Assembly (NCBI GenBank): GCA_019509785.1
Contig: JAEKLQ010000034.1
Span: 1 to 64,000 of the forward strand
Origin: Fibrobacterota bacterium
GTDB taxonomy: Bacteria > Fibrobacterota > Fibrobacteria > UBA11236
Length of the DNA stretch: 64,000 nt
Direction: 5' to 3'
In this document: in pieces, positions 1 through 64,000 of the stretch
Layout: each line of letters opens with the position of its first letter
Position numbering within the stretch: position 1 is the stretch's first letter
Notes under the pieces: generated by a model
The model's database searches: none
The model's input: only the letters and a program-made list of their open reading frames with translations
What the model was told of the DNA's origin: nothing
Position numbers and translations under genes: made by a program

Positions 1-2
1 AG

Positions 3-680
3 AAGGCGGGTGGAGGAGGCAAGCCGCATGGAAAGGGCAATCCTAATGCCCCGGTAGCCCAGGCGGCCCTGAAGCTTATCTCTTCCCGGTCGACCTCTTC
101 TTCGCTGTCGAGCTATGACCTCATGAACCAGAAGTTCGCCAAGGACCTGGATAAGGTGATCAATAACGTGGCCGGTTTGACTAAGACGGGGCAAACCCGC
201 CTGGGCGGCCGCCGCGGTAAGGTCGATGGCGCATGGAATGAAGGTTATGCGGTTGGCGGTTCCGGCGGCGTGGACGACTTGCTCGGCGGCCTTTGGGGCG
301 GCGATGCGGGTCCCCTCGGCGTCAAGGCCAAGGGCGGTCTCGGGCTGAAGGCTCCTTCGGCTTCCGATATCGACATGGGCCAGGAAAGCGGCCAGCGGTC
401 CACGGAGTCCATTCTCCGCGTGATCCGGCAGCATACTCCCGGTTTACGTCATACGTACAACAAATACCTGAAGACGAATCCCGGCTTCAAGGGGAAAATC
501 ACCCTGAAGTTCGCGATCGCCCCGAGCGGTTCCATCGTGGAGCTGACCATTGTCGGCACTACGACGGGCGTATCGGAGTTCGATCAGGAAGTCCGGGATA
601 AGGTCCGTACGTGGAAGTTCGAGCCCGTGAAGGGCAAGAGCAACGACGTAGTGACGGTCCCCTTCACCTTCAGCGAATAA
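3..680 (+). CDS. AgmX/PglI C-terminal domain protein, 5' end outside window
   Basis: The reading frame is open from base 3 to the left edge, so the start lies outside the window; 225 residues are visible. The first part is low-complexity (Gly, Lys, Ser), then comes a Gly-rich linker, and the last 90 or so residues form a TonB-C-like domain with the motif RVIRQHTPGLRHTYNKYLK followed by GKITLKFAIAPSGSI. This matches the AgmX/PglI C-terminal domain known from myxobacteria and Fibrobacterota, usually at the end of periplasm-spanning, TonB-like proteins linked to envelope energy transduction or gliding. The internal ATG at 123 is in frame but is not needed as a start. A strong terminator follows directly. 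The domain call is fairly sure; the cellular role is inferred. Confidence 0.75.
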   Translation, partial: KAGGGGKPHGKGNPNAPVAQAALKLISSRSTSSSLSSYDLMNQKFAKDLDKVINNVAGLTKTGQTRLGGRRGKVDGAWNEGYAVGGSGGVDDLLGGLWGGDAGPLGVKAKGGLGLKAPSASDIDMGQESGQRSTESILRVIRQHTPGLRHTYNKYLKTNPGFKGKITLKFAIAPSGSIVELTIVGTTTGVSEFDQEVRDKVRTWKFEPVKGKSNDVVTVPFTFSE

Positions 681-703
681 CAGTCAAACGATTCGTTTCC
701 CAT

Positions 704-741
704 AAGCCGGCGCCCATTCCAGGGCGCCGGCTTTATTTTTT
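704..741 (+). terminator. Rho-independent terminator
   Basis: A perfect 12-bp stem (704-715 with 722-733, arm AAGCCGGCGCCC) around a 6-nt loop is followed by a T-rich tail to 741. It lies 24 bp after the AgmX-like stop codon and insulates that gene from the next promoter. Confidence 0.9.
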
Positions 742-751
742 CTGCTTCTGA

Positions 752-780
752 TTGAAAGCGATCCGGCATTTATGTAGAAT
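752..780 (+). promoter_or_regulatory. Sigma70-type promoter for the barrel gene at 818
   Basis: TTGAAA (752-757), a 17-bp spacer and TAGAAT (775-780) give a near-consensus vegetative promoter. It sits between the upstream terminator and a gene with a good Shine-Dalgarno sequence. TAGAAT recurs as a -10 before mreB and the gene at 63484. Confidence 0.7.
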
Positions 781-817
781 TTTGCGGAAACGGCGCATGC
801 GCGCAGGAGGAAATCCC

Positions 818-2101
818 ATGACCCAGACCCGGCTCCCGCTCACAGCGGTTGGACTTCTCGTATTCGGGAGCATCCAATCTTCTTGGGCGACCTATTCCCG
901 AGTGGAATCAATGGGTAAAAGGGCCGATTTCTTCATGGATGATATCAGCATTTTCGACAACCCTGCCAATATGAACATTTTCCCGAATTTCCTGATCGGG
1001 GAATTGGGTGTGTACCGCCAAGGTCCGGGGGATACCTCCGCAAACGTGCGTCGCAACATCGATCCCTCCAATTCATGGTTCGGCGGCATCTTTTCGTACT
1101 CCCTTTCCAAGAGCAAGGAATCGGGGAACCTTTATCCGCAGATCAGCCTGGGCGGCGCTTTCAACCGCCGGGACGAGGACCTGCTGCAACTCTTGCCGGA
1201 CAGCGTTTGGGATGGCACCAAGTCCGTACCCGTGCCCGAGCCGGCGACTAACTTCGATGGTTTCCTGGGCATGACCATGTCCAATGGCGGTATGCTGGGT
1301 TCCCATGTTTACGTTGCCATGCAGGAAGGCGCGGATCTCCGGAATGGACGGGTCCAGGGTTCGCCGAACAACGACATCAATGTCTACGTGCTGCGCGGGG
1401 ATCTGGGCCTGAATTGGCCGGTAGCCCGCAATGTCGATGGGGAATTATCCATAGGCGGATCGGTGATCAGCTACGGGCCGAAGCAGATTGATCCGGAATA
1501 TTCCTATTTCGTTCGCGGCCGCGCATTCTCTACGCTGGAGATCATTAACGGCGAGCTCGTGCCGATTTTCAACTATAGCATGCTCGAAGCCCCTGGCCGC
1601 GAGCTAATGAAGGTGCACTTCGGCTTAGGTGTGAACGTCTCCTTGGATCGCGGATTCTTCTGGCTTGGGGCGCAGGGGATTTTCGACGAGGACTCCAAGA
1701 CAGGCATGGTCCAGAACGCGGATGGCACGGTGCGGTATGATTACAGCAGCAACCGAAACACGGACCAGACCATGCGCGGGGGGTTGGTGTCTTTCGGCAT
1801 CGAAAGGAACGTCTGGTGGGATTGGTTGGTTCTTCGGGTCGGTGGCCAGAAGGAAATCACTTACCGTAACCAGACCAGCAACGGCGGCAATCCGCTCGAA
1901 ACCTTCAACTACATCTACACGAATCCCACCAACGACGGAAGCATCAACGATGCGGTCGGTTTCGGCGTCGGCATCAATATCGAGGAAAAGCTCAAGGTTG
2001 ATGCGACTTTGGCCGAAGACTTGCCGTACACCTTCGGCAACCTGTTCTCGGGCCCGATGCATCACCTGATCAATCGTATCTCCGCCACCTACTCCTTCTA
2101 G
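818..2101 (+). CDS. Putative outer-membrane barrel protein
   Basis: The 427-residue product starts with a signal peptide (MTQTRLPLTAVGLLVFGSI, cleavage near SSWA). The body has alternating amphipathic strands and Gly/aromatic turns, and it ends in a terminal aromatic strand (ISATYSF), as outer-membrane barrels do. The start at 818 is chosen because AGGAGG (805-810) lies 7 bp upstream; an in-frame ATG at 752 falls inside the promoter. An early stretch (DDISIFDNPANMNIFPNF) resembles the N-terminal region of FCB-group PorV/FadL-like proteins. No specific function is recognised. Confidence 0.6.
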   Translation: MTQTRLPLTAVGLLVFGSIQSSWATYSRVESMGKRADFFMDDISIFDNPANMNIFPNFLIGELGVYRQGPGDTSANVRRNIDPSNSWFGGIFSYSLSKSKESGNLYPQISLGGAFNRRDEDLLQLLPDSVWDGTKSVPVPEPATNFDGFLGMTMSNGGMLGSHVYVAMQEGADLRNGRVQGSPNNDINVYVLRGDLGLNWPVARNVDGELSIGGSVISYGPKQIDPEYSYFVRGRAFSTLEIINGELVPIFNYSMLEAPGRELMKVHFGLGVNVSLDRGFFWLGAQGIFDEDSKTGMVQNADGTVRYDYSSNRNTDQTMRGGLVSFGIERNVWWDWLVLRVGGQKEITYRNQTSNGGNPLETFNYIYTNPTNDGSINDAVGFGVGINIEEKLKVDATLAEDLPYTFGNLFSGPMHHLINRISATYSF

Positions 2102-2187
2102 GCGGAGCGGGGTCCCCGTCTGGCAAGGGCCGTGACGGGATGGCCGCGACGATGCTTTTAGCTGCTCCCTTTAGTACATTGCCGGCG

Positions 2188-2598
2188 ATGCTTCCTGCCC
2201 GACGGATCGCTTGCCGGAGACTAGCCATATTGGCTTTGGCATGCAGTACCCTGATGCTCTGCTGCGGCTGCGGATCTTCCACGGAAACCATGCAGAAGAA
2301 GTTGGAGAAGATCGGCGCGGCCGACTTGCAGGACATCGTTTCCGAGATTCCGTCTCAAGCGCGGGCGGCCAAATTAGCGCGCCCCTTTTTCAAGATCGAT
2401 TCCTATCAGGAATTCCATGGGGACACGGCAATCGTCTTCCAAGCCATGGCGACGATGTATTTCTTCTACCTCGATCCTTCCCTCGACTTATGCCAGATGC
2501 GGAAGTACCGTTACCAGAGGACGGCCGGGATGTGGGATCGGTACGAGGTGAAGCTCGTCCATTTCCCTTCACAATTTTCTGGCATCCAGGGGGAATAG
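2188..2598 (+). CDS. Small putative lipoprotein of unknown function
   Basis: The 136-residue product begins with a basic stretch and a hydrophobic segment (RRLAILALACSTLMLCCGC) ending in Cys residues that could serve as a lipobox. The rest is soluble, with no family I recognise. An in-frame ATG at 2140 would add 16 residues; neither start has a clear Shine-Dalgarno sequence. A weak -10-like TACATT (2175-2180) lies 7 bp before the chosen ATG. The gene sits alone between the barrel gene and mreB. Confidence 0.55.
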   Translation: MLPARRIACRRLAILALACSTLMLCCGCGSSTETMQKKLEKIGAADLQDIVSEIPSQARAAKLARPFFKIDSYQEFHGDTAIVFQAMATMYFFYLDPSLDLCQMRKYRYQRTAGMWDRYEVKLVHFPSQFSGIQGE

Positions 2599-2602
2599 TT
2601 TT

Positions 2603-2608
2603 TAGAAT
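2603..2608 (+). promoter_or_regulatory. Possible -10 box for mreB operon
   Basis: TAGAAT in the 95-bp gap before mreB matches the -10 used at 775-780. No convincing -35 is visible, so this is tentative. A short dyad (GAACCA, about 2617, with TGGTTC, about 2630) follows in the leader. Confidence 0.35.
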
Positions 2609-2693
2609 TGTGTGGAACCAGGAATCTTTTGGTTCTGCTTTGGTCATCGTCCCCGGGCCTTGAGAGAGGCCACTTCCAGGAGGGATATCCCCT

Positions 2694-3716
2694 TTGTTCG
2701 GCTTCCTTTCCAGTGACATCGGTATCGATTTGGGAACCGCGAATACCCTCGTCCACGTCAGCGGGCGCGGAATCGTCATCAATGAACCCTCCGTAGTCGC
2801 CGTAGAGCGGCGCACCAACAAGGTTTTGGCCATCGGTTCGGAAGCCAAGCGAATGCTGGGCCGCACTCCCGGCGAGATCATCGCGGTCCGCCCCATGAAG
2901 GACGGCGTGATCGCCGATTTCCAGATGGTGGAAAGCCTGCTCACCCGCCTCATCCAGATCGCGCAGAAGTACCCGCTCTTCTTCTTGCGCCCCCGCATCG
3001 TGGTGGGCGTGCCTTCAGGGATCACCGAAGTGGAAAAGCGCGCGGTCCTCGAATCGGCGCAAAAGGCGGGCGCCCGCGAAGTCTACCTGGTAGCCGAGCC
3101 CATGGCGGCGGCCATCGGCATGGGCATTCCCGTTGAAGATCCCTCCGGCAACATGATCATCGATATCGGCGGCGGCACCTCGGAAATCGCCGTGATCGCG
3201 CTGTACGGCATCGTCTGCGACGCCTCGGTGCGCGTGGGCGGCGACGAGATGGACGAGGCCATCATCAACTACCTGAAGAAGAACTATAACCTCCTGGTGG
3301 GAGAAGGCACCGCCGAGAAGATCAAGATGCAGATCGGATCGGCTTACCCGCTCGACCACGAACTGGAGATGGAAGTACGCGGCCGCGACCTCATGGCCGG
3401 CATCCCGCATACCCTCAAGATCACCTCGGCGGAAATCCGCGAGGCCCTGGCCGAGCCCGTGAACGCCATCGTGGAGGCCGTCAAACGGGCCTTGGAGCAG
3501 ACTCCGCCCGAGCTTTCCGCGGATATCCTGGAGAAGGGAATCGTCATGACCGGAGGCGGATCCCAGCTCCGCGGCCTGGACGAACTGCTGCGCCAGGAAA
3601 CCAATCTGCCGGTGAACGTGATCGACGACCCTCTGGTGTGCGTGTGCAAGGGCACGGCGCGCATCCTCGAGGACATGGACAAGTATTATAAGGTTTTGAT
3701 GGAGGCGAGCCGCTAA
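2694..3716 (+). CDS. mreB: Rod-shape-determining actin homologue MreB
   Basis: The 340-residue product carries the actin-fold nucleotide motifs: [13 protein letters not shown] near the N-terminus, the phosphate-2 motif [12 protein letters not shown] and the adenosine motif [12 protein letters not shown]. MreB polymerises under the inner membrane and positions the elongasome that builds lateral wall. The start is TTG, with AGGAGGG (2678-2684) 9 bp upstream, and no better ATG is in frame. It opens a run of co-oriented genes with mreC, mreD, mrdA and rodA. Length is normal for the family. Confidence 0.97.
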
Positions 3717-3749
3717 CCCGACCCCGCCTTACCACCGGACCCCTTCCCT

Positions 3750-4574
3750 GTGAGCATTTTCGACTGGTTCTTGAGGCTCTTCACCTTCGGGAAGGGCATC
3801 GTATCCCTCATCCTTTGCGTCATCTTCTGCGCGGTCCTTATCTCGCTGAAGCACCCCGAGCGCGAAACGTTCCATGACGTGATGATCAGCACGTTCTTAT
3901 ATCCCGCTCAATACATACTTTCCAAGACGACCCGAACGGTCATGATTTACAGGGAAAACGAAGAGTTGAAGCACCAGAATGCCGCCTTACGCCTGGAGAA
4001 CGATTACCTGGTGCAGGCCATCAGGGAGTTGCCGCGCGTCCAGGAGATGGAGGCTTTCGGGGCGCGCAGCAGGTTGAAACTGAAGATGGCCCAGATCTCC
4101 GCCGAAGATCCGGGACGCTTTTCCAACAACTGGGTCATCAACCTCGGCAAAGAGGATTCGGTAGACGCGAACATGCCGGTGATAACCGCTTCTGGAATAG
4201 TGGGAAAGACCGCCAAGTGTTACCACAGCCATTGTCTGGTGCAGGGCCTCACCGATCCGAGCTGTAAAGTCTCCGTGCTTTGCAATCGCACCCGGGTCAA
4301 GGGCATGTTGGAAGCCTGGCCCGGCGGGAAGCTGGTCGCCCGGTTCCCCGTCGATGGCGACATTGGCGCTGGCGATACCGTGGTGACCTCGGGAATGGGC
4401 GGGGTCTTCCCGAAAGGCCTGCTGGTGGGCGTAGTGGCGGGGGAACATCAGGACGCCAGCGAAGGTGCGGATATCCTTAAGGGGATGGAAGTCAAGCCGT
4501 TCCAGAATCCCCATCGAGTGGAAGAGGTTTTCGTCCTTATCCGGCCGGATTCCTGGACCTTGGGGAAGGAATAA
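3750..4574 (+). CDS. mreC: Rod-shape-determining protein MreC
   Basis: The 274-residue product has a single N-terminal membrane helix (about residues 12-32), a coiled coil (about 60-95, YRENEELKHQNAALRLEND) and the periplasmic beta domains of MreC with GVVGKTAKCYHSHCL-like text and a GDTVVTSGMGGVFPKGLLVG signature. MreC links MreB filaments to PBP2/RodA in the periplasm. The start is GTG, 33 bp after mreB, with no clear Shine-Dalgarno sequence. Its TAA overlaps the mreD ATG by 1 nt. Confidence 0.95.
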   Translation: MSIFDWFLRLFTFGKGIVSLILCVIFCAVLISLKHPERETFHDVMISTFLYPAQYILSKTTRTVMIYRENEELKHQNAALRLENDYLVQAIRELPRVQEMEAFGARSRLKLKMAQISAEDPGRFSNNWVINLGKEDSVDANMPVITASGIVGKTAKCYHSHCLVQGLTDPSCKVSVLCNRTRVKGMLEAWPGGKLVARFPVDGDIGAGDTVVTSGMGGVFPKGLLVGVVAGEHQDASEGADILKGMEVKPFQNPHRVEEVFVLIRPDSWTLGKE

Positions 4575-5050
4575 TGAACTTCCTGAAAAGCCTCAGCTTT
4601 CTGGTACTCGGTTTGATCTTGCAGCAGACCTTGATCCAGCTCATCTCCATCGGCTCCATCAAGCCGGACCTGGTGATGGTGGTGCTGGTGGCGGTTTCCA
4701 TGCGTTACGGTTCCCTGGTGGGCCTTTTCAGCGGATTGGCCATCGGTTTGGTCCAGGACGTGTATGCCATTGATGCCTTGGGCGCCAATGCCCTGGCCAA
4801 ATGCCTGGTCGGATACGGCACCGGGCTCCTGGATGAAAAGGTGATCAAGGTAATGCCGGCTACCAAAGTGCTTTTCCTCGGCGTCGCTTTCCTCGTGCAC
4901 GACCTGGTATATTCCTTGGCTGCCGGCTTCCATGGAGCCGCCTTTTGGAACGCCTTGTTGACGCGCACCGTACCCTCCGGGATTTACACCTTGCTCCTCG
5001 GTTCCCTCGTGTTCTATTTCATCATCGCGCCTTCCCGGGCCGAAGCCTGA
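4574..5050 (+). CDS. mreD: Rod-shape-determining membrane protein MreD
   Basis: The 158-residue, very hydrophobic product has about five predicted membrane helices and the MreD-typical region GLFSGLAIGLVQDVYAIDAL. It is translationally coupled to mreC (TAATG overlap) and lies 2 bp before mrdA. MreD is the integral-membrane partner of MreC in the elongasome. The identification rests on both sequence pattern and operon position. Confidence 0.92.
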   Translation: MNFLKSLSFLVLGLILQQTLIQLISIGSIKPDLVMVVLVAVSMRYGSLVGLFSGLAIGLVQDVYAIDALGANALAKCLVGYGTGLLDEKVIKVMPATKVLFLGVAFLVHDLVYSLAAGFHGAAFWNALLTRTVPSGIYTLLLGSLVFYFIIAPSRAEA

Positions 5051-5052
5051 CC

Positions 5053-6918
5053 ATGCGCAACGATAACGCGGCCCGGCTGGACGATCCTTTCTACCGCAAG
5101 CAAATCAGCCGCAACATCCTGATCATCTTCGGGTGCATGCTGCTGGGCTTGTCCGGGCGCCTTTTCTACTTGCAGATCATCAAAGGAAGCTACCACCAGA
5201 AGCTTTCCGAGCAGAACAGCATGCGCTTGCAAATCGTGCACGCCACCCGCGGTCTCATGTACGATCGGAACGGCGCCTTGATCGCCCGCAACCGGCCGTC
5301 GTACCAGGTGGCCATACTGCCTACGCAGTTGAAGGAGCCGAAGCAGGTCTTCGCCAACCTGATGCGTTTCCAGGACAGTTCCGGCAACCGGCTTTTCGAT
5401 TCGGCCCTGGTGACCTGGAGCCTGGAACGCGGCCGTTGGAAGAAGTTCCAACCCCTGGTAATCCTGGAAGACGCCTCCCCGGAAGTGGTGGCCATGGTGG
5501 AAGAACATCAGCTTGATCTGCCGGGAGTGGTGACCGTCATGGATTCGCGGCGATCCTATCCCTTCGGTTATAACGCCGCCCACGTGCTCGGCTATATGGA
5601 CGAGATCAAGGAGGACGAGCTGGAAGCCTTCTCCGATCGCCGGGAGCGCACCGGGGACAGCATTCCGTACCAGAAAGGCGACCGCATCGGGCGCAAAGGA
5701 CTGGAGAAAACCTACGAGCCTTATTTCCGGGGCCGGGACGGCGTGCGGTACATCAAGGTCAACGCCTTCGGCAAGGAGATGGAGGTCATCAAGGAAATGC
5801 CCCAGGTGCAGCCCGTGGCCGGCTACAACCTGGTTACCACCCTCGACATGCGCTTGCAATGCTTGGCCGAATCCCTGATGGCGGATACCCTGCGGGGGGC
5901 GGTGGTCGCCATCGATCCGCGCAACGGGGAGGTGCTGGCGATGGCCTCCAGCCCGCGCATGGACGGCAACATCTTCTCCCTTTCGCGGGAGAAGCGGTCC
6001 AAGGAGTGGGCCAAGCTGGCCCTGGATCCCGCCATGCCGTTGAACAATCGCGCCACCGTAGGCGGGTACGAACCTGGTTCGACCTGGAAGGCGCTCATGA
6101 ACGTGGCCGCCTTGCAATCGGGGAAAATCACCCCCACGGAACATATGCCCAAGGGATGCACCGGCGGCTACCGGTTCGGCAACCGCACGTGGCGTTGCTG
6201 GGATCCGAAAGGCCATGGCTCTTTGGGGATGGTCGATGCCTTCATGCAATCGTGCGACGTGTACTACTACCAGGTGGGCCTCGAGATCGGGATGGACATC
6301 ATCAACCGGGTGGCCCGGGAATTCGGCTTGGGGGCGACCACCGGGATCGATCTGGACGACGAGCGTTCCGGAATGCTGGTGGATTCGGCGAGCTATATGC
6401 ACCGGTTCGGCAAACGCGGATGGACCTGGTCGCGCGGCCTGGTGCTGAACCTCTCCATCGGCCAGGGACAGATCGCCACGCCTTTGCAGCTCGCGAATTA
6501 TTGCGCCGGGCTCGCCAACGGCAAGGTGGTATACCGGCCGCATCTCGTCAAGGAAGTACGGGATCGCGCCGGCAAGACTGTGCAGACGTTCCAGCCCCAG
6601 GTTATCCAGCAATTGGATTTGACCCCGGAGCAACATGAGATCGTCCTGAAGGCGATGGAGGCGGTTGTGAACAACCCCAGGGGCACGGGCGGGCGGGCAA
6701 GGCTGCCGGACGTTATCGTGGGAGGCAAAACCGGATCGGCGGAGAATCCCCACGGCGAAAAAACCCATGCCTTGTTCATCGGCGCCGCGCCCTTGTATCA
6801 GCCCGAAATCGCCATCGCGGTGGTTCTGGAAAACGTTGGCCATGGAGGTTCAATTGCCGCACCCATCGCTGGGGCGATTTTCCGCGAATATTTCAAGCGG
6901 AAAATGGCCGGAACGTAG
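5053..6918 (+). CDS. mrdA: Penicillin-binding protein 2, elongasome transpeptidase
   Basis: The 621-residue product has one N-terminal membrane helix (about residues 20-38), a dimerisation domain starting with RGLMYDRNGALIARN, and a transpeptidase domain. Catalytic motifs are complete: GSTWK with Ser343, SCD at about residue 400 and KTGS with Lys559. PBP2 cross-links peptidoglycan during side-wall growth and works with RodA. The ATG at 5053 lies 2 bp after the mreD stop; an upstream in-frame ATG at 4945 lies inside mreD and is unlikely. The 3' end probably overlaps rodA. Confidence 0.96.
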   Translation: MRNDNAARLDDPFYRKQISRNILIIFGCMLLGLSGRLFYLQIIKGSYHQKLSEQNSMRLQIVHATRGLMYDRNGALIARNRPSYQVAILPTQLKEPKQVFANLMRFQDSSGNRLFDSALVTWSLERGRWKKFQPLVILEDASPEVVAMVEEHQLDLPGVVTVMDSRRSYPFGYNAAHVLGYMDEIKEDELEAFSDRRERTGDSIPYQKGDRIGRKGLEKTYEPYFRGRDGVRYIKVNAFGKEMEVIKEMPQVQPVAGYNLVTTLDMRLQCLAESLMADTLRGAVVAIDPRNGEVLAMASSPRMDGNIFSLSREKRSKEWAKLALDPAMPLNNRATVGGYEPGSTWKALMNVAALQSGKITPTEHMPKGCTGGYRFGNRTWRCWDPKGHGSLGMVDAFMQSCDVYYYQVGLEIGMDIINRVAREFGLGATTGIDLDDERSGMLVDSASYMHRFGKRGWTWSRGLVLNLSIGQGQIATPLQLANYCAGLANGKVVYRPHLVKEVRDRAGKTVQTFQPQVIQQLDLTPEQHEIVLKAMEAVVNNPRGTGGRARLPDVIVGGKTGSAENPHGEKTHALFIGAAPLYQPEIAIAVVLENVGHGGSIAAPIAGAIFREYFKRKMAGT

Positions 6919-8113
6919 CAAGTCCTTCGACATCCCGATGCTGGTGACCTTGGGTCTGATCATGTTGATCGGCCTCTCGGCGGTCTATTCAGCCTCGTGG
7001 GATCAACCCGGCCAGAAATGGCTCAAGCAATGCCTTTACGTGGTCCTGGGCGTCATCGCCATCGGCGCCATTTTCCTCGTGCCGCCGAAGGTGTTCTACG
7101 CCATGGCCTATCCCGCCTGGATCGTTTCCCTCTTCCCGTTGCTGTACATCATCATCTTCAAGGCCAATTCCGTGGAGCGTTGGATCGCCCTGCCGGGAGG
7201 CTTCAACCTGCAGCCCTCGGAGTTGACCAAGGTCGCTCTATTGCTGGCGATGGCGCGATTGTTGTCCTTCCAACCCATCCAAATCGCCCGACCTAAGACC
7301 CTCATCGCGCCGGCGGCCCTGTTCTTCTTCCCGTTCATCCTGGTCCTGAATGAGCCCAATCTCAGCACGGCCCTTTCCTTCGTGGCCATGACGGGGGTGA
7401 TGGCATATTGGTCCGGGCTCGCTATGCGGGAGATCTTCCTATTGGCTTCGCCGGTGCTGTCCGTGGCGTTGTCATTCCACAATCTGGCGTGGGCCGGCCT
7501 GTTCATCGTCTTGATCCTGATCGTGGCGCTTTCGCGCATCAATCTCAAGATCGGGGCCCTTATCCTGCTTATCAATATCATCGCGGGGTTCGGGGCCATC
7601 TTCGTGTGGAACAAGGTGCTCTACGAGCATCAGCGCGATCGCATCATGACCTTCATCAATCCCCAGCGCGATCCCTTGGGGGCGGGTTATCAGGTGCTGC
7701 AATCCAAGGTGGCCATCGGATCGGGGCAATTGGTGGGGAAGGGTTATCTCAACGGGACGCAGACGAACCTGAGCTTCCTGCCCGAGGAGCATACCGATTT
7801 CATCTTCTCGGTGTGGGCGGAGCAATTCGGCTTCCTCGGCTGCATCGCCTTGCTGGCCCTTTACCTTTATCTCTTGCACCGGATCCTGAGGACGGGGATG
7901 GATATCCGCAACCGGTTCGTAAGCCTGGTGGGAGCCGGCGTGGCCGGCATCCTCGGCTTCCATATCATCGTGAACGTGTCCATGACCATCGGCATGATGC
8001 CGGTAACCGGTTTGCCTTTGCCCTTCATGTCCTATGGCGGATCCTTCCTGATTTCCTGCCTGATGATGATCGGGCTGCTCATCAATCTCCGGGCCCATGG
8101 GCACAATCTCTAA
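6842..8113 (+). CDS. rodA: Lipid II polymerase RodA (SEDS family)
   Basis: The product is a multi-helix SEDS glycosyltransferase with conserved text SVERWIALPGGFNLQPSEL-like and FIFSVWAEQFGFLG in the hallmark positions, and MPVTGLPLPFMSYGGS near the C-terminus. RodA polymerises lipid II in the elongasome beside PBP2. The start is uncertain. ATG 6842 gives 423 residues and keeps the usual pre-helix residues (RSKSFDIPML) but overlaps mrdA by 77 nt. ATG 6938 avoids the overlap but starts almost inside the first helix. Neither has a clear Shine-Dalgarno sequence. Confidence 0.93.
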   Translation: MEVQLPHPSLGRFSANISSGKWPERSKSFDIPMLVTLGLIMLIGLSAVYSASWDQPGQKWLKQCLYVVLGVIAIGAIFLVPPKVFYAMAYPAWIVSLFPLLYIIIFKANSVERWIALPGGFNLQPSELTKVALLLAMARLLSFQPIQIARPKTLIAPAALFFFPFILVLNEPNLSTALSFVAMTGVMAYWSGLAMREIFLLASPVLSVALSFHNLAWAGLFIVLILIVALSRINLKIGALILLINIIAGFGAIFVWNKVLYEHQRDRIMTFINPQRDPLGAGYQVLQSKVAIGSGQLVGKGYLNGTQTNLSFLPEEHTDFIFSVWAEQFGFLGCIALLALYLYLLHRILRTGMDIRNRFVSLVGAGVAGILGFHIIVNVSMTIGMMPVTGLPLPFMSYGGSFLISCLMMIGLLINLRAHGHNL

Positions 8114-8825
8114 TCGCGCGCGGCGTATCGGGGCCTTCCTTTCGGCCCTTTGGATGCCCCCGGAGTGCGTCCATTGCCGGAATGACCGGTGGCTGGGCCT
8201 GCCCCTCTGCCGCGATTGCCATCGTTCCCTGAAACCTTGGCTGGCGGAAAAGCCGGAAGCCTACCGGATCCGCGACAGCCGCTTCTTGTTCGTCCTATCG
8301 CCGGCGTTGTCCGTTTTGATCCATGGATTCAAGTATCATCATCGGCGGCGATATGCCGCGTACTTATGCGCGTGCGCCCGCCGCCGACCCGGACTGGCCG
8401 CCTGGGCCGCGGGTTTCGATGCCCTGGTTCCCGTGCCCGTTCACCGGGGCCGCCGCCGTGAACGCGGCTACAACCAAGCCGAAGTCATCGCGGGGCATTT
8501 GGGGGAACTTTGGGGGCGTCCGGTCTGGCCCCGCGCCTTGGTCCGCAAACGTTCCACGCGATCGCAGACGCGCCTGTCCAAAGGGGAGCGTGGCCGTAAC
8601 CTCGAAGGCGCCTTTGCCTGCCCGGATGGGAGCCTCAAAGGCAAGCGTATCCTCCTTATCGATGACGTGTTCACGACGGGGGCCACTTCGGAGGCCTGCG
8701 CCGCCGCGCTTTTGCGGGCCGGGGCGGCCGAGGTGGCGGTATTCGCCTTGGCGAAAGTGGAACCAGGATCCCCGGAAGAAGACTTCGTCCGAGAGTTAGA
8801 GGCGGCGGCGGCGTACGCAGCCTAG
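8097..8825 (+). CDS. comF: ComF-family phosphoribosyltransferase-like protein
   Basis: The 242-residue product has an N-terminal zinc-ribbon-like pair (CVHC near residue 23, CRDC near 38) and a C-terminal phosphoribosyltransferase fold with the PRPP loop ILLIDDVFTTGAT. LVPVPVHRGRRRERGYNQ is the ComF-family signature. ComF/GntX proteins are linked to DNA uptake in competent bacteria, but here no other competence gene is in view, so the role is unknown. It overlaps rodA by 17 nt and is probably cotranscribed with the cell-shape genes. Confidence 0.9.
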   Translation: MGTISNRARRIGAFLSALWMPPECVHCRNDRWLGLPLCRDCHRSLKPWLAEKPEAYRIRDSRFLFVLSPALSVLIHGFKYHHRRRYAAYLCACARRRPGLAAWAAGFDALVPVPVHRGRRRERGYNQAEVIAGHLGELWGRPVWPRALVRKRSTRSQTRLSKGERGRNLEGAFACPDGSLKGKRILLIDDVFTTGATSEACAAALLRAGAAEVAVFALAKVEPGSPEEDFVRELEAAAAYAA

Positions 8826-8828
8826 CCC

Positions 8829-8844
8829 GATCCTGCGCAGGATC
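8829..8844. other. 16-bp perfect palindrome after comF
   Basis: GATCCTGC followed by its reverse complement forms a palindrome 4 bp after the comF stop. It could fold as a short hairpin, but there is no T-tract, so I do not call it a terminator. Confidence 0.4.
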
Positions 8845-8909
8845 CGGCGCAAATCCCTTCCTGACGCTATATTTGCATACGGGTTCCGAATACATTCCGA
8901 GGGGTTATT

Positions 8910-9467
8910 ATGAGGGGATTGGTTTCCGCGTTATTCATGACGACCGCGATGACGGCGGTTTTCGCCGGTCCGAACGATTCGAACTGGGTGCAGATGCTGA
9001 GGAAGGGGGATACCAAGCTCAGCGATTGGACCGCGAAGATCCAGGGGCGCGCCGTGGGGGAGAATCCATATAACTCCTTCAGCTATGCCGAGACTTCCGA
9101 TGGACAGCCCAGGCTCCTCGTCACCGATACGGTGACCTATAACAGCGGTAGCTACGGCTACGGCCACCTTTTCTACAAGACGCTGTATTCGGATTACATC
9201 GCGCGGGTGCAGTACCATTTTCCGACCAAGCAATCTTTCGCGAGCGCGAGCGGCACGTGGACCATCCAGAACAACGGCTTGATGCTGCATTGCCAATCCG
9301 CCGCCTCCATGACGCAAGGTCAAGACTACCCCCAATCCCTAGAAACCCAGTTGCTGGGGTACTGGAGCCAAGGCTGGGCTACGATTCCGTTACCACGACG
9401 GCCAAGGGCGCCAACTCGACCAACGCCGATTGGCCGGGCAAGGACATCTGGGAATTCACCATGGTGA
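8910..9467 (+). CDS. DUF1080-like secreted protein, 5' part before frameshift
   Basis: The frame starts at ATG 8910, after GAGGGG (about 8898-8903), with a signal peptide (MRGLVSALFMTTAMTAVFAG). Up to about residue 150 it reads like a DUF1080 (3-keto-disaccharide hydrolase-like, concanavalin-type fold) protein: SDWTAKIQGRAVGENPYNSF, then NNGLMLHCQSAASMTQ and SLETQLLG. After about 9359 the frame becomes Arg/Pro-rich nonsense and stops at 9467, while the homologous continuation is found in another frame. Together the two parts span 1,085 bases, one short of a whole number of codons. Family assignment is moderate; the substrate is unknown. Confidence 0.6.
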   Translation: MRGLVSALFMTTAMTAVFAGPNDSNWVQMLRKGDTKLSDWTAKIQGRAVGENPYNSFSYAETSDGQPRLLVTDTVTYNSGSYGYGHLFYKTLYSDYIARVQYHFPTKQSFASASGTWTIQNNGLMLHCQSAASMTQGQDYPQSLETQLLGYWSQGWATIPLPRRPRAPTRPTPIGRARTSGNSPW

Positions 9468-9994
9468 AAGTCCTCGATTCGACATCCGTAACCATTTGGA
9501 ACCGCAATAAGGAATCGGACCCATGGGATTCGGTGATGTACTATACCAGCCCGCGGAAAGGCCAGGTGAGTTCTACCAGCAGCACGGGCACTACCACGGC
9601 GCTCGGTTCAGGATACATCTCCATCCAGATGGAAGGGACCAGCACCGAGTTCGCCAAGATCGAGGTCCTGAATCTGGTCGGCTGCATGACCAAGGGGGAC
9701 ACCGCTTACCGCGCCTATTTCGTGAAGAACGATGCGCAGGCATGCTCCGGGGTAACCAACCTCGCCTCATTGCAATCCAAGGCCGGCGACATCTTCACCT
9801 TGCATGGGAATCTTATCCAGGCCACCGCCGAAATCCTCCAAGTGGATGCCTTCGACGTGAAGGGCGTCCAGGTTTCCTCATGGCGCGGCGCGGGCCGTAC
9901 CTCCATGGACATCGGGGCCCTGCGTCCGGGCCTTTACAACATGCGCGTGCAAACGCGGGGCGGAACGGCCCAAGCCGTATACGCCAAGTTGTGA
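9377..9994 (+). CDS. DUF1080-like secreted protein, 3' part after frameshift
   Basis: This is the continuation of the gene starting at 8910, in the -1 frame. It has no start of its own. From GYDSVTTTAKGANSTNADWP it covers the rest of the DUF1080-like domain, including FAKIEVLNLVGCMTKGD, a Cys-containing linker, and a C-terminal stretch (FDVKGVQVSSW ... GALRPGLYNMRV) that resembles FCB-type sorting or FlgD-like C-terminal domains. The exact shift point is between about 9357 and 9380. Whether this is a real pseudogene or a one-base assembly error cannot be told from this sequence. Confidence 0.6.
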   Translation, partial: GYDSVTTTAKGANSTNADWPGKDIWEFTMVKVLDSTSVTIWNRNKESDPWDSVMYYTSPRKGQVSSTSSTGTTTALGSGYISIQMEGTSTEFAKIEVLNLVGCMTKGDTAYRAYFVKNDAQACSGVTNLASLQSKAGDIFTLHGNLIQATAEILQVDAFDVKGVQVSSWRGAGRTSMDIGALRPGLYNMRVQTRGGTAQAVYAKL

Positions 9995-10020
9995 GGACCG
10001 TACCGGCCGGATAAAGGGGG

Positions 10021-10102
10021 CGGAGGGTGAGGGATTCGAACCCCCAAGCCTTGCGGGCGGCGGTTTTCAAGACCGCTGACTTACCAGTTAGCCTAACCCT
10101 CC
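10021..10102 (-). tRNA. tRNA-Ser (anticodon UGA)
   Basis: On the minus strand the acceptor arms GGAGGGT and ACCCTCC pair exactly. The anticodon arm GCGGT-CTTGAAA-ACCGC places TGA at positions 34-36. The T arm carries TTCGAAT in its loop. A 14-nt variable region with a GCC/GGC stem is the class II feature expected of serine tRNAs. The CCA end is not encoded. It lies convergent with the DUF1080-like gene. Confidence 0.92.
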
Positions 10103-10268
10103 GGAGTCGCTAAAACTAGCATAAGCCCAAAGGCGGCGCAACGCCGCCCCGCATATTTCCGCATCGCAATACTCCATGATTGGCCGGGACCGCGCGGCAT
10201 TCAGTAAGCCTCGAGTCCTGCGCTTATCCGTTTCCATCTTTTTGCGGAAACGCCCGATTCGTTTGGGA

Positions 10269-10274
10269 TATAAT
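10269..10274 (+). promoter_or_regulatory. -10 box for the Ig-repeat lipoprotein gene
   Basis: A perfect TATAAT lies 46 bp before the ATG at 10321. A -35-like TTGCGG (10242-10247) is 21 bp upstream, which is too far for a good promoter, so only the -10 is convincing. Confidence 0.5.
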
Positions 10275-10320
10275 GGTCGGGTCGGAAACCGGCCCTCCGG
10301 ATTCCGGAAGGAGTTGCGCG

Positions 10321-13116
10321 ATGCTTCGTTTTCCCCGCATACGGAATTTCATGGCCGTCCCCGCCGCTTTGCTCACGGCCTTGACCCTTATGGATTGCGA
10401 GCCAGGCAAGTCCCTGGATGCAGTAACCACGAATACCACGCCGCCGGAATCGGGCTTCGTCGCCAAGATCGAAGTGACTACGGCCCCGACCAGCGTGCTG
10501 CCGTCCGATACGGCTACGGTGGAAATGGCCTTCACCGACTCCGCCACGGGGAACCCGCTCAAAGGGGCCCGGCTCAATATAACCAGCACCCAGTTCATCA
10601 TCCTCGCGTCCTCGTCGGCGAGGACGTTCAGCTCCGATTCCCTGCCCGATGACGGCAAATTTTCTTTCCGCATCGTTTCGACCGCTACCGGCACCGGGAC
10701 CGTGAACGTGCGGGTGACATCGGGTACCAAGGTCCGCACCAAATCGATTACCGTGCTGGTGACCGAGAAGCCGGTAGCCCCGAAGATCGTGGAGACCTTG
10801 CCGAACAAGGTGGCTGTAAAGGAATCCACCTCCGTCTCCTTTACCGTGCTTGATTCGATCCAGGAAAAGCCTTTGGCCAATGCCGTGGTAACCGTCAGCA
10901 GCGTGCTTTACACGATCTTGGATCCGAAAGCCAATGACACGCTTTCGACCGACACGACCGGTAGCGACGGCAAGGCGGCTTTCCGCGTTTATACGGCGAC
11001 CAATGGGGGCGGGGCGGGGACTTTGACCGTGAAGGTGAAGACCGCGGCGGGCGTATCCCGCACCTTGACCTACACCTTGGCCACCTCGGAAGACTCGGTC
11101 CAGGATCGACCCCGTAAAATGGTCTTCACCGCCTTGCGCTCCAGCCTGCGCGCGGACGGGACCGATTCCACGCAACTGACCGTTCTGGTGAAGGACGACA
11201 ATAACAATCCCCTTCCGGGCGAGAAGATCCGGTTCACCGCCACCGGCGGCGTGGTCCGGGCCGAAGCGACCACGGACGAATGGGGGACGGCAGCTACCGT
11301 GCTACGCTCTGAGCGCGTCAACAAGACGGTGGTAGTAACCGCCACATTGGAAAAAACCGGCGCTACCGCGCAGCAAGAAGTGGCCTTCGACGGCATAAAC
11401 ATCGTCATCAACCCCGCCAAGCGCGTATTGATGACCAACAACCTGAACACCATCCTCTTCGAGTTGCGCGATGGTAGTAACGTGCCCATTTCCGGCGACT
11501 CCATGGAGATAGTCGCCAAGGGCGCGACGAACGGGTTCAATGGCGACGGCAAGGACTCCCTTCTGGTCGTCACCGATACCAAAGGGCAATACAAGGCGAA
11601 CATCATCAGCGATAAGGCCCAAACCATCGTGATCGTGGCCCGGGCCTTGGGATCCAAATCCGAAGACACGGTGTATTACACCAGCGATGTCATGTCGTTG
11701 TCCTCTTCCAAGGACGCCATAAATGGCGATGGCCTTGATCAGGCCACCATCACGGCGACCCTGAAACGCGGAGATAATTCGGCCATCCAAAACGCGCAGG
11801 TCAAATGGACCACGACCTTCGGAGATTTCAAATCGACCCCCTTCACCCAGACCGATGGAACCGGGAAAACCAGCATCGTGCTGCGGAGCCCGCGGGGTTC
11901 CGGTCTCGCGGTTATCAACGTGGAAGCCCAGGATCCCACCGGAAAGCTTTCGGCCAGCGGGAACATTACCGTAGCCGTGAAGGCATTGAAAGTGGCCCGC
12001 CTCACTATCCAGGTTTCGCCTGATAATATCCCGGTGAAGGTGGGGGAGACCCAACTTACCGCCACCGCTTACGATAGCGCGGGCAATTATATGACCGGCG
12101 TACTGGTCGGATTCCGGATGGTGAAGGGCGCGGGCGGAGGCGATGAAACCATATTGCCTCCCGTGGACTACACCAAATCGGGCCAAGCCCAATCCGTCTT
12201 CAAGGCCGGAGGGGTGATCAGCTTATACCGGGGGGTGAAACTCGCGGCCGTGGCCCTGGACATCAGCGGGACCGATACTATGGTCATCGCGTCCTCGGAT
12301 ACGGTGGGCCTGACGGTTTCGGGGCCGCCCAATCGGGTTAGCGTGGGCGTGAACATCCTGAAGGGCGAGAATCCCAACGATGGGACCTTCGCCTTGCCAA
12401 CGGCCGCAGTCGTAACCGACGTGAACGGCAATCTCGTGGCCGACGGGACCCCCGTCAATTTCAGCACCACCCCGATCGGGGCGTATTATACGGGCATCAG
12501 CTGGATCCCGGCCAACGATCCGCCCTATTACAGCCTTACGGATACCCTCTACTATTTCCTGCCGTGGACCGATTACAACAACAACGGCAAGCTGGACGCG
12601 GATGAAACGCCAAGCGCCTATAACTCCGCCCGACCGGCCCGAGGGGAAGATAGGGACGGCAACGGGATCATCCTCGCGAGCGAGTCCTTCGTTGACATCA
12701 ACCACAACGGGGTCTGGGATTCGGTGAACGCGGAACCGACCGTTCAGGTCCCGAAGAACGATACCACGGGCGGGCATTATTTCGTGGACTTCAACGGGAA
12801 CGGGATCCAGGATACCGCCGAGCCTTTCTTCGATGCCAACCATGACGGCATTTGCGAATGCTCCGGTAAGCGGAACGCCAACGGCGATCTTTACGAGTCG
12901 AACTTCTTCGGCAGCGCGGCCAATCACCCGTTCCCCGGGGAAGCCTCCGTGGGCATCCCGCGGCAGGTCGCGACCGCGTCAGGCAAGGCCGCCACGAAAA
13001 TCACCTACGTCCAATCGATGGCGCGGCTGGTCCGCGTAAGGATCACGGCGGAAGCCAACGGCGTAACCTCCACAGTGGACGTGGATCTGCCCATCGTTAA
13101 GGATGAAGGTAAGTGA
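10321..13116 (+). CDS. Large Ig-like-repeat surface protein, probable lipoprotein
   Basis: The 931-residue product starts at ATG 10321 after AAGGAG (10308-10313). The leader ends LLTALTLMDC; Asp before Cys makes the lipobox atypical. Residues from about 40 to 640 contain successive invasin/bacterial-Ig-like repeats (for example ADGTDSTQLTVLVKDDNN and INGDGLDQATITATLKRG). Near the C-terminus are several calcium-loop-like segments: DYNNNGKLDADE, DRDGNGI, DINHNGVWD, DFNGNGIQD and DANHDGICE. Such proteins usually act at the cell surface as stalks or adhesins. It is coupled to the next gene by a TGATG overlap, suggesting a paired role. Confidence 0.65.
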   Translation: MLRFPRIRNFMAVPAALLTALTLMDCEPGKSLDAVTTNTTPPESGFVAKIEVTTAPTSVLPSDTATVEMAFTDSATGNPLKGARLNITSTQFIILASSSARTFSSDSLPDDGKFSFRIVSTATGTGTVNVRVTSGTKVRTKSITVLVTEKPVAPKIVETLPNKVAVKESTSVSFTVLDSIQEKPLANAVVTVSSVLYTILDPKANDTLSTDTTGSDGKAAFRVYTATNGGGAGTLTVKVKTAAGVSRTLTYTLATSEDSVQDRPRKMVFTALRSSLRADGTDSTQLTVLVKDDNNNPLPGEKIRFTATGGVVRAEATTDEWGTAATVLRSERVNKTVVVTATLEKTGATAQQEVAFDGINIVINPAKRVLMTNNLNTILFELRDGSNVPISGDSMEIVAKGATNGFNGDGKDSLLVVTDTKGQYKANIISDKAQTIVIVARALGSKSEDTVYYTSDVMSLSSSKDAINGDGLDQATITATLKRGDNSAIQNAQVKWTTTFGDFKSTPFTQTDGTGKTSIVLRSPRGSGLAVINVEAQDPTGKLSASGNITVAVKALKVARLTIQVSPDNIPVKVGETQLTATAYDSAGNYMTGVLVGFRMVKGAGGGDETILPPVDYTKSGQAQSVFKAGGVISLYRGVKLAAVALDISGTDTMVIASSDTVGLTVSGPPNRVSVGVNILKGENPNDGTFALPTAAVVTDVNGNLVADGTPVNFSTTPIGAYYTGISWIPANDPPYYSLTDTLYYFLPWTDYNNNGKLDADETPSAYNSARPARGEDRDGNGIILASESFVDINHNGVWDSVNAEPTVQVPKNDTTGGHYFVDFNGNGIQDTAEPFFDANHDGICECSGKRNANGDLYESNFFGSAANHPFPGEASVGIPRQVATASGKAATKITYVQSMARLVRVRITAEANGVTSTVDVDLPIVKDEGK

Positions 13117-13934
13117 TGAAAGTCATGTGGTACCGCCGCGCCGCCGCTGTCCTATGCTTGCCCGCCCTGGCCGCGGCCTTCCCTCCGGGAGCGCCGATGT
13201 CCGAGTTCGGGCCCTCGCAGGTTTCCCTGTCCCTTTTTTTCGATCATAGCGGACAGGACTTGTTCGACGAGATGTACCCTTCGGTGATGAACACCACGGG
13301 AGTGAGCCTGGACTACGCTCCGTGGCCGTTCGTACAGGCAGGCATTTTCGGCGGCGCCACCGAATTCGACGTGGCCCTACCCGATAGCCGGCTCAGCGAT
13401 ACCTCGGCCCATTCCTTCAATACCGACTATTCCATTTCCGGCGGCGCGTCCCTCAAGTTGGCGACGCCCAGGGTCGCATCCGGGACGACGCGGTTGGTGG
13501 GGTTCGGCGCCGCGACCTACTACGATAACAAGGACAATCCCGGGAACGAAAAGCGCGGCCTGGTCTACGACGCCGGCGCTACCGTGCAATGCATGATCGC
13601 GAACCAGTTGAACCTGGTATTGGGCGGGGAATTCTATGCCGTCACGGGGGAGCAGACTTCCGCCCGCGGCGGGTCGACGGTGGATTTCACCACTTCCCAA
13701 CCCGATGGGATCGTCGATTTCGGCCGCGGCATCGTAGGGGTGGAATGGTTCTTCAAGGGCAAGAACCGGCCTTTCATCAGCGTGGCGTTCCGGCCCACGG
13801 GCAGCTTGGGCTGGCATGATCAATTGGGCCTGCGGGGCGGATCGATTTCGGTGGCCTTGGGGGCCATGGCCACCTTGGGTAAGAAGCTACCGGACGCCGG
13901 TGAAGAAGAACCCGGCATGGCGGACGAACCTTAA
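13116..13934 (+). CDS. Exported, barrel-like protein partnered with Ig-repeat protein
   Basis: The 272-residue product has a signal peptide (KVMWYRRAAAVLCLPALAAA) and a Gly-rich body of amphipathic strands (for example FVQAGIFGGATEFDVAL and LVLGGEFYAVTGEQTS), consistent with a small outer-membrane barrel. The ATG at 13116 overlaps the preceding stop (TGATG); a GTG at 13113 is also possible. Tight coupling to the Ig-repeat gene suggests that the two products are made together. No specific family is recognised. Confidence 0.55.
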   Translation: MKVMWYRRAAAVLCLPALAAAFPPGAPMSEFGPSQVSLSLFFDHSGQDLFDEMYPSVMNTTGVSLDYAPWPFVQAGIFGGATEFDVALPDSRLSDTSAHSFNTDYSISGGASLKLATPRVASGTTRLVGFGAATYYDNKDNPGNEKRGLVYDAGATVQCMIANQLNLVLGGEFYAVTGEQTSARGGSTVDFTTSQPDGIVDFGRGIVGVEWFFKGKNRPFISVAFRPTGSLGWHDQLGLRGGSISVALGAMATLGKKLPDAGEEEPGMADEP

Positions 13935-15031
13935 GTCCCCAACAGCCATTCCTCCACGACGTCCAAGAACAATTCCCCGTCGCGCTTCCCGCACTCGATC
14001 AACTCCTTCGAGTATTCCCCGTCGAAGAGAAGGTAACTGAGCAGTTCGGAGGAGATCCATCCGCCGAACAGGTAACGCAAGGTCTTGGGAAACCGCTTGC
14101 GGTACTTGGAGGCGATGAGGCTGAAGTCGAGCATGGGGCCTACCCGGCATAGATCGATGACGCGCACGTCGCGGCTGGTTTCGGGAATCTGGGTGGCCAG
14201 CAGGTTGATGCGGTTCATGAATTGGGAATCGATGTCCACCGCGTCCAAGAACATGGAATCCAGCATGGTCGCCGCGATGCGGCCCAAGGTGGGGGCCGCA
14301 TTGGTCTGCTGCTGGTAGGAATCCCCGCGCAAGCTGATGTTGATGATGCGTTCCGCCCCCATGCGGATGGCGGCATTGAGCGGGGTCATGTTGCGGAGGG
14401 ATCCGTCGCCGTAAAAATGGCCGTCGATGACGACGGGAGGGAAGATGAGCGGCACCGCGCAGGAGGCTAGGATATGCTCGGTGGTAAGCGAGGTCCGCAC
14501 GCCCCGCACCGTGGGCCTTTCCCATGAGGGGCAGGCTTCCCGCGTCTGGAAGAAGGTCACGTTCTTCATGTCGGTGTAATCGAAGCAGTTGAGCGCGAGC
14601 CCATGGTCCGGAAGCGTGCGCAATCTCTGCTGCACTTGGCCCATGTCCGTATTCTTCTTCAGGAAAGTGGCGAGCGGGGCGGTGCTGAGGACCGCGTTGA
14701 TGAGGCTGGTCTCCTGCCCGTGGTTGCGTTGGTGGCGCGAAGAACGCACCAGGCGCACCAGGTTACGCACCACCGCCTTAAGATCCGATTCGAAGATCTG
14801 GTCGGGGGAGAGCGTGGTCCAAAGGTGTGTGATGGCCTCGATGCCGGAAGCGTAATTGGGCGCCGATTGCATCAGCCGCACGGCGTTGATCGCGCCCGCG
14901 GAGACCCCTACGATGATTTCGATTTGGCCGTTGCGGCGGAATATGTCCTGCCATGCGCTCAGGATGCCCGCCTGATAGGCGCCGCGGGCCCCTCCGCCGC
15001 TCAGGATCAATGCCACCTTTTTCCTGGCCAT
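13931..15031 (-). CDS. Patatin-like phospholipase
   Basis: The 366-residue product has the complete patatin Ser-Asp dyad architecture: oxyanion loop SGGGARGAYQAG at residues 10-21, nucleophile elbow GVSAG (about residues 42-46) and DGS in HFYGDGSLRN (about 206). Bacterial patatins hydrolyse acyl chains of phospholipids. No signal peptide or barrel domain is seen, so it is probably cytosolic or peripheral. It lies 26 bp downstream of the transpeptidase gene on the same strand and ends in a 4-nt overlap with the convergent barrel gene. Confidence 0.88.
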   Translation of the reverse strand: MARKKVALILSGGGARGAYQAGILSAWQDIFRRNGQIEIIVGVSAGAINAVRLMQSAPNYASGIEAITHLWTTLSPDQIFESDLKAVVRNLVRLVRSSRHQRNHGQETSLINAVLSTAPLATFLKKNTDMGQVQQRLRTLPDHGLALNCFDYTDMKNVTFFQTREACPSWERPTVRGVRTSLTTEHILASCAVPLIFPPVVIDGHFYGDGSLRNMTPLNAAIRMGAERIINISLRGDSYQQQTNAAPTLGRIAATMLDSMFLDAVDIDSQFMNRINLLATQIPETSRDVRVIDLCRVGPMLDFSLIASKYRKRFPKTLRYLFGGWISSELLSYLLFDGEYSKELIECGKRDGELFLDVVEEWLLGT

Positions 15032-15057
15032 AGGTTGGGCCGGAGCCTTATCCCCGC

Positions 15058-16443
15058 CTAACCCGCGGTCGCCCGGATGGGCGCCGGGATTCCCGCCGCC
15101 ACGGGCGGATGCGCCTTGGCGGCGGCCCGCATGGCTTTTTCATGCGCCGAAACCCAATCCCGGATCAAGAGCGCGGCGAGGGCGCTGGCGTGGATGGGCG
15201 CGTTATCGAGGTGGACCAGCATGATGGAAAAGGCCAGGCCAACGTCCGGTTGATCCTTCAGCTTCGCGTAACCGATGAACCAGTCGAAACGGCCCGGCAT
15301 TTCCTCGCCGTCCAGGGAACCGGTCTTTCCCCCCGCTTCGACTTTTTCCATCTGGCTGGCCCTCAGGTTCTGCCGGAAGCCTTTGCGCGCGGTCCCGATC
15401 CGCACCGTCGCGCGCATGAGCTCTTGCAATTCGGGAAGATTGGCGGGGGAGATGAACGATTCCCCGCGACCGGGATCGAGGGCGATCTCGGAAGCCTTGG
15501 TGAGGTCGCGCAGGCGATGAACGAATAAGCATGGGCGAAGCCGGCCGTCGTCCCCGGCGCCCCGGGCGATCTGGAGGGCATGCCAAGGCGAGATGGTGGT
15601 TTTGGCGGTGAAGCCGCAGGCGGCTTCGGCGAGGGAAAATCCCGTGTCGGGAATTTCGATGTGGCTGGTGGCGACCGCTGCGGGCTGCATGGGTTGATTG
15701 AATCCCATCCGGGCGGCCGTGGCGCGCAGAAGGGTCGATCCCACCGACATGCCCAATACCCCGAAAGCGGGGTTCACCGATCGGGAGAAGGCTTCTTCCA
15801 GGGATATGCGCGGGACGTGCTTAAACCCTTCGTATTTGAGCTGTCGCTTATACAAGGTATGGGCGCGACCGATCAGGGGGATGCTGTCCGTGACTTCCTT
15901 GGCTTTGCACTCCAGGGCGGCGGTGGCCGTGAGGATCTTGATCAGGGAGGCGGCGGGGAAGCCGCCGCCGAAGGCCAGTCGCGGTCCGCCCGATTGGATG
16001 GTATCGTCCCGCTCGCCCAGGGCCAATACGTGCCCGCTGCGGAGATCGGAAATGAGGATAACGCCCGTCTCGGGTTTATAGCGCTCCAGATACAGGTTCA
16101 CGCGCGCGTTGAGCAGCGAATCGGCATCGTACTCGGCGACCACCACGTCGCCCTTGTAGCTGAAAGTATCCGGCCGGGGATAGTTGCGCATGGGCGCGAG
16201 CCATTCGGGAGGCGCATTCGCGGGCGCCATGGTCGGGGCCAGGGCAGGCGCGGTACCGCCGCGGACTTCGGGGGTTTTGCCGCCGGCGAAAGCGCCCAGC
16301 GATATCGGGGGGGGATTTTTGGCGTGGACGTTTTGGCCCGCCCGCGCCGCGCGGGCCGCCGGATCGGAAAACAGGGCGCCGGCATAGCGCTTGGCCCCGA
16401 GGATGGCCGCCAGGGCCAAGGCCGCGAAAGCGGCGCCGCGCAT
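15058..16443 (-). CDS. Penicillin-binding transpeptidase-domain protein
   Basis: The 461-residue product has a hydrophobic N-terminal segment, a Pro/Ala-rich linker and a transpeptidase fold with SLIK (motif 1), SVN (motif 2) and KTGS (motif 3). It is shorter than PBP2/FtsI proteins and lacks their large dimerisation domain, so it may be a stand-alone DD-transpeptidase or a beta-lactamase-like enzyme in the periplasm. The frame stays open upstream of ATG 16443 to about 16530 with a basic stretch (LKLQRYDFGGRNSRIISRF) preceded by GGAGGT (16539-16534). The true start may therefore be a rare codon such as CTG. Confidence 0.8.
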   Translation of the reverse strand: MRGAAFAALALAAILGAKRYAGALFSDPAARAARAGQNVHAKNPPPISLGAFAGGKTPEVRGGTAPALAPTMAPANAPPEWLAPMRNYPRPDTFSYKGDVVVAEYDADSLLNARVNLYLERYKPETGVILISDLRSGHVLALGERDDTIQSGGPRLAFGGGFPAASLIKILTATAALECKAKEVTDSIPLIGRAHTLYKRQLKYEGFKHVPRISLEEAFSRSVNPAFGVLGMSVGSTLLRATAARMGFNQPMQPAAVATSHIEIPDTGFSLAEAACGFTAKTTISPWHALQIARGAGDDGRLRPCLFVHRLRDLTKASEIALDPGRGESFISPANLPELQELMRATVRIGTARKGFRQNLRASQMEKVEAGGKTGSLDGEEMPGRFDWFIGYAKLKDQPDVGLAFSIMLVHLDNAPIHASALAALLIRDWVSAHEKAMRAAAKAHPPVAAGIPAPIRATAG

Positions 16444-16582
16444 CCAGGCGCGGGCCTGGCGATTGCCATAACCGAACCGCGAAATGATGCGCGAATTACG
16501 TCCGCCAAAATCGTAGCGTTGCAGTTTCAGGCGACCTCCGGAACCCGTTTACGAATGCGAGAAAGGGTGGTATCAGTGTATG

Positions 16583-16602
16583 ATTTTTCCCGCGGGAAAA
16601 AT
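16583..16602. promoter_or_regulatory. 20-bp perfect palindrome, candidate operator
   Basis: ATTTTTCCCG is followed directly by its reverse complement CGGGAAAAAT. It lies in the 224-bp gap between orn and the transpeptidase gene. It covers the -35 region of a possible minus-strand -10, TACACT (16580-16575). No T-tract follows in terminator fashion, so an operator is more likely than a terminator. Confidence 0.5.
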
Positions 16603-16667
16603 AGGAAAAAAGCCACCCCGGCCCGCGAGAGCGCCCCGGCGCTTCCCTGCATGCGCGCCTTGGCGCT

Positions 16668-17231
16668 TCAGGCGGCCGAAACGGGCGGCGGCAAGAAAAC
16701 CTGGCTACGATAATACCGCAATTCTTCCACCGACTCGCGGATATCGGCCAGGGCCAGATGGGTTTCCTTTTTCTTGATGGGGGGCAGGGAAGGATACCAG
16801 CGAAGGGTCAATTCCTTAACCGTGCTTACGTCTATGAGACGGTAATGGAGGAAGCGATCCAGTTCCGGCATGAGGCGGCTGATGAAGCGGCGATCTTGGC
16901 AGACCGAATTGCCGCATAGGGGGGAGGAGCGCGGCGGGCACCAAGGCGCGAGAAAATCAAGGGTAAGCCGCTCGGCCGTCGCCACCGTCTCTTGCGAGGC
17001 GCGCACGCGATCGAGCAGGCCCGATTGCCCGTGATGGGTCTTGTTCCAATCGTCCATAGCGGCCAGCGCCTCTTCGGGCTGGCGGATGGCCAGGTTGGGC
17101 CCTTCGGCGAGGATGTTGAGTTCCCCGTCGGTGACCAGGCTGGCGATCTCCAGGATCTGGTCCTTTTGCGGATCGAGGCCCGTCATTTCCATATCGATCC
17201 AGACCAGGTTCTTCGCTTGCCCGTTTTCCAC
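16668..17231 (-). CDS. orn: Oligoribonuclease
   Basis: The 187-residue product is a DEDDh 3'-5' exonuclease. [11 protein letters not shown] carries the first Asp and Glu, NSVCQDRRF supplies the central Asp and [18 protein letters not shown] the His and last Asp. Orn degrades 2-5 nt RNA fragments and pGpG, and is essential in many Gram-negative bacteria. The start codon is GTG at 17231. Length is normal for the family. The gene is divergent from fabF. Confidence 0.96.
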
Positions 17232-17307
17232 TTCCCGCCCCTTTTCTTATCTTTGAGCCGCTCCGGACTACGCAATGATGCGCCCGGGCCAATCTCGGGC
17301 AGGAAAA

Positions 17308-18552
17308 ATGGATAAGCAAAGGGAAGTCGTCATTACCGGCATGGGCATCGCCAGTTGCCTGGGCCATTCGCCGGAAGAATATTTCGGCAACCTGCTTGCC
17401 GGACGATCCGGCATCTCGAACATAACGCGGTTCGACACCACGGCTTATCCCGTCCATTTCGCCGGCGAGATCAAGTCCTTCGACGCGTCCCCTTACTTCG
17501 ACGCCAAGGAGATCGGCCGCACCAGCCGCTTTATCCAATACATGATGCATGCCGCGGTAACCGCCGTGCAGCGCGCGGGTTTGAAGGATTCCAAGCTCGA
17601 CACCCGCAGGGCCGGCATGATCCTGGGTTCGGGCATGGGCGGCATCGAGGTTTTCACCGACAACGCCGGCGCCCTGGAAACCAAAGGGCCCAAGCGCGTA
17701 TCGCCTTTCTTCATCCCCATGTCCATCACCAATATGGCCAGCGGCATGGTCGCGATGAACCTGGGTTGGCGGGGGCCCAATTGGTCCGTATCCTCCGCCT
17801 GCGCCACGGCCAACCATGCCCTGTCCGCGGCGGCGGATCAAATCCGCCTGGGCCGCGCCGACGTCATGCTGGCCGGAGGCGCCGAAGAAGCGGTCTGCCC
17901 GGCTTCCCTGGCCGGCTTCTCCAACATGCGCGCCTTGTCCCGGCGCAACGATGATCCCGCCACCGCCTCGCGCCCCTTCGATTCGGATCGGGACGGTTTC
18001 GTGCTGGGCGAAGGCGCGGGCGTGCTCGTGCTCGAGGCCCGGGGCCATGCGGAGGCCCGCGGGGCCAAGATACTCGGAACATTGAAAGGCGTGGGCGCCA
18101 GTTGCGACGCCTACCACATGTCCGCCCCGTTGGAAAGCGGCGAGGGCGTGATGCAAGCCATCGAGGCCGCTCTGGCCGAGGCGGGCGTGGCCAAGTCCGA
18201 AATAGGCGTGGTGAACGCCCATGCGACTTCGACTCCCCTGGGTGACGTGGCCGAAGTAAAGGCCTTGACCAAGGTTTTCGGACCGCATCTGAAGAACATG
18301 AAGGTGCATTCGACCAAGTCCATGATCGGCCATTTGCTGGGCGGCGCTTCGGCGGTGGAAGCCATCGCCTTGGTGATGACCCTGAATTCGGGCGAAGTGC
18401 ATCCCACCATGAACGTGAAGACTCAGGATCCGGAAATCGATATCGATTGCTCTCCCAACGCGAAGTCGCGGACCACTGCGCGCTACGGGATCAGCAACAG
18501 TTTCGGGTTCGGGGGGCACAATTCCTGCGTGGTGATCGAAAAAGGCGCGTGA
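17308..18552 (+). CDS. fabF: 3-oxoacyl-[acyl-carrier-protein] synthase II
   Basis: The 414-residue product is a KAS II-type condensing enzyme. The nucleophile is Cys165 in SSACATANHAL, and the two catalytic His residues lie in NAHATSTPLGD and IGHLLGGASAVEA. It elongates acyl-ACP in type II fatty acid synthesis. The start at 17308 is preferred because AGGA lies just upstream and the product then begins MDKQREVVITGMG, as in the family; an in-frame ATG at 17275 would add 11 unusual residues. No acpP or fabD/G cluster is nearby. It overlaps the next gene by 4 nt. Confidence 0.95.
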   Translation: MDKQREVVITGMGIASCLGHSPEEYFGNLLAGRSGISNITRFDTTAYPVHFAGEIKSFDASPYFDAKEIGRTSRFIQYMMHAAVTAVQRAGLKDSKLDTRRAGMILGSGMGGIEVFTDNAGALETKGPKRVSPFFIPMSITNMASGMVAMNLGWRGPNWSVSSACATANHALSAAADQIRLGRADVMLAGGAEEAVCPASLAGFSNMRALSRRNDDPATASRPFDSDRDGFVLGEGAGVLVLEARGHAEARGAKILGTLKGVGASCDAYHMSAPLESGEGVMQAIEAALAEAGVAKSEIGVVNAHATSTPLGDVAEVKALTKVFGPHLKNMKVHSTKSMIGHLLGGASAVEAIALVMTLNSGEVHPTMNVKTQDPEIDIDCSPNAKSRTTARYGISNSFGFGGHNSCVVIEKGA

Positions 18553-19328
18553 GCCGCGCCTCCTCGGTAGCTTGCTTGGCGGGTCTCATGCTGGCGGCAT
18601 GCGCGCCGCTCCCGCCGCAATCCCGCTCCGTCCACCAAGATCCCGATTACGGCCCGCATTCCCTGGATGATCGGACCTTGATCATCTTGCCGATCGCAAT
18701 GCGGGATTCCGGCGATCCCCAGGATTTCCGCACCGCCTTTGGAAACGAAAGCCTGGAGTCGTCGCAAGACGCCGCGCTCCAAGGCCTTTTCATGCAGTCA
18801 ATGATTGAATTGGCGGACCATGTCTTTCCCGATATGGAACCCGTCCGCGCCGGGGACTCCGCCGCCTCGCGTCGTTTCGAAGCGCCCCGCCCGGGAGCGG
18901 ACTCGACCCATCCATTCTCTTTCCGGTTCCCGAAAGCCCTGCGGCCCTTGGGGGACACGGTAAAACCGGATTTGGGCCTGCAATTGGCCGACATTGATAT
19001 CCGGCGGAAGGACCGCAACACGGCGGGAATTCCCGTTAGGCTTCCGAGCGATCTTACGGGGGATTTCGCCCTCTCTGGCGATTTCCTCATTTGGGACTAT
19101 ACGGCGGCTAAACCCGTTGCTTACGGGCGCTTTGAATCCGTTGTCCCATTCGATTCGATGACGCAGTCGGTGTGGAAAGAGTCCGTGCGACAGGCTACCG
19201 GGCATATCGTGAGAAGTTCGCCTTTGTACGGCCCGAAGCTACAAGGCCGGGATGAACGCATGAAGTATCGGGCGCCGCCGGCACTGATTTATTTCCCTCC
19301 CCCTCGGATCTTCATTCCCCAGCATTGA
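18549..19328 (+). CDS. Putative lipoprotein of unknown function
   Basis: The start is the GTG of a GTGA overlap with fabF. The 259-residue product has a clean lipoprotein signal (SSVACLAGLMLAAC with Cys in the lipobox LAAC). The mature part has no recognised domain; it contains a stretch RTLIILPIAMRDSG reminiscent of envelope lipoproteins that act on small binding partners, but this is weak. It is probably cotranscribed with fabF and ends before a hairpin terminator. Confidence 0.6.
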   Translation: MSRASSVACLAGLMLAACAPLPPQSRSVHQDPDYGPHSLDDRTLIILPIAMRDSGDPQDFRTAFGNESLESSQDAALQGLFMQSMIELADHVFPDMEPVRAGDSAASRRFEAPRPGADSTHPFSFRFPKALRPLGDTVKPDLGLQLADIDIRRKDRNTAGIPVRLPSDLTGDFALSGDFLIWDYTAAKPVAYGRFESVVPFDSMTQSVWKESVRQATGHIVRSSPLYGPKLQGRDERMKYRAPPALIYFPPPRIFIPQH

Positions 19329-19353
19329 TGCTTCTGATCCCCCTCTAAAAGAA

Positions 19354-19379
19354 AAGCCCCGGTCCTGCGACCGGGGCTT
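19354..19379 (-). terminator. Terminator between convergent genes
   Basis: An 11-bp perfect stem (AAGCCCCGGTC, 19354-19364, with 19369-19379) has a 4-nt loop. On the minus strand it is followed by TTTTCTTTT, so it best terminates fba; on the plus strand it may also stop the fabF-lipoprotein transcript. Confidence 0.88.
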
Positions 19380-19421
19380 CGTTATTCAGGGACGGAACCG
19401 GAAGCATCCGGTCCGGGGAGA

Positions 19422-20450
19422 TCAGGCCTGGAACAGGGTCTTGCCCGAGGAGCGCAAGTCGTCGCAGGCTTCCTTGATGCGCTTGGCCATCCCCTTCTCG
19501 CCGGCCTTGAGGTAGGAGCGGGGATCGTAGGTCTTCTTGTTGCCCACTTCGCCGTCGATCTTGAGCACGCCGTCGTAGTTCTTGAAGAAGTGATCGGCCA
19601 CGGGGCGGGTGAAGGCGTACTGGGTATCGGTATCCACGTTCATCTTAACCACGCCGTATTCCAGGGTCTCGGCGATCTCTTCCTTGGTCGATCCCGAGCC
19701 GCCGTGGAAGACGAGGTCGAAGCGGGCGTTGAACTTGGCCTTCAGGGCGTCCTGGCCGTCTTTGAGGATGGAGGGCTTGAGCTTCACGTTGCCGGGCTTG
19801 TAGACGCCATGGACGTTGCCGAAGGTGGCGGCGAACATGTAGCGGGCGTTGGGGATGGTGGAAAGGGCCTTGTACACCTCGAGCATGTCTTCGGGGGTGG
19901 TGTAAAGCTTGTCCTTGGAGACGCCCGAGGTATCGTGGCCGTCTTCTTCGCCGCCGACCACGCCGGCTTCGACTTCGAGGATGATCTCGTTCTTCGCGCA
20001 CAGGACCATCAGTTCCTTGGCGATTTTCATGTTCTGGTCGAGGGGCAATTCGGAACCGTCGAACATATGGCTGTTGAAGAGGTTCTTTTCGCCCTTGACG
20101 CGGCGGCGTTCGGTCTCGGCGATGAGGGGCTTGAGGAAGGTATCCACCTTCTTGGGCTGGCAATGGTCGGTATGCAGGGCGATGTTCACGTTGTACTTGG
20201 CCGCGACCATATGAACGTGGTTGGCGAGGGAGATGGCGCCCAGCACCATGTCCTTGACCGTGGATCCGGAAGCGTGTTCGCCGCCGCCGGTGGAGACCTG
20301 GATGATGCCGTCCGATTTGGCTTCGGCGAAGCCGGCCAGGGCCGCGTTGGCGGTCTCCATGCTGGAGACGTTGATGGCCGGGTAGGCGTACTTGTTCTTG
20401 TTCGCGGTTTCCAGCATCTTGATGTAGGTCTTATAGTCGACGATAGGCAT
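19422..20450 (-). CDS. fbaA: Class II fructose-bisphosphate aldolase
   Basis: The 342-residue product is a zinc-dependent aldolase of glycolysis and gluconeogenesis. Metal-ligand motifs are present: HTDHC (about residue 95), EVEAGVVGGEEDG with the conserved Glu, FGNVHG and FHGGSGS. The long form with GVVGGEEDG fits class IIA (FbaA-type) enzymes. The start at 20450 follows AGGAG 5 bp upstream; the frame stays open further up but that part reads as non-coding. The gene is divergent from xseA. Confidence 0.96.
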   Translation of the reverse strand: MPIVDYKTYIKMLETANKNKYAYPAINVSSMETANAALAGFAEAKSDGIIQVSTGGGEHASGSTVKDMVLGAISLANHVHMVAAKYNVNIALHTDHCQPKKVDTFLKPLIAETERRRVKGEKNLFNSHMFDGSELPLDQNMKIAKELMVLCAKNEIILEVEAGVVGGEEDGHDTSGVSKDKLYTTPEDMLEVYKALSTIPNARYMFAATFGNVHGVYKPGNVKLKPSILKDGQDALKAKFNARFDLVFHGGSGSTKEEIAETLEYGVVKMNVDTDTQYAFTRPVADHFFKNYDGVLKIDGEVGNKKTYDPRSYLKAGEKGMAKRIKEACDDLRSSGKTLFQA

Positions 20451-20584
20451 ATCCACTCCTTGGGGGTCAGGGCGGAAAAGTAGCTCCGTCGGCACCGGCC
20501 TGCAAGCGCGCGGCCCCGTATCGGCGGGCTCCCCAAGGGCCCGAAAGACGGAGGGACAGAAAGACAATTTTTAACTTTGTCCGG

Positions 20585-22153
20585 ATGGAAAGCGATCTGC
20601 CCGATCCGGGCGCGGAATCGGCGGCCAGGGCCGCCAAGCCGGGGGCGGAACCGCCTAAAGTCTTTTCCATTACCCAATACAACCAAAGCGTGGAACGCAA
20701 GATACGCACTTTCCCACGCGTCTGGGTCAAGGGCGTTATCATGCAGCTCAACGTACGCGGCCGCATCGCCTATGTCACCTTGGGGGAGTTCGCGGAAGGG
20801 GAATCCCGCCCGCGCGCCGTGCTGGAAGCCACCTTATGGACTTCCGAACTGGAAGTCTTCAATATGCGCTTCGCCAGCCTGCCGACGCCGCTGGCCTTGC
20901 GCGTCGAACTCAAGGTCGCTTTCCTGCTGGAAGCCAATTTCTACGTGCCTTCGGGCCGTTTCCAGCCGCGCGCAATCGACATCGACGAGAAATTCACCTT
21001 GGGGGAGTTGAGTTTAACGCGCCAGAAGATACTGGAACGGCTGGCCCAGGAAGGGCTGCTCCGCAAGAACAAGCAGGTGGAGCTTCCCGAATTGCCTCTG
21101 AAAGTTGGCCTGGTGACCGCTCCCGGATCCGCTGCCTACCAGGATTTCACCACCGTACTCTTGGGATCGGGTTTTTCCTTCCGGATCCTCTTCGCGGGCG
21201 CCCGCATGCAGGGCGAAGCGGCTGAGGCCACCGTATTGCATGCCATCAAGGCCGTCGTGCGCGCGGGGGCCGAAGTGGTTTGCATCGTCCGGGGCGGCGG
21301 CTCCAAGACCGATCTGGTCTACTTCGATTCCGAGGCCATCTGCCGCGCCATCGCGAATTGCCCCGTGCCGGTCTTGACCGGTATCGGGCACGAGATCGAT
21401 AACTCCCTGGCCGACCTGGTGGCGCATATGAACCTGATTACGCCCACGGATTGCGCCAAGTTCCTGGAGGCCCGACTGGGCCAGGCGTATGCGGACCTGG
21501 CCGAAAAGGCCGGGGAGCTCAGGGAAGCCTGGCGGTTGGAATGCCAGGATGCCTGGCACTCCCTGGCGCAAACGGCCTCGGCCGTGACGCGGACCTGGGA
21601 AGGCCGACGGGCCGCCGAAGAGATGCGCGCCCGATCCCAGGCCAAAGCCCTGGGATCGCGGGCCCGCCGGGCCTTGCGCGAGTCCCGCCGGAAACTGGCT
21701 TTGGATCGCAAAGGATTGGCCCGCGGCCCGGTTAAGCTGATCAAGATGGAGCGCCTACGTTTTTCAAATCGGACGCAGGGGTTGCGGCGGGCCTGGGATG
21801 GATTACGCTCAGGTACCCAGCTTTTGCTGCGCGCGCGCGCGCAGTCCCTGCGCGCAGGCATCGCCTCCCTGTTGGCCGCCGAGGCCGCCCAGGCGGGCCA
21901 GACGCGCCGCCTGGTCCGCAGCCTGTGGAGGCAAGGCGCCCGCGCCGGCCGCGAGGCGCTGGCGCTCAAGGATAGGCTGGTCCATTCGGCCGATCCCGCG
22001 CGCCTGTTGGGATTGGGTTTCAGCCTGTTGCGAGCCGCCGATGGCCGCATCCTCCGCAGCGTGGCGGAGGCGAAGCCCGGGGACTTGGTGAGCAACCAAT
22101 TGGCGGACGGGACCTTGGAGAGCCGGGTGACCGGCAAGAAGGAGACGGGATGA
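20585..22153 (+). CDS. xseA: Exodeoxyribonuclease VII large subunit
   Basis: The 522-residue product has an N-terminal OB domain (RVWVKGVIMQLNVRGRIAYVTL), the catalytic core motifs GLVTAPGSAAYQDF, IVRGGGSKTDLVYFD and TGIGHEIDNSLADLV, and a long Arg/Ala-rich helical C-terminal region. Exo VII degrades single-stranded DNA from both ends. The ATG at 20585 lacks a Shine-Dalgarno sequence; a weak -10-like TAACTT (20572-20577) lies 7 bp upstream. It overlaps xseB by 4 nt. Confidence 0.95.
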   Translation: MESDLPDPGAESAARAAKPGAEPPKVFSITQYNQSVERKIRTFPRVWVKGVIMQLNVRGRIAYVTLGEFAEGESRPRAVLEATLWTSELEVFNMRFASLPTPLALRVELKVAFLLEANFYVPSGRFQPRAIDIDEKFTLGELSLTRQKILERLAQEGLLRKNKQVELPELPLKVGLVTAPGSAAYQDFTTVLLGSGFSFRILFAGARMQGEAAEATVLHAIKAVVRAGAEVVCIVRGGGSKTDLVYFDSEAICRAIANCPVPVLTGIGHEIDNSLADLVAHMNLITPTDCAKFLEARLGQAYADLAEKAGELREAWRLECQDAWHSLAQTASAVTRTWEGRRAAEEMRARSQAKALGSRARRALRESRRKLALDRKGLARGPVKLIKMERLRFSNRTQGLRRAWDGLRSGTQLLLRARAQSLRAGIASLLAAEAAQAGQTRRLVRSLWRQGARAGREALALKDRLVHSADPARLLGLGFSLLRAADGRILRSVAEAKPGDLVSNQLADGTLESRVTGKKETG

Positions 22154-22389
22154 AGGACGATCGCAAGAGCTATAGCGAGGCCATCGCGCGCCTGGACGCG
22201 ATCCTGGAGGATATCGATCAAAGTAAGGTTCCCATCGACGTGCTGGCTGAGCGCGTCGTTGAAGCGGCCGGACTGTTGAAACGATGCAAGAACGTTCTCA
22301 CCGAGACCGAGGCCAAGGTGAAGGACGTGTTGCAAGAACTGGATCAGGAATTCGGCGGCGCCGATGACGGCGAGGACGAAGAGGAGTAG
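22150..22389 (+). CDS. xseB: Exodeoxyribonuclease VII small subunit
   Basis: The 79-residue product has the XseB helical hairpin (YSEAIARLDAILEDIDQS ... VVEAAGLLKRCKNVL) and a highly acidic tail. It binds the coiled coil of XseA to form exo VII. The ATGA overlap with xseA supports cotranslation. Confidence 0.95.
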   Translation: MKDDRKSYSEAIARLDAILEDIDQSKVPIDVLAERVVEAAGLLKRCKNVLTETEAKVKDVLQELDQEFGGADDGEDEEE

Positions 22390-22395
22390 GGGAGC

Positions 22396-22977
22396 ATGGG
22401 CGGGGTTCAGGTCATCCCTTTGGAGGAGCGTTTAGCCGCGGATACCTTCGCGGCTTCCTATCGTACCTACCTGGAACTCAAACCCTCCTCCTATCGTTGG
22501 AGCCGTCTCGCGCCCCAGGGCGCCGCCTTCGTCGGCCAGGCCATCGAAGAGAAATGGTCCGACGAGAAACTGGCCGATTTCCTGCACTGCGATTCCGCGG
22601 AAGCGGCCGCTTGCCGCAAGAGGTACATCATGTCGAAGAAGATCAACGCCTCTTCCGCATCCGCGGATCGTTTCCGCCGGGCCGTATTCGAATGGATCGG
22701 CGAAGTGGCCGATCTGGACGACGCTTCGCGCAAACGCCTGGCCCAGGATCTCGCTCTCCTGGTGGGAAACCAATTGTTCGTGGCCGCGCAAGCGGGCGAG
22801 GACGTGATGGAGTTATCGCGCGCGCTTACCGAAGATGGCGCTTCCGTTCCGAAGGCGGGCGCTTCCCCTCGGGAAGCGGGCGCATCGGCTTCCGGCGCGG
22901 AAGCGCCTCCCGGCAAGCCCTCGAAGGGCGCATCTCCCGAAGAACCTTCCCCTTGGGGTCCGCAATGGAAAGACTGA
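22396..22977 (+). CDS. Conserved-looking hypothetical protein downstream of xseB
   Basis: The 193-residue product begins 6 bp after xseB with GGGGAGC before its ATG. Residues 1-140 are folded and helical; KWSDEKLADFLHCDSAEAAACRKRY could be a helix-turn-helix but is not diagnostic. The last 50 residues are Ala/Ser/Gly/Pro-rich and probably disordered, with repeats of GAS and EAS type. There is no signal peptide. Function unknown; operon position suggests cotranscription with exo VII. Confidence 0.6.
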   Translation: MGGVQVIPLEERLAADTFAASYRTYLELKPSSYRWSRLAPQGAAFVGQAIEEKWSDEKLADFLHCDSAEAAACRKRYIMSKKINASSASADRFRRAVFEWIGEVADLDDASRKRLAQDLALLVGNQLFVAAQAGEDVMELSRALTEDGASVPKAGASPREAGASASGAEAPPGKPSKGASPEEPSPWGPQWKD

Positions 22978-23067
22978 TCACGCTATGTTGATTGTCTTTC
23001 CGATCGTGCTTCTCGATCGCATGCGCTGATCGAAACTCCGGCAGTTCCGCCAAAGCCCGCTCCGTGA

Positions 23068-23097
23068 TTGACTTCGCGAAAACCGCGGTGATAAAAT
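23068..23097 (+). promoter_or_regulatory. Promoter giving a near-leaderless mRNA
   Basis: TTGACT (23068-23073), an 18-bp spacer and TAAAAT (23092-23097), preceded by TG at 23089-23090 (extended -10). The ATG of the PKD lipoprotein is only 9 bp after the -10, leaving almost no 5' leader, and no Shine-Dalgarno sequence is present. Confidence 0.65.
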
Positions 23098-23106
23098 GGC
23101 GTCATC

Positions 23107-24723
23107 ATGCCCGCATCCTTTTCGGCGCCGCGCCGGAATGCATTGCTTTGGATCGCTTGCGCGGCGCTGGGAACGGTCTCCTGCGGCAAGCGCGATGAAG
23201 CCGCCCGCGGCCCATCGACCGTAAGCCATCCAGCGGTTTCCCTTCCCGCGGCCGGCGCCCCGGATACGCTGGCGGATTCCTCCGCGCTGAATGCGTCGGC
23301 TCCCGAACCGACAGCCGCGAAACCCGATGCCGGACTGACCTTCCTCTCGCATCCTCCCAAAGCCTACCTGGGCAAGGCCTTCGTCTATAAACCTTCCCTG
23401 GATTTCCCCGGCGCCTTTTCCTTAAGGCTCGCCAAGCCGGCCGATTCGACCATGAAGCTGGATCGAGGCCGTATCCTATGGACGCCCACGCATAGCGGTC
23501 GTTTTCCCGTTTTGATCGAAGCCTTCCTTTCCGATCGCTCCGGCCAGGCCGAGGGTAAGAAAACCCAACAGGGATTCATCTTGGATGTGGCGCCGGTCGT
23601 GAGCCTGGTATTACGGCCGTTACCCCCCAAGGCCCACAAGGGCGACTCGGTCGAATTCGATTTGAGGCAAAGCCGTTGGCCCGCCTGGGCGGCCGCTTCC
23701 ATCAGCGTCCGGTTCGATTGGGAAGGCGATGGCGTATGGGATACCGAAGCCCTGCCTTTGGCGGCGCAAACGCTAAGGCGGCACGCTTATGCCGCGCCGG
23801 GTCGGTTCGCGCCCAAGGTGGAGGCCCGCTACGGAAGCTACGAGGTCCAGCAGGCCGGCGGTGCAATCTCCATCGTGGGCAAGGTGACGGCATCCGTGAA
23901 GATTTCCCCGGATACGGTAGAGCCTGGAGCCGAATTCCTGGTAGACGCATCTTCTTCCCGGTCCGAAAGTCGCTTAGCGTATTCCCTCGATCTCGATGGG
24001 GACGGGAAACCGGAATGGATCGATTCCGCGTCCGGAAAGGCCACGCTTAAGGCTCCGGCATCCGGCATGTACCATGCCCAACTCACGGTCCGCGATGCTA
24101 TGGGGGAAACGGACAAGGCCGAAACCGTCTTGTGCGTCAACGCCCGGCCCAAAATCGAATTCCGGGTGCGCAATCCCAGGGACAACATGTCGGCTACCAT
24201 CGACTTCAAGATCCGCGCCAAGGACCCGGACGATTCCCTACGTTCGGTGCGCTTCAGTTACTCAGGCGGAGATAAGGATTGGGAGACGCGGGCCGCGCCC
24301 GACAGCCAGACTGGCGGGCATGAATGGTATCTGCGCCTTAAGCACGCGTATGGGAAGGTAGGGAAGTATGCCCCCAAGGCATGCGTGACTTCGGGCGATG
24401 GCCGTGAAGCCTGCCAAGAACTCCAGGTCGAAATCTTCAACGCCCCTCCCGAATGCCGCCCCGGCGGTGATCTGCATGCTACCCTAGGCCAGCCCATCGC
24501 CATCGATGGAACGGGCGTAGATCCCCACGGGAAGATCGTGAAATGGGAATGGGATTTGGACGGGGACGGCGAGTACGATCTGGTCTCCACCGAAAACGGG
24601 AAGTTCCAGTACACCTTCAGCAAGGAAGGCACCTTCAAGCTCGTGCTGCGCGTAACCAGCGCCGATGGCATGACCGCCATCGGGAGCCGCAAAGTGGAAG
24701 TGCGGAAAAAGTGGAAGACCTGA
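23107..24723 (+). CDS. PKD-domain lipoprotein, first gene of surface cluster
   Basis: The 538-residue product has a lipoprotein signal ending in LGTVSC, an Ala/Pro-rich linker and then PKD/Ig-like beta domains with the typical polycystin-type text: FDWEGDGVWDTE, SLDLDGDGKPEW and WEWDLDGDGEYDLVS. PKD domains in bacteria usually mediate surface or carbohydrate contacts. The ATG at 23107 is needed for the signal peptide and lies just after a good promoter. The FecR-domain gene begins 5 bp after the stop, so this gene probably leads the operon to 36572. Confidence 0.75.
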   Translation: MPASFSAPRRNALLWIACAALGTVSCGKRDEAARGPSTVSHPAVSLPAAGAPDTLADSSALNASAPEPTAAKPDAGLTFLSHPPKAYLGKAFVYKPSLDFPGAFSLRLAKPADSTMKLDRGRILWTPTHSGRFPVLIEAFLSDRSGQAEGKKTQQGFILDVAPVVSLVLRPLPPKAHKGDSVEFDLRQSRWPAWAAASISVRFDWEGDGVWDTEALPLAAQTLRRHAYAAPGRFAPKVEARYGSYEVQQAGGAISIVGKVTASVKISPDTVEPGAEFLVDASSSRSESRLAYSLDLDGDGKPEWIDSASGKATLKAPASGMYHAQLTVRDAMGETDKAETVLCVNARPKIEFRVRNPRDNMSATIDFKIRAKDPDDSLRSVRFSYSGGDKDWETRAAPDSQTGGHEWYLRLKHAYGKVGKYAPKACVTSGDGREACQELQVEIFNAPPECRPGGDLHATLGQPIAIDGTGVDPHGKIVKWEWDLDGDGEYDLVSTENGKFQYTFSKEGTFKLVLRVTSADGMTAIGSRKVEVRKKWKT

Positions 24724-24728
24724 ACGCC

Positions 24729-25616
24729 GTGAAAGCCCTGCGCGGGTTCGCCCTTGCGCTTAGCGCGGCTTTATGCCTGGCTTCTCAGGCCCGTGCCGAT
24801 CGCCTCGTTCTCAAGGACGGCCAAACGATTTTCGGAAGGGTGATCGACGAGAGCGATTCCGTCGTCCGGTATTTCGATCGCTACGATCGGCCCCGCAAGC
24901 TCCCGGCCGCCGATATCGATACCCTCGAGTACGACTCCCGCGATGTCCAGGGTTTGGTCAAGGTGGCCTTCCGCAAGGGCCAGACCCGGGATCGCACCGG
25001 CCATTTCCGCATCCGGCATTCCGAGGAATTGGATTTGGATGTGGAGTACAAGACCGATTCCACCGCCGAGCTGGACCTTTTCTTCCGGAACGAAGTCCAC
25101 GTGCGCGTCCTGCCCAACACACGTTTCAAGGTGGCCAAAGCCCCCAAAGGCCCGTCCGATCCGCTCCTCTTCGAACTCAAAGCGGGCCGCATCCTGGCCA
25201 CGTCCCCGCGGCCCGAAGCCTTGGTCCGCGTCATCACCCCGTGGGGCATCGGGGTAGGCCGCGGGCAATTCCAGGCCGGCGTGGTCGGCTCTCCCGCCGA
25301 TTCCTCCATGCAGATCCTTTGCCTGCGCGGGCTGACCGGCGCGCAGGAGTCGGCGCAAAGCCCGGGCGAATTGGTGGTGGAGGAAGGCAAATCGGTAAGG
25401 CTCGTGCGCAAGGAAAGCCTCTTCGATCGGCGCGCGCCCGATGCGGAGGAAGATCGGTTTTTCCGGGAACTGGCCGCCAACATGGGCCATTACCGTTTCG
25501 CACAAGTGCAATATCCGGGCATCGGTTACTTGCCCAAGGCCCTGACGGGCTTAGGCTTTATGGTGTTCTTCTACGGCACGGCCATCGGGATCCTGGACTA
25601 TGTCAATCATATCTAG
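24729..25616 (+). CDS. Exported FecR-domain protein with C-terminal membrane helix
   Basis: The likely start is GTG 24729, giving 295 residues with a signal peptide (ALRGFALALSAALCLASQARA). The centre is FecR-like: ELDLFFRNEVHVRVLPNTRF, LLFELKAGRILATS and VRVITPWGIGVGRGQFQAG. A hydrophobic helix ends the protein (GLGFMVFFYGTAIGILDYV). In iron uptake, FecR is an inner-membrane sigma regulator. Here the domain is in an exported protein with no FecI nearby, so a structural or sensing role is more likely. It overlaps the next gene by 17 nt. Confidence 0.7.
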   Translation: MKALRGFALALSAALCLASQARADRLVLKDGQTIFGRVIDESDSVVRYFDRYDRPRKLPAADIDTLEYDSRDVQGLVKVAFRKGQTRDRTGHFRIRHSEELDLDVEYKTDSTAELDLFFRNEVHVRVLPNTRFKVAKAPKGPSDPLLFELKAGRILATSPRPEALVRVITPWGIGVGRGQFQAGVVGSPADSSMQILCLRGLTGAQESAQSPGELVVEEGKSVRLVRKESLFDRRAPDAEEDRFFRELAANMGHYRFAQVQYPGIGYLPKALTGLGFMVFFYGTAIGILDYVNHI

Positions 25617-27156
25617 GACCTCCTTGGCCGCCCGGGCCGTGATGTACGCGTTGATGGCAATGCTTGCCACAGCCCTTCCCGCCCTGGCCCAATTTACGGA
25701 CTTCCAAGGCGGCAATCTGAGCCTGAAGGTGGAAGGGAACATGTCGCCTTTCGCCTTGGCCAGCAACACCGGCGCGCGCGGCGCCATGAGCAACGTCACC
25801 TCCTTGTACCCATCGGCGGCATCCTTGTTCGGCAATCCCGCCGCCCTGGCGAGCCTGCAAACCATGGACGTGCAATCCGATTTCTTCTTGCCCGGCCTGG
25901 GGTTGGGAGTCAGCAGCGAACGCACCAAAATCCTGCGCAACGATCTGCGCGCGCCCATCCAGGATTTCCTGTCGGGCGGCGACAACCACGTGGCCCATCC
26001 CAGCTTTCCGGACGTGAACCTGGGGTTGTACCAGTCCACCAACCTGGGCGGGTTCGCGGTCGCCTTCGGGGGCCCTTCCGCGACCTTGGCTGCCGGATAC
26101 CAGCAGCCATTCAGCGGCCTGATCGATTTCGGGTTGGGCGGTTTCCGCCTAGGACTCGGGATTCCCGAGGACGCATCCGATCCGCAATCGGATAGCATCA
26201 AGGTGCTGCTCTCGGTGGACGCCTTCGCCCGCTTCAAGGCGGAGTTGAACGATTTCTCCCTCGGGATTGCGGGGGAACCTTGGAAGAACCTTCGCTTGGG
26301 GTTGGCATATCAGCGCTACACCCTCGACCTGGGGCTGGATGCGGGCGCCCGGGTGGACGGCATCCTCCAGCGGGCGGGGCAGGAATCCTATTTCCACTCG
26401 CAGGACGTGAATTACCAGAACGATTTGGACGCCAAGGGCGAGGGCGCCATCACCGGCTCAGCGCACGGCGTGCGTCTGGGGGCGGCGTGGCAGCCGTTCC
26501 GGCATTTCGGCGCCGATGCCATGCTCAGCCTGGCCGAAACCATGCATTTGGATGGATCCCTCGCATGGCAATACCACATGCTGCCCGCCCTGGATTTCAG
26601 CAGCGATAAGATCCTCGATCCGGCGAAGATGAATCCCACAAAATTGACCCTGACCACCCGCACCAAAGAGGTGCTGCAGGATATGCAAGTGAACATGCCC
26701 TGGGAGGCCGCCCTCTCCTTGCATGCCAATTGGTCCGCCGTGCGCGTGAACCTCGACTACTCGTATTTCCTGCGGGGAATGTCGGTACGCTATGAACTGC
26801 TGGACAGCGTGGATGCCTTCGACAAGGAAACCAAGGATCGATACAAGGATCACGAAGGTAACGATTCCGTGGAGGTGACCCGGGCTTCCAAGATCTTCCG
26901 CCTGGGCCTGGAGCAGCAATTCGCATTGGGCATCCAGGTTTACCAAGTCTTCCTGCAAGTGGGAGGGATCGTGTACAGCGTAACGCAAGGGGACATCTTG
27001 TCCGAATCGGCGGCCTACCGCCCGGCCTCGTTCCCGTTCCTCCCCACCTTGAACCTAGGGTATTACTTCCCGTTGGGGCCGAAATTCACGACCACGGTAT
27101 CCTTGGTCGCCTTCCCCGTTGCGCTGTTCAAAACCAGCGTGGAGTACCGGTACTGA
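25600..27156 (+). CDS. Putative outer-membrane beta-barrel protein
   Basis: The 518-residue product has a signal peptide (AVMYALMAMLATALPALAQ). The body resembles FCB outer-membrane barrels: an early YPSAASLFGNPAALASLQ, comparable to the SAFYNPAG-type segment of FadL/PorV proteins, and a last aromatic strand ending TSVEYRY. It overlaps the FecR-domain gene by 17 nt and lies 1 bp before the giant-repeat gene, so the genes are almost certainly cotranscribed. It may be the outer-membrane channel or anchor of the cluster; this is inferred from position. Confidence 0.65.
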   Translation: MSIISRTSLAARAVMYALMAMLATALPALAQFTDFQGGNLSLKVEGNMSPFALASNTGARGAMSNVTSLYPSAASLFGNPAALASLQTMDVQSDFFLPGLGLGVSSERTKILRNDLRAPIQDFLSGGDNHVAHPSFPDVNLGLYQSTNLGGFAVAFGGPSATLAAGYQQPFSGLIDFGLGGFRLGLGIPEDASDPQSDSIKVLLSVDAFARFKAELNDFSLGIAGEPWKNLRLGLAYQRYTLDLGLDAGARVDGILQRAGQESYFHSQDVNYQNDLDAKGEGAITGSAHGVRLGAAWQPFRHFGADAMLSLAETMHLDGSLAWQYHMLPALDFSSDKILDPAKMNPTKLTLTTRTKEVLQDMQVNMPWEAALSLHANWSAVRVNLDYSYFLRGMSVRYELLDSVDAFDKETKDRYKDHEGNDSVEVTRASKIFRLGLEQQFALGIQVYQVFLQVGGIVYSVTQGDILSESAAYRPASFPFLPTLNLGYYFPLGPKFTTTVSLVAFPVALFKTSVEYRY

Positions 27157-27157
27157 A

Positions 27158-28705
27158 ATGAGATTCCGCCCGGCTTTCCGTTTTCTCCCGGCGTTCATCG
27201 GCTTGTTCGCCTTGATCCAGGCCCATGCCGGCATCACGCTCACCCAGGTTCCCGTGGGCATGCGTAAGCAGACCGCAGAGATCACCTTGGGATGGACGGG
27301 AGGCGCGGGCCGCGTGCATCTACGGGCGTCCCTGGTGCCCGGCGGGACCGGAGCGTCCATTTCGCATTACGATTCCCTGCATCTGCCCAGCCTGACCGAT
27401 GCGGGAACCTATACCTTCAAGGTCAATCCCGATATCCCGGTGGCCTACCGCAATACCGATCTGCGTTTCGGCATCAACTACTGCATCCTCACCGACGGGA
27501 AAACGGCTTCGCCCGAATTCATCATCATCCTGGAATCGTCGAACGCGCCGGTGCTGACCGCTCCGGCCAACGCGGCTTCCATCAAGGATCCGGCCCCGAC
27601 GTTCGCATGGACCGGGGATGCGCCCTTCTACGCCCTGTTGGTTTCGGACGAACCGTTCAAGATCGGCGACGATGGGACGGTTTCCGGAGTAAGCGCCATC
27701 TGGCAAATCATCACCCCCTATACCTCGGCCCGTTATGGCGATGCCGATCCCTCGGGATACAACACCGTCCCGGCCCCGCCGCTGATCTCGGGCAAAACCT
27801 ACAACTGGCTGGTGCTGAACAATTACGGGAATAACAGCGCTTCCACATCGAAGGTCGCGCCCGCGCCGGTCTCATTCACCTATCTGCCGGCGGCTCCCTT
27901 GCCGTCGGCGACGCTCATCGAACCCCGGGACAAGGATACCCTTCCGGGTCCCGACCAAATCGTATTCCGCTGGGGCCTGGTGGATGGCGCGGTCAACTAC
28001 AAGCTCGAGCTCCTGGAGGAAGACCTGGTGGACGGGAGCCAGGCGGATATTTCGCTATGGAAAGCGACCTCTACGGGCGGGCAAATCGCGCTGGACAATG
28101 CCAGCGCCTTGCTGCGCCGGTACAATTACAAGTGGCGCGTGTACGCCACGGGGAACGACGGTTCGGCTTCTCTCTCGGAGAAACGCAGTTTCTTTTACGC
28201 CGTGGACGTGGGGGATATCAACGTTTTCGTGAAGGACCCCGCGGGCCGCAAGGTCGCCTATGCGCCCGTAAAGGTCAACCGCCTGGGCGGCTCTTCTTCC
28301 GCCGTCTACCAGAGCGGATCGACCGATGCCGATGGTTCCTTGGGGATCAAGAACGCACCCCTCGGGACCTATGAAATCCGCATCGAGAACGCCGATGGAT
28401 ACCAGCCTAAGATCGATACCCTGGTGCATGCGTCCAAGACGGGTTCTACCGACAACATCGTCCTCATCCCCGCGCTGGGCCGCATCCTGGGAAAGGTTTC
28501 CTCCGCGGCCACCGGCACCGGAATCCTCAATGCGCAGATCACGGCAACGGGAAGCGATGGATCGCAATGGACCGAGGTCACCAATTCCCAGGGAAACTAT
28601 TCCCTCGGGTTGCCCCGATCTCCGCGGCCCTCTCATCTTCGAGCCCGTCGCGCACGACCGACTTCGCCCTGGCCGCCAATCCGTACACCTTGTCCGGCGC
28701 CGTAA
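27158..28705 (+). CDS. Giant regulatory-like-repeat surface protein, 5' part before frameshift
   Basis: The ATG at 27158 opens a frame with a signal peptide (FRFLPAFIGLFALIQAHAG). Fibronectin-III/Ig-like segments follow (residues about 120-350, with APANAASIKDPAPTFAWTG and EPRDKDTLPGPDQIVFRWG). Then come the first carboxypeptidase-regulatory-like repeats from about residue 355. Near 28605 the repeat sequence breaks off after GNYSLGL and the frame runs to a stop at 28705 as Arg/Pro-rich shadow. The repeat array resumes in the -1 frame. The whole gene, 27158-35568, is 8,411 bases, one short of a multiple of three, and would encode about 2,803 residues. Confidence 0.7.
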   Translation: MRFRPAFRFLPAFIGLFALIQAHAGITLTQVPVGMRKQTAEITLGWTGGAGRVHLRASLVPGGTGASISHYDSLHLPSLTDAGTYTFKVNPDIPVAYRNTDLRFGINYCILTDGKTASPEFIIILESSNAPVLTAPANAASIKDPAPTFAWTGDAPFYALLVSDEPFKIGDDGTVSGVSAIWQIITPYTSARYGDADPSGYNTVPAPPLISGKTYNWLVLNNYGNNSASTSKVAPAPVSFTYLPAAPLPSATLIEPRDKDTLPGPDQIVFRWGLVDGAVNYKLELLEEDLVDGSQADISLWKATSTGGQIALDNASALLRRYNYKWRVYATGNDGSASLSEKRSFFYAVDVGDINVFVKDPAGRKVAYAPVKVNRLGGSSSAVYQSGSTDADGSLGIKNAPLGTYEIRIENADGYQPKIDTLVHASKTGSTDNIVLIPALGRILGKVSSAATGTGILNAQITATGSDGSQWTEVTNSQGNYSLGLPRSPRPSHLRARRARPTSPWPPIRTPCPAP

Positions 28706-31700
28706 GGAATTCCTTCACCCGCCAAGGTATCTTCGGCGCTACGGTGCAACTGGTCCAAGGCGGGCAGACGCGCACGGCCAATACCGACGGCAACGGGGCC
28801 TTCTCCTTCTCCGTACCCGGGGGCGCGGCCTCCGTCCGCGCCTATTGCGCCGGTTTCGCGGCGCCGGAACCCGTCTCCCTCAGCGTGGACGGGGACAAGA
28901 CCTTGGCCTTCGCCTTGGATCCGAATGCCTCCATCCTATCGGGCCGGACCCGGGATCTTTCCGGCACCGGCATCCCCGGCGCCATGGTCATAGCCACGCC
29001 CAAAGCGGGCACGGTGCGGACCGCGCTCAGCGACAATCAGGGATACTTCGAGCTTAGCCTCCCGGCGGGGGACTGGATCCTGGCGGGCTCCGCGAAGGGT
29101 TACGCCTCGCAAACCACGCGCAATTTCCTTCTCGACGTCTCCAAGACCGTGCAAGGCGTGGATTTCAGCTTCGCGCCGAACGGCTCTCTCATCAACGGGA
29201 GAGTAACCATAAATGGTGGTGGACTGGCGGGGGCATTGGTGGTTTCCGGGCAAGCTTCCGCCGCTACGGATAACTCCGGCTACTACCGCCTTTCCGTAAA
29301 CACGGGAACCCAATCCGTTTCGGCCGCGAAGGAAGGCTACCTGATTCCGAAAATCTGGACCCTGCCCATCAATCCCGGGGATTCGGTGGCCAACATCGAC
29401 TTCGCGGCATCGGGCAATGCCGGCACCGTGAAAGGCCACGTGCTATCGGGCGGGGCCGGAGTGGCGGGGGCGACGGTAAAGGCGGCGAACAAGGCCACCC
29501 GGGAAACCTTCTCCCAGGTTAGCGACGGGACCGGAGCCTATGCGCTTTCCCTGCCGGGGGCCGATTACGAATTATCCGCCGCCAAAGATGGCTTCGCCTT
29601 GGACGCCCTGCTCGTTTTCAGCTTACCGGCGGGCGGTACCATCCTGGATCAGAATCTTAAGCTCGTGGCGAATCAGGGCATCGTATCTGGGACCGTCGCT
29701 AGCGGTAGTGCGGTGTTGTCCAATTGCGAAGTCGCCTATCGCGGCGCGACGGATGCGTCTTCGGCGGGGAAAACCCTGACCGATCCGCAAGGCCGGTATT
29801 CGCTTTCCTTGCCGGCCGGGGCGGCTTACCTCCTCACTACGACTTGTACGGGATATCAGCAAGGGACCGCGACGGTCGCCGCCTTGACCCGCGGCTCGGC
29901 GGCGACGCAGGACTTCAATGTGCCGGCGGCCGGAGCCACCTTTAAGGGCAAGGTCGTGGACGGGGCGGGGAAGGCCTTATCCGCCGCCAAGGCAACGGCC
30001 GCGAAAGATGGCGCATCCGTCTCGACGGCTTCCGATTTCAACGGCGCCTACGCATTCGGGCTGGGAGCGGGCGCGTATGGGCTCACGGTTTCCAAGGCGG
30101 GTTATCGTACCGTGAACCGCTCCTTAAGCCTGTCATTAGGCGACAATTCGGGAGCGGCCGATACGTTGCGGCCCTCGGTGGGCCGCCTGGCGGGCAGGGT
30201 GACCTCGGACGGGGCTCCCGTAGCGGGGGCGTTACTGAGCCTGGCGGGTTTCTCGGCCGATGCGGGCGGAGGCCTGTTCGCCACCGACGCGGACGGCCAT
30301 TATTCCGGGGACAACCTGGCCGCGGGATCCTATTCCCTTTCCGTTTCCGCCGACGGCTATGCGGACGCCAAGCTCGCCTCGCTCACGATTTCCGATGGGC
30401 AACTGACGAACGCCGATCTTGTCCTTACGGCCAACCGTTCCGCCTTGGAAGGCACGGTTCAGGCCGATGGAGTTGCGGCGGCGAATGCCGTCGTGGCGGC
30501 CACCGCCTACGGGGTGGCCCGCTCTGCGGTCAGCGGTCCCGATGGCAAGTACCGCATCGATAAGTTGCCGGCGGGCACCTACTCCTTATCGGCCACCCTA
30601 GCCGGCTACGCGGCGGATAAAACCTACGATGGCAAAGGATTGACGGCCGGCGCTACGCTCTCGGGTCTGGACTTCGCCTTGAGCCGCAACGTCGGAAGCC
30701 TTGCTGGAACGGTTTCCGGGGCCGCGAATTCCTCCGGCATCCAGGTAACGGCGGTAGGCGTCAAGAAGGGCGCGCGCAGCTATGCGGTTTGCGATGCGGC
30801 CGGGAAATATTCCATCCCATCCCTGCCCGCCGATGACTACACCCTGACCGTGGCCGCGCCCGGATACAAGATCGCCTCGGGAACCCAGTCCCCCGTGGCC
30901 ACCGTCGCAGGCGCATTGCGGTTCGACATCGCCTTGGCCCCTGCCGTCTTCAGGTTGGCGGGCGTCCTGGTCGATCAGGCCAATACCGGCATCGGCGGGA
31001 TGCCCATGGAATTGCGCGCCGGATCCTCCACGGTCCGGATCACCACCCAATCGGACGGGTCCTACGCATTCGCCGACGTTCCCGCGGGCCAGGAATACCA
31101 ATTGTCCTGCAAACCCCCAACGGCCGGATTCGATCCCAAGGACACCGCTTTCTCCTTAAGCCTCGATGCCCCGGCCACCGTCATAGCCAACCTCAGCACC
31201 TTGTCGCGCCAAGCTAGTCTCTCCGGTTCGGTCAGCTTGGACGGCGTCGCCGCGGAAGGCGCGCTCATCCGGGTCAATGGCAGCGGCAACGCTCTTACGT
31301 CGCTTTCCCAGCCGGGGGGATTCTTCAAGGTATCCGGCATCGCCGGATCTGCGCAGCCTTTATCCGTATCCGTTTCCAAATCGGGGGCCGGCGGATTCGA
31401 TACCTCCTTGATCGTGAACGTAGGGGGAAGCGTTGCCGGACTTGCCATTAAGCTGAAGACCCTGAAGTTGTCCTTGGCTGCGATCTTGTCGAGTTCAGAA
31501 GGCAAGCCGTTGGCAGGCGCGAAGGTAGTGGCGGCTTCCGCCAAACGCCTGGATACCTTGGTCACGGGAACGGACGGCAAGATCACCGTGAAAGACATTC
31601 CCGCCAACCAGGCGCTGACCTTGGCCACAGCCCTGGACAAGGATCTCTACGATAATTTGGAAGCATCCGTGTTCCTGAAAGAAGCGGATACCAGCATAGC

Positions 31701-34700
31701 CTTGCAAGCCAAGGTGCATGCCGCCAGCGTAACCGTGAGCGTGAAGGATCGGGCCGGCGATCCTGTGGACGGCGCCGACGTGCAAATGAACGGGCAGGCG
31801 CTGGGGAAGACTACCCAAGGCCGCCTCGTCGCCGCGAAGTTGGCGCGAGGCAGCTACGTATTCATCGCGGGCAAATCCGGGTACAAGAGCGGGCCCGCCC
31901 AATCCCTGTCCCTTCCGGGCGACACTTCGGCATCCGTTGATCTGATTTTGACCAAGGTGACCGGCGGCGTCTACGGTACCGTCCGCGATACCGGATTGGA
32001 TCAGGCGGGACCCGGAGGACTTGCCGTGGCCACCGCGCGCTCCCTGCCAGGCGCCATCGTAATCATGGTCGCGGGAACGGATACCCTGCGCGATACCGTG
32101 AACGACCTGGGGCAATATTCGTTGGACGGCCTGACGGAGGGCCGCCAATACCAGATCAATCTGGCCTTGCCCGGATACCGTCCGCTACTCGATTCCATCG
32201 TCGGCAACGTCCAACCCCAAGCTCGCGACCTCATCCTTCGCCCCTTTCCGGGGTCGGTCCTGGGACGCGTGTTGGGCGGAAAGTCCGGGGTTAAGATGGT
32301 GCTTTCGCATCGGGCCGGAGGCGGGACGGAGACGTTCCTCGCGCGTTACGGGGGGTACTACGCCTTCACGGGCCTGCAAAACCGCAATGATTACGTGGTC
32401 CAGGCCTTGGATGGAACGAACGGTTCGCCCGCAGTGGCTTTCCAGGCCGATGGGGCCTTGGCCAAGCGTTTCGATCCGGTCCTCGATGCTTGGGGCTCGG
32501 TCCAAGGCGCGGTCACTGGCTTTTCCGGGAACGCGGTCGCGGGCGCCCTGCTCTCGGCCCGCAATACCGTAACGGGGGCCCTTACCCTGGCGACCTCCGA
32601 TGCGGCGGGCAAGTACGTCCTGGCCGGCCTGGGAACCGGCGCATATGAACTCACTGCGGACCGGACGGGTTACCGTAGCCCTAAGGCCTCTACCGCGAAC
32701 GTTACCAAAGGCGCCCAGGCGTCCGCCGATTTCCGGTTGGAAGAAACGGTGGATGGGATCGGCGGCCTGGTGGCGGATGCGGCCGGGCGGGGAGTGGCGG
32801 CGACGGTCATACTGGTCGCGGGCAAGGATACATCGAAGCAAGAAACCGACGGCAGCGGGCAATTCGCCTTCGGGGGACTCGTCGCAGGCAGCTATAGCTT
32901 GACGGCACGCAAGGACGGCTACGCGTCTCCGGCGCCGGTTACCATCGCTTATGGCGGCAAGGGCCTGGAGAGCCGTGCCTTGGCCTTGCAGCGGCAAGAT
33001 CACCTTATCAATGGCCTGGTTCGGGATGCCTTGACCAACACTCCCTTGGCGGGAGCGCAAATCGGTGTCGCAGGAGGCGCATCCGCGATTTCCGATTCCC
33101 TCGGCCATTACCAGGTCGCGTCGCCCTCCGGAGTCCCACTGGTTTCCCTGGCGGCATCCCTGGACGGGTATCTGCCCCGGAGCGGATTGCCGGTTTATGT
33201 CGACTCCAACGGCTCCGCAACACAGGATATCGTTCTCTCGGCGGACTACCGTTTCGACGGTCGTATCAACGTGACCGTGAAGGAGGGCAAGGATCCGGTG
33301 CCGGGACTCCTCATCTCCCTGCAATCCTTCCATCCCGACGATTCCCTGGCCTTCTCGATCTCCGCGGCGGTCGCCAGTTCTTTCCGTGATCTGCGTCGCC
33401 CCGTTCCCTATACCCTCAAGGTGAAACGCGATGGCTACAAGGACTTGGTTAAGGGCGTCGAGCTCACCGCGAAGTCGCCGACCTTGGACGTAACCCTCGC
33501 GTATCCCACCAGCCGAATCCGCGTCTTCATGACCGGCGACGGGAAGCACGGCAAGAGCGTGGAGCTGTCCCTTAACGGCCAAAGCCTTCCCGAGCATCCG
33601 GATACCGCGGGACTTTACCTCAGCGGCGCCAAACTTAAACCTGATCGCTACGAAGTGGCCGTCCGGGATCGGGAAACCGATCTGATTCCCCTCGCGCCTT
33701 ATTTCATCGGCCTGGGGGAAGATAGCGTGCGCACCGATACCTTGTCCCAGCCCTTTTTCGCCGTCGCCATCCCCGACTCCACCATCGACTCGCCGTTCCT
33801 GGCCCGCGTGCGCCGGGTGGATTCCCTGCGACCCGCTCCCGCCGTGACCTGCAGCCTCTACTATCGTTCCCAAGGCGAGCCTCTCTGGAAGTCCCTGGCG
33901 ATGGATTCGACGGCCGGCGGCTTCGCGGATACCGTTCCGGCCCAAAGCCGGGCAGGCGTTTACGAATACTACTTCGCCCTGCGATCCCCCTCGGGCGCCC
34001 GCGTGGGCGTGCTTTCCGGCGGGAACGCTTCGGTGGCGGGTCTTCCCACGTCCTATTCCGGCGTCCAATCCCCTAAAACCTTCTCCTTGCGCGATCCGTA
34101 CTTATTGCAGTCGTTCGCCCTCTTGCCCCAACGTCTGGAAGCGGACACCTCCGTGTATTCGCTGGATGCGCGCGATCTTTTCCAGGCGCAAATGCGCGGC
34201 GAGAAAGGCGTAAGCCTCGACGCTTATTTCGATCGCAAGGCCGCTGCGGGCGAATCCGATTACACCGTTTCCTGGTCGTTCTCGGAACCCGACCGCGCCA
34301 AGGCCGCCGGCCTCGTGCTCGATCCGGTTTCCGGCAATCCCAGGATGATCCGCTTCTCCGGCGGCCACAAGCCTTCGGACTCGGTATACCGGATCGAAAG
34401 CGCAGTGAGGATGGGGGATGTCCGGCTCAAGAAGTCCTTCTACGTAAAAATCCAAGACCTGACCCCGGCCTCCGTCGGCATCCGCTACGTGAAAGAAAAC
34501 CGGGTCTTGGAAGAGAATGGCGCCACTCTCCCGCTGGATAATCGGAACGCTGCAGGCTATGCCTTCGCCGCCTTCGCCAAGACCGCGGATGGCCGCATCT
34601 TCAACATCCTTCCGCGCTGGTCCCTCGGGGAGGATTCGGCCGCGGGGCGGATCACCCAGCAAGGGGTGTTCTTCCCGGATTCCGCCGTGGCGCGCAGCGC

Positions 34701-35568
34701 CGTCATGAGCATCTTCGATACGCTCCGTGTCGGGGCCACCCGCACCGGGGAGGCCTTGTACGCGGCTTTCCAGGCGGACGCCGACTTGATGACCTTGGCC
34801 CAGGTGGCGCCGGCATCCAAAGGGAGCACCGTGGTCACCAACGGCGAAGGCGCCGTCCTCGAATTCAACCTGGCGGGGCTGAGCAAGGCTTTCACGGTCA
34901 GCGTTACCAAGCCCAAGGTGAGCGGCCTCTTGCGCTCTTCCCCCAAGGAAGAAGTCGTGGGCCAGATCCTCGACATCGATCTGAGCGAACGCCAGCCGTT
35001 CAAGGCCGATAGCGGGGCGGTGCTGAAGTTGCCCGTCGCCAATGGCATCGCCCGCCGCCGCACCACCTATCTGGGCCATTGGAACTCCGGGCTATTGGCT
35101 TGGGAAAAGGTCGACAGCGCATCGGCCGGCGCGGATGTTTCCGGCAAGGTCTATAGCTTTTCCAAATACGCGGTCCTAATGGGCAGTCTGCCGCTTGGCG
35201 CCTACGATATCACCTTGGCCCCCAATCCTTTCTCGGCGGACGATCCCTGGGGCCTGCAATTGGGCTACAAGGTTTCCTCCGACGTCTCCAGCCAAGTGGG
35301 CGTGCGGGTAGAGGTTTATAACATGATGGGCGACAAGGTGTACGAAAGCGAGGAAACCCAATTAGGCAAAGGGGACTTGGTGACGCCCGGAACCAAAAAG
35401 GCCGCGCCCAAATCGCCCGAGCGACGCGCGGCCCTGGGGCCTTTCGTCTGGGACGGCCGCGATACCCGGGGCGATCCCTGCCGTAACGGCCGCTATCTGT
35501 TCAAGCTAATCGTGAAGGATGGCAAGGGCAGCAAGGAATACCTGCGGAAAGTGGTGATGCTCAAATGA
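28567..35568 (+). CDS. Giant regulatory-like-repeat surface protein, 3' part after frameshift
   Basis: This is the continuation of the gene at 27158; the genuine frame begins near 28609-28665, and the ATG at 28567 lies in shadow sequence. It carries about 19 further repeats of roughly 70-100 residues (G-x-V ... G-x-x-L-x-G-A-x-V ... D-x-x-G-x-Y ... L-x-A-G-x-Y-x-L ... GY), the CarboxypepD_reg/CnaB-like pattern. About 700 mixed residues follow. The C-terminal domain (ITLAPNPFSADDPW ... VEVYNMMGDKVYES ... FVWDGRDTRGDPCRNGRYLF) is FlgD-like and resembles type-9 sorting domains. It overlaps the PorV-like gene by 4 nt. The likely role is a long fibre or adhesin on the surface. Confidence 0.72.
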   Translation: MDRGHQFPGKLFPRVAPISAALSSSSPSRTTDFALAANPYTLSGAVRNSFTRQGIFGATVQLVQGGQTRTANTDGNGAFSFSVPGGAASVRAYCAGFAAPEPVSLSVDGDKTLAFALDPNASILSGRTRDLSGTGIPGAMVIATPKAGTVRTALSDNQGYFELSLPAGDWILAGSAKGYASQTTRNFLLDVSKTVQGVDFSFAPNGSLINGRVTINGGGLAGALVVSGQASAATDNSGYYRLSVNTGTQSVSAAKEGYLIPKIWTLPINPGDSVANIDFAASGNAGTVKGHVLSGGAGVAGATVKAANKATRETFSQVSDGTGAYALSLPGADYELSAAKDGFALDALLVFSLPAGGTILDQNLKLVANQGIVSGTVASGSAVLSNCEVAYRGATDASSAGKTLTDPQGRYSLSLPAGAAYLLTTTCTGYQQGTATVAALTRGSAATQDFNVPAAGATFKGKVVDGAGKALSAAKATAAKDGASVSTASDFNGAYAFGLGAGAYGLTVSKAGYRTVNRSLSLSLGDNSGAADTLRPSVGRLAGRVTSDGAPVAGALLSLAGFSADAGGGLFATDADGHYSGDNLAAGSYSLSVSADGYADAKLASLTISDGQLTNADLVLTANRSALEGTVQADGVAAANAVVAATAYGVARSAVSGPDGKYRIDKLPAGTYSLSATLAGYAADKTYDGKGLTAGATLSGLDFALSRNVGSLAGTVSGAANSSGIQVTAVGVKKGARSYAVCDAAGKYSIPSLPADDYTLTVAAPGYKIASGTQSPVATVAGALRFDIALAPAVFRLAGVLVDQANTGIGGMPMELRAGSSTVRITTQSDGSYAFADVPAGQEYQLSCKPPTAGFDPKDTAFSLSLDAPATVIANLSTLSRQASLSGSVSLDGVAAEGALIRVNGSGNALTSLSQPGGFFKVSGIAGSAQPLSVSVSKSGAGGFDTSLIVNVGGSVAGLAIKLKTLKLSLAAILSSSEGKPLAGAKVVAASAKRLDTLVTGTDGKITVKDIPANQALTLATALDKDLYDNLEASVFLKEADTSIALQAKVHAASVTVSVKDRAGDPVDGADVQMNGQALGKTTQGRLVAAKLARGSYVFIAGKSGYKSGPAQSLSLPGDTSASVDLILTKVTGGVYGTVRDTGLDQAGPGGLAVATARSLPGAIVIMVAGTDTLRDTVNDLGQYSLDGLTEGRQYQINLALPGYRPLLDSIVGNVQPQARDLILRPFPGSVLGRVLGGKSGVKMVLSHRAGGGTETFLARYGGYYAFTGLQNRNDYVVQALDGTNGSPAVAFQADGALAKRFDPVLDAWGSVQGAVTGFSGNAVAGALLSARNTVTGALTLATSDAAGKYVLAGLGTGAYELTADRTGYRSPKASTANVTKGAQASADFRLEETVDGIGGLVADAAGRGVAATVILVAGKDTSKQETDGSGQFAFGGLVAGSYSLTARKDGYASPAPVTIAYGGKGLESRALALQRQDHLINGLVRDALTNTPLAGAQIGVAGGASAISDSLGHYQVASPSGVPLVSLAASLDGYLPRSGLPVYVDSNGSATQDIVLSADYRFDGRINVTVKEGKDPVPGLLISLQSFHPDDSLAFSISAAVASSFRDLRRPVPYTLKVKRDGYKDLVKGVELTAKSPTLDVTLAYPTSRIRVFMTGDGKHGKSVELSLNGQSLPEHPDTAGLYLSGAKLKPDRYEVAVRDRETDLIPLAPYFIGLGEDSVRTDTLSQPFFAVAIPDSTIDSPFLARVRRVDSLRPAPAVTCSLYYRSQGEPLWKSLAMDSTAGGFADTVPAQSRAGVYEYYFALRSPSGARVGVLSGGNASVAGLPTSYSGVQSPKTFSLRDPYLLQSFALLPQRLEADTSVYSLDARDLFQAQMRGEKGVSLDAYFDRKAAAGESDYTVSWSFSEPDRAKAAGLVLDPVSGNPRMIRFSGGHKPSDSVYRIESAVRMGDVRLKKSFYVKIQDLTPASVGIRYVKENRVLEENGATLPLDNRNAAGYAFAAFAKTADGRIFNILPRWSLGEDSAAGRITQQGVFFPDSAVARSAVMSIFDTLRVGATRTGEALYAAFQADADLMTLAQVAPASKGSTVVTNGEGAVLEFNLAGLSKAFTVSVTKPKVSGLLRSSPKEEVVGQILDIDLSERQPFKADSGAVLKLPVANGIARRRTTYLGHWNSGLLAWEKVDSASAGADVSGKVYSFSKYAVLMGSLPLGAYDITLAPNPFSADDPWGLQLGYKVSSDVSSQVGVRVEVYNMMGDKVYESEETQLGKGDLVTPGTKKAAPKSPERRAALGPFVWDGRDTRGDPCRNGRYLFKLIVKDGKGSKEYLRKVVMLK

Positions 35569-36572
35569 ACCGCTCCCGCGCCATCGCATGGGCCTGCTTA
35601 TTCGCGGCCGCCGGTACCCACACCGATGCCGAATCCCTGGCCGGCGCGCCCGGTGCCTTCGCGCCCATCCCGATGGGAGGCCGCGGTACGGCGCTGGCCG
35701 GGGCGCAAACGGCCGCTCCCGATAACGTGGAAGCGATCCTTTATAACCCGGCGGCCATGGCGGCCACGAAGGACTGGTCGGGCGGATACTACTACAGCGA
35801 TATGTATGGGCTCGTTCCCTACCATTTCACTTCCGGCACCTACCATATCCCGGGCCGCCCCTTCGTAGCCGGCGTCGCCTGGCTGCAAAACGGGGACGAG
35901 GTCTACTCCGAGAACGAGGTGCTTCTGGGCGGATCCTATGAGCGCGGTTGGGTGCAGCTGGGAGCCACCTATAAGCTCCGCTTCGCGGGCACGGGGGTAG
36001 GGGGGACCGAATTCCGCGATCCGGAAACCAACCTGGGCCATCAAGTGCAGGCCAGCGCCCTGGGCCTGTTGGGCTTCGACGTGGGCGCCACGGTGCGGCC
36101 CTTCGGGTCCAAATACGCCATGGGAGTGGTCCTCAAGGATCTCGCCTCCCGTATCGCCTGGGATACCCGTAACGAAGCGGGTACCGCGCGCGGGCAATAC
36201 GCCGAGTACGTCCCGGTGAGCCTACGCTATGGGTTCCTTTTCGATCCGGATCCGTTCCTCGATTTCGCGGTGGATTATGAGCCAGCCTTGTACCATGACG
36301 GTTTGTCGCGCCTAGCCACCGGCGCGGAATTCGTGCCCCTGGAACTGCTACCGGATTCTTGGGCCAAGCCTTACGTGCATGATGCGTTGGCGGCGCGCGT
36401 CGGATATGCGCGCAACATGTTCACCGCCGAGGCTTCCCATCGCTTGACCGCCGGGGCGGGGGTATCGGTACGCTACCTGGGCATACGCTTGTCGGTGGAT
36501 GCGGCTTATGAGTGGGTGTTCAATTTCGATGGGAACAATAACCTGAGGCTCGGGTTTAACGTGAGCCGTTAG
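35565..36572 (+). CDS. PorV/FadL-like outer-membrane protein
   Basis: The 335-residue product has a signal peptide and the N-terminal PorV/UPF0164 pattern: PIPMGGRGTALAGAQTAAPDNVEAILYNPAAMA. It ends with amphipathic strands (YEWVFNFDGNNNLRLGFNVSR). PorV-type proteins assist type 9 export and surface anchoring in Bacteroidota. Its ATGA overlap with the giant protein suggests a partnership in display of that protein, which is an inference. It closes the cluster begun at 23107. Confidence 0.75.
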   Translation: MNRSRAIAWACLFAAAGTHTDAESLAGAPGAFAPIPMGGRGTALAGAQTAAPDNVEAILYNPAAMAATKDWSGGYYYSDMYGLVPYHFTSGTYHIPGRPFVAGVAWLQNGDEVYSENEVLLGGSYERGWVQLGATYKLRFAGTGVGGTEFRDPETNLGHQVQASALGLLGFDVGATVRPFGSKYAMGVVLKDLASRIAWDTRNEAGTARGQYAEYVPVSLRYGFLFDPDPFLDFAVDYEPALYHDGLSRLATGAEFVPLELLPDSWAKPYVHDALAARVGYARNMFTAEASHRLTAGAGVSVRYLGIRLSVDAAYEWVFNFDGNNNLRLGFNVSR

Positions 36573-36606
36573 AAGCCTTGCTCCGCCTTGGTTTGGCTTC
36601 AAAGAA

Positions 36607-36942
36607 ATGAAATTCGCCCTTCCCATTTTTACGGCTACCGCTTTGCTTATGCATGCATATCCGTTCTGGATTGCATGGTTGTTAAATTTGGAAAACGCCC
36701 CGGATTTCTGGCACGCAAGATCAACTGAAATTTTTGTGAACTTAGCTTGCGCAATATTGGTAGGGGTACTCAATTGTGGGATTGTCCGGAAATTTGCAAT
36801 TGCTTATTTAGGCGCCCTCGGTTTGCTTAGCACCTGGAATATCCTGAAAGGGCTGCAAGTTTATGCGCTCATGGCAATAATCGTAGACGCTTGGTCCCTA
36901 ATCTCGGTTCATTTTGTCCGGAAAAAATACGATCACGTTTAA
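36607..36942 (+). CDS. Small AT-rich membrane protein of unknown function
   Basis: The 111-residue product is very hydrophobic, with three or four predicted helices (for example FALPIFTATALLMHAYPFWI and IFVNLACAILVGVLNCGIV). The DNA is visibly richer in A and T than all neighbours, and codon choice differs (many TTT, ATT, GCA). That suggests recent acquisition or a weakly expressed orphan. No Shine-Dalgarno sequence is clear. It lies beside an intergenic hairpin cluster. Real coding status is likely but not certain. Confidence 0.5.
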   Translation: MKFALPIFTATALLMHAYPFWIAWLLNLENAPDFWHARSTEIFVNLACAILVGVLNCGIVRKFAIAYLGALGLLSTWNILKGLQVYALMAIIVDAWSLISVHFVRKKYDHV

Positions 36943-36983
36943 TTGTGCAAATGACAGTGGTGTGGTGGACCGATAGGGGGCGT

Positions 36984-37094
36984 TGCGGGGGCCCGCCCCC
37001 GCAGAGCAAGGGGGTAGCGGAAGCCCGCTGCCGCCCAAGTTCCCACGTTGAACCATTCGGCAGCGGGCCGGAGCGAGGGGGAGGCTTCCCCCTC
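36984..37094. repeat. Cluster of three intergenic hairpins
   Basis: Three strong inverted repeats lie in tandem. The first is TGCGGGGG (36984-36991) with 36996-37003. The second is GCCCGCTGCCG (37023-37033) with 37058-37068. The third is GAGGGGGA (37075-37082) with 37087-37094. There is no coding frame. The layout resembles REP/BIME-type dispersed elements rather than a terminator. It sits between convergent genes. Confidence 0.6.
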
Positions 37095-37157
37095 TCAAAA
37101 GGCTTCGCAGATTAGTTTGGATTATCCCGACCGACCCAGGCTCCGAACCCGCCAGTC

Positions 37158-38291
37158 TCAAATCCCCATCCGGATCCCAAACATATAATGGCGATCCTCG
37201 AGCTGCCCAACATATAAGCCTGCCTCGTCCGCCCATGAAGTGAATTCCAATTGCAGGATGAACAGGTTGGCCGTAAGACCGTAACAAGGATAGCCGCCCT
37301 TGAAGCCGCCGCGGATCTGCGCCAGGCTCATGTTCATCTCGGCCCCGAAATCCACTTTTTGCAGGAAGTCTTTTTTCGCGAAGGCATCTTCGATATCCAA
37401 GTCGAAATTCACGTAGCGAAGCAGGCCCTGGTTGCGCAATACCGCCGGCAGGTAAGCCAGGCCGAAGCTGTAGGTGATCGGGACGGGATCGTTGTCGATG
37501 TTCAGGAACACGTTGTAGACGACCGCTCCCACGCGCAGCTCGGTGGGGACGATGTCGTACAACGCGCCGGCGGTCAGGCCGAAGCCGAATCCGGGCTTGT
37601 AAATCCTCTCCTTCTCGGCGTCCAACATGTTCTGCAAGGTGTCGCCGGCAGTGGCGTAGTTCTGGATCGAAATGGATTGCTCGAAGATATGGTAGGTGGC
37701 AACGGTCGGGGATAGGCCGATGCTGAGGCCGGGCAAGGGTTGGATGGCTCCCGCGACCTTGGCGACGAAATCGGTGCGGATGCGGGCGGTGGCGGCGGGG
37801 ATGTAGATCCCCTTGTCCAGCATGAAGCGGCCTTGCGAGCCCAGGAACCAGGCCGCGCCGATGCCCAAGGGCAAATCGGGATCGGTGCTGCGGGCCGCGA
37901 AGTGCATTTCCGGGGCGGTGCCCAAGGTAATGGGCCGCCGGTCGAAGATCATGATGTCGTCCACCAGGGTATTGTCCGCGGCCATGCTGTCGACGCTCGC
38001 GAAGCTCCCGGAATGCGCCCCGGCCACGTTGAGCGCGTCCCCGGCCACCCCGAACAAATCGCCCACGTCGAATTTCAGGGCGATGCCCGCGTCCAAAGGC
38101 GTGTTCAAGCGCGCCAGACCGGCGGGGTTATAGTAGATGCCGCTATAATCGTCGGACAAGCCCACGAAGGCGCCGCCCATCCCCAGGGCCCTCCCGCTCA
38201 GGTAAACCGGCCCCCGCACGGCCCAGGCGGCGGTTGCGGAAAGGGTAGCCAAAGTGGCGATGAGGAGGGATTGGCCGAACGGGCGCTTCAT
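37158..38291 (-). CDS. PorV/FadL-like outer-membrane protein
   Basis: The 377-residue product has a signal peptide (KRPFGQSLLIATLATLSATAAWA) followed by the typical GRALGMGGAFVGLSDDYSGI and YYNPAGLARL of the OmpP1/FadL/PorV-like family. The rest is barrel-like strands. It begins 1 bp after the stop of the upstream calcium-motif lipoprotein, so the two are cotranscribed from the promoter before 39603. Its partner and position suggest a lipoprotein-barrel pair on the outer membrane. Confidence 0.75.
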   Translation of the reverse strand: MKRPFGQSLLIATLATLSATAAWAVRGPVYLSGRALGMGGAFVGLSDDYSGIYYNPAGLARLNTPLDAGIALKFDVGDLFGVAGDALNVAGAHSGSFASVDSMAADNTLVDDIMIFDRRPITLGTAPEMHFAARSTDPDLPLGIGAAWFLGSQGRFMLDKGIYIPAATARIRTDFVAKVAGAIQPLPGLSIGLSPTVATYHIFEQSISIQNYATAGDTLQNMLDAEKERIYKPGFGFGLTAGALYDIVPTELRVGAVVYNVFLNIDNDPVPITYSFGLAYLPAVLRNQGLLRYVNFDLDIEDAFAKKDFLQKVDFGAEMNMSLAQIRGGFKGGYPCYGLTANLFILQLEFTSWADEAGLYVGQLEDRHYMFGIRMGI

Positions 38292-38292
38292 C

Positions 38293-39603
38293 TCATTTCC
38301 CCTTCTTGAAGCCTTTCACCGCCCCCTTGCATAAATCGAAGGTCGTCACGGTGTCTTTCACGGGCGGCGATACGCTGGAATCCATCACCACCACGGTGCG
38401 GCGCGTATCCACCAGGCCGGTATCCGAGGGGGCCCAATAAATCTGGCCCTTACGCTCGGGGTGGGTGAACAGGCGGGCGGGAGCGAAGGATTCCTCGTAG
38501 CGGGAAGTGAACAGGCTTTCGTCGGGATCAGCCGCGTCGATCTTGCCGTCCCCGTCGTTATCCGCCAAATCCTTTTCGGCATGGTAGAAGACGTTCCCGG
38601 CCGTGTCCGGCGCGCCGCGGGAATCCTCGTCCACGCGGCCGTCGCCATCGTTGTCGATGCCGTCCAACAGCTCCTCGTCGACGCAGCCGTCCCCGTCGTT
38701 ATCGACCTTGTCGAAGACCTTGTAGATGACCACGGTGGCCCCGGCATCCTGGATGAATTTCTTCACCTGGCCGATGGCCGAATCGCCCACCTGGTCGGCT
38801 GCCCCGGGGAGCGCGGACTTCACCTTCGCGCAATTGCTGTCGGCCGTGTCGCATTTGACGCCGCCCACGAGGCTGTCCTTCTTGTCGAGGACGCCATTGA
38901 GGAACAGGTCTATGGCCTTATCGCTCTTGGCCAGCAGATCGCTGGACTTGTCCAAGAGGTTGTTCAGGGCGCCTATCTTGGCCGTATCATTCTTGAGATC
39001 GGCGATGTGGGCCATGATACTGTCGGGATTGAGCTTGGTGGGATCCGTGAAGTCGATGATGCCGCTCAGGATATTGTCCTTGGAGTTGATGCGCCCGTCC
39101 CCGTTGAAATCGGCGATGGAAAGCACGGCTTCGATGGCGGAGGCCAGGGCATAGTCGGCGGAGAAGCGCCGGGCCGGGATGATGCCGTCGCTGAGCCCGC
39201 GCGCGTCTCGATTAGCGAGCAGGCCCAGGTAGGCGTTGATGCCGCGGTTGGCCACGTAGATCTTGTCCTTGATGGAATCCGGCTCGCCCAGGAAGGGTAT
39301 GGTCTTGCCGTCGTTGTTTTGGAACGACTCCAGCAGTTGGAACATATTGATGCGCTGTTCCAGGAGGCGGGCTTTGGCGGCGCCATAATAGGCCTCCGAT
39401 TTGGACGAATCCTTCGCCAGCGCCGCGTTGAACTCGTCCAGGGCCTGGGCGTATTCCGCCTTTTGCAGGAACAGCTGGCCTTCGAAGATGTGTTGGTCGG
39501 CGGTGTCGGCGGAGGTGCCCACGGCTTCTTTGAAGATGTTGCATCCGGAAGCGGCCAAGGCCAATACGGCCAGCGCGGCGCGGGCCGCAAGGAATCGAAG
39601 CAT
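38293..39603 (-). CDS. TPR and calcium-motif lipoprotein
   Basis: The 436-residue product has a lipoprotein signal ending LALAASGC. Residues 40-80 form TPR-like helices (GQLFLQKAEYAQALDEFNAA). An EF-hand-like DFNGDGRINSKD is near residue 170, and thrombospondin-3-type calcium repeats occur near 300-350 (DKVDNDGDGCVDEE, DGIDNDGDGRVDED, DNDGDGKIDAAD). The ATG is only 6 bp after a -10 box. Function is unknown; a periplasmic scaffold role with the barrel downstream is plausible. Confidence 0.72.
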   Translation of the reverse strand: MLRFLAARAALAVLALAASGCNIFKEAVGTSADTADQHIFEGQLFLQKAEYAQALDEFNAALAKDSSKSEAYYGAAKARLLEQRINMFQLLESFQNNDGKTIPFLGEPDSIKDKIYVANRGINAYLGLLANRDARGLSDGIIPARRFSADYALASAIEAVLSIADFNGDGRINSKDNILSGIIDFTDPTKLNPDSIMAHIADLKNDTAKIGALNNLLDKSSDLLAKSDKAIDLFLNGVLDKKDSLVGGVKCDTADSNCAKVKSALPGAADQVGDSAIGQVKKFIQDAGATVVIYKVFDKVDNDGDGCVDEELLDGIDNDGDGRVDEDSRGAPDTAGNVFYHAEKDLADNDGDGKIDAADPDESLFTSRYEESFAPARLFTHPERKGQIYWAPSDTGLVDTRRTVVVMDSSVSPPVKDTVTTFDLCKGAVKGFKKGK

Positions 39604-39609
39604 GCGGAG

Positions 39610-39639
39610 ATTTTAGCACGCTGGCCGCGACGAGGGCAA
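39610..39639 (-). promoter_or_regulatory. Promoter giving a near-leaderless mRNA
   Basis: On the minus strand TTGCCC (39639-39634), an 18-bp spacer and TAAAAT (39615-39610) with an extended TGC just before it. The ATG at 39603 follows after 6 bp, so transcription should begin at or next to the start codon. No Shine-Dalgarno sequence is present. Confidence 0.6.
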
Positions 39640-39659
39640 CCTTCCCGGAAGTCTTCGGC

Positions 39660-40754
39660 TTACGGGCGCAAAACCATATGATGGATGAGGTATCCGTCCG
39701 CCCGCGCGGCGATCTCCACGGTGGGGAAACGGGCCCGCGCCGGCTTGGCGTAGTCGAGGAATTGGTTGGCCACCACCCAGGCTTCGCCGCCATCGCGCAA
39801 TGCCGAAGCTATGCATTCGATCATGCGCGCGGGCAGGGTATAGTCGGTGGCCGCGCCTTCATGGAAAGGCGGGTTGGCGAGCACGAGATCGAACTGGCCG
39901 GCGGGAGCGGAAGCCGCATCGGCGCATAATACCCGGCCGGGAAGGCCCGCTTCGGCGAAGTTGCGGGCGCCGCAGGCGATGGCGGTGGCGCTGGCGTCGA
40001 GGGCGAGTACGTCGGCGGCCCCGCGCGCGAAGGCTGCCAACCCTAAGGCGCCGCTTCCGCAGCAAAGATCGAGTACCCGCAGCCCGGTGCAATCCGGCAC
40101 GTGCCGGGCCAGCAGCGCCGTCCCCGCATCGGTGCCGCGGTATGCGAACACGCCCGGCTTGGTCCGGTAAGCCGTTTCGCCGGCGGGATGCGCAAGGGTA
40201 TGGCGTAAGGAACGGTAATAGCCGGGATCTTCGATCGAATCGGAAGGTTGTGGGGCGTTCTTAAGGAAACGCAGCAGGCGGCAGGAGTGCTTGAGCGCGA
40301 GCATGGCCCCGCTTCCGAAATGGAGTTCGGCCCGTTTGGCGAAACTCTTGATCCCTTCTTGGTTGGCCGCCGCCGCCAACAAATCCCCGCCAACCTTGAG
40401 CATGCGGAAGGACTCCAGCAAGGCCGAATTCACGCTCGCGGTTCCGCGACCCAGCCGCATTACGATGCGGTCGAAATGGCCTTCAGGGAATCGGTGCTCC
40501 GGGAGGAAATCCTCCATCGTCCCGGCGGGACGCTCGGCCCAGCAGGGCTGATCGCCAAGGATCACCCGCACCGGCCCGCCGTCCCTGACAGCGGCCGCGG
40601 CGGGTTGCAGATCCGCATGGCAAAGGACTTCGCCGTAACGCGCGGCATACTTCTCGATCAAGGCCGGCGATCCGGCGCATCCGAGCAGCAGCACCCGGCG
40701 GCCTTCGCCGGTCGGGGCGGCCTCCAACAGGCCCAGGGCCGGATCGTCGCTCAT
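39660..40754 (-). CDS. RsmC/RlmG-type class I methyltransferase
   Basis: The 364-residue product has two tandem Rossmann-like halves. The N-terminal one is degenerate. The C-terminal one has VLDLCCGSGALGLAA (SAM binding) and DLVLANPPFHEG (the NPPF catalytic motif of N2-guanine or N6-adenine methylation). This architecture matches RsmC/RlmG, which methylate guanines in 16S or 23S rRNA. Which base is modified cannot be told. The start at 40754 gives an ATGA overlap with the pseudouridine synthase. It ends the glnE-rsmG-rsuA-methyltransferase operon. Confidence 0.85.
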   Translation of the reverse strand: MSDDPALGLLEAAPTGEGRRVLLLGCAGSPALIEKYAARYGEVLCHADLQPAAAAVRDGGPVRVILGDQPCWAERPAGTMEDFLPEHRFPEGHFDRIVMRLGRGTASVNSALLESFRMLKVGGDLLAAAANQEGIKSFAKRAELHFGSGAMLALKHSCRLLRFLKNAPQPSDSIEDPGYYRSLRHTLAHPAGETAYRTKPGVFAYRGTDAGTALLARHVPDCTGLRVLDLCCGSGALGLAAFARGAADVLALDASATAIACGARNFAEAGLPGRVLCADAASAPAGQFDLVLANPPFHEGAATDYTLPARMIECIASALRDGGEAWVVANQFLDYAKPARARFPTVEIAARADGYLIHHMVLRP

Positions 40755-41566
40755 GCCGGTCCTTCCGTGCCTGCGCTGGTATTTCCGGGGGGCCGCAACA
40801 AGCCCTCGACTTCCTCTTCGGAAAGGAATCGCCAAGCACCCGGCGCGAGGTTTCCGTCCAGGGGAACCGGCCCGATGGCGATGCGGTGAATGGCTTCCAC
40901 GCGATTGCCCACGGCGCCGAACATCCGCTTCACTTGATGGTAGCGCCCTTCCGTGAGGGTGATGCGGCAGCGTTTTTCGCCATCCATCACCACTTGCGCG
41001 GGGCGCGTCGGCTCTACATCATCCCGTAGTTCCACCCCCGCCGTGAGTTTTTGGATTTGATCCGGCTTAACGGGGTGCTTTAGATCCACCTGGTAAGTCT
41101 TGGCCACGTGCCGCTTGGGCGAAGTGAGATGATGGATGAATTCCCCCGAGTCGCTCAGGAGAAGCAGACCCGTGGTATCGGCGTCCAGGCGTCCCACCGC
41201 TTCCAAGCCCCGCCGCAGGATAGGTTCGGGGAAAAAGGAGAAGACGCTGCGATGATGTCCGGGCGCGTGGCTGCATTCGCAATCGGCGGGTTTGTGGAAA
41301 GCGAGATACAAGGACTCCCGAAAAGGCAGTTCCAGGTTCCCGACGCGGAACCAGAGGCCGGCCGCATCGATCACGGCTTCGGGGTCGGAAATCCCTTCCC
41401 AACGCATGGGACCCGCCGGCTCGGACCCCATAGGCCCGGGCGGAGGGTCTCCCATCGGCCGCCCCAAGGCCACCTGGCCGGATCGGATCAGGCGGGCGCA
41501 GTCCTTACGTGTGCCGAACCCTTGCGCGGTCAGCAGGCCCGCCAGGCCGGGATTTTTCTTGGCCAT
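40751..41566 (-). CDS. RsuA/RluE-family pseudouridine synthase
   Basis: The 271-residue product has an S4-like N-terminal RNA-binding part (LLTAQGFGTRKDCARLIRSG), a 30-residue Pro/Gly-rich insertion and the catalytic motif GRLDADTTGLLLLSDSGE, with the Asp expected to attack uridine. HQVKRMFGAVGNRVEAIHRI is the second family signature. It resembles RsuA (16S Psi516) most, but RluB/E/F relatives cannot be excluded. It lies 8 bp after rsmG. Confidence 0.9.
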   Translation of the reverse strand: MAKKNPGLAGLLTAQGFGTRKDCARLIRSGQVALGRPMGDPPPGPMGSEPAGPMRWEGISDPEAVIDAAGLWFRVGNLELPFRESLYLAFHKPADCECSHAPGHHRSVFSFFPEPILRRGLEAVGRLDADTTGLLLLSDSGEFIHHLTSPKRHVAKTYQVDLKHPVKPDQIQKLTAGVELRDDVEPTRPAQVVMDGEKRCRITLTEGRYHQVKRMFGAVGNRVEAIHRIAIGPVPLDGNLAPGAWRFLSEEEVEGLLRPPGNTSAGTEGPA

Positions 41567-41574
41567 GCTACGAT

Positions 41575-42504
41575 TCAGCCATCTTCCGGATCGGCGGGGG
41601 CCACGTCCCGTTCCTGGGTCTCATCGTAGGCGGATCCTTTTCCATCGGTCAGCTTGATCCGTTCCAGGATCAACAGGACCCGATCCTGTTGGGTATTGGG
41701 GATCCGGTAAGCATGGTTGCGGATGATCTTGTATTCGTCGCTCTGGAAGGCGGCGACTTCCTCGGCCGCCTTCGGGCCCTTCATGAAAATGGCCTTGCCT
41801 CCCAGGCCCAGGCAACTGCCGAAGCGCGGCAAGGTCTTCTCCACCGTCTCGAAGGCGCGCGTGATGGTTGCCGCGAAAGGTTGGGTCAGGCTGCGGGAGG
41901 TCACCTTATGGCCGAACACCGAAATATCCGTAAGGCCCAATTCACGGATAGCGAGCTCCAGGAACTGGACGCGCCGGGGCCGCGGTTCCGCCAGGACCAT
42001 GCGCGTGGACGGGGACATGAGTTTGATCATGAGGCCGGGGAAGCCGGCGCCGGTTCCCACGTCGACCAAGGGGGAGGGCCAACGGCCCTGCATCAGGCCG
42101 TGGAGGATCATGCAATCGGCGTAGTGCCTTTGCGCGATGGTATCGAAGCCGATCAGGCGGGTGAGGTCTTGATCATGGTTATGCTCGCGAAGCAGCTGAT
42201 GATAGGCCCAAAGCTTGTCCAAGGTCGGCGGACGCAAGTGGACCCCGTACCGGGCCAGCAATTGCCCCAAGACCACCTTGGAGGGCCTGATGGCAGGCGC
42301 TTTGCCGAAGCGGTTGGCAGGCTTGCCTGGCTGTCCTCCAGGCTTGCCCGAGCGACCCTCGGATTTGCTTGACCGGGCTTCGGGTTTGCCCGTCCAGCTA
42401 TCCACCTTTCCCGTCTGGCCACCGGTATTGCCGAAACGGCCGCCGGGTTTCCCATTGCCCTGGCCGTCCCGGCGCGGCAATCCCCGTCCTCCGCGCTTCT
42501 GCAT
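41575..42504 (-). CDS. rsmG: 16S rRNA m7G527 methyltransferase with basic N-terminal extension
   Basis: Residues from about 75 onward match RsmG: YHQLLREHNHDQDLTRLIG, then the SAM loop LVDVGTGAGFPGLMIKL and TRAFETVEKTLPR. RsmG methylates G527 of 16S rRNA; its loss causes low-level streptomycin resistance in other bacteria. The first 70 or so residues are Gly/Lys/Arg/Ser-rich with GKP and GGxxGK repeats and are probably disordered. This extension is unusual for RsmG. The start overlaps the glnE stop by 1 nt; internal starts are possible, but none is clearly better. Confidence 0.92.
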   Translation of the reverse strand: MQKRGGRGLPRRDGQGNGKPGGRFGNTGGQTGKVDSWTGKPEARSSKSEGRSGKPGGQPGKPANRFGKAPAIRPSKVVLGQLLARYGVHLRPPTLDKLWAYHQLLREHNHDQDLTRLIGFDTIAQRHYADCMILHGLMQGRWPSPLVDVGTGAGFPGLMIKLMSPSTRMVLAEPRPRRVQFLELAIRELGLTDISVFGHKVTSRSLTQPFAATITRAFETVEKTLPRFGSCLGLGGKAIFMKGPKAAEEVAAFQSDEYKIIRNHAYRIPNTQQDRVLLILERIKLTDGKGSAYDETQERDVAPADPEDG

Positions 42505-45500
42505 TATCCCGCCTCCGGCATATTGGTCTCGTACCCGAACAGGGTGGAAGAAAGTTCGATCAGGGTCAGCATATGCTGACGGTAACGCGCGCGGAACTGG
42601 GCCCCCGCGGTTTCGCCCAGGCGCTCCTCGAACCCCATCCGCTTGGCGAGCTTCTCGATCTCTTCAGGCAAGGTCGGCAATTCATGGCGCTGCTGTAAGC
42701 CCTGCAATTGCAGCACGTGTTCGATGCGGCGCAGGAACACGTAGGCCTTGGAGAGCAAGTCATAATAGTTATGGCTGAGCAGCCGATACCGGTACAAGCG
42801 CGCCATCACCGCCAGGGTATTTCCCGAGATCAGCTCCGGCATGGCTTGCCCGTGCTGGATCTGCAGGTATTGCACGAAGAACTCGATGGTGCGGATGCCT
42901 CCCGGCCCCAGTTTCACTTCGCTCGAGAGCCGGTTTTCCTGCCTCAGTTTTTCCAGGCTCTTTTGGCGCACGGCCCGCATGCTCGCTTCGATCTTGGCCC
43001 GGTTCCCGCGGGCCACCGCTTGGGCTTGGCCCGCGCGGCACACCGCGCGCCCTAGTTCGATATTGCCCGCCACCGGGCGCGCTTTGAGCCAGGCCTGGAG
43101 CTCCCAGCCGGAGGCTTCGGTTTCGAAATATTCCACGAAGCGGGAGGAGGAAACGAGCAGAGGGCCTTGGGCGCCATAGGGACGCAATTGGGTGTCCACC
43201 CGGAACATTTTCCCATGCCGTCCCGCCCCGGATAGTGCCGCGATGAAAGCGCGCGCCCAGCGCTCCAGATCGCCGCGCCCGGCCTCGCCCACGCGCTCCG
43301 GGTCGAACGCGAATACGATATCGATATCCGAACTGTAGTTGAGTTCGTTGCCGCCCAGCTTGCCGAGCGCGATCACCGCCACCGCATCCCGCAGGGAAGC
43401 GGTTTCGGCCATGGACATGGTGATCCCGAAGCCGGACTCGATCAGCGCATTGGAAAGCTGGCTAATCTCCAAGGTGATGCGGAGCAAGGTTTCGCCCAGC
43501 CAGATATCGCGCAAGGCGATGCGCAGGTATTCGCGGTTGCGGTAGCGCCGCAGGCCTTCCAGGGAATCCTCGTAACCCTGCCGGTTGGGACTCAGCCCCA
43601 CGATTTCCCTGCGGAACTGGTTCAAAAGCTTGGGCTTCTCCAAGGCATGCGCATCGCCCAAATCCATCAGATATTCGGGTTGCCGCACGAGAATGGTGGC
43701 CAGGTAATCGCTATGGCCGAAGGCCTTGATCAGGATCTCGTTCAGATAAGGATGGTTCAGCAATTGCCGAACGAAATAATCGGGATCCGGCACCGATTCC
43801 AAGTATTGGCCCAGATGGCGCAAGACCGATTCCGGATCGGGGCTGGTCCGCAATTTCGGGGCCGCCACGAGAATGGCCGCGCACAAGATGCCTTTTTCCC
43901 GCACCCGGTCCAGCATGCTCCGCAGCAATTCGGCCGCGTTCCTTATTCCCGCAAGCCCCAGCCCGTCCAGGGCGCGCTCGAGGCGCTCCGGCGGGGACTG
44001 CGGATCGAGGACGGCGGCGGTCAGGCTTTGCCGTCCTTCTTCCGCCGGCCGGGAGCCCTCCCCGAGAAAGCGGCGGGCGAAAATCGCATGCACGTCCCGC
44101 ATGGCATGGCTCAGGTCCCAGTCCAGTTGCGACTCGGAGTCGTACCGGGATCCGGGCAGGTAACCCATACGTTTCGCCAGATGCCCGAAGGCGTCGCTTC
44201 CGCGCGCGGGCACCAGGAGATCCCGGGAATAACCGCGTACCATGCGGAGCCCGTTGATGAGCCGCCGCAGGAAAACGTAGGCCCGGTAGAGGCTCTCGAA
44301 TTCGGAAGGATCCAGGATGCCTTCCTCGAGCAAAGCCTCCAGCACCGCTTCGGTGTTCGGCTCGCGGAGGGATGCGTGTTTGCGCCCGAAGCGCAACTGC
44401 AGGAATTGAACCGTATACTCCACCTCGACAAGGCCGCCCGGCGAGAATTTGGCGTTCACGCCTTTCCCGAGCACCTCTGCCTGTTGCGCTCGCAAGGTAA
44501 GGGTATGTTCAATCGGGATGCTTTCCCCGGCGAAAAGGATTTCGTCCCGCGCGCCCATCGTTTCCTCGGCGAAGACGCGATTTCCGGCTATGGGACGCAG
44601 CTTGAGCAGGGCTTGCCGCTCATAGTCCAAGGCGCCCCCGCCAAGCCGGTAATATTCCAGCCAAGTCGCGAATTGCGAAGCCAAAGGTCCGCTGTCCCCA
44701 TGCGGGCGCAGCCGCAGATCGAGCGCGAAAATCCCTTCCGGGCGCGACCGGATGATGCCGCGAATCTCCTCCATCAGCTTGCCGAAGAATTCGGAATGGC
44801 TAACCGGCTTCGGCCCACTGGCAGAGCTGACGGTCCTTGTCCCTTTGGCGGGCTCGACCGCGGTTTCGCCGGCGGCGGCATAGAGCAGTTGCAATTCCAG
44901 ATCCGAGGCGTAACCCAACTCGCGTCCGCCCAGCTTCCCTTGCCCGAAAAGCGCGTAAGGGCACGCCTCATCGCCCCGGCGCGGCTCCCCGAATTCCCGC
45001 ACCAGCTTGCCGTAGGCCAATCCCAGCGCCCCTTGCAGGACGGCTTCCGCCAGGGTGGTGACCTCGGCGGAAAATTCCTGCAGGGTTTGCCTTGGATAGA
45101 TGAGATGGGCGGCCTCGATCCGGAAGAGGCGCGAATCCTTGAAACGGTTGAGGGCTTCCACCCGGTCCGCGTAGGAGGGCTCCCTGTCCATGGCTTCGCG
45201 CAGCCGCGTCTCCAGGTCCTTGCGGGAGGCCGGCTTGCGATCTTCCTCCAGCCCCCGTAACACGGAAGTGACCTCCTCCAAAGGCAACTTCGTCATCTCC
45301 TCCCACAGGTAATCGCCGGAGCCCAGGAGCCGCGCCAAGGAAGAGAGGAAGGTGAGATCCTCTAGTGTCGCGATTTCCGCGGCCGCGCCGGGCCGCGCCA
45401 TCAAGGTATCGATGAATCCGTTGAAAGACTGGACCGCGGCGGGAAAGTCCGTGGCCTGGGGCAAAGCCGAAATGAAACGCTCCATCAGGATGATGGCCAC

Positions 45501-46406
45501 CTTGATGCGTTCCAGCGTATGGTCATCGTGGATGGGCCGGCCCTGGGAATCGGCTATCAGGATTCGGTCTTCGAAGCGCTCGCCTTCGGCGCGGGTCAAT
45601 AACTTGAGGATGGAAACGCCTTGCATCGCCAAGGCGTTGCTGAGGGAGAAGAGAAGCGCTTTGCGATCGGTACCCCGCACCGTGAGGAGGGCCCCGCGCT
45701 CATCGGGCTCGGCCTTGATCTCCAAAGGCAATTGCGGGACCGGATCCGGGATCAGCCCGGCCGGTCCCTCACCGGCGCCGTCCGCACCGCGAGGCGCCCT
45801 CAAGGCTTCCTTGGCCTTGGAAGCCGAAGATTTACGTTCCAGATACGCCCCGATGCGCCGGAACAAATCCCGCCGCAAGGCCTCGGTCTCGCGACTGCGC
45901 AACAGGCGGATCACGCTCAATAGGTCGGCGGCCAATCCATCACGGAACTCCGCATCGATGCTCGCGGGGGCCTCCGGGGGCCGCTCCAGCACCAGGTAGT
46001 CTATGAGCTTGCCCGCGGCAGGAACATGCTCTTCGGGCCATCCCTGCCCGCCCTCGATCAGTTCGGGGGCATAGCTGAACACCCTGCCGACCTTGATGTC
46101 CAGGTCATGGCTGGCGAGCACTCCGGAGAGCGCCGCGAAGAATCCCGGCACGTCCTCGCCGACCACGGTCAAACCGAAGGTCCTATCGGAGAGAAGGGAA
46201 AACCGAAAGGAGTAGGGCTCGTCCCGGGTAAGGCCGGCGACGCGTTCGAGATGGCCCTCGATCTCTTCCACCGAGAATTCATTGAAATAATCGGCGTCCA
46301 GGCGACGGCAATGTTCGGCCACCAGTGTCTCGGGGAAGCGCCCGCCATCCGGTGCGACCGCATTCGCGAGGACGATCGCCTTCTTTTGGGCCGGCGTCAT
46401 ATCCAT
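42504..46406 (-). CDS. glnE: Glutamine synthetase adenylyltransferase with N-terminal ACT domains
   Basis: The 1,300-residue product is about 350 residues longer than E. coli GlnE. Two nucleotidyltransferase motifs are present: GQGKLGGRELGYASDLE near residue 487 and ALGKLGGNELNYSSDID near 1017, each followed by a helical GlnE domain. Before them lie two ACT-like domains, about residues 70-110 (LTVVGEDVPGFFAALSGVLA) and 230-300 (GTDRKALLFSLSNALAMQG ... GERFEDRILIADSQGRP), resembling the ACT domains of GlnD. The enzyme adds or removes AMP on GlnA. It lies downstream of glnA behind a terminator. In the first motif the last metal Asp is replaced by Glu. Confidence 0.93.
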   Translation of the reverse strand: MDMTPAQKKAIVLANAVAPDGGRFPETLVAEHCRRLDADYFNEFSVEEIEGHLERVAGLTRDEPYSFRFSLLSDRTFGLTVVGEDVPGFFAALSGVLASHDLDIKVGRVFSYAPELIEGGQGWPEEHVPAAGKLIDYLVLERPPEAPASIDAEFRDGLAADLLSVIRLLRSRETEALRRDLFRRIGAYLERKSSASKAKEALRAPRGADGAGEGPAGLIPDPVPQLPLEIKAEPDERGALLTVRGTDRKALLFSLSNALAMQGVSILKLLTRAEGERFEDRILIADSQGRPIHDDHTLERIKVAIILMERFISALPQATDFPAAVQSFNGFIDTLMARPGAAAEIATLEDLTFLSSLARLLGSGDYLWEEMTKLPLEEVTSVLRGLEEDRKPASRKDLETRLREAMDREPSYADRVEALNRFKDSRLFRIEAAHLIYPRQTLQEFSAEVTTLAEAVLQGALGLAYGKLVREFGEPRRGDEACPYALFGQGKLGGRELGYASDLELQLLYAAAGETAVEPAKGTRTVSSASGPKPVSHSEFFGKLMEEIRGIIRSRPEGIFALDLRLRPHGDSGPLASQFATWLEYYRLGGGALDYERQALLKLRPIAGNRVFAEETMGARDEILFAGESIPIEHTLTLRAQQAEVLGKGVNAKFSPGGLVEVEYTVQFLQLRFGRKHASLREPNTEAVLEALLEEGILDPSEFESLYRAYVFLRRLINGLRMVRGYSRDLLVPARGSDAFGHLAKRMGYLPGSRYDSESQLDWDLSHAMRDVHAIFARRFLGEGSRPAEEGRQSLTAAVLDPQSPPERLERALDGLGLAGIRNAAELLRSMLDRVREKGILCAAILVAAPKLRTSPDPESVLRHLGQYLESVPDPDYFVRQLLNHPYLNEILIKAFGHSDYLATILVRQPEYLMDLGDAHALEKPKLLNQFRREIVGLSPNRQGYEDSLEGLRRYRNREYLRIALRDIWLGETLLRITLEISQLSNALIESGFGITMSMAETASLRDAVAVIALGKLGGNELNYSSDIDIVFAFDPERVGEAGRGDLERWARAFIAALSGAGRHGKMFRVDTQLRPYGAQGPLLVSSSRFVEYFETEASGWELQAWLKARPVAGNIELGRAVCRAGQAQAVARGNRAKIEASMRAVRQKSLEKLRQENRLSSEVKLGPGGIRTIEFFVQYLQIQHGQAMPELISGNTLAVMARLYRYRLLSHNYYDLLSKAYVFLRRIEHVLQLQGLQQRHELPTLPEEIEKLAKRMGFEERLGETAGAQFRARYRQHMLTLIELSSTLFGYETNMPEAG

Positions 46407-46428
46407 GAGCCGCCAAAAATAGAAAGAA

Positions 46429-46456
46429 AAAGGGGCCCCCTTCCGGGAGCCCCTTT
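46429..46456 (-). terminator. Terminator between glnA and glnE
   Basis: On the minus strand a 12-bp stem (46456-46445 with 46440-46429, one G.U pair) has a 4-nt loop and is followed by TTTTTCTTT. It should stop most glnA transcripts, leaving a fraction to read through into glnE 23 bp further on. Confidence 0.85.
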
Positions 46457-46469
46457 ATTACCGAAGCGC

Positions 46470-46494
46470 CTGGAGTTCGCGAAGCGAACTCCAG
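46470..46494. other. Perfect stem-loop after glnA
   Basis: CTGGAGTTCGC (46470-46480) pairs perfectly with 46484-46494 around a 3-nt loop. It lies between the glnA stop and the terminator, so it would be in the glnA 3' UTR, where it could protect the message from 3' exonucleases. Confidence 0.6.
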
Positions 46495-46506
46495 AGCGAG
46501 TTGCGA

Positions 46507-47907
46507 TTATCCGTGGTAGTAGAGCTCGAACTCCAAAGGAGTCGGGCGGAACTTCATCGGTTCGATCTCGGCGGTCCGCTTGTAGGTGGCATATGCTTCG
46601 AGGAAGTCGGCGTCGAATACGTCGCCGGCCGTGCACCACTCGTGATCCTTCTCGAACTCGGAATACGCTTCCTCCAGGTTCTTCGAGGTCGACGGGATGT
46701 TCTTGAGCTCTTCCGGGGGCAGTTCGTAGATGTTCTTGTTCATCGGCGCGCCCGGGTCGATCTGCTTCTTGATGCCGTCGGCCATGGCCATCAGCATCGC
46801 GGCGAACGTCAGATACGGCGATCCGGAGGAATCCGGGCAACGGAACTCGAAGCGGCGGGCCTTGTCGCCCTGCACGTGCGGGATGCGCACCGAGGCCGAG
46901 CGATTGGTCGCCGAGTAAGCCAGGTTCACCGGGGCTTCGTAGCCCGGCACCAGGCGGCGGTAGCTGTTGATGCTCGAGTTAGAGAAGATCTGGATCGACT
47001 TGCCATGCTTGATGATGCCGCCGATGGCGTACATGGCGGTCTGGGACAGGTTGGCGTACTTGTCGCCGGCGAAGAGGTTCTTGCCTTCCTTCCAGATCGA
47101 GGTATGCACGTGCATGCCGGAACCATTATCGCCCCACATGGGCTTGGGCATGAAGGTGGCTGTCTTGCCGTATTTGGCGGCGGTGTTCTTGACCACGTAC
47201 TTCAGCTTGTGGACCTGGTCGCCGGCGGAGACCACGGTGCCGAACTTGAGGCCGATTTCGCACTGGGCGGTCGCGACTTCGTGGTGGTGGATTTCCGGGG
47301 TGAGGCCCATCTTGGCCAGGTTCATGACCATCTCGTTGCGGAGATCCATCATGGTGTCCTGGGGAGCGGCGGGGGCGTAACCGCCCTTGAAGGCCACCTT
47401 ATGGGCCAAGCTGCCGGGATTGCCGCTGGTCCAAGGACCTTCGTTGGTCTCGATGGAGTAGCTGGCGCTGCGGACGGTGGACGAGTAGGTCATTCCGTCG
47501 AACACGAAGAATTCCGGCTCCGGGCCCATGAAGGCGAGGTCGCCGATCCCCTGGCTCTTCAGGTATTCCAAGGCCTTCTTGGCGATGGAACGGGGGTCGC
47601 GATTGTAGGGTTGTCCGGTCCGGGGCTCGATAATGTCGCAGTACATGCCGATGGTGGGCACGGCTACGAAAGGGTCGAGGTAGGCGGAAGCCGGGTCGGG
47701 CTTCATGATCATGTCGGAAGCTTCGATGCCCTTCCAGCCGCGGATGGAGGAACCGTCGAAGGCCATTCCGACCTTGAACATTTCATCGTCCATACGGGAC
47801 ACGGGAAAGGTGAAATGCTGGAGCTGACCGAACATATCTCCGTAAAGCAGGTCCACGAACTGGACGTTGTTGTCCTTGGCTAGTTTCATGACTTCGGCGG
47901 GGGTCAT
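46507..47907 (-). CDS. glnA: Glutamine synthetase, type I
   Basis: The 466-residue product is a GSI enzyme: KVGMAFDGSSIRGWKGI, EPEFFVF, EIHHHEVATAQCEIGLKFG, KPMWGDNGSGMHVH and the ATNRSASVRIP motif are all present. The adenylylation loop KNIYELPPEE keeps the Tyr modified by GlnE, in agreement with glnE next door. It makes glutamine from glutamate, ammonia and ATP in the cytoplasm. AGGAGG (47926-47921) lies before ATG 47907. Upstream is a 600-bp non-coding region with repeats and dyads. Confidence 0.97.
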   Translation of the reverse strand: MTPAEVMKLAKDNNVQFVDLLYGDMFGQLQHFTFPVSRMDDEMFKVGMAFDGSSIRGWKGIEASDMIMKPDPASAYLDPFVAVPTIGMYCDIIEPRTGQPYNRDPRSIAKKALEYLKSQGIGDLAFMGPEPEFFVFDGMTYSSTVRSASYSIETNEGPWTSGNPGSLAHKVAFKGGYAPAAPQDTMMDLRNEMVMNLAKMGLTPEIHHHEVATAQCEIGLKFGTVVSAGDQVHKLKYVVKNTAAKYGKTATFMPKPMWGDNGSGMHVHTSIWKEGKNLFAGDKYANLSQTAMYAIGGIIKHGKSIQIFSNSSINSYRRLVPGYEAPVNLAYSATNRSASVRIPHVQGDKARRFEFRCPDSSGSPYLTFAAMLMAMADGIKKQIDPGAPMNKNIYELPPEELKNIPSTSKNLEEAYSEFEKDHEWCTAGDVFDADFLEAYATYKRTAEIEPMKFRPTPLEFELYYHG

Positions 47908-48012
47908 ATCGTCTTCTCTTCCTCCTGAAGATGGTTGGTCAAGCTTCCTAAAAAGCCCGAGCTATTGAAAAATAACGAGGGGAAATTAGAAAAAATCGCT
48001 TGGATTCCTGAT

Positions 48013-48065
48013 CGACAATGGCTGACAAAAGTGACCCTTGATTTGACAATGGTCTGTTTTTGTCA
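48013..48065 (-). promoter_or_regulatory. Candidate glnA upstream control region
   Basis: This AT-rich stretch holds a dyad, TGACAAAA (48023-48030) with TTTTGTCA (48058-48065), and direct repeats GACAATGG at 48013-48020 and 48045-48052. It is 105-160 bp upstream of glnA. No standard promoter could be assigned and there is no sigma54 site of correct spacing. An operator role is a guess from symmetry and position. Confidence 0.4.
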
Positions 48066-48290
48066 TTTTTTGCCTTCCTCTCCTCCACCGACGTTTTGGG
48101 CTGATCCGAATTTGTTAATCCGATTTCCCTATTTCCTTCGTATTCCCTCTGCCCCAAACTGGGGTTAGGCTATATGGCAAGCTAGTACTGTGCCAGTCCG
48201 CTGGATTTCCTTTAGCCCCTCCGTGTCGGCGCTTGCGCGCTTCTCCGTCTTAAGGGCATGGTCGAGTGGCCCCTCTCGGTCGGTGCTGGC

Positions 48291-48465
48291 GCGCCTCTCC
48301 CTCTCGCGGCGCTCGGTAAATCGGTCTGTACCGCAGCGCTCGAGGGGTTCGCTTCGGTCAAAGGGTCGGCGCAAGCCAGTTTCGCGTCTACAACCAGATT
48401 CCTAGCGCCTCTCCCTCTCGCGGTGCTCGGTAAATCGGTCTGTACCGCAGCGCTCAAGGGGTTCG
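48291..48465. repeat. Two 61-bp direct repeats with internal hairpin
   Basis: Copies at 48291-48351 and 48405-48465 differ at only two positions. Each contains a dyad, GCGCT/AGCGC outside and CGGTA/TACCG inside. A degenerate third unit lies upstream at about 48216-48290, sharing GTCGG-GCT-GCGCGC-TCTCC text. The short frames across it look repetitive and non-coding. Confidence 0.7.
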
Positions 48466-48537
48466 GGGAAGCCGGCTCTTCGTTTAAGACCCTGCGGTCG
48501 ATTTGAATTCTGGAAGCGGAGTCTGAGAAGATGGGGT

Positions 48538-49107
48538 TTAAGGCTTGAAGTCCTGGTAGAGGCGGGAGGCTTGGGGCTCGCGCTGCTTGGTGTATTTGCC
48601 CTTATAGAAGGTTATCTCGCCTTCGGGGCGCATGAAGTAGACTTGGCCGATGCGGACGTCGGGGTAGACGCGGATGGGGTGGACGACTTCGATCTCGAGG
48701 GTCCAGGTGGGGAATTGGCAGACGGGGTTGCCGTTTTCGTCGGGGAGGTAACCCCAGCCTACGTCGCCGAACCCGGCGGTGATGTGGGTGTTGATGCCTA
48801 AGCGGCCGATGGAGCTGCGGCCTTCGAACATCGGGACGAATCGGTTGCTGGTGGCGGTCTCGTTGCTGCAACCGAGGTAGAGCATGCCGGGTTCGAGGAC
48901 CAGGCCATCGTCGGGAATGACCAGGGATCGGGTGGGGTTGTCCAGCTTCATGTCGAGCACGGCGCCGGGAGGCAGGTCATAGACCAGCAGCTTACGGTTC
49001 AGCGAGACGTCGTATGAGTTGGGGCCCAGGTTCGCCGGGATGAACGGAGCGACATGGATCGTCCCCAGTTCCATCTGCTTCAGGATTTCTTTGCCGGTCA
49101 GGACCAT
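48538..49107 (-). CDS. dcd: dCTP deaminase
   Basis: The 189-residue product has the Dcd/dUTPase-fold motifs: FEGRSSIGRLGINTHITAGFG and the catalytic-Glu region TLEIEVVHP, followed by IGQVYFM. It converts dCTP to dUTP, feeding dTMP synthesis. There is no Shine-Dalgarno sequence; a TATAGC element lies about 13 bp before the ATG on the minus strand, so the leader may be very short. Length is normal. Confidence 0.93.
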   Translation of the reverse strand: MVLTGKEILKQMELGTIHVAPFIPANLGPNSYDVSLNRKLLVYDLPPGAVLDMKLDNPTRSLVIPDDGLVLEPGMLYLGCSNETATSNRFVPMFEGRSSIGRLGINTHITAGFGDVGWGYLPDENGNPVCQFPTWTLEIEVVHPIRVYPDVRIGQVYFMRPEGEITFYKGKYTKQREPQASRLYQDFKP

Positions 49108-49204
49108 GGCGCGGGTAAAGCTATAAAATTGCCCGAGAAGATTCGCCGCGCGATTCCGCCCCGCGTCGCTTTGCCGAACAGCCGTGGGCGTTTACCTTGT
49201 GTGC

Positions 49205-50557
49205 ATGGTTTTCCGGGCGGCATTCCTGGCCGCGCTATTATCCCTGGCTGCCTTCGCAGGCGGGCCTGCCTGCACTTCCTTGGAGTTGGTCGGGCCGGGC
49301 GCTCCCCGCGGCGGGGCGCCACGGGAAATCCCCATTTACCTCGCCATTCCGGATTCCCTCGGGCCCTTCGCGGTACGGCCTTTCCTGATCGCGCCGCCCG
49401 AGTCTGCCAAAGCCATGCTGGCGCGGACCGAAAACGGCTTCGAGGTCATGGGGAAGCCTGAGCGTCGGTTGCTGCGCGCCTTGCGCATTTGGCTCGATGG
49501 CGACGCGCGCGGGGCAGGGGAGGAGATCGCCGCGCTTCTGCCCCACGCTTCTGCCGCATTACGACCGATCCTCAAGACCGACAAAGCCCTGCTCCTCTAC
49601 GCCGCCGGTTTCGGGCCCGATGCGGAGAAGGAGTGGCTGGCGCAATCGGCTCCTGCGGGCGCCTGCAAGGATCCGGCGCGCAAAAACCTTTTCTCATACT
49701 ACCTCGATCATCGCGAATTGGAAAAGGCCCGGTCCGCCTTGGATCGTTTCCTGGCCGCCGAACCGAAGGACAAATGGGCCAACGATGCCAAGGCCTATCT
49801 GGTGCGGCTAGCCGCTTCCGACGACGAATGGGAAGCCTTCCTGAAGGAGAAATCCGAAGGCAGGGATTCGCTCTTCGACATCCAAATCGCTTACGCCGAT
49901 TTGCTCAAGTCCCAAGGCCGTTATGAGGAATCCAAGCGTTATTATAACCGCGGTCTGGAAGGATCTCCGCGCAATGGGCCCGCCTGGTTGCAACTGGCCG
50001 AAGTCTATGACCGGCTGGAGATGCCTTTCCTCGCCTGGGAAGCGTTGGACAACGCCTTCGCCGCCGGGATCGCGGACGCGAAAGTGTTCGAGGTCCTGAG
50101 CCGGGTGCTAATGCACGCGAGCCAGTACGCGGCCGAGCGGAGATCTTGGATCGACCATGCTTTCGGCGCGCTGGACATGCGCGATCTGCGTTGGGGCTAC
50201 GGTCCGGAGTGGGCCGATCGCTGCTGGCGCATGGCGGAGATCAACCTGGAGCATGGCCTGCCCGCCGATTTCCATCGCCGTTCCTTGGCGCAATTGCTTT
50301 ATCACGTGTATTGCCACAACGGACGGGTCGATGCCGCGAAGGCTTTACGCGCGACTTTCTGGTTCCATTTCACCGGCCCTTCCATCGCCCGGGAAGCCCG
50401 GTTGCATGGACCGGAAAGGGATCCATCGGCCCCTTGCTTGTCCGTTGGCACGGCCGGTTGCCGATTCGGGAGCGGTCCCGTCCTGGACGTCAACTTGGGG
50501 TATGTCGCATACCCTCTGGCGAAAGCCGCGGCCGATTCCGATTTTTTCTTCGACTAG
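49205..50557 (+). CDS. Exported TPR-repeat protein
   Basis: The ATG at 49205 gives 450 residues with a signal peptide (VFRAAFLAALLSLAAFAGG). Several TPR-like helix pairs occupy about residues 90-330, for example LQIAYADLLKSQGRYEESKR-like and AWLQLAEVYDRLEMPFLAWE. Cys residues near the C-terminus (CLSVGTAGC) could form a disulphide. An in-frame GTG at 49184 is possible. No partner is evident; it is divergent from dcd. TPR proteins usually act as binding scaffolds. Confidence 0.65.
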   Translation: MVFRAAFLAALLSLAAFAGGPACTSLELVGPGAPRGGAPREIPIYLAIPDSLGPFAVRPFLIAPPESAKAMLARTENGFEVMGKPERRLLRALRIWLDGDARGAGEEIAALLPHASAALRPILKTDKALLLYAAGFGPDAEKEWLAQSAPAGACKDPARKNLFSYYLDHRELEKARSALDRFLAAEPKDKWANDAKAYLVRLAASDDEWEAFLKEKSEGRDSLFDIQIAYADLLKSQGRYEESKRYYNRGLEGSPRNGPAWLQLAEVYDRLEMPFLAWEALDNAFAAGIADAKVFEVLSRVLMHASQYAAERRSWIDHAFGALDMRDLRWGYGPEWADRCWRMAEINLEHGLPADFHRRSLAQLLYHVYCHNGRVDAAKALRATFWFHFTGPSIAREARLHGPERDPSAPCLSVGTAGCRFGSGPVLDVNLGYVAYPLAKAAADSDFFFD

Positions 50558-50708
50558 GCGATTCCTGCTTTCCGTTTAGTACTTTTCCCGCCCATCACCG
50601 ACATGTGATCGCGGACACGGCGCCGCGGTGCGCTCGAATGCATTTTTCCACGCAGGGTGTTCCGTACACCCTCGGCATCCGCCCCGGCGCGGCGGAGGAG
50701 GCAGGAAC

Positions 50709-51965
50709 TTGGCATCGGCATGGCGAACCTTTCCTAGCGGGTCATTGATCGCCGCCTTGGTCCTGGGGGCCTTGGTGTTAGGGGCGCAAGCCCGCGGGCT
50801 TATCAATACTTGTCCCGAAGTGACCGGACGGGCCGGGGACTTGGTGGTCCAGACCCCCATTCTCCAATATACGGTCACCAATTTCGATCCCAGTTGGTTC
50901 GATACCGATCATCCGGAAAAGGCGCCCACCCTTTTCACCCTCTTCATCAATCCCGAATTCAAGAAGTACGCCAAGGCCTTGCGTCTGCGGGTGCAGGTGT
51001 TGGCGGATACTTCCCTTGGGAGGAGCCATGATCAGAACGACGTCTTGATCGCGTTCGATCGCACCTCCAATCCCCTGGACTCGATGGATATCGGCCGGGT
51101 TATCCCCTCACAACAGGTTTTCGATTTGTCCTGGGAGGCCGGAGGGGTGAGCTTCACCAAGAGTTCCTTGTATGACGTAATCCTGCAAAAGCGCGCGGCA
51201 CCCGAGATGAATCTAACCTTCAGGTTCAACCTCACTTGCGAGGACGATGTATTTATCCAGGCCCAATCCGAGCCGATCAAATTGGGCGACATCGGCCATC
51301 TCCGCTACGTGAAAATGATCCAGGCGCTTTATCCGGGCACCAGCGTCAGCAGCGCGGTTCCGGTTCCCATCTATACCGTAACGCCCATCTTCAAGGTGGC
51401 CAGCGAACTGTTCAACAAAATCGAGTTCGATTACCCTCCGGATCAACCCAAGATCGAAATCTTCCTCTACGAGGTTCCGGCGGGAACCAATCCCAAGGAC
51501 GCATTGGACGGGATGGAGTACGCCAAGTTCGGGCTCTTCAACGAATCGCCCAGCGCTTATCCCGCGGGCTTGCCGCTGCTCTTGCCTGGGATGACCTACG
51601 TCTGGCGGGCCCGGGCCGTATTGCGCGGGCCTACCACCGATTACCTCTATTCGGATCCGCTCTACTTCAAGGTGGACGAGCGTTTGGAAGGCGGATCTTC
51701 GGTCCCAGCACCGCAGGTGGGGGATATCCGCACCTTGGCCGAGCAAATCAAGTACGGGGACGATTACGGCAAGCGCGTCATGGCCGCCCTCAAGATCATC
51801 CTGGGGGATAATTTCGAAATCTTCGATCAGTCGCGTAACGGGAAGATCCCCGCCAAGGGTCAAATCCGCCTGAATGGGCATCCTTATTCTTTGGAGGAAC
51901 TGGAGCGGCTGGCGCGGGACTTCCACCAGGCGCGCCTTTCGGTGACCCGGATGAGGTTCCAATGA
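50709..51965 (+). CDS. Exported protein, first gene of second FecR cluster
   Basis: The preferred start is TTG 50709, just after a GGAGGAGGCAGGA-type ribosome site; the product is then 418 residues with a signal peptide (SLIAALVLGALVLGAQARG). An earlier ATG at 50628 would add 27 unlikely residues. The body has beta-rich segments including a late Fn3-like part (LLLPGMTYVWRARAVLRGP) and a short helical C-terminus. No family is recognised. It is coupled by ATGA to the FecR-domain gene. Confidence 0.6.
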   Translation: MASAWRTFPSGSLIAALVLGALVLGAQARGLINTCPEVTGRAGDLVVQTPILQYTVTNFDPSWFDTDHPEKAPTLFTLFINPEFKKYAKALRLRVQVLADTSLGRSHDQNDVLIAFDRTSNPLDSMDIGRVIPSQQVFDLSWEAGGVSFTKSSLYDVILQKRAAPEMNLTFRFNLTCEDDVFIQAQSEPIKLGDIGHLRYVKMIQALYPGTSVSSAVPVPIYTVTPIFKVASELFNKIEFDYPPDQPKIEIFLYEVPAGTNPKDALDGMEYAKFGLFNESPSAYPAGLPLLLPGMTYVWRARAVLRGPTTDYLYSDPLYFKVDERLEGGSSVPAPQVGDIRTLAEQIKYGDDYGKRVMAALKIILGDNFEIFDQSRNGKIPAKGQIRLNGHPYSLEELERLARDFHQARLSVTRMRFQ

Positions 51966-52657
51966 AGTTAGGGCTCGCTCTCATTGCCTTCGCGGCTTTG
52001 CCCTTGTTCGCGGCTTCCAATCCGCTGGGCGTCATCAAATCGGTAAAGGGCGATGTGAAACTGGCGGCGACGGATTCGGCCCTCGCGCCGGCGGCGGGCG
52101 CGATGTTGTTCCGCCAAGGCGCGCGCTTTGAAACGGGTGTGGAAAGCAAGGCCATGCTTCGCCTTCTGCCGGACAATGCCTTCCTGGACGTGCGGCCGCA
52201 ATCGGCTTTTACCCTGAAACGCATCAAGACCCGGGTGGCTTTGGGCCAGAAGGGAGCGGCAGCCGAAAAGGAAGTTCGGGCGCGGCGCCTGATCCTGGAG
52301 AAGGCGGAAGTGGTGGTGGGCCTCAAGAAGAAGAGCGATCCGGTGCAATGCGCGAACGCGCAGACGGTGGCTACCGCCGCGGCCGGAAGGTTTTCCTGCC
52401 GCAGCGATGAAAAAGCCACGGCCACCTTCCTGGTACAGGATGGCGAGTTGTCCATCTACAACCGGCCCAAGGATATCACGGTCACGGTACGCGCGGGACA
52501 GAAAGCGGTCTCCGATTTGGAGGGTATCAAGGTCTCCGATGCCAGCGATGCCGAGTTGGACCTGGTCGGCCTTAGCCAGAATACGCTCGAGGTCGATTTC
52601 GTGAATCCCGAAACCGAGGACTTCACGACCTTGGAAGTGGAATATGAGACCAACTAA
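51962..52657 (+). CDS. Exported FecR-domain protein of second cluster
   Basis: The 231-residue product has a signal peptide (KLGLALIAFAALPLFAA) and a FecR-like domain: GVIKSVKGDVKLAA, LFRQGARFETGVESKAML and FLDVRPQSAFTLKRI, then ATFLVQDGELSIYNR and VRAGQKAV. There is no membrane helix after the signal and no FecI or TonB receptor beside it. It overlaps both neighbours (4 nt and 14 nt), so the three genes form one unit. Confidence 0.75.
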   Translation: MKLGLALIAFAALPLFAASNPLGVIKSVKGDVKLAATDSALAPAAGAMLFRQGARFETGVESKAMLRLLPDNAFLDVRPQSAFTLKRIKTRVALGQKGAAAEKEVRARRLILEKAEVVVGLKKKSDPVQCANAQTVATAAAGRFSCRSDEKATATFLVQDGELSIYNRPKDITVTVRAGQKAVSDLEGIKVSDASDAELDLVGLSQNTLEVDFVNPETEDFTTLEVEYETN

Positions 52658-54977
52658 TCCGCTTCCGGCGCGCGCGCTCGTCTCGGCTTGGTTGATCCTG
52701 GCCGCGACGGCTTGGGGCGCGCCTACAGGACAGCCTACCGAATCGGGCGGGGATACCTTGGATACTTCCACTCCAGCGCCCAAGGGTATGGCGGCCGAGC
52801 CGGATTCGCTGCGACAAACCGTTGGGCCCGCATCCTCGGGAGTGACGGGGATGCGCTCAGCGGCAGGTGCGATGGATTCGGCGGTCGCCGAAGCCCCGCC
52901 CACCGATTCAGCGCATGACGCCTTCCTGGTTCCCATCGACGGCGATGTCTTTTACGAACGGCAAATCAAGGTGGTGGCCACCCTCGGAGGCGCCCCGGCC
53001 AGTTCGGTGCTGCTGTTGGACGGGTACCCCGAAAGCCAGCCGCTCGCATTGAACGACGGGGTGGTGAGCGCCACCCTGATCGGGCTCAAGTCGGGGGTGC
53101 ATGAATTGACCCTGTTGCTTTTCAACGAGCGGACCGAGATTATCGGCAAGCAGATGGTGCGGTTTTTCGTGCGCGTACCGGAACCCGAGCGGAAGGCGCG
53201 CGCCGGGGCCTTTCGGCAGTTCGGCCACGTATTCAGCAAGCTGGATTTGAAAAACGGCGAGGCGCAAGGCCGCGTGCTCTCCCAAAGCGAATTGAAACTG
53301 AAGCCCGGAACGGATACCGCTTTGATCGCGGGAAAGAAGGAGGCGCCCGTTTCCGAACAGCTGGATGGCGTGGCCGAAGCCGCTTACAACGTCAAGTACA
53401 AGCAGTTCGAGGCTTACGGCAAGGTGCTGGGACGCACGGATGAAAACCGGTTCCGGCAGCCAAGCGATCGCATCACCGCCAACGTGAAATACGGGCCCTG
53501 GGCGTCGCTGAAGGCGGGGGACGTCTATCCGCTCTACAATCCCTTGCTCTTGAACGGCACGCGGGTAAGGGGCGCCGAAGCCGCCTTGAACCTGACCCTG
53601 GGGGAGACTACTTGGGGGACCTTGCGCGCTGTGCGCGGCGAGAGCCGCCGAGAGGTTCCCGCTTACCTCGTCAAATACGATACCGGGGACGGGACCCGCA
53701 TTGATACCGTGCCCGGCACCTTCGCGCAGACCTTGACGGCCGTGCGTCTGGGGGTGGGAGGAGGACCGGCTTTCGATTTGGGATTCACCATCATGAAAGC
53801 TTCCGACGATGAAGGCTCGGCCGATCGATTCCGGGTGAATTCCATCCTGCATGGCGTGCGCCCGACGGAAAACGTAGTGCCGGGAATCGACTTGCGCGTC
53901 GGCGCCTGGGACGGGCGCATCCAGTTCTACGCCAACTCCGCCTTGAGCCTCTACACGCGGGACAAGTCCCTGGGGGCCTTCGCACCGGACAGCTTCCAGG
54001 TGGATTTCAATCCCAAGCATTACGAGGATTATTTCATCGTCAATTCCACCACGCGAGGCTGGCAGTACCTGTTGTCGCCCCAGAGCGGCGGCGAATCCGA
54101 CGTCAGCGGTTTCATCAGCTCGGAGAGCGCCTTGGAATCCGGCATCGTCACCTCTATCCCGTTCCAGGGGATGGTGGAGGAATTCGAATTCCGCTATTCG
54201 CATCTGGGGTTGGACTACCATAGCGAAGGCAATCCGTTCCTGGGCGGGAACCCGGGGGACGGATTCACCGTCATCGAAAAATTGTCCGTGCTCGACAACC
54301 GCGTTTCCGTGGCCATGGAGTTGGGGCAATACGGCCAGGACCTTGGCCTCACTTCCCAGGAGCAGCGTACCCTGAAGGTGGACTTGCGCTTCACTCCCGG
54401 CCCCTACAATCCCAGCTTCTGGGTCGGGGGCGGTCGATCCAATATCGTGCCCGAAGGCACATATGCCCATCAGTTCAGTTCCAGCTTCCTGAATTTCAAC
54501 ACGGGCGCGTACCACCAGTTCCAATTGTCCAACGCCAAATTGCATGCGACCGTTCTGTACGGGTTTACCCAAAGCGAATACGCCTTGCGTTCGGCTTTCG
54601 CGGACGATACCCTGCCCGACTTCCCCGCCACCCGCACCCATATCGTGAACGGCATGGTGCAATACAAGATGCGCGACGTGGGATTCCTGCCCCGCCTCTC
54701 GTACACCTTCTCGAGCAACGGGATCCAGCAGCCGACCCATTCGGTCACCATGGGATTCTTGCAGCCTTTGCTGGAGGATCGCATCAAGGTGGATTTGTCG
54801 GCGACGGTGGGGCAGTATCCCAAGACCAACGAAGTCAATGATCTCACCATGGGCGGCGCCGCCGACATCGAGTACGTGCTGGGGCCGCAGCAAACCTTCC
54901 GCCTGCGGGAAAAGCTGCTGCAATACGGGGACCGCCGCCACCTGTTGGTCGGCGCCAGTTACGAAATGTTCTTTTAG
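52644..54977 (+). CDS. Large outer-membrane barrel with N-terminal Ig-like domain
   Basis: The 777-residue product has a signal peptide, a disordered Pro/Thr/Ser region to about residue 90 and one Ig-like domain near 95-180 (VFYERQIKVVATLGG ... GLKSGVHELTLLLF). A long run of amphipathic strands follows and ends in an aromatic strand (LVGASYEMFF), typical of barrels. The size suggests 22 or more strands, but this was not modelled. It is cotranscribed with the FecR-domain gene and may be a surface export or anchoring pore; that role is inferred. Confidence 0.65.
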   Translation: MRPTNPLPARALVSAWLILAATAWGAPTGQPTESGGDTLDTSTPAPKGMAAEPDSLRQTVGPASSGVTGMRSAAGAMDSAVAEAPPTDSAHDAFLVPIDGDVFYERQIKVVATLGGAPASSVLLLDGYPESQPLALNDGVVSATLIGLKSGVHELTLLLFNERTEIIGKQMVRFFVRVPEPERKARAGAFRQFGHVFSKLDLKNGEAQGRVLSQSELKLKPGTDTALIAGKKEAPVSEQLDGVAEAAYNVKYKQFEAYGKVLGRTDENRFRQPSDRITANVKYGPWASLKAGDVYPLYNPLLLNGTRVRGAEAALNLTLGETTWGTLRAVRGESRREVPAYLVKYDTGDGTRIDTVPGTFAQTLTAVRLGVGGGPAFDLGFTIMKASDDEGSADRFRVNSILHGVRPTENVVPGIDLRVGAWDGRIQFYANSALSLYTRDKSLGAFAPDSFQVDFNPKHYEDYFIVNSTTRGWQYLLSPQSGGESDVSGFISSESALESGIVTSIPFQGMVEEFEFRYSHLGLDYHSEGNPFLGGNPGDGFTVIEKLSVLDNRVSVAMELGQYGQDLGLTSQEQRTLKVDLRFTPGPYNPSFWVGGGRSNIVPEGTYAHQFSSSFLNFNTGAYHQFQLSNAKLHATVLYGFTQSEYALRSAFADDTLPDFPATRTHIVNGMVQYKMRDVGFLPRLSYTFSSNGIQQPTHSVTMGFLQPLLEDRIKVDLSATVGQYPKTNEVNDLTMGGAADIEYVLGPQQTFRLREKLLQYGDRRHLLVGASYEMFF

Positions 54978-54991
54978 GCGCCGAACGCCTT

Positions 54992-56122
54992 CTAAGCCTT
55001 TTCGAGGCCGCGCCGCCGCCAAGGATCGAATGGCGCCAAGTCCGCCGGCGGTTTCTCCTTGAGCATAAGTCCGACCAGGCACTGCGAGGCCAGCGGCGCC
55101 ATGCTGATTCCGCTCTTGTAATGGCCCGCGCATACGGCCCATCCCCGGCTCGCGTCCAACCAACCCATCCAAGGCAAGCGATCGCGGGTGCGCGGACGGA
55201 TGCCCGACCATCGTTCCAGGGCGGCGGGCGGGATTCCCGGAAGCCACTGCGCCAGTCGATCCCCGATCCAAGCCTCCCCTCGGGCATCGAAACCCTCTTC
55301 CCACGTTCCCGGTTCCGAAGTGGCCCCGCAAACCAGGGAGTCCCCCCGTGGGACCAGGTACAGCTCATCGTTCAAGTGGAACATGGCCGTCGTACCGTGG
55401 AAATCGGGGATGCGGAGCAATTGCCCCTTCACGGGAATGACCGGCGCGCGGATGCCCTGCTCCTCCAGCACCTTACCAGTCCAGGCTCCGGCCGCGATCA
55501 AGACGCGCCGCGCTTCGGCCATGCCGCCGGGGAAAGAAAGCCGGGTGAGCCCGGCCGAGCTGGTCCAGGGCCCGTTGGCGGCCTCCCGACGGAAGACAAC
55601 GCCCGCGCGACGGCAGGCTTCGCGCAAGGCCGCGACCAGGTCCCGGTTCTGCACGTAGGCTTCGCCGGGAAAGCGATAGGTACGCACGCGGGCAACCGGG
55701 GTGCGCCCGGAGAGCGGCGCAGGTAACGTGTCAGTTACCGTGTAGGCCGTCGCCTTTTCCCGGGCGAACTGCCGTTCTTTTTCGCCCAGCCTTTTGACCG
55801 CCCGGGGATCGTCCAAGTTGAAGACCATCCAGTCGCCTGCCTGGGCATAAGGGATGTCCAGGCTGGACGCGGCCCGGAGCTCTTCGAGCCAGGCAGGATA
55901 CATCCGGATCGATCGCACGTAGAAGCCCCGGAAGTCGGATTGGAATACATGCGCATCCCGGGTGACCAAGATACCCGCGGCGGCCCAGGAAGCCTGCGCC
56001 CGGGTGGCTTCCGGATCGAAAACCAGAACGGATAGGCCGCGCCGGGAGGCTTCCCAGGCGCATGCCAAGCCCATGACGCCGGCGCCGGCGATGGCGAGAT
56101 CGAAAGGGCCGGGGTGGGTCAT
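54992..56122 (-). CDS. thiO: FAD-dependent amine/glycine oxidase, ThiO-like
   Basis: The 376-residue product begins with a dinucleotide-binding motif (AIAGAGVMGLACAWEA) and carries the DAO-family signatures PVIPVKGQLLRI and CAGHYKSGISMAPLA. ThiO makes iminoglycine for the thiazole ring of thiamin. No other thiamin gene is in view, so a D-amino acid or sarcosine substrate is also possible. It follows the M20 peptidase on the same strand across an 82-bp gap that holds an unusual G-rich inverted repeat. Confidence 0.78.
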   Translation of the reverse strand: MTHPGPFDLAIAGAGVMGLACAWEASRRGLSVLVFDPEATRAQASWAAAGILVTRDAHVFQSDFRGFYVRSIRMYPAWLEELRAASSLDIPYAQAGDWMVFNLDDPRAVKRLGEKERQFAREKATAYTVTDTLPAPLSGRTPVARVRTYRFPGEAYVQNRDLVAALREACRRAGVVFRREAANGPWTSSAGLTRLSFPGGMAEARRVLIAAGAWTGKVLEEQGIRAPVIPVKGQLLRIPDFHGTTAMFHLNDELYLVPRGDSLVCGATSEPGTWEEGFDARGEAWIGDRLAQWLPGIPPAALERWSGIRPRTRDRLPWMGWLDASRGWAVCAGHYKSGISMAPLASQCLVGLMLKEKPPADLAPFDPWRRRGLEKA

Positions 56123-56134
56123 TTGTTTATGAGA

Positions 56135-56205
56135 GGGTATAGGGTTAAGGGACAGGGAAAAACGCCGGTTTCATCTTCATACCCTTAACCCTGTACCCTT
56201 TACCC
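56135..56205. repeat. Inverted repeat with a G-quadruplex motif in each arm
   Basis: Arms 56135-56151 and 56182-56198 pair over 17 bp with one T.G wobble around a 30-nt loop. The left side has four GGG runs separated by 3-4 bases (56135-56157). The right side has four CCC runs separated by 4 bases (56182-56205). Either strand could therefore form a G-quadruplex. It lies between the M20 and thiO genes. Confidence 0.65.
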
Positions 56206-57635
56206 TACTTCTTCCCTCCCCAAAACTTCGGATCCGCCGCGCTCGCTTCGGCCAGGTCGGCGAAGAAATGGATTTGGCTGCGGACCGCCGAATGGAAATC
56301 GGCGAGACCCAAGGATTCGTTTTCCGAATGGGCGTTGGTGTAGGGATCTTCGATCCCGACCAATAATGCCGGAATATCGCCCAGTACGCGCGTGAAGCTG
56401 TCCACGAAGGGGATGGTGCCGCCGCACCCGATCAAGACCGCTTCCCGGCCATAGCCGCGGCCCAACGACTGCTTGGCCACCGAAAAGACCGGGTGATCGG
56501 GGCGGGTCATCCAGGGGTTGGCGCCCTGCTCGGGTACGACCTCGACTTTAAGGCCCCAGGGGCAATTCTTTTCCAGGAATTCCTTCACCAGGCAGGTCGC
56601 CTTGGCATGGTCCATGTTCGGCACGAGACGTAAGCCTACGCGGGCCCAAGCGGATTCCATGATGACGTTGCCGGCGATTTTCTTCCCGCCCGACTGGATC
56701 GAATTGACGGCGATGCTGGGCTCGCGCCACATCTTGGCGAGCAAGCCTTCATCCTTGGCGAAAAGCCTCACGCCCGGTTCGATGCCTGCCTGCTTGCGGA
56801 ACTCGGCATCGGTCAGGCCCAGCTTGCGGTAATCCGCCATCTCGGCCGCGGTCGGGGCCTTCACGTCCTCCCAGATCCCGGGAACGGCCACGCGTCCGTC
56901 CTCATCCGTCAGCTTGGCCAGCATCTTGGCCAGGCCTTGGATGGGATCGGGAATAGGGCCGCCCCACATGCCCGAGTGCAAAGGATGATCCAAGCCGGTC
57001 ACGGTGACGTCCATGGAGATGAGACCGCGCAAGGTGGTCGTGAGGCTTGGCACGCCGACGTCGAAATTGCTGCAGTCGGTAAGGACCACGGTATCGGCGC
57101 GCAGCCGTTCACGGTAGGTCGCCAGGAACTGGCTCAGATGGATGGACCCGATCTCTTCTTCGCCCTCGATGATGACTTTCACGTTGAGGGGCAGGGATCC
57201 CGCCGAGCGCAACCAGGAGGCGACGCTGGCCGCATGGATGAGCACGCCCGCCTTATCGTCGGCGATGCCGCGGGCGTAGAGCCGCCCGTCCCGTTCCGTC
57301 GGCTCGAAGACGGGCGATTTCCAGATCTCTTCGCGCATGGGCGGCTGCACGTCATGATGGGCGTAAAGCAGAACCGTGGGCGCGCCGGGCCGCTTCAGCC
57401 AATCGCCGTAAACGTACGGATGCGTCCCGGGAATGCGCATGATCTCTACGTTCTCGAAGCCGGCCGCCTTGAGGATTTCCGCGGTGCATTCCGCCGAGCG
57501 CTCCACTTCCTTCGCATCGAAGCCGTCGAAGCTGACCCCGGGGATCTTCGTCAAGCGGATGAGATCCTGGAGATGCTTGGCCTTGTCGTCCTCGTAGCGG
57601 GCCAATGCGGCTTTCGTTCCCTCGCGTTCAACCAT
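56205..57635 (-). CDS. M20-family metallopeptidase (dipeptidase)
   Basis: The 476-residue product has the M20 metal and catalytic motifs: LYAHHDVQPP, RGIADDKAGVL and EGEEEIGS, with a dimerisation domain in the middle (LDHPLHSGMWGG). AHHDVQP with EGEEEIGS is typical of the dipeptidase/carnosinase-like subfamily. It should cleave small peptides in the cytoplasm. It overlaps the M3 peptidase gene by 8 nt, so the two are probably cotranscribed. Confidence 0.9.
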   Translation of the reverse strand: MVEREGTKAALARYEDDKAKHLQDLIRLTKIPGVSFDGFDAKEVERSAECTAEILKAAGFENVEIMRIPGTHPYVYGDWLKRPGAPTVLLYAHHDVQPPMREEIWKSPVFEPTERDGRLYARGIADDKAGVLIHAASVASWLRSAGSLPLNVKVIIEGEEEIGSIHLSQFLATYRERLRADTVVLTDCSNFDVGVPSLTTTLRGLISMDVTVTGLDHPLHSGMWGGPIPDPIQGLAKMLAKLTDEDGRVAVPGIWEDVKAPTAAEMADYRKLGLTDAEFRKQAGIEPGVRLFAKDEGLLAKMWREPSIAVNSIQSGGKKIAGNVIMESAWARVGLRLVPNMDHAKATCLVKEFLEKNCPWGLKVEVVPEQGANPWMTRPDHPVFSVAKQSLGRGYGREAVLIGCGGTIPFVDSFTRVLGDIPALLVGIEDPYTNAHSENESLGLADFHSAVRSQIHFFADLAEASAADPKFWGGKK

Positions 57636-59421
57636 GCGCCGCCCCCGCCACCGATTCCCATTCCTCGCGCACCTTTTCCATCAACGGCCGGATGGCCTCC
57701 TCGCGCATGTCGAATTTCAATCCGCCTCCTTCGAAGAGCTCCCGTAACCTGCGGGTTCCCCCCAGGCTCAGGCCCCGCTTGTAATCCGCCAAGGCCTGCT
57801 TCTCGTCCTTAAGCGACTTGAGCCACACCTGCAAGGCGCCCAGTTGGGCGATGCCGTACTCGATATAGTAGAAGGGCACTTCGAAAATGTGCAGCTGACG
57901 ATGCCAGGCATGGGCGCGGAACTCCTCCAGCCCGGTCCAATCCAGGTTGGATCCGAAGCGCGCGTCCAGGCCCAGCCAGGCGGCCTTGCGTTCCGATTGC
58001 GTATGCCCGGGATGCGTGTATAGCCAATGCTGGAAGGCATCCACGGTGGCGACCCAGGGCAAGAGGCGGAACACTTCCTCGTCCTCGGTCTGGATGGCGC
58101 GGCGGCGTTCCTCTTCCGAATAGAACTCGTCGAGGTAACGGGCGCCCAGGCGCTCCATGGACATGGAAGCCACTTCGCTGAACTCCATAGGCGCGCCGCG
58201 GTTGAAGCCGAGCGGCATCGCGCGGGTATAGAAAAGATGGAAGGCGTGCCCGCTTTCGTGCAGCAGGGTGAACACGTCTTCGTTCATGCCCACGGCGTTC
58301 ATGAAAATGAAGGGCAGGCGTACCTCGTTAAGGCTGCACTGGTAGCCGCCCGGCGCTTTGCCGATCCGGTTCTCCAGATCCATCAGGCCGTTGTCCGTCA
58401 TGGTCTTGTAGAATCCGGCCAGTTCCGGATCCATTCGCGTGAAGATCGTCCTCACGCCTTCGACCAAGCGTGAGGCTTCCCGGAACGGATTCAGAGGCGG
58501 GCGCCCGAGGGGATCGCAGCTCAAATCCCAAGGGCGCAGGGCGCTTAAGCCCAGCTTCTCGCGCCGGTAATCCAGGCTCTTGCGGAAGAGCGGGACGACC
58601 GCCTTTTCCACGCTGGCTTGGAAGGCGTAACAGTCTTGCGGGGTATAGTCGGTGCGGTGGTTGGCCTTGAAGCTATAGGCCACGAAATCCGGAAGCCCCA
58701 GGTTACGGGCCACCTGGTTGCGCAGGGTCAGTAGCTCATCGAAGAGATCGTCCAGCCTCTGCTTTTCCCGGCTGCGGCGTTCGGCCATCTTCATCCAGGC
58801 CTTTTCGCGGATGGAGCGATCGTTACCCTGCAGGTAAGGCGCCAACTGGCTTAAGGTCTTGGTCTCGCCGTCCCAGTCCACGGTCATATCGCCGCAGATT
58901 TTCTGGTAGGCCTGGGACAACTTGGAAATTTCGGTATGCAGGGGGATATTGCTGTCGGTGAACAATTCCACGCTTATTTGCAGCGATTCCAGCCACTGCC
59001 CGTACTCTTCCTTGGGAAGATGCTTGGCTTCGGGATGGGCGATCGCCTTCTTATTCAGCTCATCGATTACCGGCGCCATCGCCGGCTCCACGGTCTCCAC
59101 GAAATCCAGATAAGCCTTCTGCTTGGCCGAATCCTGGGTAAAACAAGTCATGCCGATATAGAGCCGGGAACCCTCTTCATGCACGGCATCGCTCAGTTCC
59201 GCGTAGTCCCTGATCCACTTCAGCAGGGCGGCGCGGTCGGGAAGTGGGCGGGCATTGAGCTCTTCCAGATAGGGTTTGATGCCCTCCCAGGCGGATAAGT
59301 CCGCATCCGCCGCTATGAAACTACGCGGGAATTCCGGGCTGGGACGGGGCACCTTGGCCACCCAAGCGGGGACCACGCTGGCCGCTACGGCTGCTTGTTG
59401 TTCCGATCCCGCTTTTCCCAT
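57628..59421 (-). CDS. M3-family oligoendopeptidase
   Basis: The 597-residue product is a zinc oligopeptidase with the active site LLHESGHAFH and an upstream helical domain; the downstream MEFSEVASMSMERLG contains the third ligand Glu. It cleaves short peptides and pairs functionally with the M20 dipeptidase beside it. The start at 59421 is chosen because GGAGGAG lies 5 bp upstream; the frame extends to 59562 but reads as non-coding there. Confidence 0.9.
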   Translation of the reverse strand: MGKAGSEQQAAVAASVVPAWVAKVPRPSPEFPRSFIAADADLSAWEGIKPYLEELNARPLPDRAALLKWIRDYAELSDAVHEEGSRLYIGMTCFTQDSAKQKAYLDFVETVEPAMAPVIDELNKKAIAHPEAKHLPKEEYGQWLESLQISVELFTDSNIPLHTEISKLSQAYQKICGDMTVDWDGETKTLSQLAPYLQGNDRSIREKAWMKMAERRSREKQRLDDLFDELLTLRNQVARNLGLPDFVAYSFKANHRTDYTPQDCYAFQASVEKAVVPLFRKSLDYRREKLGLSALRPWDLSCDPLGRPPLNPFREASRLVEGVRTIFTRMDPELAGFYKTMTDNGLMDLENRIGKAPGGYQCSLNEVRLPFIFMNAVGMNEDVFTLLHESGHAFHLFYTRAMPLGFNRGAPMEFSEVASMSMERLGARYLDEFYSEEERRRAIQTEDEEVFRLLPWVATVDAFQHWLYTHPGHTQSERKAAWLGLDARFGSNLDWTGLEEFRAHAWHRQLHIFEVPFYYIEYGIAQLGALQVWLKSLKDEKQALADYKRGLSLGGTRRLRELFEGGGLKFDMREEAIRPLMEKVREEWESVAGAAHG

Positions 59422-59615
59422 TCCCTCTCCTCCGCGGCCCATCCCCGGGGCCGCCGCAAACATGATGTCGTCCGATAAACAGCCTTTACGGGACAACTGG
59501 TAAGATAAAAAAGGGGGGACCTTCGTGAACGGTTTTCCTCGCCTTCCGGGATTGGGCCCCATGGCGCGGGAGGCTCTTTGCTATTTTTGCCGCTCCCAAC
59601 CAAAGGCCCCTCCGG

Positions 59616-61190
59616 ATGTCCATGACCGAAGAAATCCTCAAGCGCCGCACCTTCGCCATCGTGAGCCATCCGGACGCCGGCAAGACCACCATCACGGAAA
59701 AATTCCTGTGGTTCGGCAAGGTGATCCGCGAAGCCGGGCACGTGCGCGCCAAGGCCAACAAGAAGTTCACCACCTCGGACTGGATGAAGATCGAGCAGCA
59801 GCGCGGAATTTCCGTCAGCTCCTCCGTGCTGAGCTTTCCCTATGGCGGTTGCCAGATCAATCTAGTGGACACCCCCGGCCATCAGGATTTCAGCGAGGAT
59901 ACCTACCGGGCACTCACCGCCGTGGATTCGGCGCTCATCCTCATCGACGCCGCCAAGGGCGTGGAGCCGCAGACCATCAAGCTGATGGAGGTTTGCAGCC
60001 TGCGCAAGACCCCCGTCACCGTATTCATGAACAAGCTGGATCGCGACGCCCAGGATCCCGTGGCCCTTATGGACGAGGTGGAACGTATCCTGGGTTTGAA
60101 ATGCTCGCCCATGACCCTGCCCATCGGCAGCGGCAAGATGTTCCAAGGCGTGTATTCCTTCATCGACGAGTCGGTGCACGTGTTCAGCCCCGAGACGCCG
60201 GAAGGGGAGATGCGCAAGGTGGACGGCGTGGACGATCCCCGCCTGGACGAATGGTTCGACGCCAAGTACCTGAAGGAGTTCCGCGATCAGGCCGATTTGG
60301 TGCGGGGGGCGATGGAGACCTTCGACCGGGTCCGTTACCTGAAAGGGGAACTGGCGCCGGTTTTTTTCGGATCGGCCATCAACAATTTCGGCATAAAGCA
60401 CCTGTTGGATAACTTCGTGGCCAATGCGCCCTCGCCCATGCCGCGCATCGCCGAACAGCGGGTTGTGGAAGCCACCGAGCCCCATTTCACCGGCTTCGTA
60501 TTCAAGATCCAGGCCAACACGGATCCCAAGCACCGCGATCGCATCGCCTTCGTCCGGGTATGCTCGGGCCGCTTCGAACGCGGGGCCAAGGTGCTGCATT
60601 GCCCGTCCGGCCGGCAGGTCCGCCTGGCGGCGCCGTCCACCTTCATGGCCCAGGACAAGACCGTGGTGGACGAAGCTTTCGCCGGCGACATCATCGGCAT
60701 CCATGATCCGGGCATGTACGGCATCAGCGATACGCTTTCGGAGTCCGAGTTCCTGAAGTACACGGGCATCCCCGATTTCGCGCCGGAGCATTTCTCCCGC
60801 GTGTACCTGGAAGATCCCCTGCGCAGCAAGCAATTGACCCAGGGCCTCAAGCAATTGTCGGAAGAAGGCGCTACCCAATTGTTCTCGCCCCTCGCGAGCC
60901 CGGTCCCGGTACTCGGCGTGGTCGGCGTGCTGCAATTCGACGTGCTCAAATTCCGCCTCGAGGAGGAATACAACGCCCGCTGCCGCCTGGAATCCGCTCC
61001 CATCTACGCGGTCCGTTGGCTTTCCGGGGACGCGGCGCAGATGGCCGAGTTCCGGTCGCAGAACACCCACGACATGGCCACCGACAAACGCGGGAACCTG
61101 GTCTATCTATGTCCGAACGAGTTCCGGCTGACCACCATGGAGAAGAATTACCCTAAGGTGATCTTCTCGAAGTTCCATCTTGAGGAATAA
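59616..61190 (+). CDS. prfC: Peptide chain release factor 3
   Basis: The 524-residue product is a translational GTPase with P-loop SHPDAGKTT, switch motifs RGISVSSS and DTPGHQDF, and NKLD. The linker and C-terminal half fit RF3 rather than EF-G, including LGVVGVLQFDVLKFRLEEEYN. RF3 recycles RF1/RF2 from the ribosome after termination. The start ATG is at 59616; a second Met two codons on is possible. It is divergent from the peptidase operon. Confidence 0.97.
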   Translation: MSMTEEILKRRTFAIVSHPDAGKTTITEKFLWFGKVIREAGHVRAKANKKFTTSDWMKIEQQRGISVSSSVLSFPYGGCQINLVDTPGHQDFSEDTYRALTAVDSALILIDAAKGVEPQTIKLMEVCSLRKTPVTVFMNKLDRDAQDPVALMDEVERILGLKCSPMTLPIGSGKMFQGVYSFIDESVHVFSPETPEGEMRKVDGVDDPRLDEWFDAKYLKEFRDQADLVRGAMETFDRVRYLKGELAPVFFGSAINNFGIKHLLDNFVANAPSPMPRIAEQRVVEATEPHFTGFVFKIQANTDPKHRDRIAFVRVCSGRFERGAKVLHCPSGRQVRLAAPSTFMAQDKTVVDEAFAGDIIGIHDPGMYGISDTLSESEFLKYTGIPDFAPEHFSRVYLEDPLRSKQLTQGLKQLSEEGATQLFSPLASPVPVLGVVGVLQFDVLKFRLEEEYNARCRLESAPIYAVRWLSGDAAQMAEFRSQNTHDMATDKRGNLVYLCPNEFRLTTMEKNYPKVIFSKFHLEE

Positions 61191-61281
61191 AACCCTCACC
61201 TAAAGAAACCGTTCCTGATAAGCGAAAAGCGTCGGGATCTTGGCCAAATCGGGGCGAATGACAAGATTTTACAGGTTCATT

Positions 61282-61311
61282 AGGTCCAGCGGACCTCATT
61301 ATTCTTAAAAT
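61282..61311 (+). promoter_or_regulatory. Dyad plus -10 before the TIM-barrel gene
   Basis: A perfect dyad, AGGTCC-AGC-GGACCT (61282-61296), sits at the -35 position of a -10 box TAAAAT (61306-61311). No good -35 hexamer is present. The arrangement suggests a regulator-dependent promoter. The ATG at 61338 is 26 bp downstream. Confidence 0.45.
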
Positions 61312-61337
61312 AGAACTGACTTTTTACCGGGACCTAC

Positions 61338-63182
61338 ATGTATAAGACCCATCATTACCTGCATATCCCAGTCATGGGCACAGGCTTCACTATCGATTGC
61401 CCCATCCGGGTGGCCCGATTCGGGCTCTCTTCGGTGATTTCGCTGGTGGATGATCTGCTCATCGAAAGGATCCGCAAGCATTACGCGGTCAAGTACGGAT
61501 TCCCCTACGAGGCTATCACCGCTTCCCAACCGGACCCGCGCGCGCGCCGTATCTCCGCCTATCTCGACCTGGTCGACGATATCGTCAACCTGCAGGTGGC
61601 CGAGATCAAAGCCATGCCCTTCGAGCCGGGGAACGACAAATCCAAATACTTCGAGCTCCTGCCCGATACTTCGCCCACCAAGAAGCTTTACTTCGAATAC
61701 CTGGCCGCTGCGCCCGGACCCGGGAAAAGCCAGCTCGAAAAACAACTCACCGATCTGATCCTGCCCGGCAAGATCGACGGCAATATCATGACCAAGCTGG
61801 ACCGGATCAATTACGATCGGGAAGGCCACGTGATGTCCATGGAGCACGCGGACGCCAAGGCGGCCCTGCGCGGTTTCGCGAAGTCGAAAATCCGCGCCGA
61901 CATGGTTTTTTCCGCCGGCATCAATCCTACTCTGTACGGTTACATGGAGAACTTCCCGGACTTCTATCGCACGGCGGAAGGCCCTGCCAAGAAGGGCGTC
62001 ATCCTCAAGGTTTCCGATTACCGATCCAGCGTCATCCAGGGCAAGTTCCTGGCCAAGAAAGGCATCGAGGTCCGCGAGTTCCGCATCGAATCCGGGCTTA
62101 ACTGCGGCGGCCACGCCTTCGCATCGGACGGTTACCTGATGGGACCGATCCTCCAGGAATTCAAGGACAACCGCGGCAATTTCCCGACCATGTTCGAACC
62201 GCCTATCGCGGCCTATTACGAGAAGAAAGGCTGGCAATACCCGAGCGAAGCGAAGGACCGCCAAATCCCCGTAACCGCCCAGGGCGGCATCGGAAATCAT
62301 GCCGAGGTACGGCGCCTGATGGACGATTACGGCATCGACGCCACCGGTTGGGCGAGCCCGTTCCTGCTGGTCCCCGAGGCCACGGCCCTGGATGCGCATA
62401 CCCGCAAGCTCCTGGCCGAGGCCAAGGAAGAGGATCTCTATCTCAGCGATGTGTCGCCCTTGGGAGTGGTCTTCAACAATCTGCGCACCTCTTCGTCCCA
62501 CGAGTGGGCGCGGAAACAGATCGATGCGGGGAAGCCGGGTTCAGCCTGCCCGAAGAAATTCCTGGTCAGCAATACCGAGTTCACGGATAAGCCCATCTGC
62601 ACCGCTTCCAAGGAATTCCAGGGACAGAAGCTCACGGCCATGGGATTCGGAGAGGTACCTCCGTCGGATACGCCTCAGCCCGAGGTACAGACCGTTTACG
62701 CCAAGCATTGCATTTGCGATCAGCTCGGGAACGGCGCATTGATTGACTTGGGAGTCGTGAAGCCCGAGATGCCGGTATCCGTCTGCCCGGGCCCGAACAT
62801 CGCTTACTTCGATCGGCTCTATTCATTGCGCGAGATGGTCGATTATATCTACGGCAGGGGCCCATCCTTGACTCCCGCCGATCGTCCCCACATGTTCAGC
62901 AAGGATCTGGTCATGTCGGTGGATTACTTCGGTAAGCTCGTGGAGAAGCTGGCGCCGGGGGATAACAAGGCATTCGCCTACCTGGCGCTGTTCAAGACCA
63001 ATCTCGAAGCCGGGTTGGGCTATTACCAAGGCTTCGTTAAGAAGCCGGCATTCCCCGGGGAAAACTTGGGCTCCCTCCAGGAAACCATGGATGCCCAGGG
63101 CCTACGACTGATTGAGTTGTGGGTAAAGGCTCAAGCCAAGATGCCAAGCGAAGCTCCGGCGCAAGCGGTCAAGGTCGCCTGA
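61338..63182 (+). CDS. Nitronate-monooxygenase-like FMN TIM-barrel protein with Cys clusters
   Basis: The 614-residue product begins VMGTGFTIDCPIRVARFGLS, like the first strand of FMN TIM-barrel oxygenases or reductases. It then has RIESGLNCGGHAF and VTAQGGIGNHAEVRRLM followed by GWASPFLLVPEAT, which parallel the GGH and GGI phosphate-binding motifs of nitronate monooxygenase. The last third adds Cys-rich segments (SACPKKFLVSN, PICTAS, HCICDQLG, VCPGPN) that could bind an Fe-S cluster. The family link is by eye. Substrate and role are unknown. Confidence 0.5.
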   Translation: MYKTHHYLHIPVMGTGFTIDCPIRVARFGLSSVISLVDDLLIERIRKHYAVKYGFPYEAITASQPDPRARRISAYLDLVDDIVNLQVAEIKAMPFEPGNDKSKYFELLPDTSPTKKLYFEYLAAAPGPGKSQLEKQLTDLILPGKIDGNIMTKLDRINYDREGHVMSMEHADAKAALRGFAKSKIRADMVFSAGINPTLYGYMENFPDFYRTAEGPAKKGVILKVSDYRSSVIQGKFLAKKGIEVREFRIESGLNCGGHAFASDGYLMGPILQEFKDNRGNFPTMFEPPIAAYYEKKGWQYPSEAKDRQIPVTAQGGIGNHAEVRRLMDDYGIDATGWASPFLLVPEATALDAHTRKLLAEAKEEDLYLSDVSPLGVVFNNLRTSSSHEWARKQIDAGKPGSACPKKFLVSNTEFTDKPICTASKEFQGQKLTAMGFGEVPPSDTPQPEVQTVYAKHCICDQLGNGALIDLGVVKPEMPVSVCPGPNIAYFDRLYSLREMVDYIYGRGPSLTPADRPHMFSKDLVMSVDYFGKLVEKLAPGDNKAFAYLALFKTNLEAGLGYYQGFVKKPAFPGENLGSLQETMDAQGLRLIELWVKAQAKMPSEAPAQAVKVA

Positions 63183-63483
63183 ACAAGAGCGGGATGTCAA
63201 TTGCCCAAGTTATCCCCCTTTTTTTCTTGAGTAGATATTCCTTTTAGAATCAGTGACTTAGACAGCTCGTCCGGTCGCCTATCCCCAGCCGCCCTAGCAT
63301 CACTTTTTCCATAAGGAAACGCCCCCTTGGGGCTTGCTTGCTTCAATTTATCTCGGATTACTATTTATTTCCTAAGCCATTGAATTTAAACGCATTATAG
63401 ATATTGTGACGCGGAATGTCCCCGCATTCTCTTTATATTTTCATCTCGACAGGGTTTGCCGCCCTCGCCTAGAATGAACTTAT
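63183..63483. other. 301-bp AT-rich intergenic region
   Basis: No gene is seen. A weak hairpin (GGGAT at about 63191, ATCCC at about 63212) followed by a T-tract may terminate the upstream gene. The middle is AT-rich. The end holds the promoter for the gene at 63484. Confidence 0.6.
63446..63475 (+). promoter_or_regulatory. Promoter giving a near-leaderless mRNA
   Basis: TCGACA (63446-63451), an 18-bp spacer and TAGAAT (63470-63475) stand 8 bp before the ATG at 63484. There is no Shine-Dalgarno sequence. Confidence 0.55.
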
Positions 63484-64000
63484 ATGTCCACCCCGCATGC
63501 TTCCCTCCGCTTCTTGATCGCAGGCCTTCTGCTCCCCGTATGTTCGTCCGCGTCTGATTCGACGCATGCCATCGATCCCGCTTCCGAAGCGAGCGTCGCC
63601 CGCCTCGGGCGCGATCAAAAATTGGAACTCAATTCGCGTTGGGATTTGGGTTATTACCTGTTCCAGATCCAGGAATTCGGCGCCGCCGCCAAGGAGTTCG
63701 AGAAGATCCGCACGGTTCTTCCCAAGGACGGTTCCCTGTTGGCCTTGATCGGATCATGCTATTCGATGTCGGGCCAATGGAAAGAGGGCGAAAAAGCCCT
63801 GCTGGAAGCCAAAGCCCAGAATCCCGATGACGAGGACATCAACGGCCTGCTGGGCCAATTCTATATCACCGCCGGCCAGTCGCTGAAAGGCGCTGCCTAT
63901 CTGGAGCATTCCTTGAAGGTGACCCCGGAGCAGGATGATCTACGGGCCCATCTGGCCAACCTGTATTTGGAAGCCGGCCAAACCGAACGCGCGCGGTATC
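63484..64000 (+). CDS. Exported TPR protein, 3' end outside window
   Basis: The frame runs from ATG 63484 to the right edge (172 codons seen). A signal peptide (SLRFLIAGLLLPVCSSAS) could be lipoprotein-type, though PVC is a poor lipobox. TPR-like repeats follow: DLGYYLFQIQEFGAAAKEFE, LLALIGSCYSMSGQWKEGEK, INGLLGQFYITAGQSLKGAA and LRAHLANLYLEAGQTERARY. Function unknown. Confidence 0.75.
   Translation, partial: MSTPHASLRFLIAGLLLPVCSSASDSTHAIDPASEASVARLGRDQKLELNSRWDLGYYLFQIQEFGAAAKEFEKIRTVLPKDGSLLALIGSCYSMSGQWKEGEKALLEAKAQNPDDEDINGLLGQFYITAGQSLKGAAYLEHSLKVTPEQDDLRAHLANLYLEAGQTERARY

Follow-up and report, generated by a model that had tools for sequence, protein, structure and literature searches.

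The window, which is the whole stretch of 64,000 nucleotides that was analysed, comes from a soil member of the Fibrobacterota whose genome comprises 5.4 Mb in 106 contigs, is 96% complete and belongs to a genus that also includes the MAG Chersky_265 (G001/L103). The locus comprises five genes on the + strand, separated in order by a 5 nt gap, a 17 nt overlap, a 1 nt gap and a 4 nt overlap; these frame coordinates agree with the original prediction, in which five genes share a strand and no gap or overlap exceeds 17 nt. All five genes are under purifying selection (dN/dS 0.12-0.23). The features identified are the following:

23068..23097, + strand: sigma70-like promoter, TTGACT-18-TAAAAT, the -10 preceded by TG, ending about 10 nt ahead of the ATG of gene 1
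23107..24723, + strand: gene 1, PKD-domain lipoprotein, 538 aa, putative genus-level accessory
24729..25616, + strand: gene 2, exported FecR-like protein, 295 aa, GTG start, signal peptide, putative accessory
25600..27156, + strand: gene 3, FadL/TodX-like outer-membrane barrel, 518 aa, core gene
27158..35568, + strand: gene 4, giant repeat protein, core gene, frame broken near 28613
27158..28615, + strand: gene 4 N-terminal region, with signal peptide, Ig/FN3-like domains and first repeats; frame stop at 28703-28705
28613..28645, + strand: site of the 52-nt deletion/frameshift relative to four congeners
28567..35568, + strand: gene 4 second open frame, with 19 of the 21 CarboxypepD_reg-like repeats and the C-terminal domain
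35194..35568, + strand: gene 4 C-terminal domain (CTD), FlgD_ig/T9SS-type, with a final Lys
35565..36572, + strand: gene 5, PorV/PorQ-family barrel, 335 aa, core gene, overlapping gene 4 by 4 nt

Downstream of the cluster, at 37158-39603 on the - strand, a convergent PorV-like barrel gene and a gene for a TPR/EF-hand-like protein were identified, and both follow the cluster in 4 of the 4 congeners that carry it. The barrel gene (37158-38291) is 81-83% identical in the congeners. The two are possibly linked in function to the five genes.

The promoter belongs to a block of about 33 nt, GATTGACTTCGC(A/G)AAAA.CG..GTG.TA(A/G)AATG, which is kept in five species while its flanks diverge; when up to 3 mismatches were allowed, no second match was found in the own genome. 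This conserved promoter-like element before gene 1 supports, but does not show, a single transcript for the cluster. Its nearness to the ATG of gene 1 suggests that the message is leaderless or nearly so. A scan of 800 bp around the end of gene 5 did not reveal a terminator.

The first gene had been read as a PKD lipoprotein, and this was confirmed by PKD domains recovered at 73 bits in a profile search and by a lipobox Cys that is invariant in five species. The second had been read as an exported FecR-domain protein. Gene 2 carries a signal peptide of its own and ends in a hydrophobic stretch that is invariant among its orthologues; its FecR domain, however, is degenerate and below threshold (17.3 bits, with a Pfam curated cut-off of 24). 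A FecR search of the own genome at E 1e-3 did not recover the gene, and all five orthologues match the FecR model (best 3.7e-5). No relatives of gene 2 were found outside the genus in a phylum-level search, though the trio formed by genes 3 to 5 is present there, and neither FecR nor PKD relatives were identified among some upstream genes scanned in other phyla. Genes 1 and 2 lie outside the conserved core as genus-level additions, contrary to the earlier inclusion of the FecR and PKD proteins in the unit, and within this genus they may act as accessory factors of the periplasm or the outer membrane. A non-sigma role for the FecR-like protein would fit its signal peptide and the lack of an ECF sigma gene among the flanking genes scanned.

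Gene 3, described earlier as a barrel, is FadL-like both by profile and by predicted fold. The profile match to TodX is 3.3e-5, and the predicted structure (pLDDT 79.7) finds CymD with a Foldseek E of 2.7e-6 and a probability of 1.00; the Toluene_X score is 13.2, against a cut-off of 29.7. The PorV_fam model was matched by 9 of the 33 gene 3 homologues. The likeness to the FadL/TodX channels is one of fold and profile, whereas identity is 11-12%, the fold overlap is partial (TM about 0.42/0.54, rmsd 10.6) and gene 3 is always found beside the giant. When gene 3 itself was searched across the phylum, a single relative was identified outside the genus (G010).

Gene 4 had been presented as a protein of about 2,800 residues. 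This size is correct for four congeners, in which the giant is intact (2,826-2,835 codons), but not for the window, where the frames 27158-28705 and 28567-35568 meet at about 28613 and 52 nt are absent near that point relative to the same congeners. The rest of the giant is free of decay (dN/dS 0.18 over 2,306 codons, and 0.12 in the N-terminal part), which leaves an assembly error or a very recent loss as the origin of the lesion. The window protein and its congeners start with a hydrophobic N-terminus and a small-residue cleavage region, recognized by inspection as a signal peptide. The head is a chain of Ig/FN3-like domains (predicted fold, pLDDT 80.3) common to all homologues, and a fold search with the N-terminal region returned generic Ig/FN3 chains only. 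The body is formed by CarboxypepD_reg-like repeats. A model trained on the giant gene itself counts 2+19 of them in the window and 21 in L057, a congener with the intact gene, which matches the anticipated number of about 21 carboxypeptidase-regulatory-like repeats.

The last 124 residues of the giant, aligned in 23 homologues, share the pattern PNPFSP...IYN..G..V...WDG...NGRY...D......VL.K, in which the final Lys is invariant. The FlgD/type-9-like character assigned earlier to this end is upheld by the profiles: the CTD matches the PorU model in 22 of the 23 homologues (best 3.6e-12), the window copy matching its C-terminal part, and it matches TIGR04183 (best 5.4e-6) and FlgD_ig in 22 of 23 each. 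A profile of the CTD searched against the PDB finds FlgD and the C-terminus of PorU (6za2). The window copy is below the curated cut-offs (TIGR04183 13.4 against 23 bits, CHU_C 21.2 against 27, FlgD_ig 21.9 against 27). Judged by these profiles, the end of the giant appears closest to the CTD of the sortase PorU.

The PorV-like nature of the last gene was also recovered. Gene 5 is a PorV/PorQ-family barrel with 59.7 bits to model NF033709, whose cut-off is 90, and PorV_fam is matched by gene 5 and its 20 homologues without exception (21/21, best 4e-28). The NPA motif near the N-terminus of the FadL-type barrel is invariant in the 21 sequences. The PorP/SprF model TIGR03519 was matched by one of the 21 family members (E 0.0073), which is not the window protein, and an assignment of gene 5 to PorP/SprF was rejected. 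A PDB sequence search with gene 5 gave kinase matches that were judged to be chance. The PorV-family model has 17 matches in the own genome.

Within the genus, the order of the five genes is identical in 4 of 5 congeners, with protein identities of 53-77% for most genes. The flanks, xseA upstream and the 37158-38291 barrel downstream, are equally conserved, so synteny within the genus was rejected as sufficient evidence of a unit. The MAG Chersky_265 (90% complete) is the sole congener lacking this long-form cluster, and it contains a trio of a shorter form. In the phylum, the N-terminal region of the giant has relatives in 49 of 168 genomes, mostly in proteins of about 1,500 aa, and, in the neighbourhoods that were read, these short-form giants again have an upstream barrel and a downstream PorV-like gene. 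Outside the class Fibrobacteria, nearly every genome of the phylum presented one short-form copy. Relatives of the giant are absent in most Fibrobacter genomes sampled. The 4-nt overlap between the giant and the PorV-like gene was identified in 4 of 4 long-form congeners, in G010 and in some short-form loci.

Beyond the phylum, a pattern-based scan of 84,980 species genomes gave 71 loci, which include Latescibacterota, Marinimicrobia, Cloacimonadota, KSB1, Calditrichota, Krumholzibacteriota, Eisenbacteria, Goldbacteria and FCPU426. The core trio of FadL-like barrel, repeat giant and PorV-family barrel is thereby found in about ten phyla, Fibrobacterota and Raymondbacteria among them. The barrel is upstream of the giant in 63 of the 64 loci with upstream sequence available and the PorV-like gene is downstream in 51 of 56, in some after a second large gene, both counts being obtained with models trained partly on the same loci. 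Models built from the genus or from Fibrobacterota alone find most of the partners outside the phylum (the barrel to 1e-27, the PorV-like gene to about 1e-65). Among the five exceptions lacking a downstream PorV-like gene are two-gene split giants, cut contigs and disrupted frames. None of the 71 loci belongs to Bacteroidota, an absence that is weak evidence in a pattern-based scan. The gene order, on whose conservation in relatives the original prediction had rested its proposal, is thus kept across phyla and in paralogous copies. The conserved unit is formed by genes 3 to 5, and it is ancient and widespread. In the open-licence literature searched, no description of the trio was found, nor any work linking PorV, CarboxypepD_reg and type IX secretion.

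In KSB1-type loci (L066, L069, L070, L074) two consecutive genes, of about 1,400 and 2,240 residues, take the place of the single giant and are followed by the PorV-like gene. Two loci, one under the label Candidatus Methylomirabilis and the other under Goldbacteria (L106, L107), are almost identical (branches about 0.1), which probably reflects a mislabelled or mixed bin.

A diverged paralogous trio is present in the own genome on contig C52 (L042:4042-11772) and comprises a barrel, a giant of 1,474 aa and a PorV-like protein. Trees were built for the head of the giant, for the barrel and for the PorV-like gene. They set the long-form copies (window, L057-L061) apart from short-form copies of the same genomes, in separate and well-supported groups. 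These topologies point to two separately inherited trio units per genome. Genome relatedness cannot account for a linkage of the three genes that was kept through an old duplication.

The PorV-like protein of the C52 trio has a long N-terminal extension. In the short-form partners (L047:14527-16095, L052:5239-6819 and others) the extension has some 200 residues and is reminiscent of CsgG/TolB N-terminal domains, with no family significant.

The type 9 context of the genome is given by SprA (G000:C35, 88 bits, above cut-off), found also in 89 of 89 good genomes of the phylum, and by a PorU-like sortase (G000:C84, a frame of 1435 aa, 390 bits with a cut-off of 420). The PorM/GldM motor model TIGR03517 had no match in 13 genomes, nor in any control, which makes this negative uninformative. 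Since the SprA translocon and a PorU-like sortase are present, the PorV-like barrel is better read as a carrier or anchor, and it is unlikely that the barrels are the export pore of the giant. The display system originally proposed is in this way retained as a dedicated unit of giant and barrels, through its order across phyla and its two paralogous copies, and would lose the option that the barrels export the giant.

With a probability of about 0.58, the trio is a cognate cargo-carrier unit of type 9 secretion, in which the giant is exported via SprA and held by its own PorV-family barrel. The giant would consist of a signal peptide, an Ig/FN3-like head, a rod of 21 TTR-like repeats and a PorU-like CTD. 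It would be exported to the periplasm by Sec and then taken across the outer membrane by SprA, where the gene 5 barrel would collect its CTD at the translocon. The same barrel would hold the giant at the outer membrane, probably uncleaved, as in PorV-PorU and SprF-SprB. The upstream FadL-like barrel would be a further obligatory partner in the outer membrane, at which the conserved N-terminal head perhaps docks. We infer in this scheme the surface location of the giant, its export through SprA, the binding of its CTD to gene 5 and the role of the upstream barrel.

The cargo-carrier reading is drawn from the logic that the trio shares with characterized pairs. The genes for type B cargo of F. 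johnsoniae, SprB for example, stand beside those for their own SprF-like carriers, which also serve as anchors (PMC12618676, PMC9143113). Like these type B CTD-PorP/SprF pairs, the trio has a very large repeat protein with a T9SS-type CTD, directly upstream of a carrier/anchor barrel. It differs from them in that the CTD is FlgD/PorU/type-A-like, the barrel is of the PorV family (1/21 to the PorP/SprF model), a second barrel stands upstream and the trio occurs outside Bacteroidota. In P. gingivalis, the PorV/PorQ barrels hold PorU and PorZ, and PorZ retains its CTD (PMC8545088). The trio resembles PorU-PorV and PorZ-PorQ in joining a CTD-bearing surface protein to a PorV/PorQ-family barrel, PorU being the closest CTD, but the giant lacks a protease or propeller domain and has a body of 21 TTR-like repeats. 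To our knowledge, the known PorU-PorV and PorZ-PorQ pairs have no second barrel in front. Type A cargo uses a shared shuttle, PorV (PMC10994853, PMC5562754), whose loops grip the CTD inside SprA (PMC10994853). The giant is like type A cargo in its signal peptide, its Ig-like CTD and the SprA translocon in its genome, and differs from it in the private PorV-family gene with a 4-nt overlap and in a window CTD below the TIGR04183 cut-off.

Several points count against the cargo-carrier reading. The scores of gene 5 (59.7 against 90 bits) and of the window CTD (13.4 against 23) are below curated cut-offs, and this assembly has a broken frame for the giant. The PorM/GldM motor also went without a match, in the uninformative search given above. 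For a carrier of this family to be private is unusual, as the Bacteroidota studied share one PorV for type A cargo (PMC12618676). The short form, near-universal in the phylum outside Fibrobacteria, resembles a core envelope part rather than a variable adhesin.

The last point leads to the main rival, that of a core envelope scaffold, which we consider a good deal less probable. The giant would here be a structural part of the outer membrane or periplasm (a spacer, an S-layer-like coat or an assembly scaffold) held by the two barrels, and would serve envelope integrity and not display or adhesion. Besides the single short-form copy of nearly every genome of the phylum outside Fibrobacteria, it is favoured by the head domain and gene order kept across phyla, by the strong purifying selection and by the repeats, which on their own match weakly an anammox S-layer glycoprotein model. 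The CTD, however, belongs to a type that directs proteins to SprA for export, the partner is of the PorV family, and the absence from most sampled Fibrobacter genomes indicates that the giant is not essential there.

An uptake system is unlikely; here the pair of FadL-superfamily barrels would take in hydrophobic or polymer-derived molecules, and the giant would serve as an arm that catches the ligand. The resemblance of gene 3 to TodX, CymD and FadL channels in profile and fold agrees with it, but that fold match is partial and PorV, itself a FadL-superfamily barrel, imports nothing in its role in secretion. The flanking genes scanned did not include a catabolic gene set, and the domain scan found no carbohydrate-binding or enzyme domain in the giant.

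Far less probable still is a surface signalling module, with gene 2 as its anti-sigma-like regulator and with either the giant or one of the barrels as its sensor. Gene 2 shares with the FecR anti-sigma regulators a FecR-type domain, degenerate here and matched weakly in all five orthologues, and has a weak match to a Leptospira anti-sigma model. It differs from those regulators in being exported, with no sigma factor in the scanned flanks and no cytoplasmic anti-sigma domain in the profile scan, and the search across the phylum did not recover it outside the genus, where the trio does occur.

That the five genes are mere neighbours, as the equally conserved xseA and 37158-38291 barrel within the genus might suggest, is hardly credible and is contradicted for genes 3 to 5 by a trio that persists across phyla with differing flanks and twice in one genome, genes 1 and 2 being linked to it only within the genus.

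A broader proposal can be advanced tentatively beyond the cargo-carrier reading. The trio might represent an unnamed envelope system of many phyla, with a giant repeat rod held by two barrels, the FadL-like one at the head and the private PorV-family one at the tail. Such a type-A-like pairing is not found in the Bacteroidota models, and the carriers of type 9 secretion would have diversified in a cargo-specific manner.

The cargo-specific carriers documented so far join type B domains and SprF-like barrels; for type A cargo, the accepted view is that of a single common PorV. A PorU/type-A-like cargo always paired with its own PorV-family gene would, if true, extend the carrier logic, and private carriers would suggest why these genomes hold many PorV paralogues, as with the 17 matches identified here. 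The trio occurs in phyla where type 9 secretion is almost unstudied, and it would then provide a marker and a testable system for the envelope architecture of uncultured lineages.

Follow-up and report, generated by a model that had tools for sequence, protein, structure and literature searches.

A FecR-like protein, an Ig-like protein and a predicted outer-membrane barrel encoded as a conserved trio in several bacterial phyla, with a CHASE2 cyclase as usual neighbour outside the lineage studied

Three overlapping genes for exported proteins

Three genes, here called A, B and C, lie on one strand of the 64,000-nucleotide stretch of Fibrobacterota DNA that was analysed (the window) and overlap by 4 nt (A and B, 51962-51965) and 14 nt (B and C, 52644-52657) as open reading frames (ORFs), with a signal-peptide-like stretch, as read from the sequence, at the opening of each. 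ORFs, profiles and models agree with the sequence-only reading of the locus as an exported beta-rich protein, an exported FecR-domain protein and a 777-residue barrel overlapping in this manner (Table 1). According to Pfam, the genes on both sides of the trio encode a TPR protein, dcd, glnA, an FAD oxidoreductase, peptidases and RF3, with the TPR gene adjoining A in every f1 locus that includes this region, seven in all (window, L016, L017, L019, L021, L022, L023). Since promoter and terminator patterns around A, B and C did not rise above shuffled expectation, the operon structure rests on the overlaps and on conservation.

Table 1. Coordinates of the trio, its parts and the features compared with it
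Feature	Position	Strand	Basis
Exported TPR protein upstream of A	49184..50557	+	Pfam; occupies this place only in the window's family
Gene A, 418 aa: signal peptide, two Ig/FN3-like domains, C-terminal helix, small conserved tail	50709..51965	+	ORF, start, model, fold search, cross-phyla family alignment
A: first Ig/FN3-like domain	residues ~45-177	+	model, fold search
A: second Ig/FN3-like domain, part matched in distant relatives	51306..51686, residues 200-326	+	model, fold search, profile search
Gene B, 231 aa: signal peptide, diverged FecR domain, conserved C-terminal tail	51962..52657	+	Pfam weak match residues 55-159; profiles
B: C-terminal tail LEVDFVNPETEDFTTLEVEYETN	52586..52654	+	alignment of B proteins
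Gene C, 777 aa: predicted outer-membrane beta-barrel	52644..54977	+	ORF, alignment, model, structure matches
C: low-confidence linker	residues 23-94	+	model
C: N-terminal beta-sandwich, taken as Ig-like	52920..53171, residues 93-176	+	model
C: barrel domain, ~28-30 strands counted on model	53211..54974, residues 190-777	+	model; best structure matches generic outer-membrane barrels
C: signature WASLKAGDVYPLYNPLLLNGTRVRG, densest run of invariant residues in the family	53499..53573, residues 286-310	+	invariant alignment columns
Comparator outside the trio: FecR-like protein, 23-36 kb unit; true start probably further in	24543..25616	+	Pfam FecR 17.3 bits, below cut-off
Comparator outside the trio: barrel-like protein beside the 23-36 kb FecR protein	25600..27156	+	weak FadL-type match, below cut-off

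Gene A starts with a TTG at 50709 preceded by GGAGGAGG, and the starts of its relatives fall at the aligned position. Its product is beta-rich with two domains, of which the Ig/FN3-like matches are weak (model pLDDT 69.9; Z under 8), and a search by sequence returned no solved relative (best E 0.39).

Against Pfam FecR, B on its own reaches 13.9 bits (E 0.074), the cut-off being 24. The profile of the closer B proteins recovers distant B proteins with a best E of about 1e-20, and the FecR label of B holds because most of these profile-linked proteins score 24-55 bits with Pfam FecR. By way of its relatives, B thus represents the exported FecR-domain protein by which a CHASE2-cyclase cluster with FecR is recognised. 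A tail pattern like that of B, hydrophobic-E-x-x-F ... L-x-[IV]-x-[YF], is shared by many of the short B proteins that other phyla encode.

Over residues 190-776 of the AlphaFold2 model of C (pLDDT 74.4), about 28-30 strands can be counted, the C-terminal residue is Phe, and the structure matches are outer-membrane barrels without exception. By sequence, no solved relative was found (best E 0.051), the profile match of the N-terminal sandwich to the Ig-like module 3pdd (E 0.051) not being significant; the C of the window and four distant C proteins (L064, L065, L066, L038) match no Pfam family to E 0.1, TonB-dependent receptors with plug and signalling domain included, and the barrel family as such matches neither Pfam nor NCBIfam. 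The Fibrobacterota C proteins form one clade (SH-aLRT 96).

A FecR-like domain encoded next to an outer-membrane barrel brings to mind classical FecA-FecR-FecI cell-surface signalling with a sigma factor, and the trio indeed shares with that system a FecR domain outside the cytoplasm and a barrel in the outer membrane. However, B opens with a signal-peptide-like stretch, and the cytoplasmic N-terminal anti-sigma domain that, with a transmembrane helix, marks classical FecR was not found in it, the weak FecR match being the only one in Pfam to E 0.1; C is without TonB-receptor match in Pfam; and among the Pfam-scanned neighbours on both sides there is neither a TonB receptor nor a sigma factor, including an ECF sigma factor next to fecR. 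The earlier description of a cluster devoid of sigma factor and TonB receptor is therewith confirmed, and the classical system is an extremely improbable explanation of the trio.

Foldseek, on the other hand, places the FimD usher first for C (E 3.2e-8), which would make C an usher-like secretion or assembly pore, A and B a periplasmic helper and a cargo with B displayed on the surface, and the CHASE2 cyclase, which is found next to the trio elsewhere (see below), merely a regulator or sensor of secretion. Pilus chaperones have Ig-like domains, as has A; in families f7, f8, f10 and f11, B carries one to eight stretches of InlB-type B-repeats, which may hint at a surface role; and B resembles the Leptospira surface proteins Lsa33 (E 1.7e-7 for the B of the window, 1.1e-16 for the B of L112) and LipL45 (E 5.6e-9 for the B of L112) at the profile level, with scores of 31-61 bits that are far below the family cut-offs of 350-420. 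We nevertheless consider such a pore unlikely, with MtrB and TonB receptors tied with FimD (Foldseek E 4.9e-8 to 5e-7; TM-scores 0.3-0.4), small porins put first by a second structure aligner, no Pfam Usher match to E 0.1 in the C of the window and five distant C proteins, pilin genes absent nearby, and a B that is short (about 225-230 aa) and repeat-free in Calditrichota and the window's family. The usher fold consists of 24 strands with a plug domain; the strands counted in C, on a model of middling confidence, number about 28-30. As an identity for C, usher was set aside, since it appears only as the top Foldseek row, tied with unrelated barrels, and sequence support is nil.

Distribution of the trio and of its cyclase neighbour

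The profiles of A, B and C were widened stepwise with earlier matches, so that later E-values are not independent; these values also derive from small sets of ORFs in the surroundings of C. Intergenic gaps are approximate because ORF starts were taken as the first start after a stop. In G061 and G062, matches spanned about 100 positions within ORFs of very large size; these were left out, as was a weak second match in G001.

In Fibrobacterota, seven families share the order A-B-C with all three genes on one strand, spaced by short gaps or overlaps. The trio resides on one contig in 12 genomes (G000, G001, G002, G003, G007 (twice), G008, G012, G014, G067, G068, G074, G076), is broken by a contig end but consistent in seven more (G004, G005, G009, G063, G077, G078, G079) and is represented in G075 by C alone at a contig start. 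When 167 genomes of the phylum were searched for A, matches were confined to C-bearing genomes, plus G079, in which A and B stand ahead of a C truncated where the contig stops. In G067, C is present as two ORFs.

Outside this phylum, 39 of 40 Calditrichota genomes match C at E <= 1e-6, G182 solely via a shorter barrel type of about 570 aa, and A-B-C is found in 14 of the 15 loci fetched; the small phylum of G167 has the trio in four of four loci. Of 385 genomes searched for C, 73 matched at E <= 1e-10, 30 of them outside Calditrichota and the phylum of G167; among the strongest 16 of these 30, from which 18 regions were fetched, 12 of the 18 loci hold A-B-C. The order B-A-C at L036 stems from an over-long B ORF. 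Kept across phyla in fixed order, the arrangement is not due to chance: A-B-C is a genuine unit and predates the lineage of the window by far. The attribution of the cluster to "this lineage" in the sequence-only reading was thus too narrow, as the trio spans several phyla, where the usual fourth gene is that of a CHASE2 cyclase (D).

Among the 14 Calditrichota trios, 12 have this fourth gene directly after C and in like orientation, as have 10 of the 18 loci of other genomes, and all five D proteins scanned match both CHASE2 (at 156-215 bits) and Guanylate_cyc (at 82-100 bits). In G067 (Fibrobacterota, f8), the CHASE2 cyclase is located on the opposite side, 68 nt from A in the order D-A-B-C, a second arrangement which argues for function over inherited position alone. 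Elsewhere in Fibrobacterota, a CHASE2 match is closely preceded by a FecR match in at least eight genomes among the matches listed. Beside the trio, D is absent in the window and in all Fibrobacterota trios seen except that of G067, in all four of the phylum of G167 and in two of the 14 Calditrichota trios.

A cyclase beside the trio of the window was sought and none was found; the two class III cyclases of the genome, an FHA-GAF-cyclase and one with the cyclase domain alone recognised, are both without CHASE2. In fact, the genome search yielded no CHASE2 match at E <= 0.001 in the window's genome (G000), and in the window's family such a match is seen in G001 only (E 2.0e-6). With no detectable CHASE2 protein in its genome, the window's organism keeps the trio without the usual output, and since C is retained in nine of ten genomes of the family, all but G006, the trio must have a role independent of CHASE2. 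This retention, together with the generic barrel matches of C, would suit an uptake or efflux porin with A and B as accessory periplasmic proteins, FecR as a structural domain only and the cyclase as an incidental or inherited neighbour. Such a porin is quite unlikely, however, as D is found next to the trio in separate lineages and in either of two arrangements, and FecR-CHASE2 gene pairs exist at other places in the phylum.

A putative relay across the cell envelope

Gene neighbourhood and published parallels point to a role of the trio in signalling. On balance, it is probable that A, B and C form an envelope complex that acts as a relay from the outer to the inner membrane and feeds a CHASE2 cyclase. 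C would be the large barrel in the outer membrane with its Ig-like domain hanging in the periplasm, the exported proteins B, with its FecR-like domain, and A, with its two Ig-like domains, would be situated beneath it, and in the fuller module D would be an inner-membrane protein with the CHASE2 sensor domain outside and the class III nucleotide cyclase inside. A ligand or the state of the envelope would be sensed by C, the change would be carried over the periplasm by A and B, and contact of FecR with CHASE2 would cause the cyclase to make a cyclic nucleotide. In the lineage of the window, with the CHASE2 partner gone and the trio kept, another inner-membrane partner may have taken its place, or a role at the outer membrane alone may remain. 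Co-location by itself is silent on the direction of the signal, and the structure models are of middling confidence.

Several known systems can be set beside this relay. In Sinorhizobium meliloti, a plant protein is stated to act on CHASE2 cyclases by way of the outer-membrane barrel NsrA (PMC13001267). The likeness to NsrA with CyaD1, CyaD2 and CyaK, an outer-membrane beta-barrel and CHASE2 adenylate/guanylate cyclases that answer an outside signal, is one of description; here, in contrast, the barrel, the FecR protein and the Ig protein each have a gene of their own within one apparent operon, and the window is without the cyclase. The CHASE2 adenylate cyclase clusters of Campylobacterota are a published precedent for FecR/CHASE2 clusters; as a point of likeness, the window's family also possesses an exported TPR gene upstream. 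They differ in having a phosphodiesterase and, going by their description, in lacking a separate Ig protein. In Burkholderia, a LysM-FecR gene adjoins that of a CHASE2 kinase, and in the excerpted account of this BiofilmReg operon the gene of an exported FecR protein stands beside that of a CHASE2 sensor as in the trio plus D, but the output is a histidine kinase and a barrel is not described there (PMC5192318). What CHASE2 recognises is not known, according to the same excerpt (PMC5192318).

The activation of CHASE2 sensors and the frequent adjacency of FecR and CHASE2 are poorly known. No description of the four-gene unit A, B, C and D was found in the open-licence literature, and it may be published elsewhere. 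The fixed unit offers a compact system in which to study how a signal would cross two membranes with neither sigma factor nor TonB, and cyclase-less copies such as the window's lend themselves to asking whether the outer part has a role of its own. A bolder proposal, which is possible but tentative, is that of an ancient envelope-spanning receptor, composed of barrel, FecR protein and Ig protein, which switches a CHASE2 cyclase across Calditrichota, Fibrobacterota and a number of further phyla and which, in the window's family, lost the CHASE2 enzyme and was rewired to a different inner-membrane output. If true, FecR would be a general periplasmic adaptor that connects outer-membrane barrels to interchangeable inner-membrane effectors.

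Other FecR-like proteins of the genome

The pairing of FecR and barrel had also been seen at 23-36 kb. The pairing as such stands, as a FecR-like gene overlaps a barrel-like gene at 25600-25616 and the two are kept together in four of five other genomes of the genus. Beyond weak FecR matches, its proteins share no Pfam family with those of the trio. With the FecR protein of this unit furthermore restricted to the genus among 16 genomes searched, bar one weak partial match, the reading of the two units as copies of one module was set aside. A recurring module in two copies within 64 kb is not supported, A and C, and with them the trio, occurring once each in the genome of the window and the 23-36 kb unit being a different set. 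Genome-wide, two of the three FecR-like proteins known in the window's genome (two by Pfam, plus B) are situated beside barrels. Beside the third, a FecR-PEGA-TPR protein on contig C70, no barrel was recognised; its neighbours include a beta-helix protein and an integrase.

Architecture of the trio and its predicted proteins

Contig C34 of the window genome G000 (5.4 Mb, 106 contigs) carries three overlapping genes for an exported Ig-like protein (A), an exported FecR-like protein (B) and a predicted outer-membrane barrel (C). Upon a Pfam scan of the neighbours, an exported TPR protein followed by dcd and glnA on the opposite strand is found 5' of this trio, and a FAD-dependent oxidoreductase, M20 and M3 peptidases and then RF3, all on the opposite strand, are found 3' of it; no sigma factor or TonB receptor occurs among the scanned neighbours.

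Coordinates of the genes of the trio and of other open reading frames discussed
Feature	Position	Strand	Description
Gene A	50709-51965	+	ORF
Gene B	51962-52657	+	ORF; overlaps A
Gene C	52644-54977	+	ORF; overlaps B
528-aa ORF	27119-28705		23-36 kb set
2333-aa ORF	28567-35568		23-36 kb set
FecR-PEGA-TPR gene	7233-9281		locus L027, contig C70 of G000

Behind a signal peptide, protein A has two beta-sandwich domains, followed by a C-terminal helix and a small tail that is conserved; the domains give weak Ig/FN3-like fold matches (Z ≤7.8) that, as the tool warns, may reflect a common arrangement. Protein B combines a signal peptide with a strongly diverged FecR domain, which reaches 13.9 bits with Pfam alone against a cut-off of 24. 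A B profile built on the window's family f1 and family f4 recovers the B proteins of distant families (best approximately 1e-20), the majority of which exceed the Pfam FecR cut-off, with 46.1, 28.2, 24.4 and 54.8 bits in four Fibrobacterota, 53.3 bits in locus L038 and 32.3, 44.9, 45.5 and 52.3 bits in further distant proteins. One additional Fibrobacterota B scores 19.6 bits, and one located at a contig end has no FecR match in the Pfam scan.

In the AlphaFold2 model of C (pLDDT 74.4, pTM 0.62), a linker of low confidence precedes an Ig-like domain (93-176), which is followed by a large barrel (190-776) of about 28-30 strands, as counted on the model, terminating in Phe. A GD-x-x-P...G-x-R-V-R-G stretch is the family signature. 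Structure search retrieved outer-membrane barrels exclusively, with a tie among ushers, MtrB, TonB receptors and porins, so that the fold identifies C as a barrel and nothing finer; a role of C in transport without signalling is considered improbable, ranking behind a secretion role. A shorter barrel family of about 570-630 aa, present in locus L039 and in many Calditrichota genomes, gives matches to the middle of the C profile; the member from L039 shows similarity to the C-terminal portion of the GSU2204 family (E 8.5e-7).

Distribution of the trio and of the CHASE2 cyclase gene

Most of the named nearest relatives in the scan for C are Fibrobacterota MAGs. Matches to C came from 21 of 167 Fibrobacterota genomes, of which 19 were retained upon removal of G061 and G062, and matches to A from 18 of 167, each time together with C except in G079, where A and B stand before a C truncated by the contig end; in G074, A was detected in the fetched region only. 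The trio is intact on a single contig in 12 Fibrobacterota genomes (with C as two ORFs in G067) and contig-broken, yet compatible with the order A-B-C, in seven, while G075 shows a lone C at a contig start. These loci span seven families (f1, f4, f7, f8, f10, f11 and f12). Within f1, nine of ten genomes possess C, and the trio is flanked by the same genes wherever the locus is long enough to judge. The exception, G006, has no match for C; 98% complete, it is the sole f1 genome also devoid of matches for A and Pfam FecR. Genome G007 harbours two trios in tandem, directly adjoining one another in locus L022 with the same flanking genes and 30-48% identity to the window proteins.

Beyond the Fibrobacterota, C is matched in 39 of 40 Calditrichota genomes (one via the shorter barrel type only), in four of five genomes of the phylum of G167, and in 73 of 385 genomes of a wider set around G173 that includes the Calditrichota. 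Order and strand of A-B-C are conserved in 14 of 15 fetched Calditrichota loci, in all four loci from the G167 phylum and in 12 of the 18 remaining loci. The exceptions are C alone (L119, L157), C followed by the fourth gene D on a contig that begins within C (L141), C and D with A and B not found (L144), an A-like ORF at 2.1 and 4.7 kb, respectively, with no B (L146, L158), and B-C on a contig that stops shortly after (L153).

Gene D, a single family directly following C in 12 of 14 Calditrichota trios and 10 of the 18 other loci, encodes a CHASE2 sensor with a class III nucleotide cyclase (156-215 and 82-100 bits, respectively, in five members scanned). Among the Fibrobacterota, G067 alone has D next to the trio, and there it precedes A, giving the order D-A-B-C. 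CHASE2 as a domain is widespread in the phylum (133/167 genomes), but in f1 a single weak CHASE2 match occurs (G001); both class III cyclases of the window genome are without CHASE2. A tree of 52 C proteins, obtained by a quick method and flagged for unequal composition and long branches, groups the 15 Fibrobacterota rows together as a single clade (SH-aLRT 96); it requires seven changes in D-adjacency.

A putative relay across the envelope

The conserved gene order, the overlaps between the genes, the repeated occurrence of the CHASE2 cyclase and published cases together lead us to favour, at somewhat better than even chance, a reading in which A-B-C would relay a signal from the outer to the inner membrane. 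In Sinorhizobium meliloti, a plant ribosomal protein elicits a CHASE2 cyclase response through the outer-membrane barrel NsrA (PMC13001267), and a predicted extracytoplasmic FecR-domain protein, SMc02177, is among the Clr targets of the same cAMP pathway (PMC5498481). Similarly, the gene clusters of CHASE2 cyclases in Campylobacterota include a FecR-domain outer-membrane protein along with a TPR protein and a phosphodiesterase (PMC9239204), and a LysM-FecR gene adjoins a CHASE2 kinase in Burkholderia (PMC5192318). The components FecR, CHASE2 cyclase and outer-membrane protein have been published, as has the fact that they cluster; the open-licence literature searched did not show the Ig protein as a separate component, the barrel family (which has no name), the multi-phylum spread or the cyclase-less form. 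In the window, the CHASE2 partner is absent and the FecR domain of B has drifted. The main alternative, that C has a secretion role with B as its cargo, draws on the InlB B-repeats in B of families f7, f8, f10 and f11 and is judged rather unlikely. The repeat-bearing B proteins of loci L062, L064, L065, L066, L067 and L068 from these families measure 418-897 aa, and in some of these genomes a contig break falls inside B.

Other FecR-like genes

The sequence-only reading had taken the trio and the 23-36 kb cluster, with their different proteins, to suggest a recurring FecR-barrel module. The latter set, composed of a PKD protein, a FecR-like protein, a barrel-like protein, a very large repeat protein and a second barrel-like protein, has no Pfam family in common with A, B or C, weak FecR matches aside, which leaves the repeated module unsupported. 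It is a second, separate instance in which the genes for a FecR-like and a barrel-like protein overlap, and as such lends support to the wider hunch that FecR-like domains act in the envelope here. The set with its FecR-barrel pair is conserved in four of five other genomes of the genus. Two relatives have a single ORF of 2,826-2,828 aa, of which the 528-aa ORF of the set matches the part up to residue 491 and the 2333-aa ORF the adjoining part from about residue 508, so the window copy (27119-35568) is probably interrupted near 28,600 by a frameshift or assembly error.

A third FecR-like protein of G000, with FecR-PEGA-TPR architecture, has an integrase, a beta-helix protein and a histidine kinase nearby. 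Furthermore, FecR adjoins CHASE2, FecR first, in at least eight Fibrobacterota genomes (G014, G045, G060, G073, G075, G078, G079 and G080); in these pairs, outside the trio, the FecR match falls within an open frame of 216-423 codons and precedes the CHASE2 match by approximately 300 nt on the same strand.
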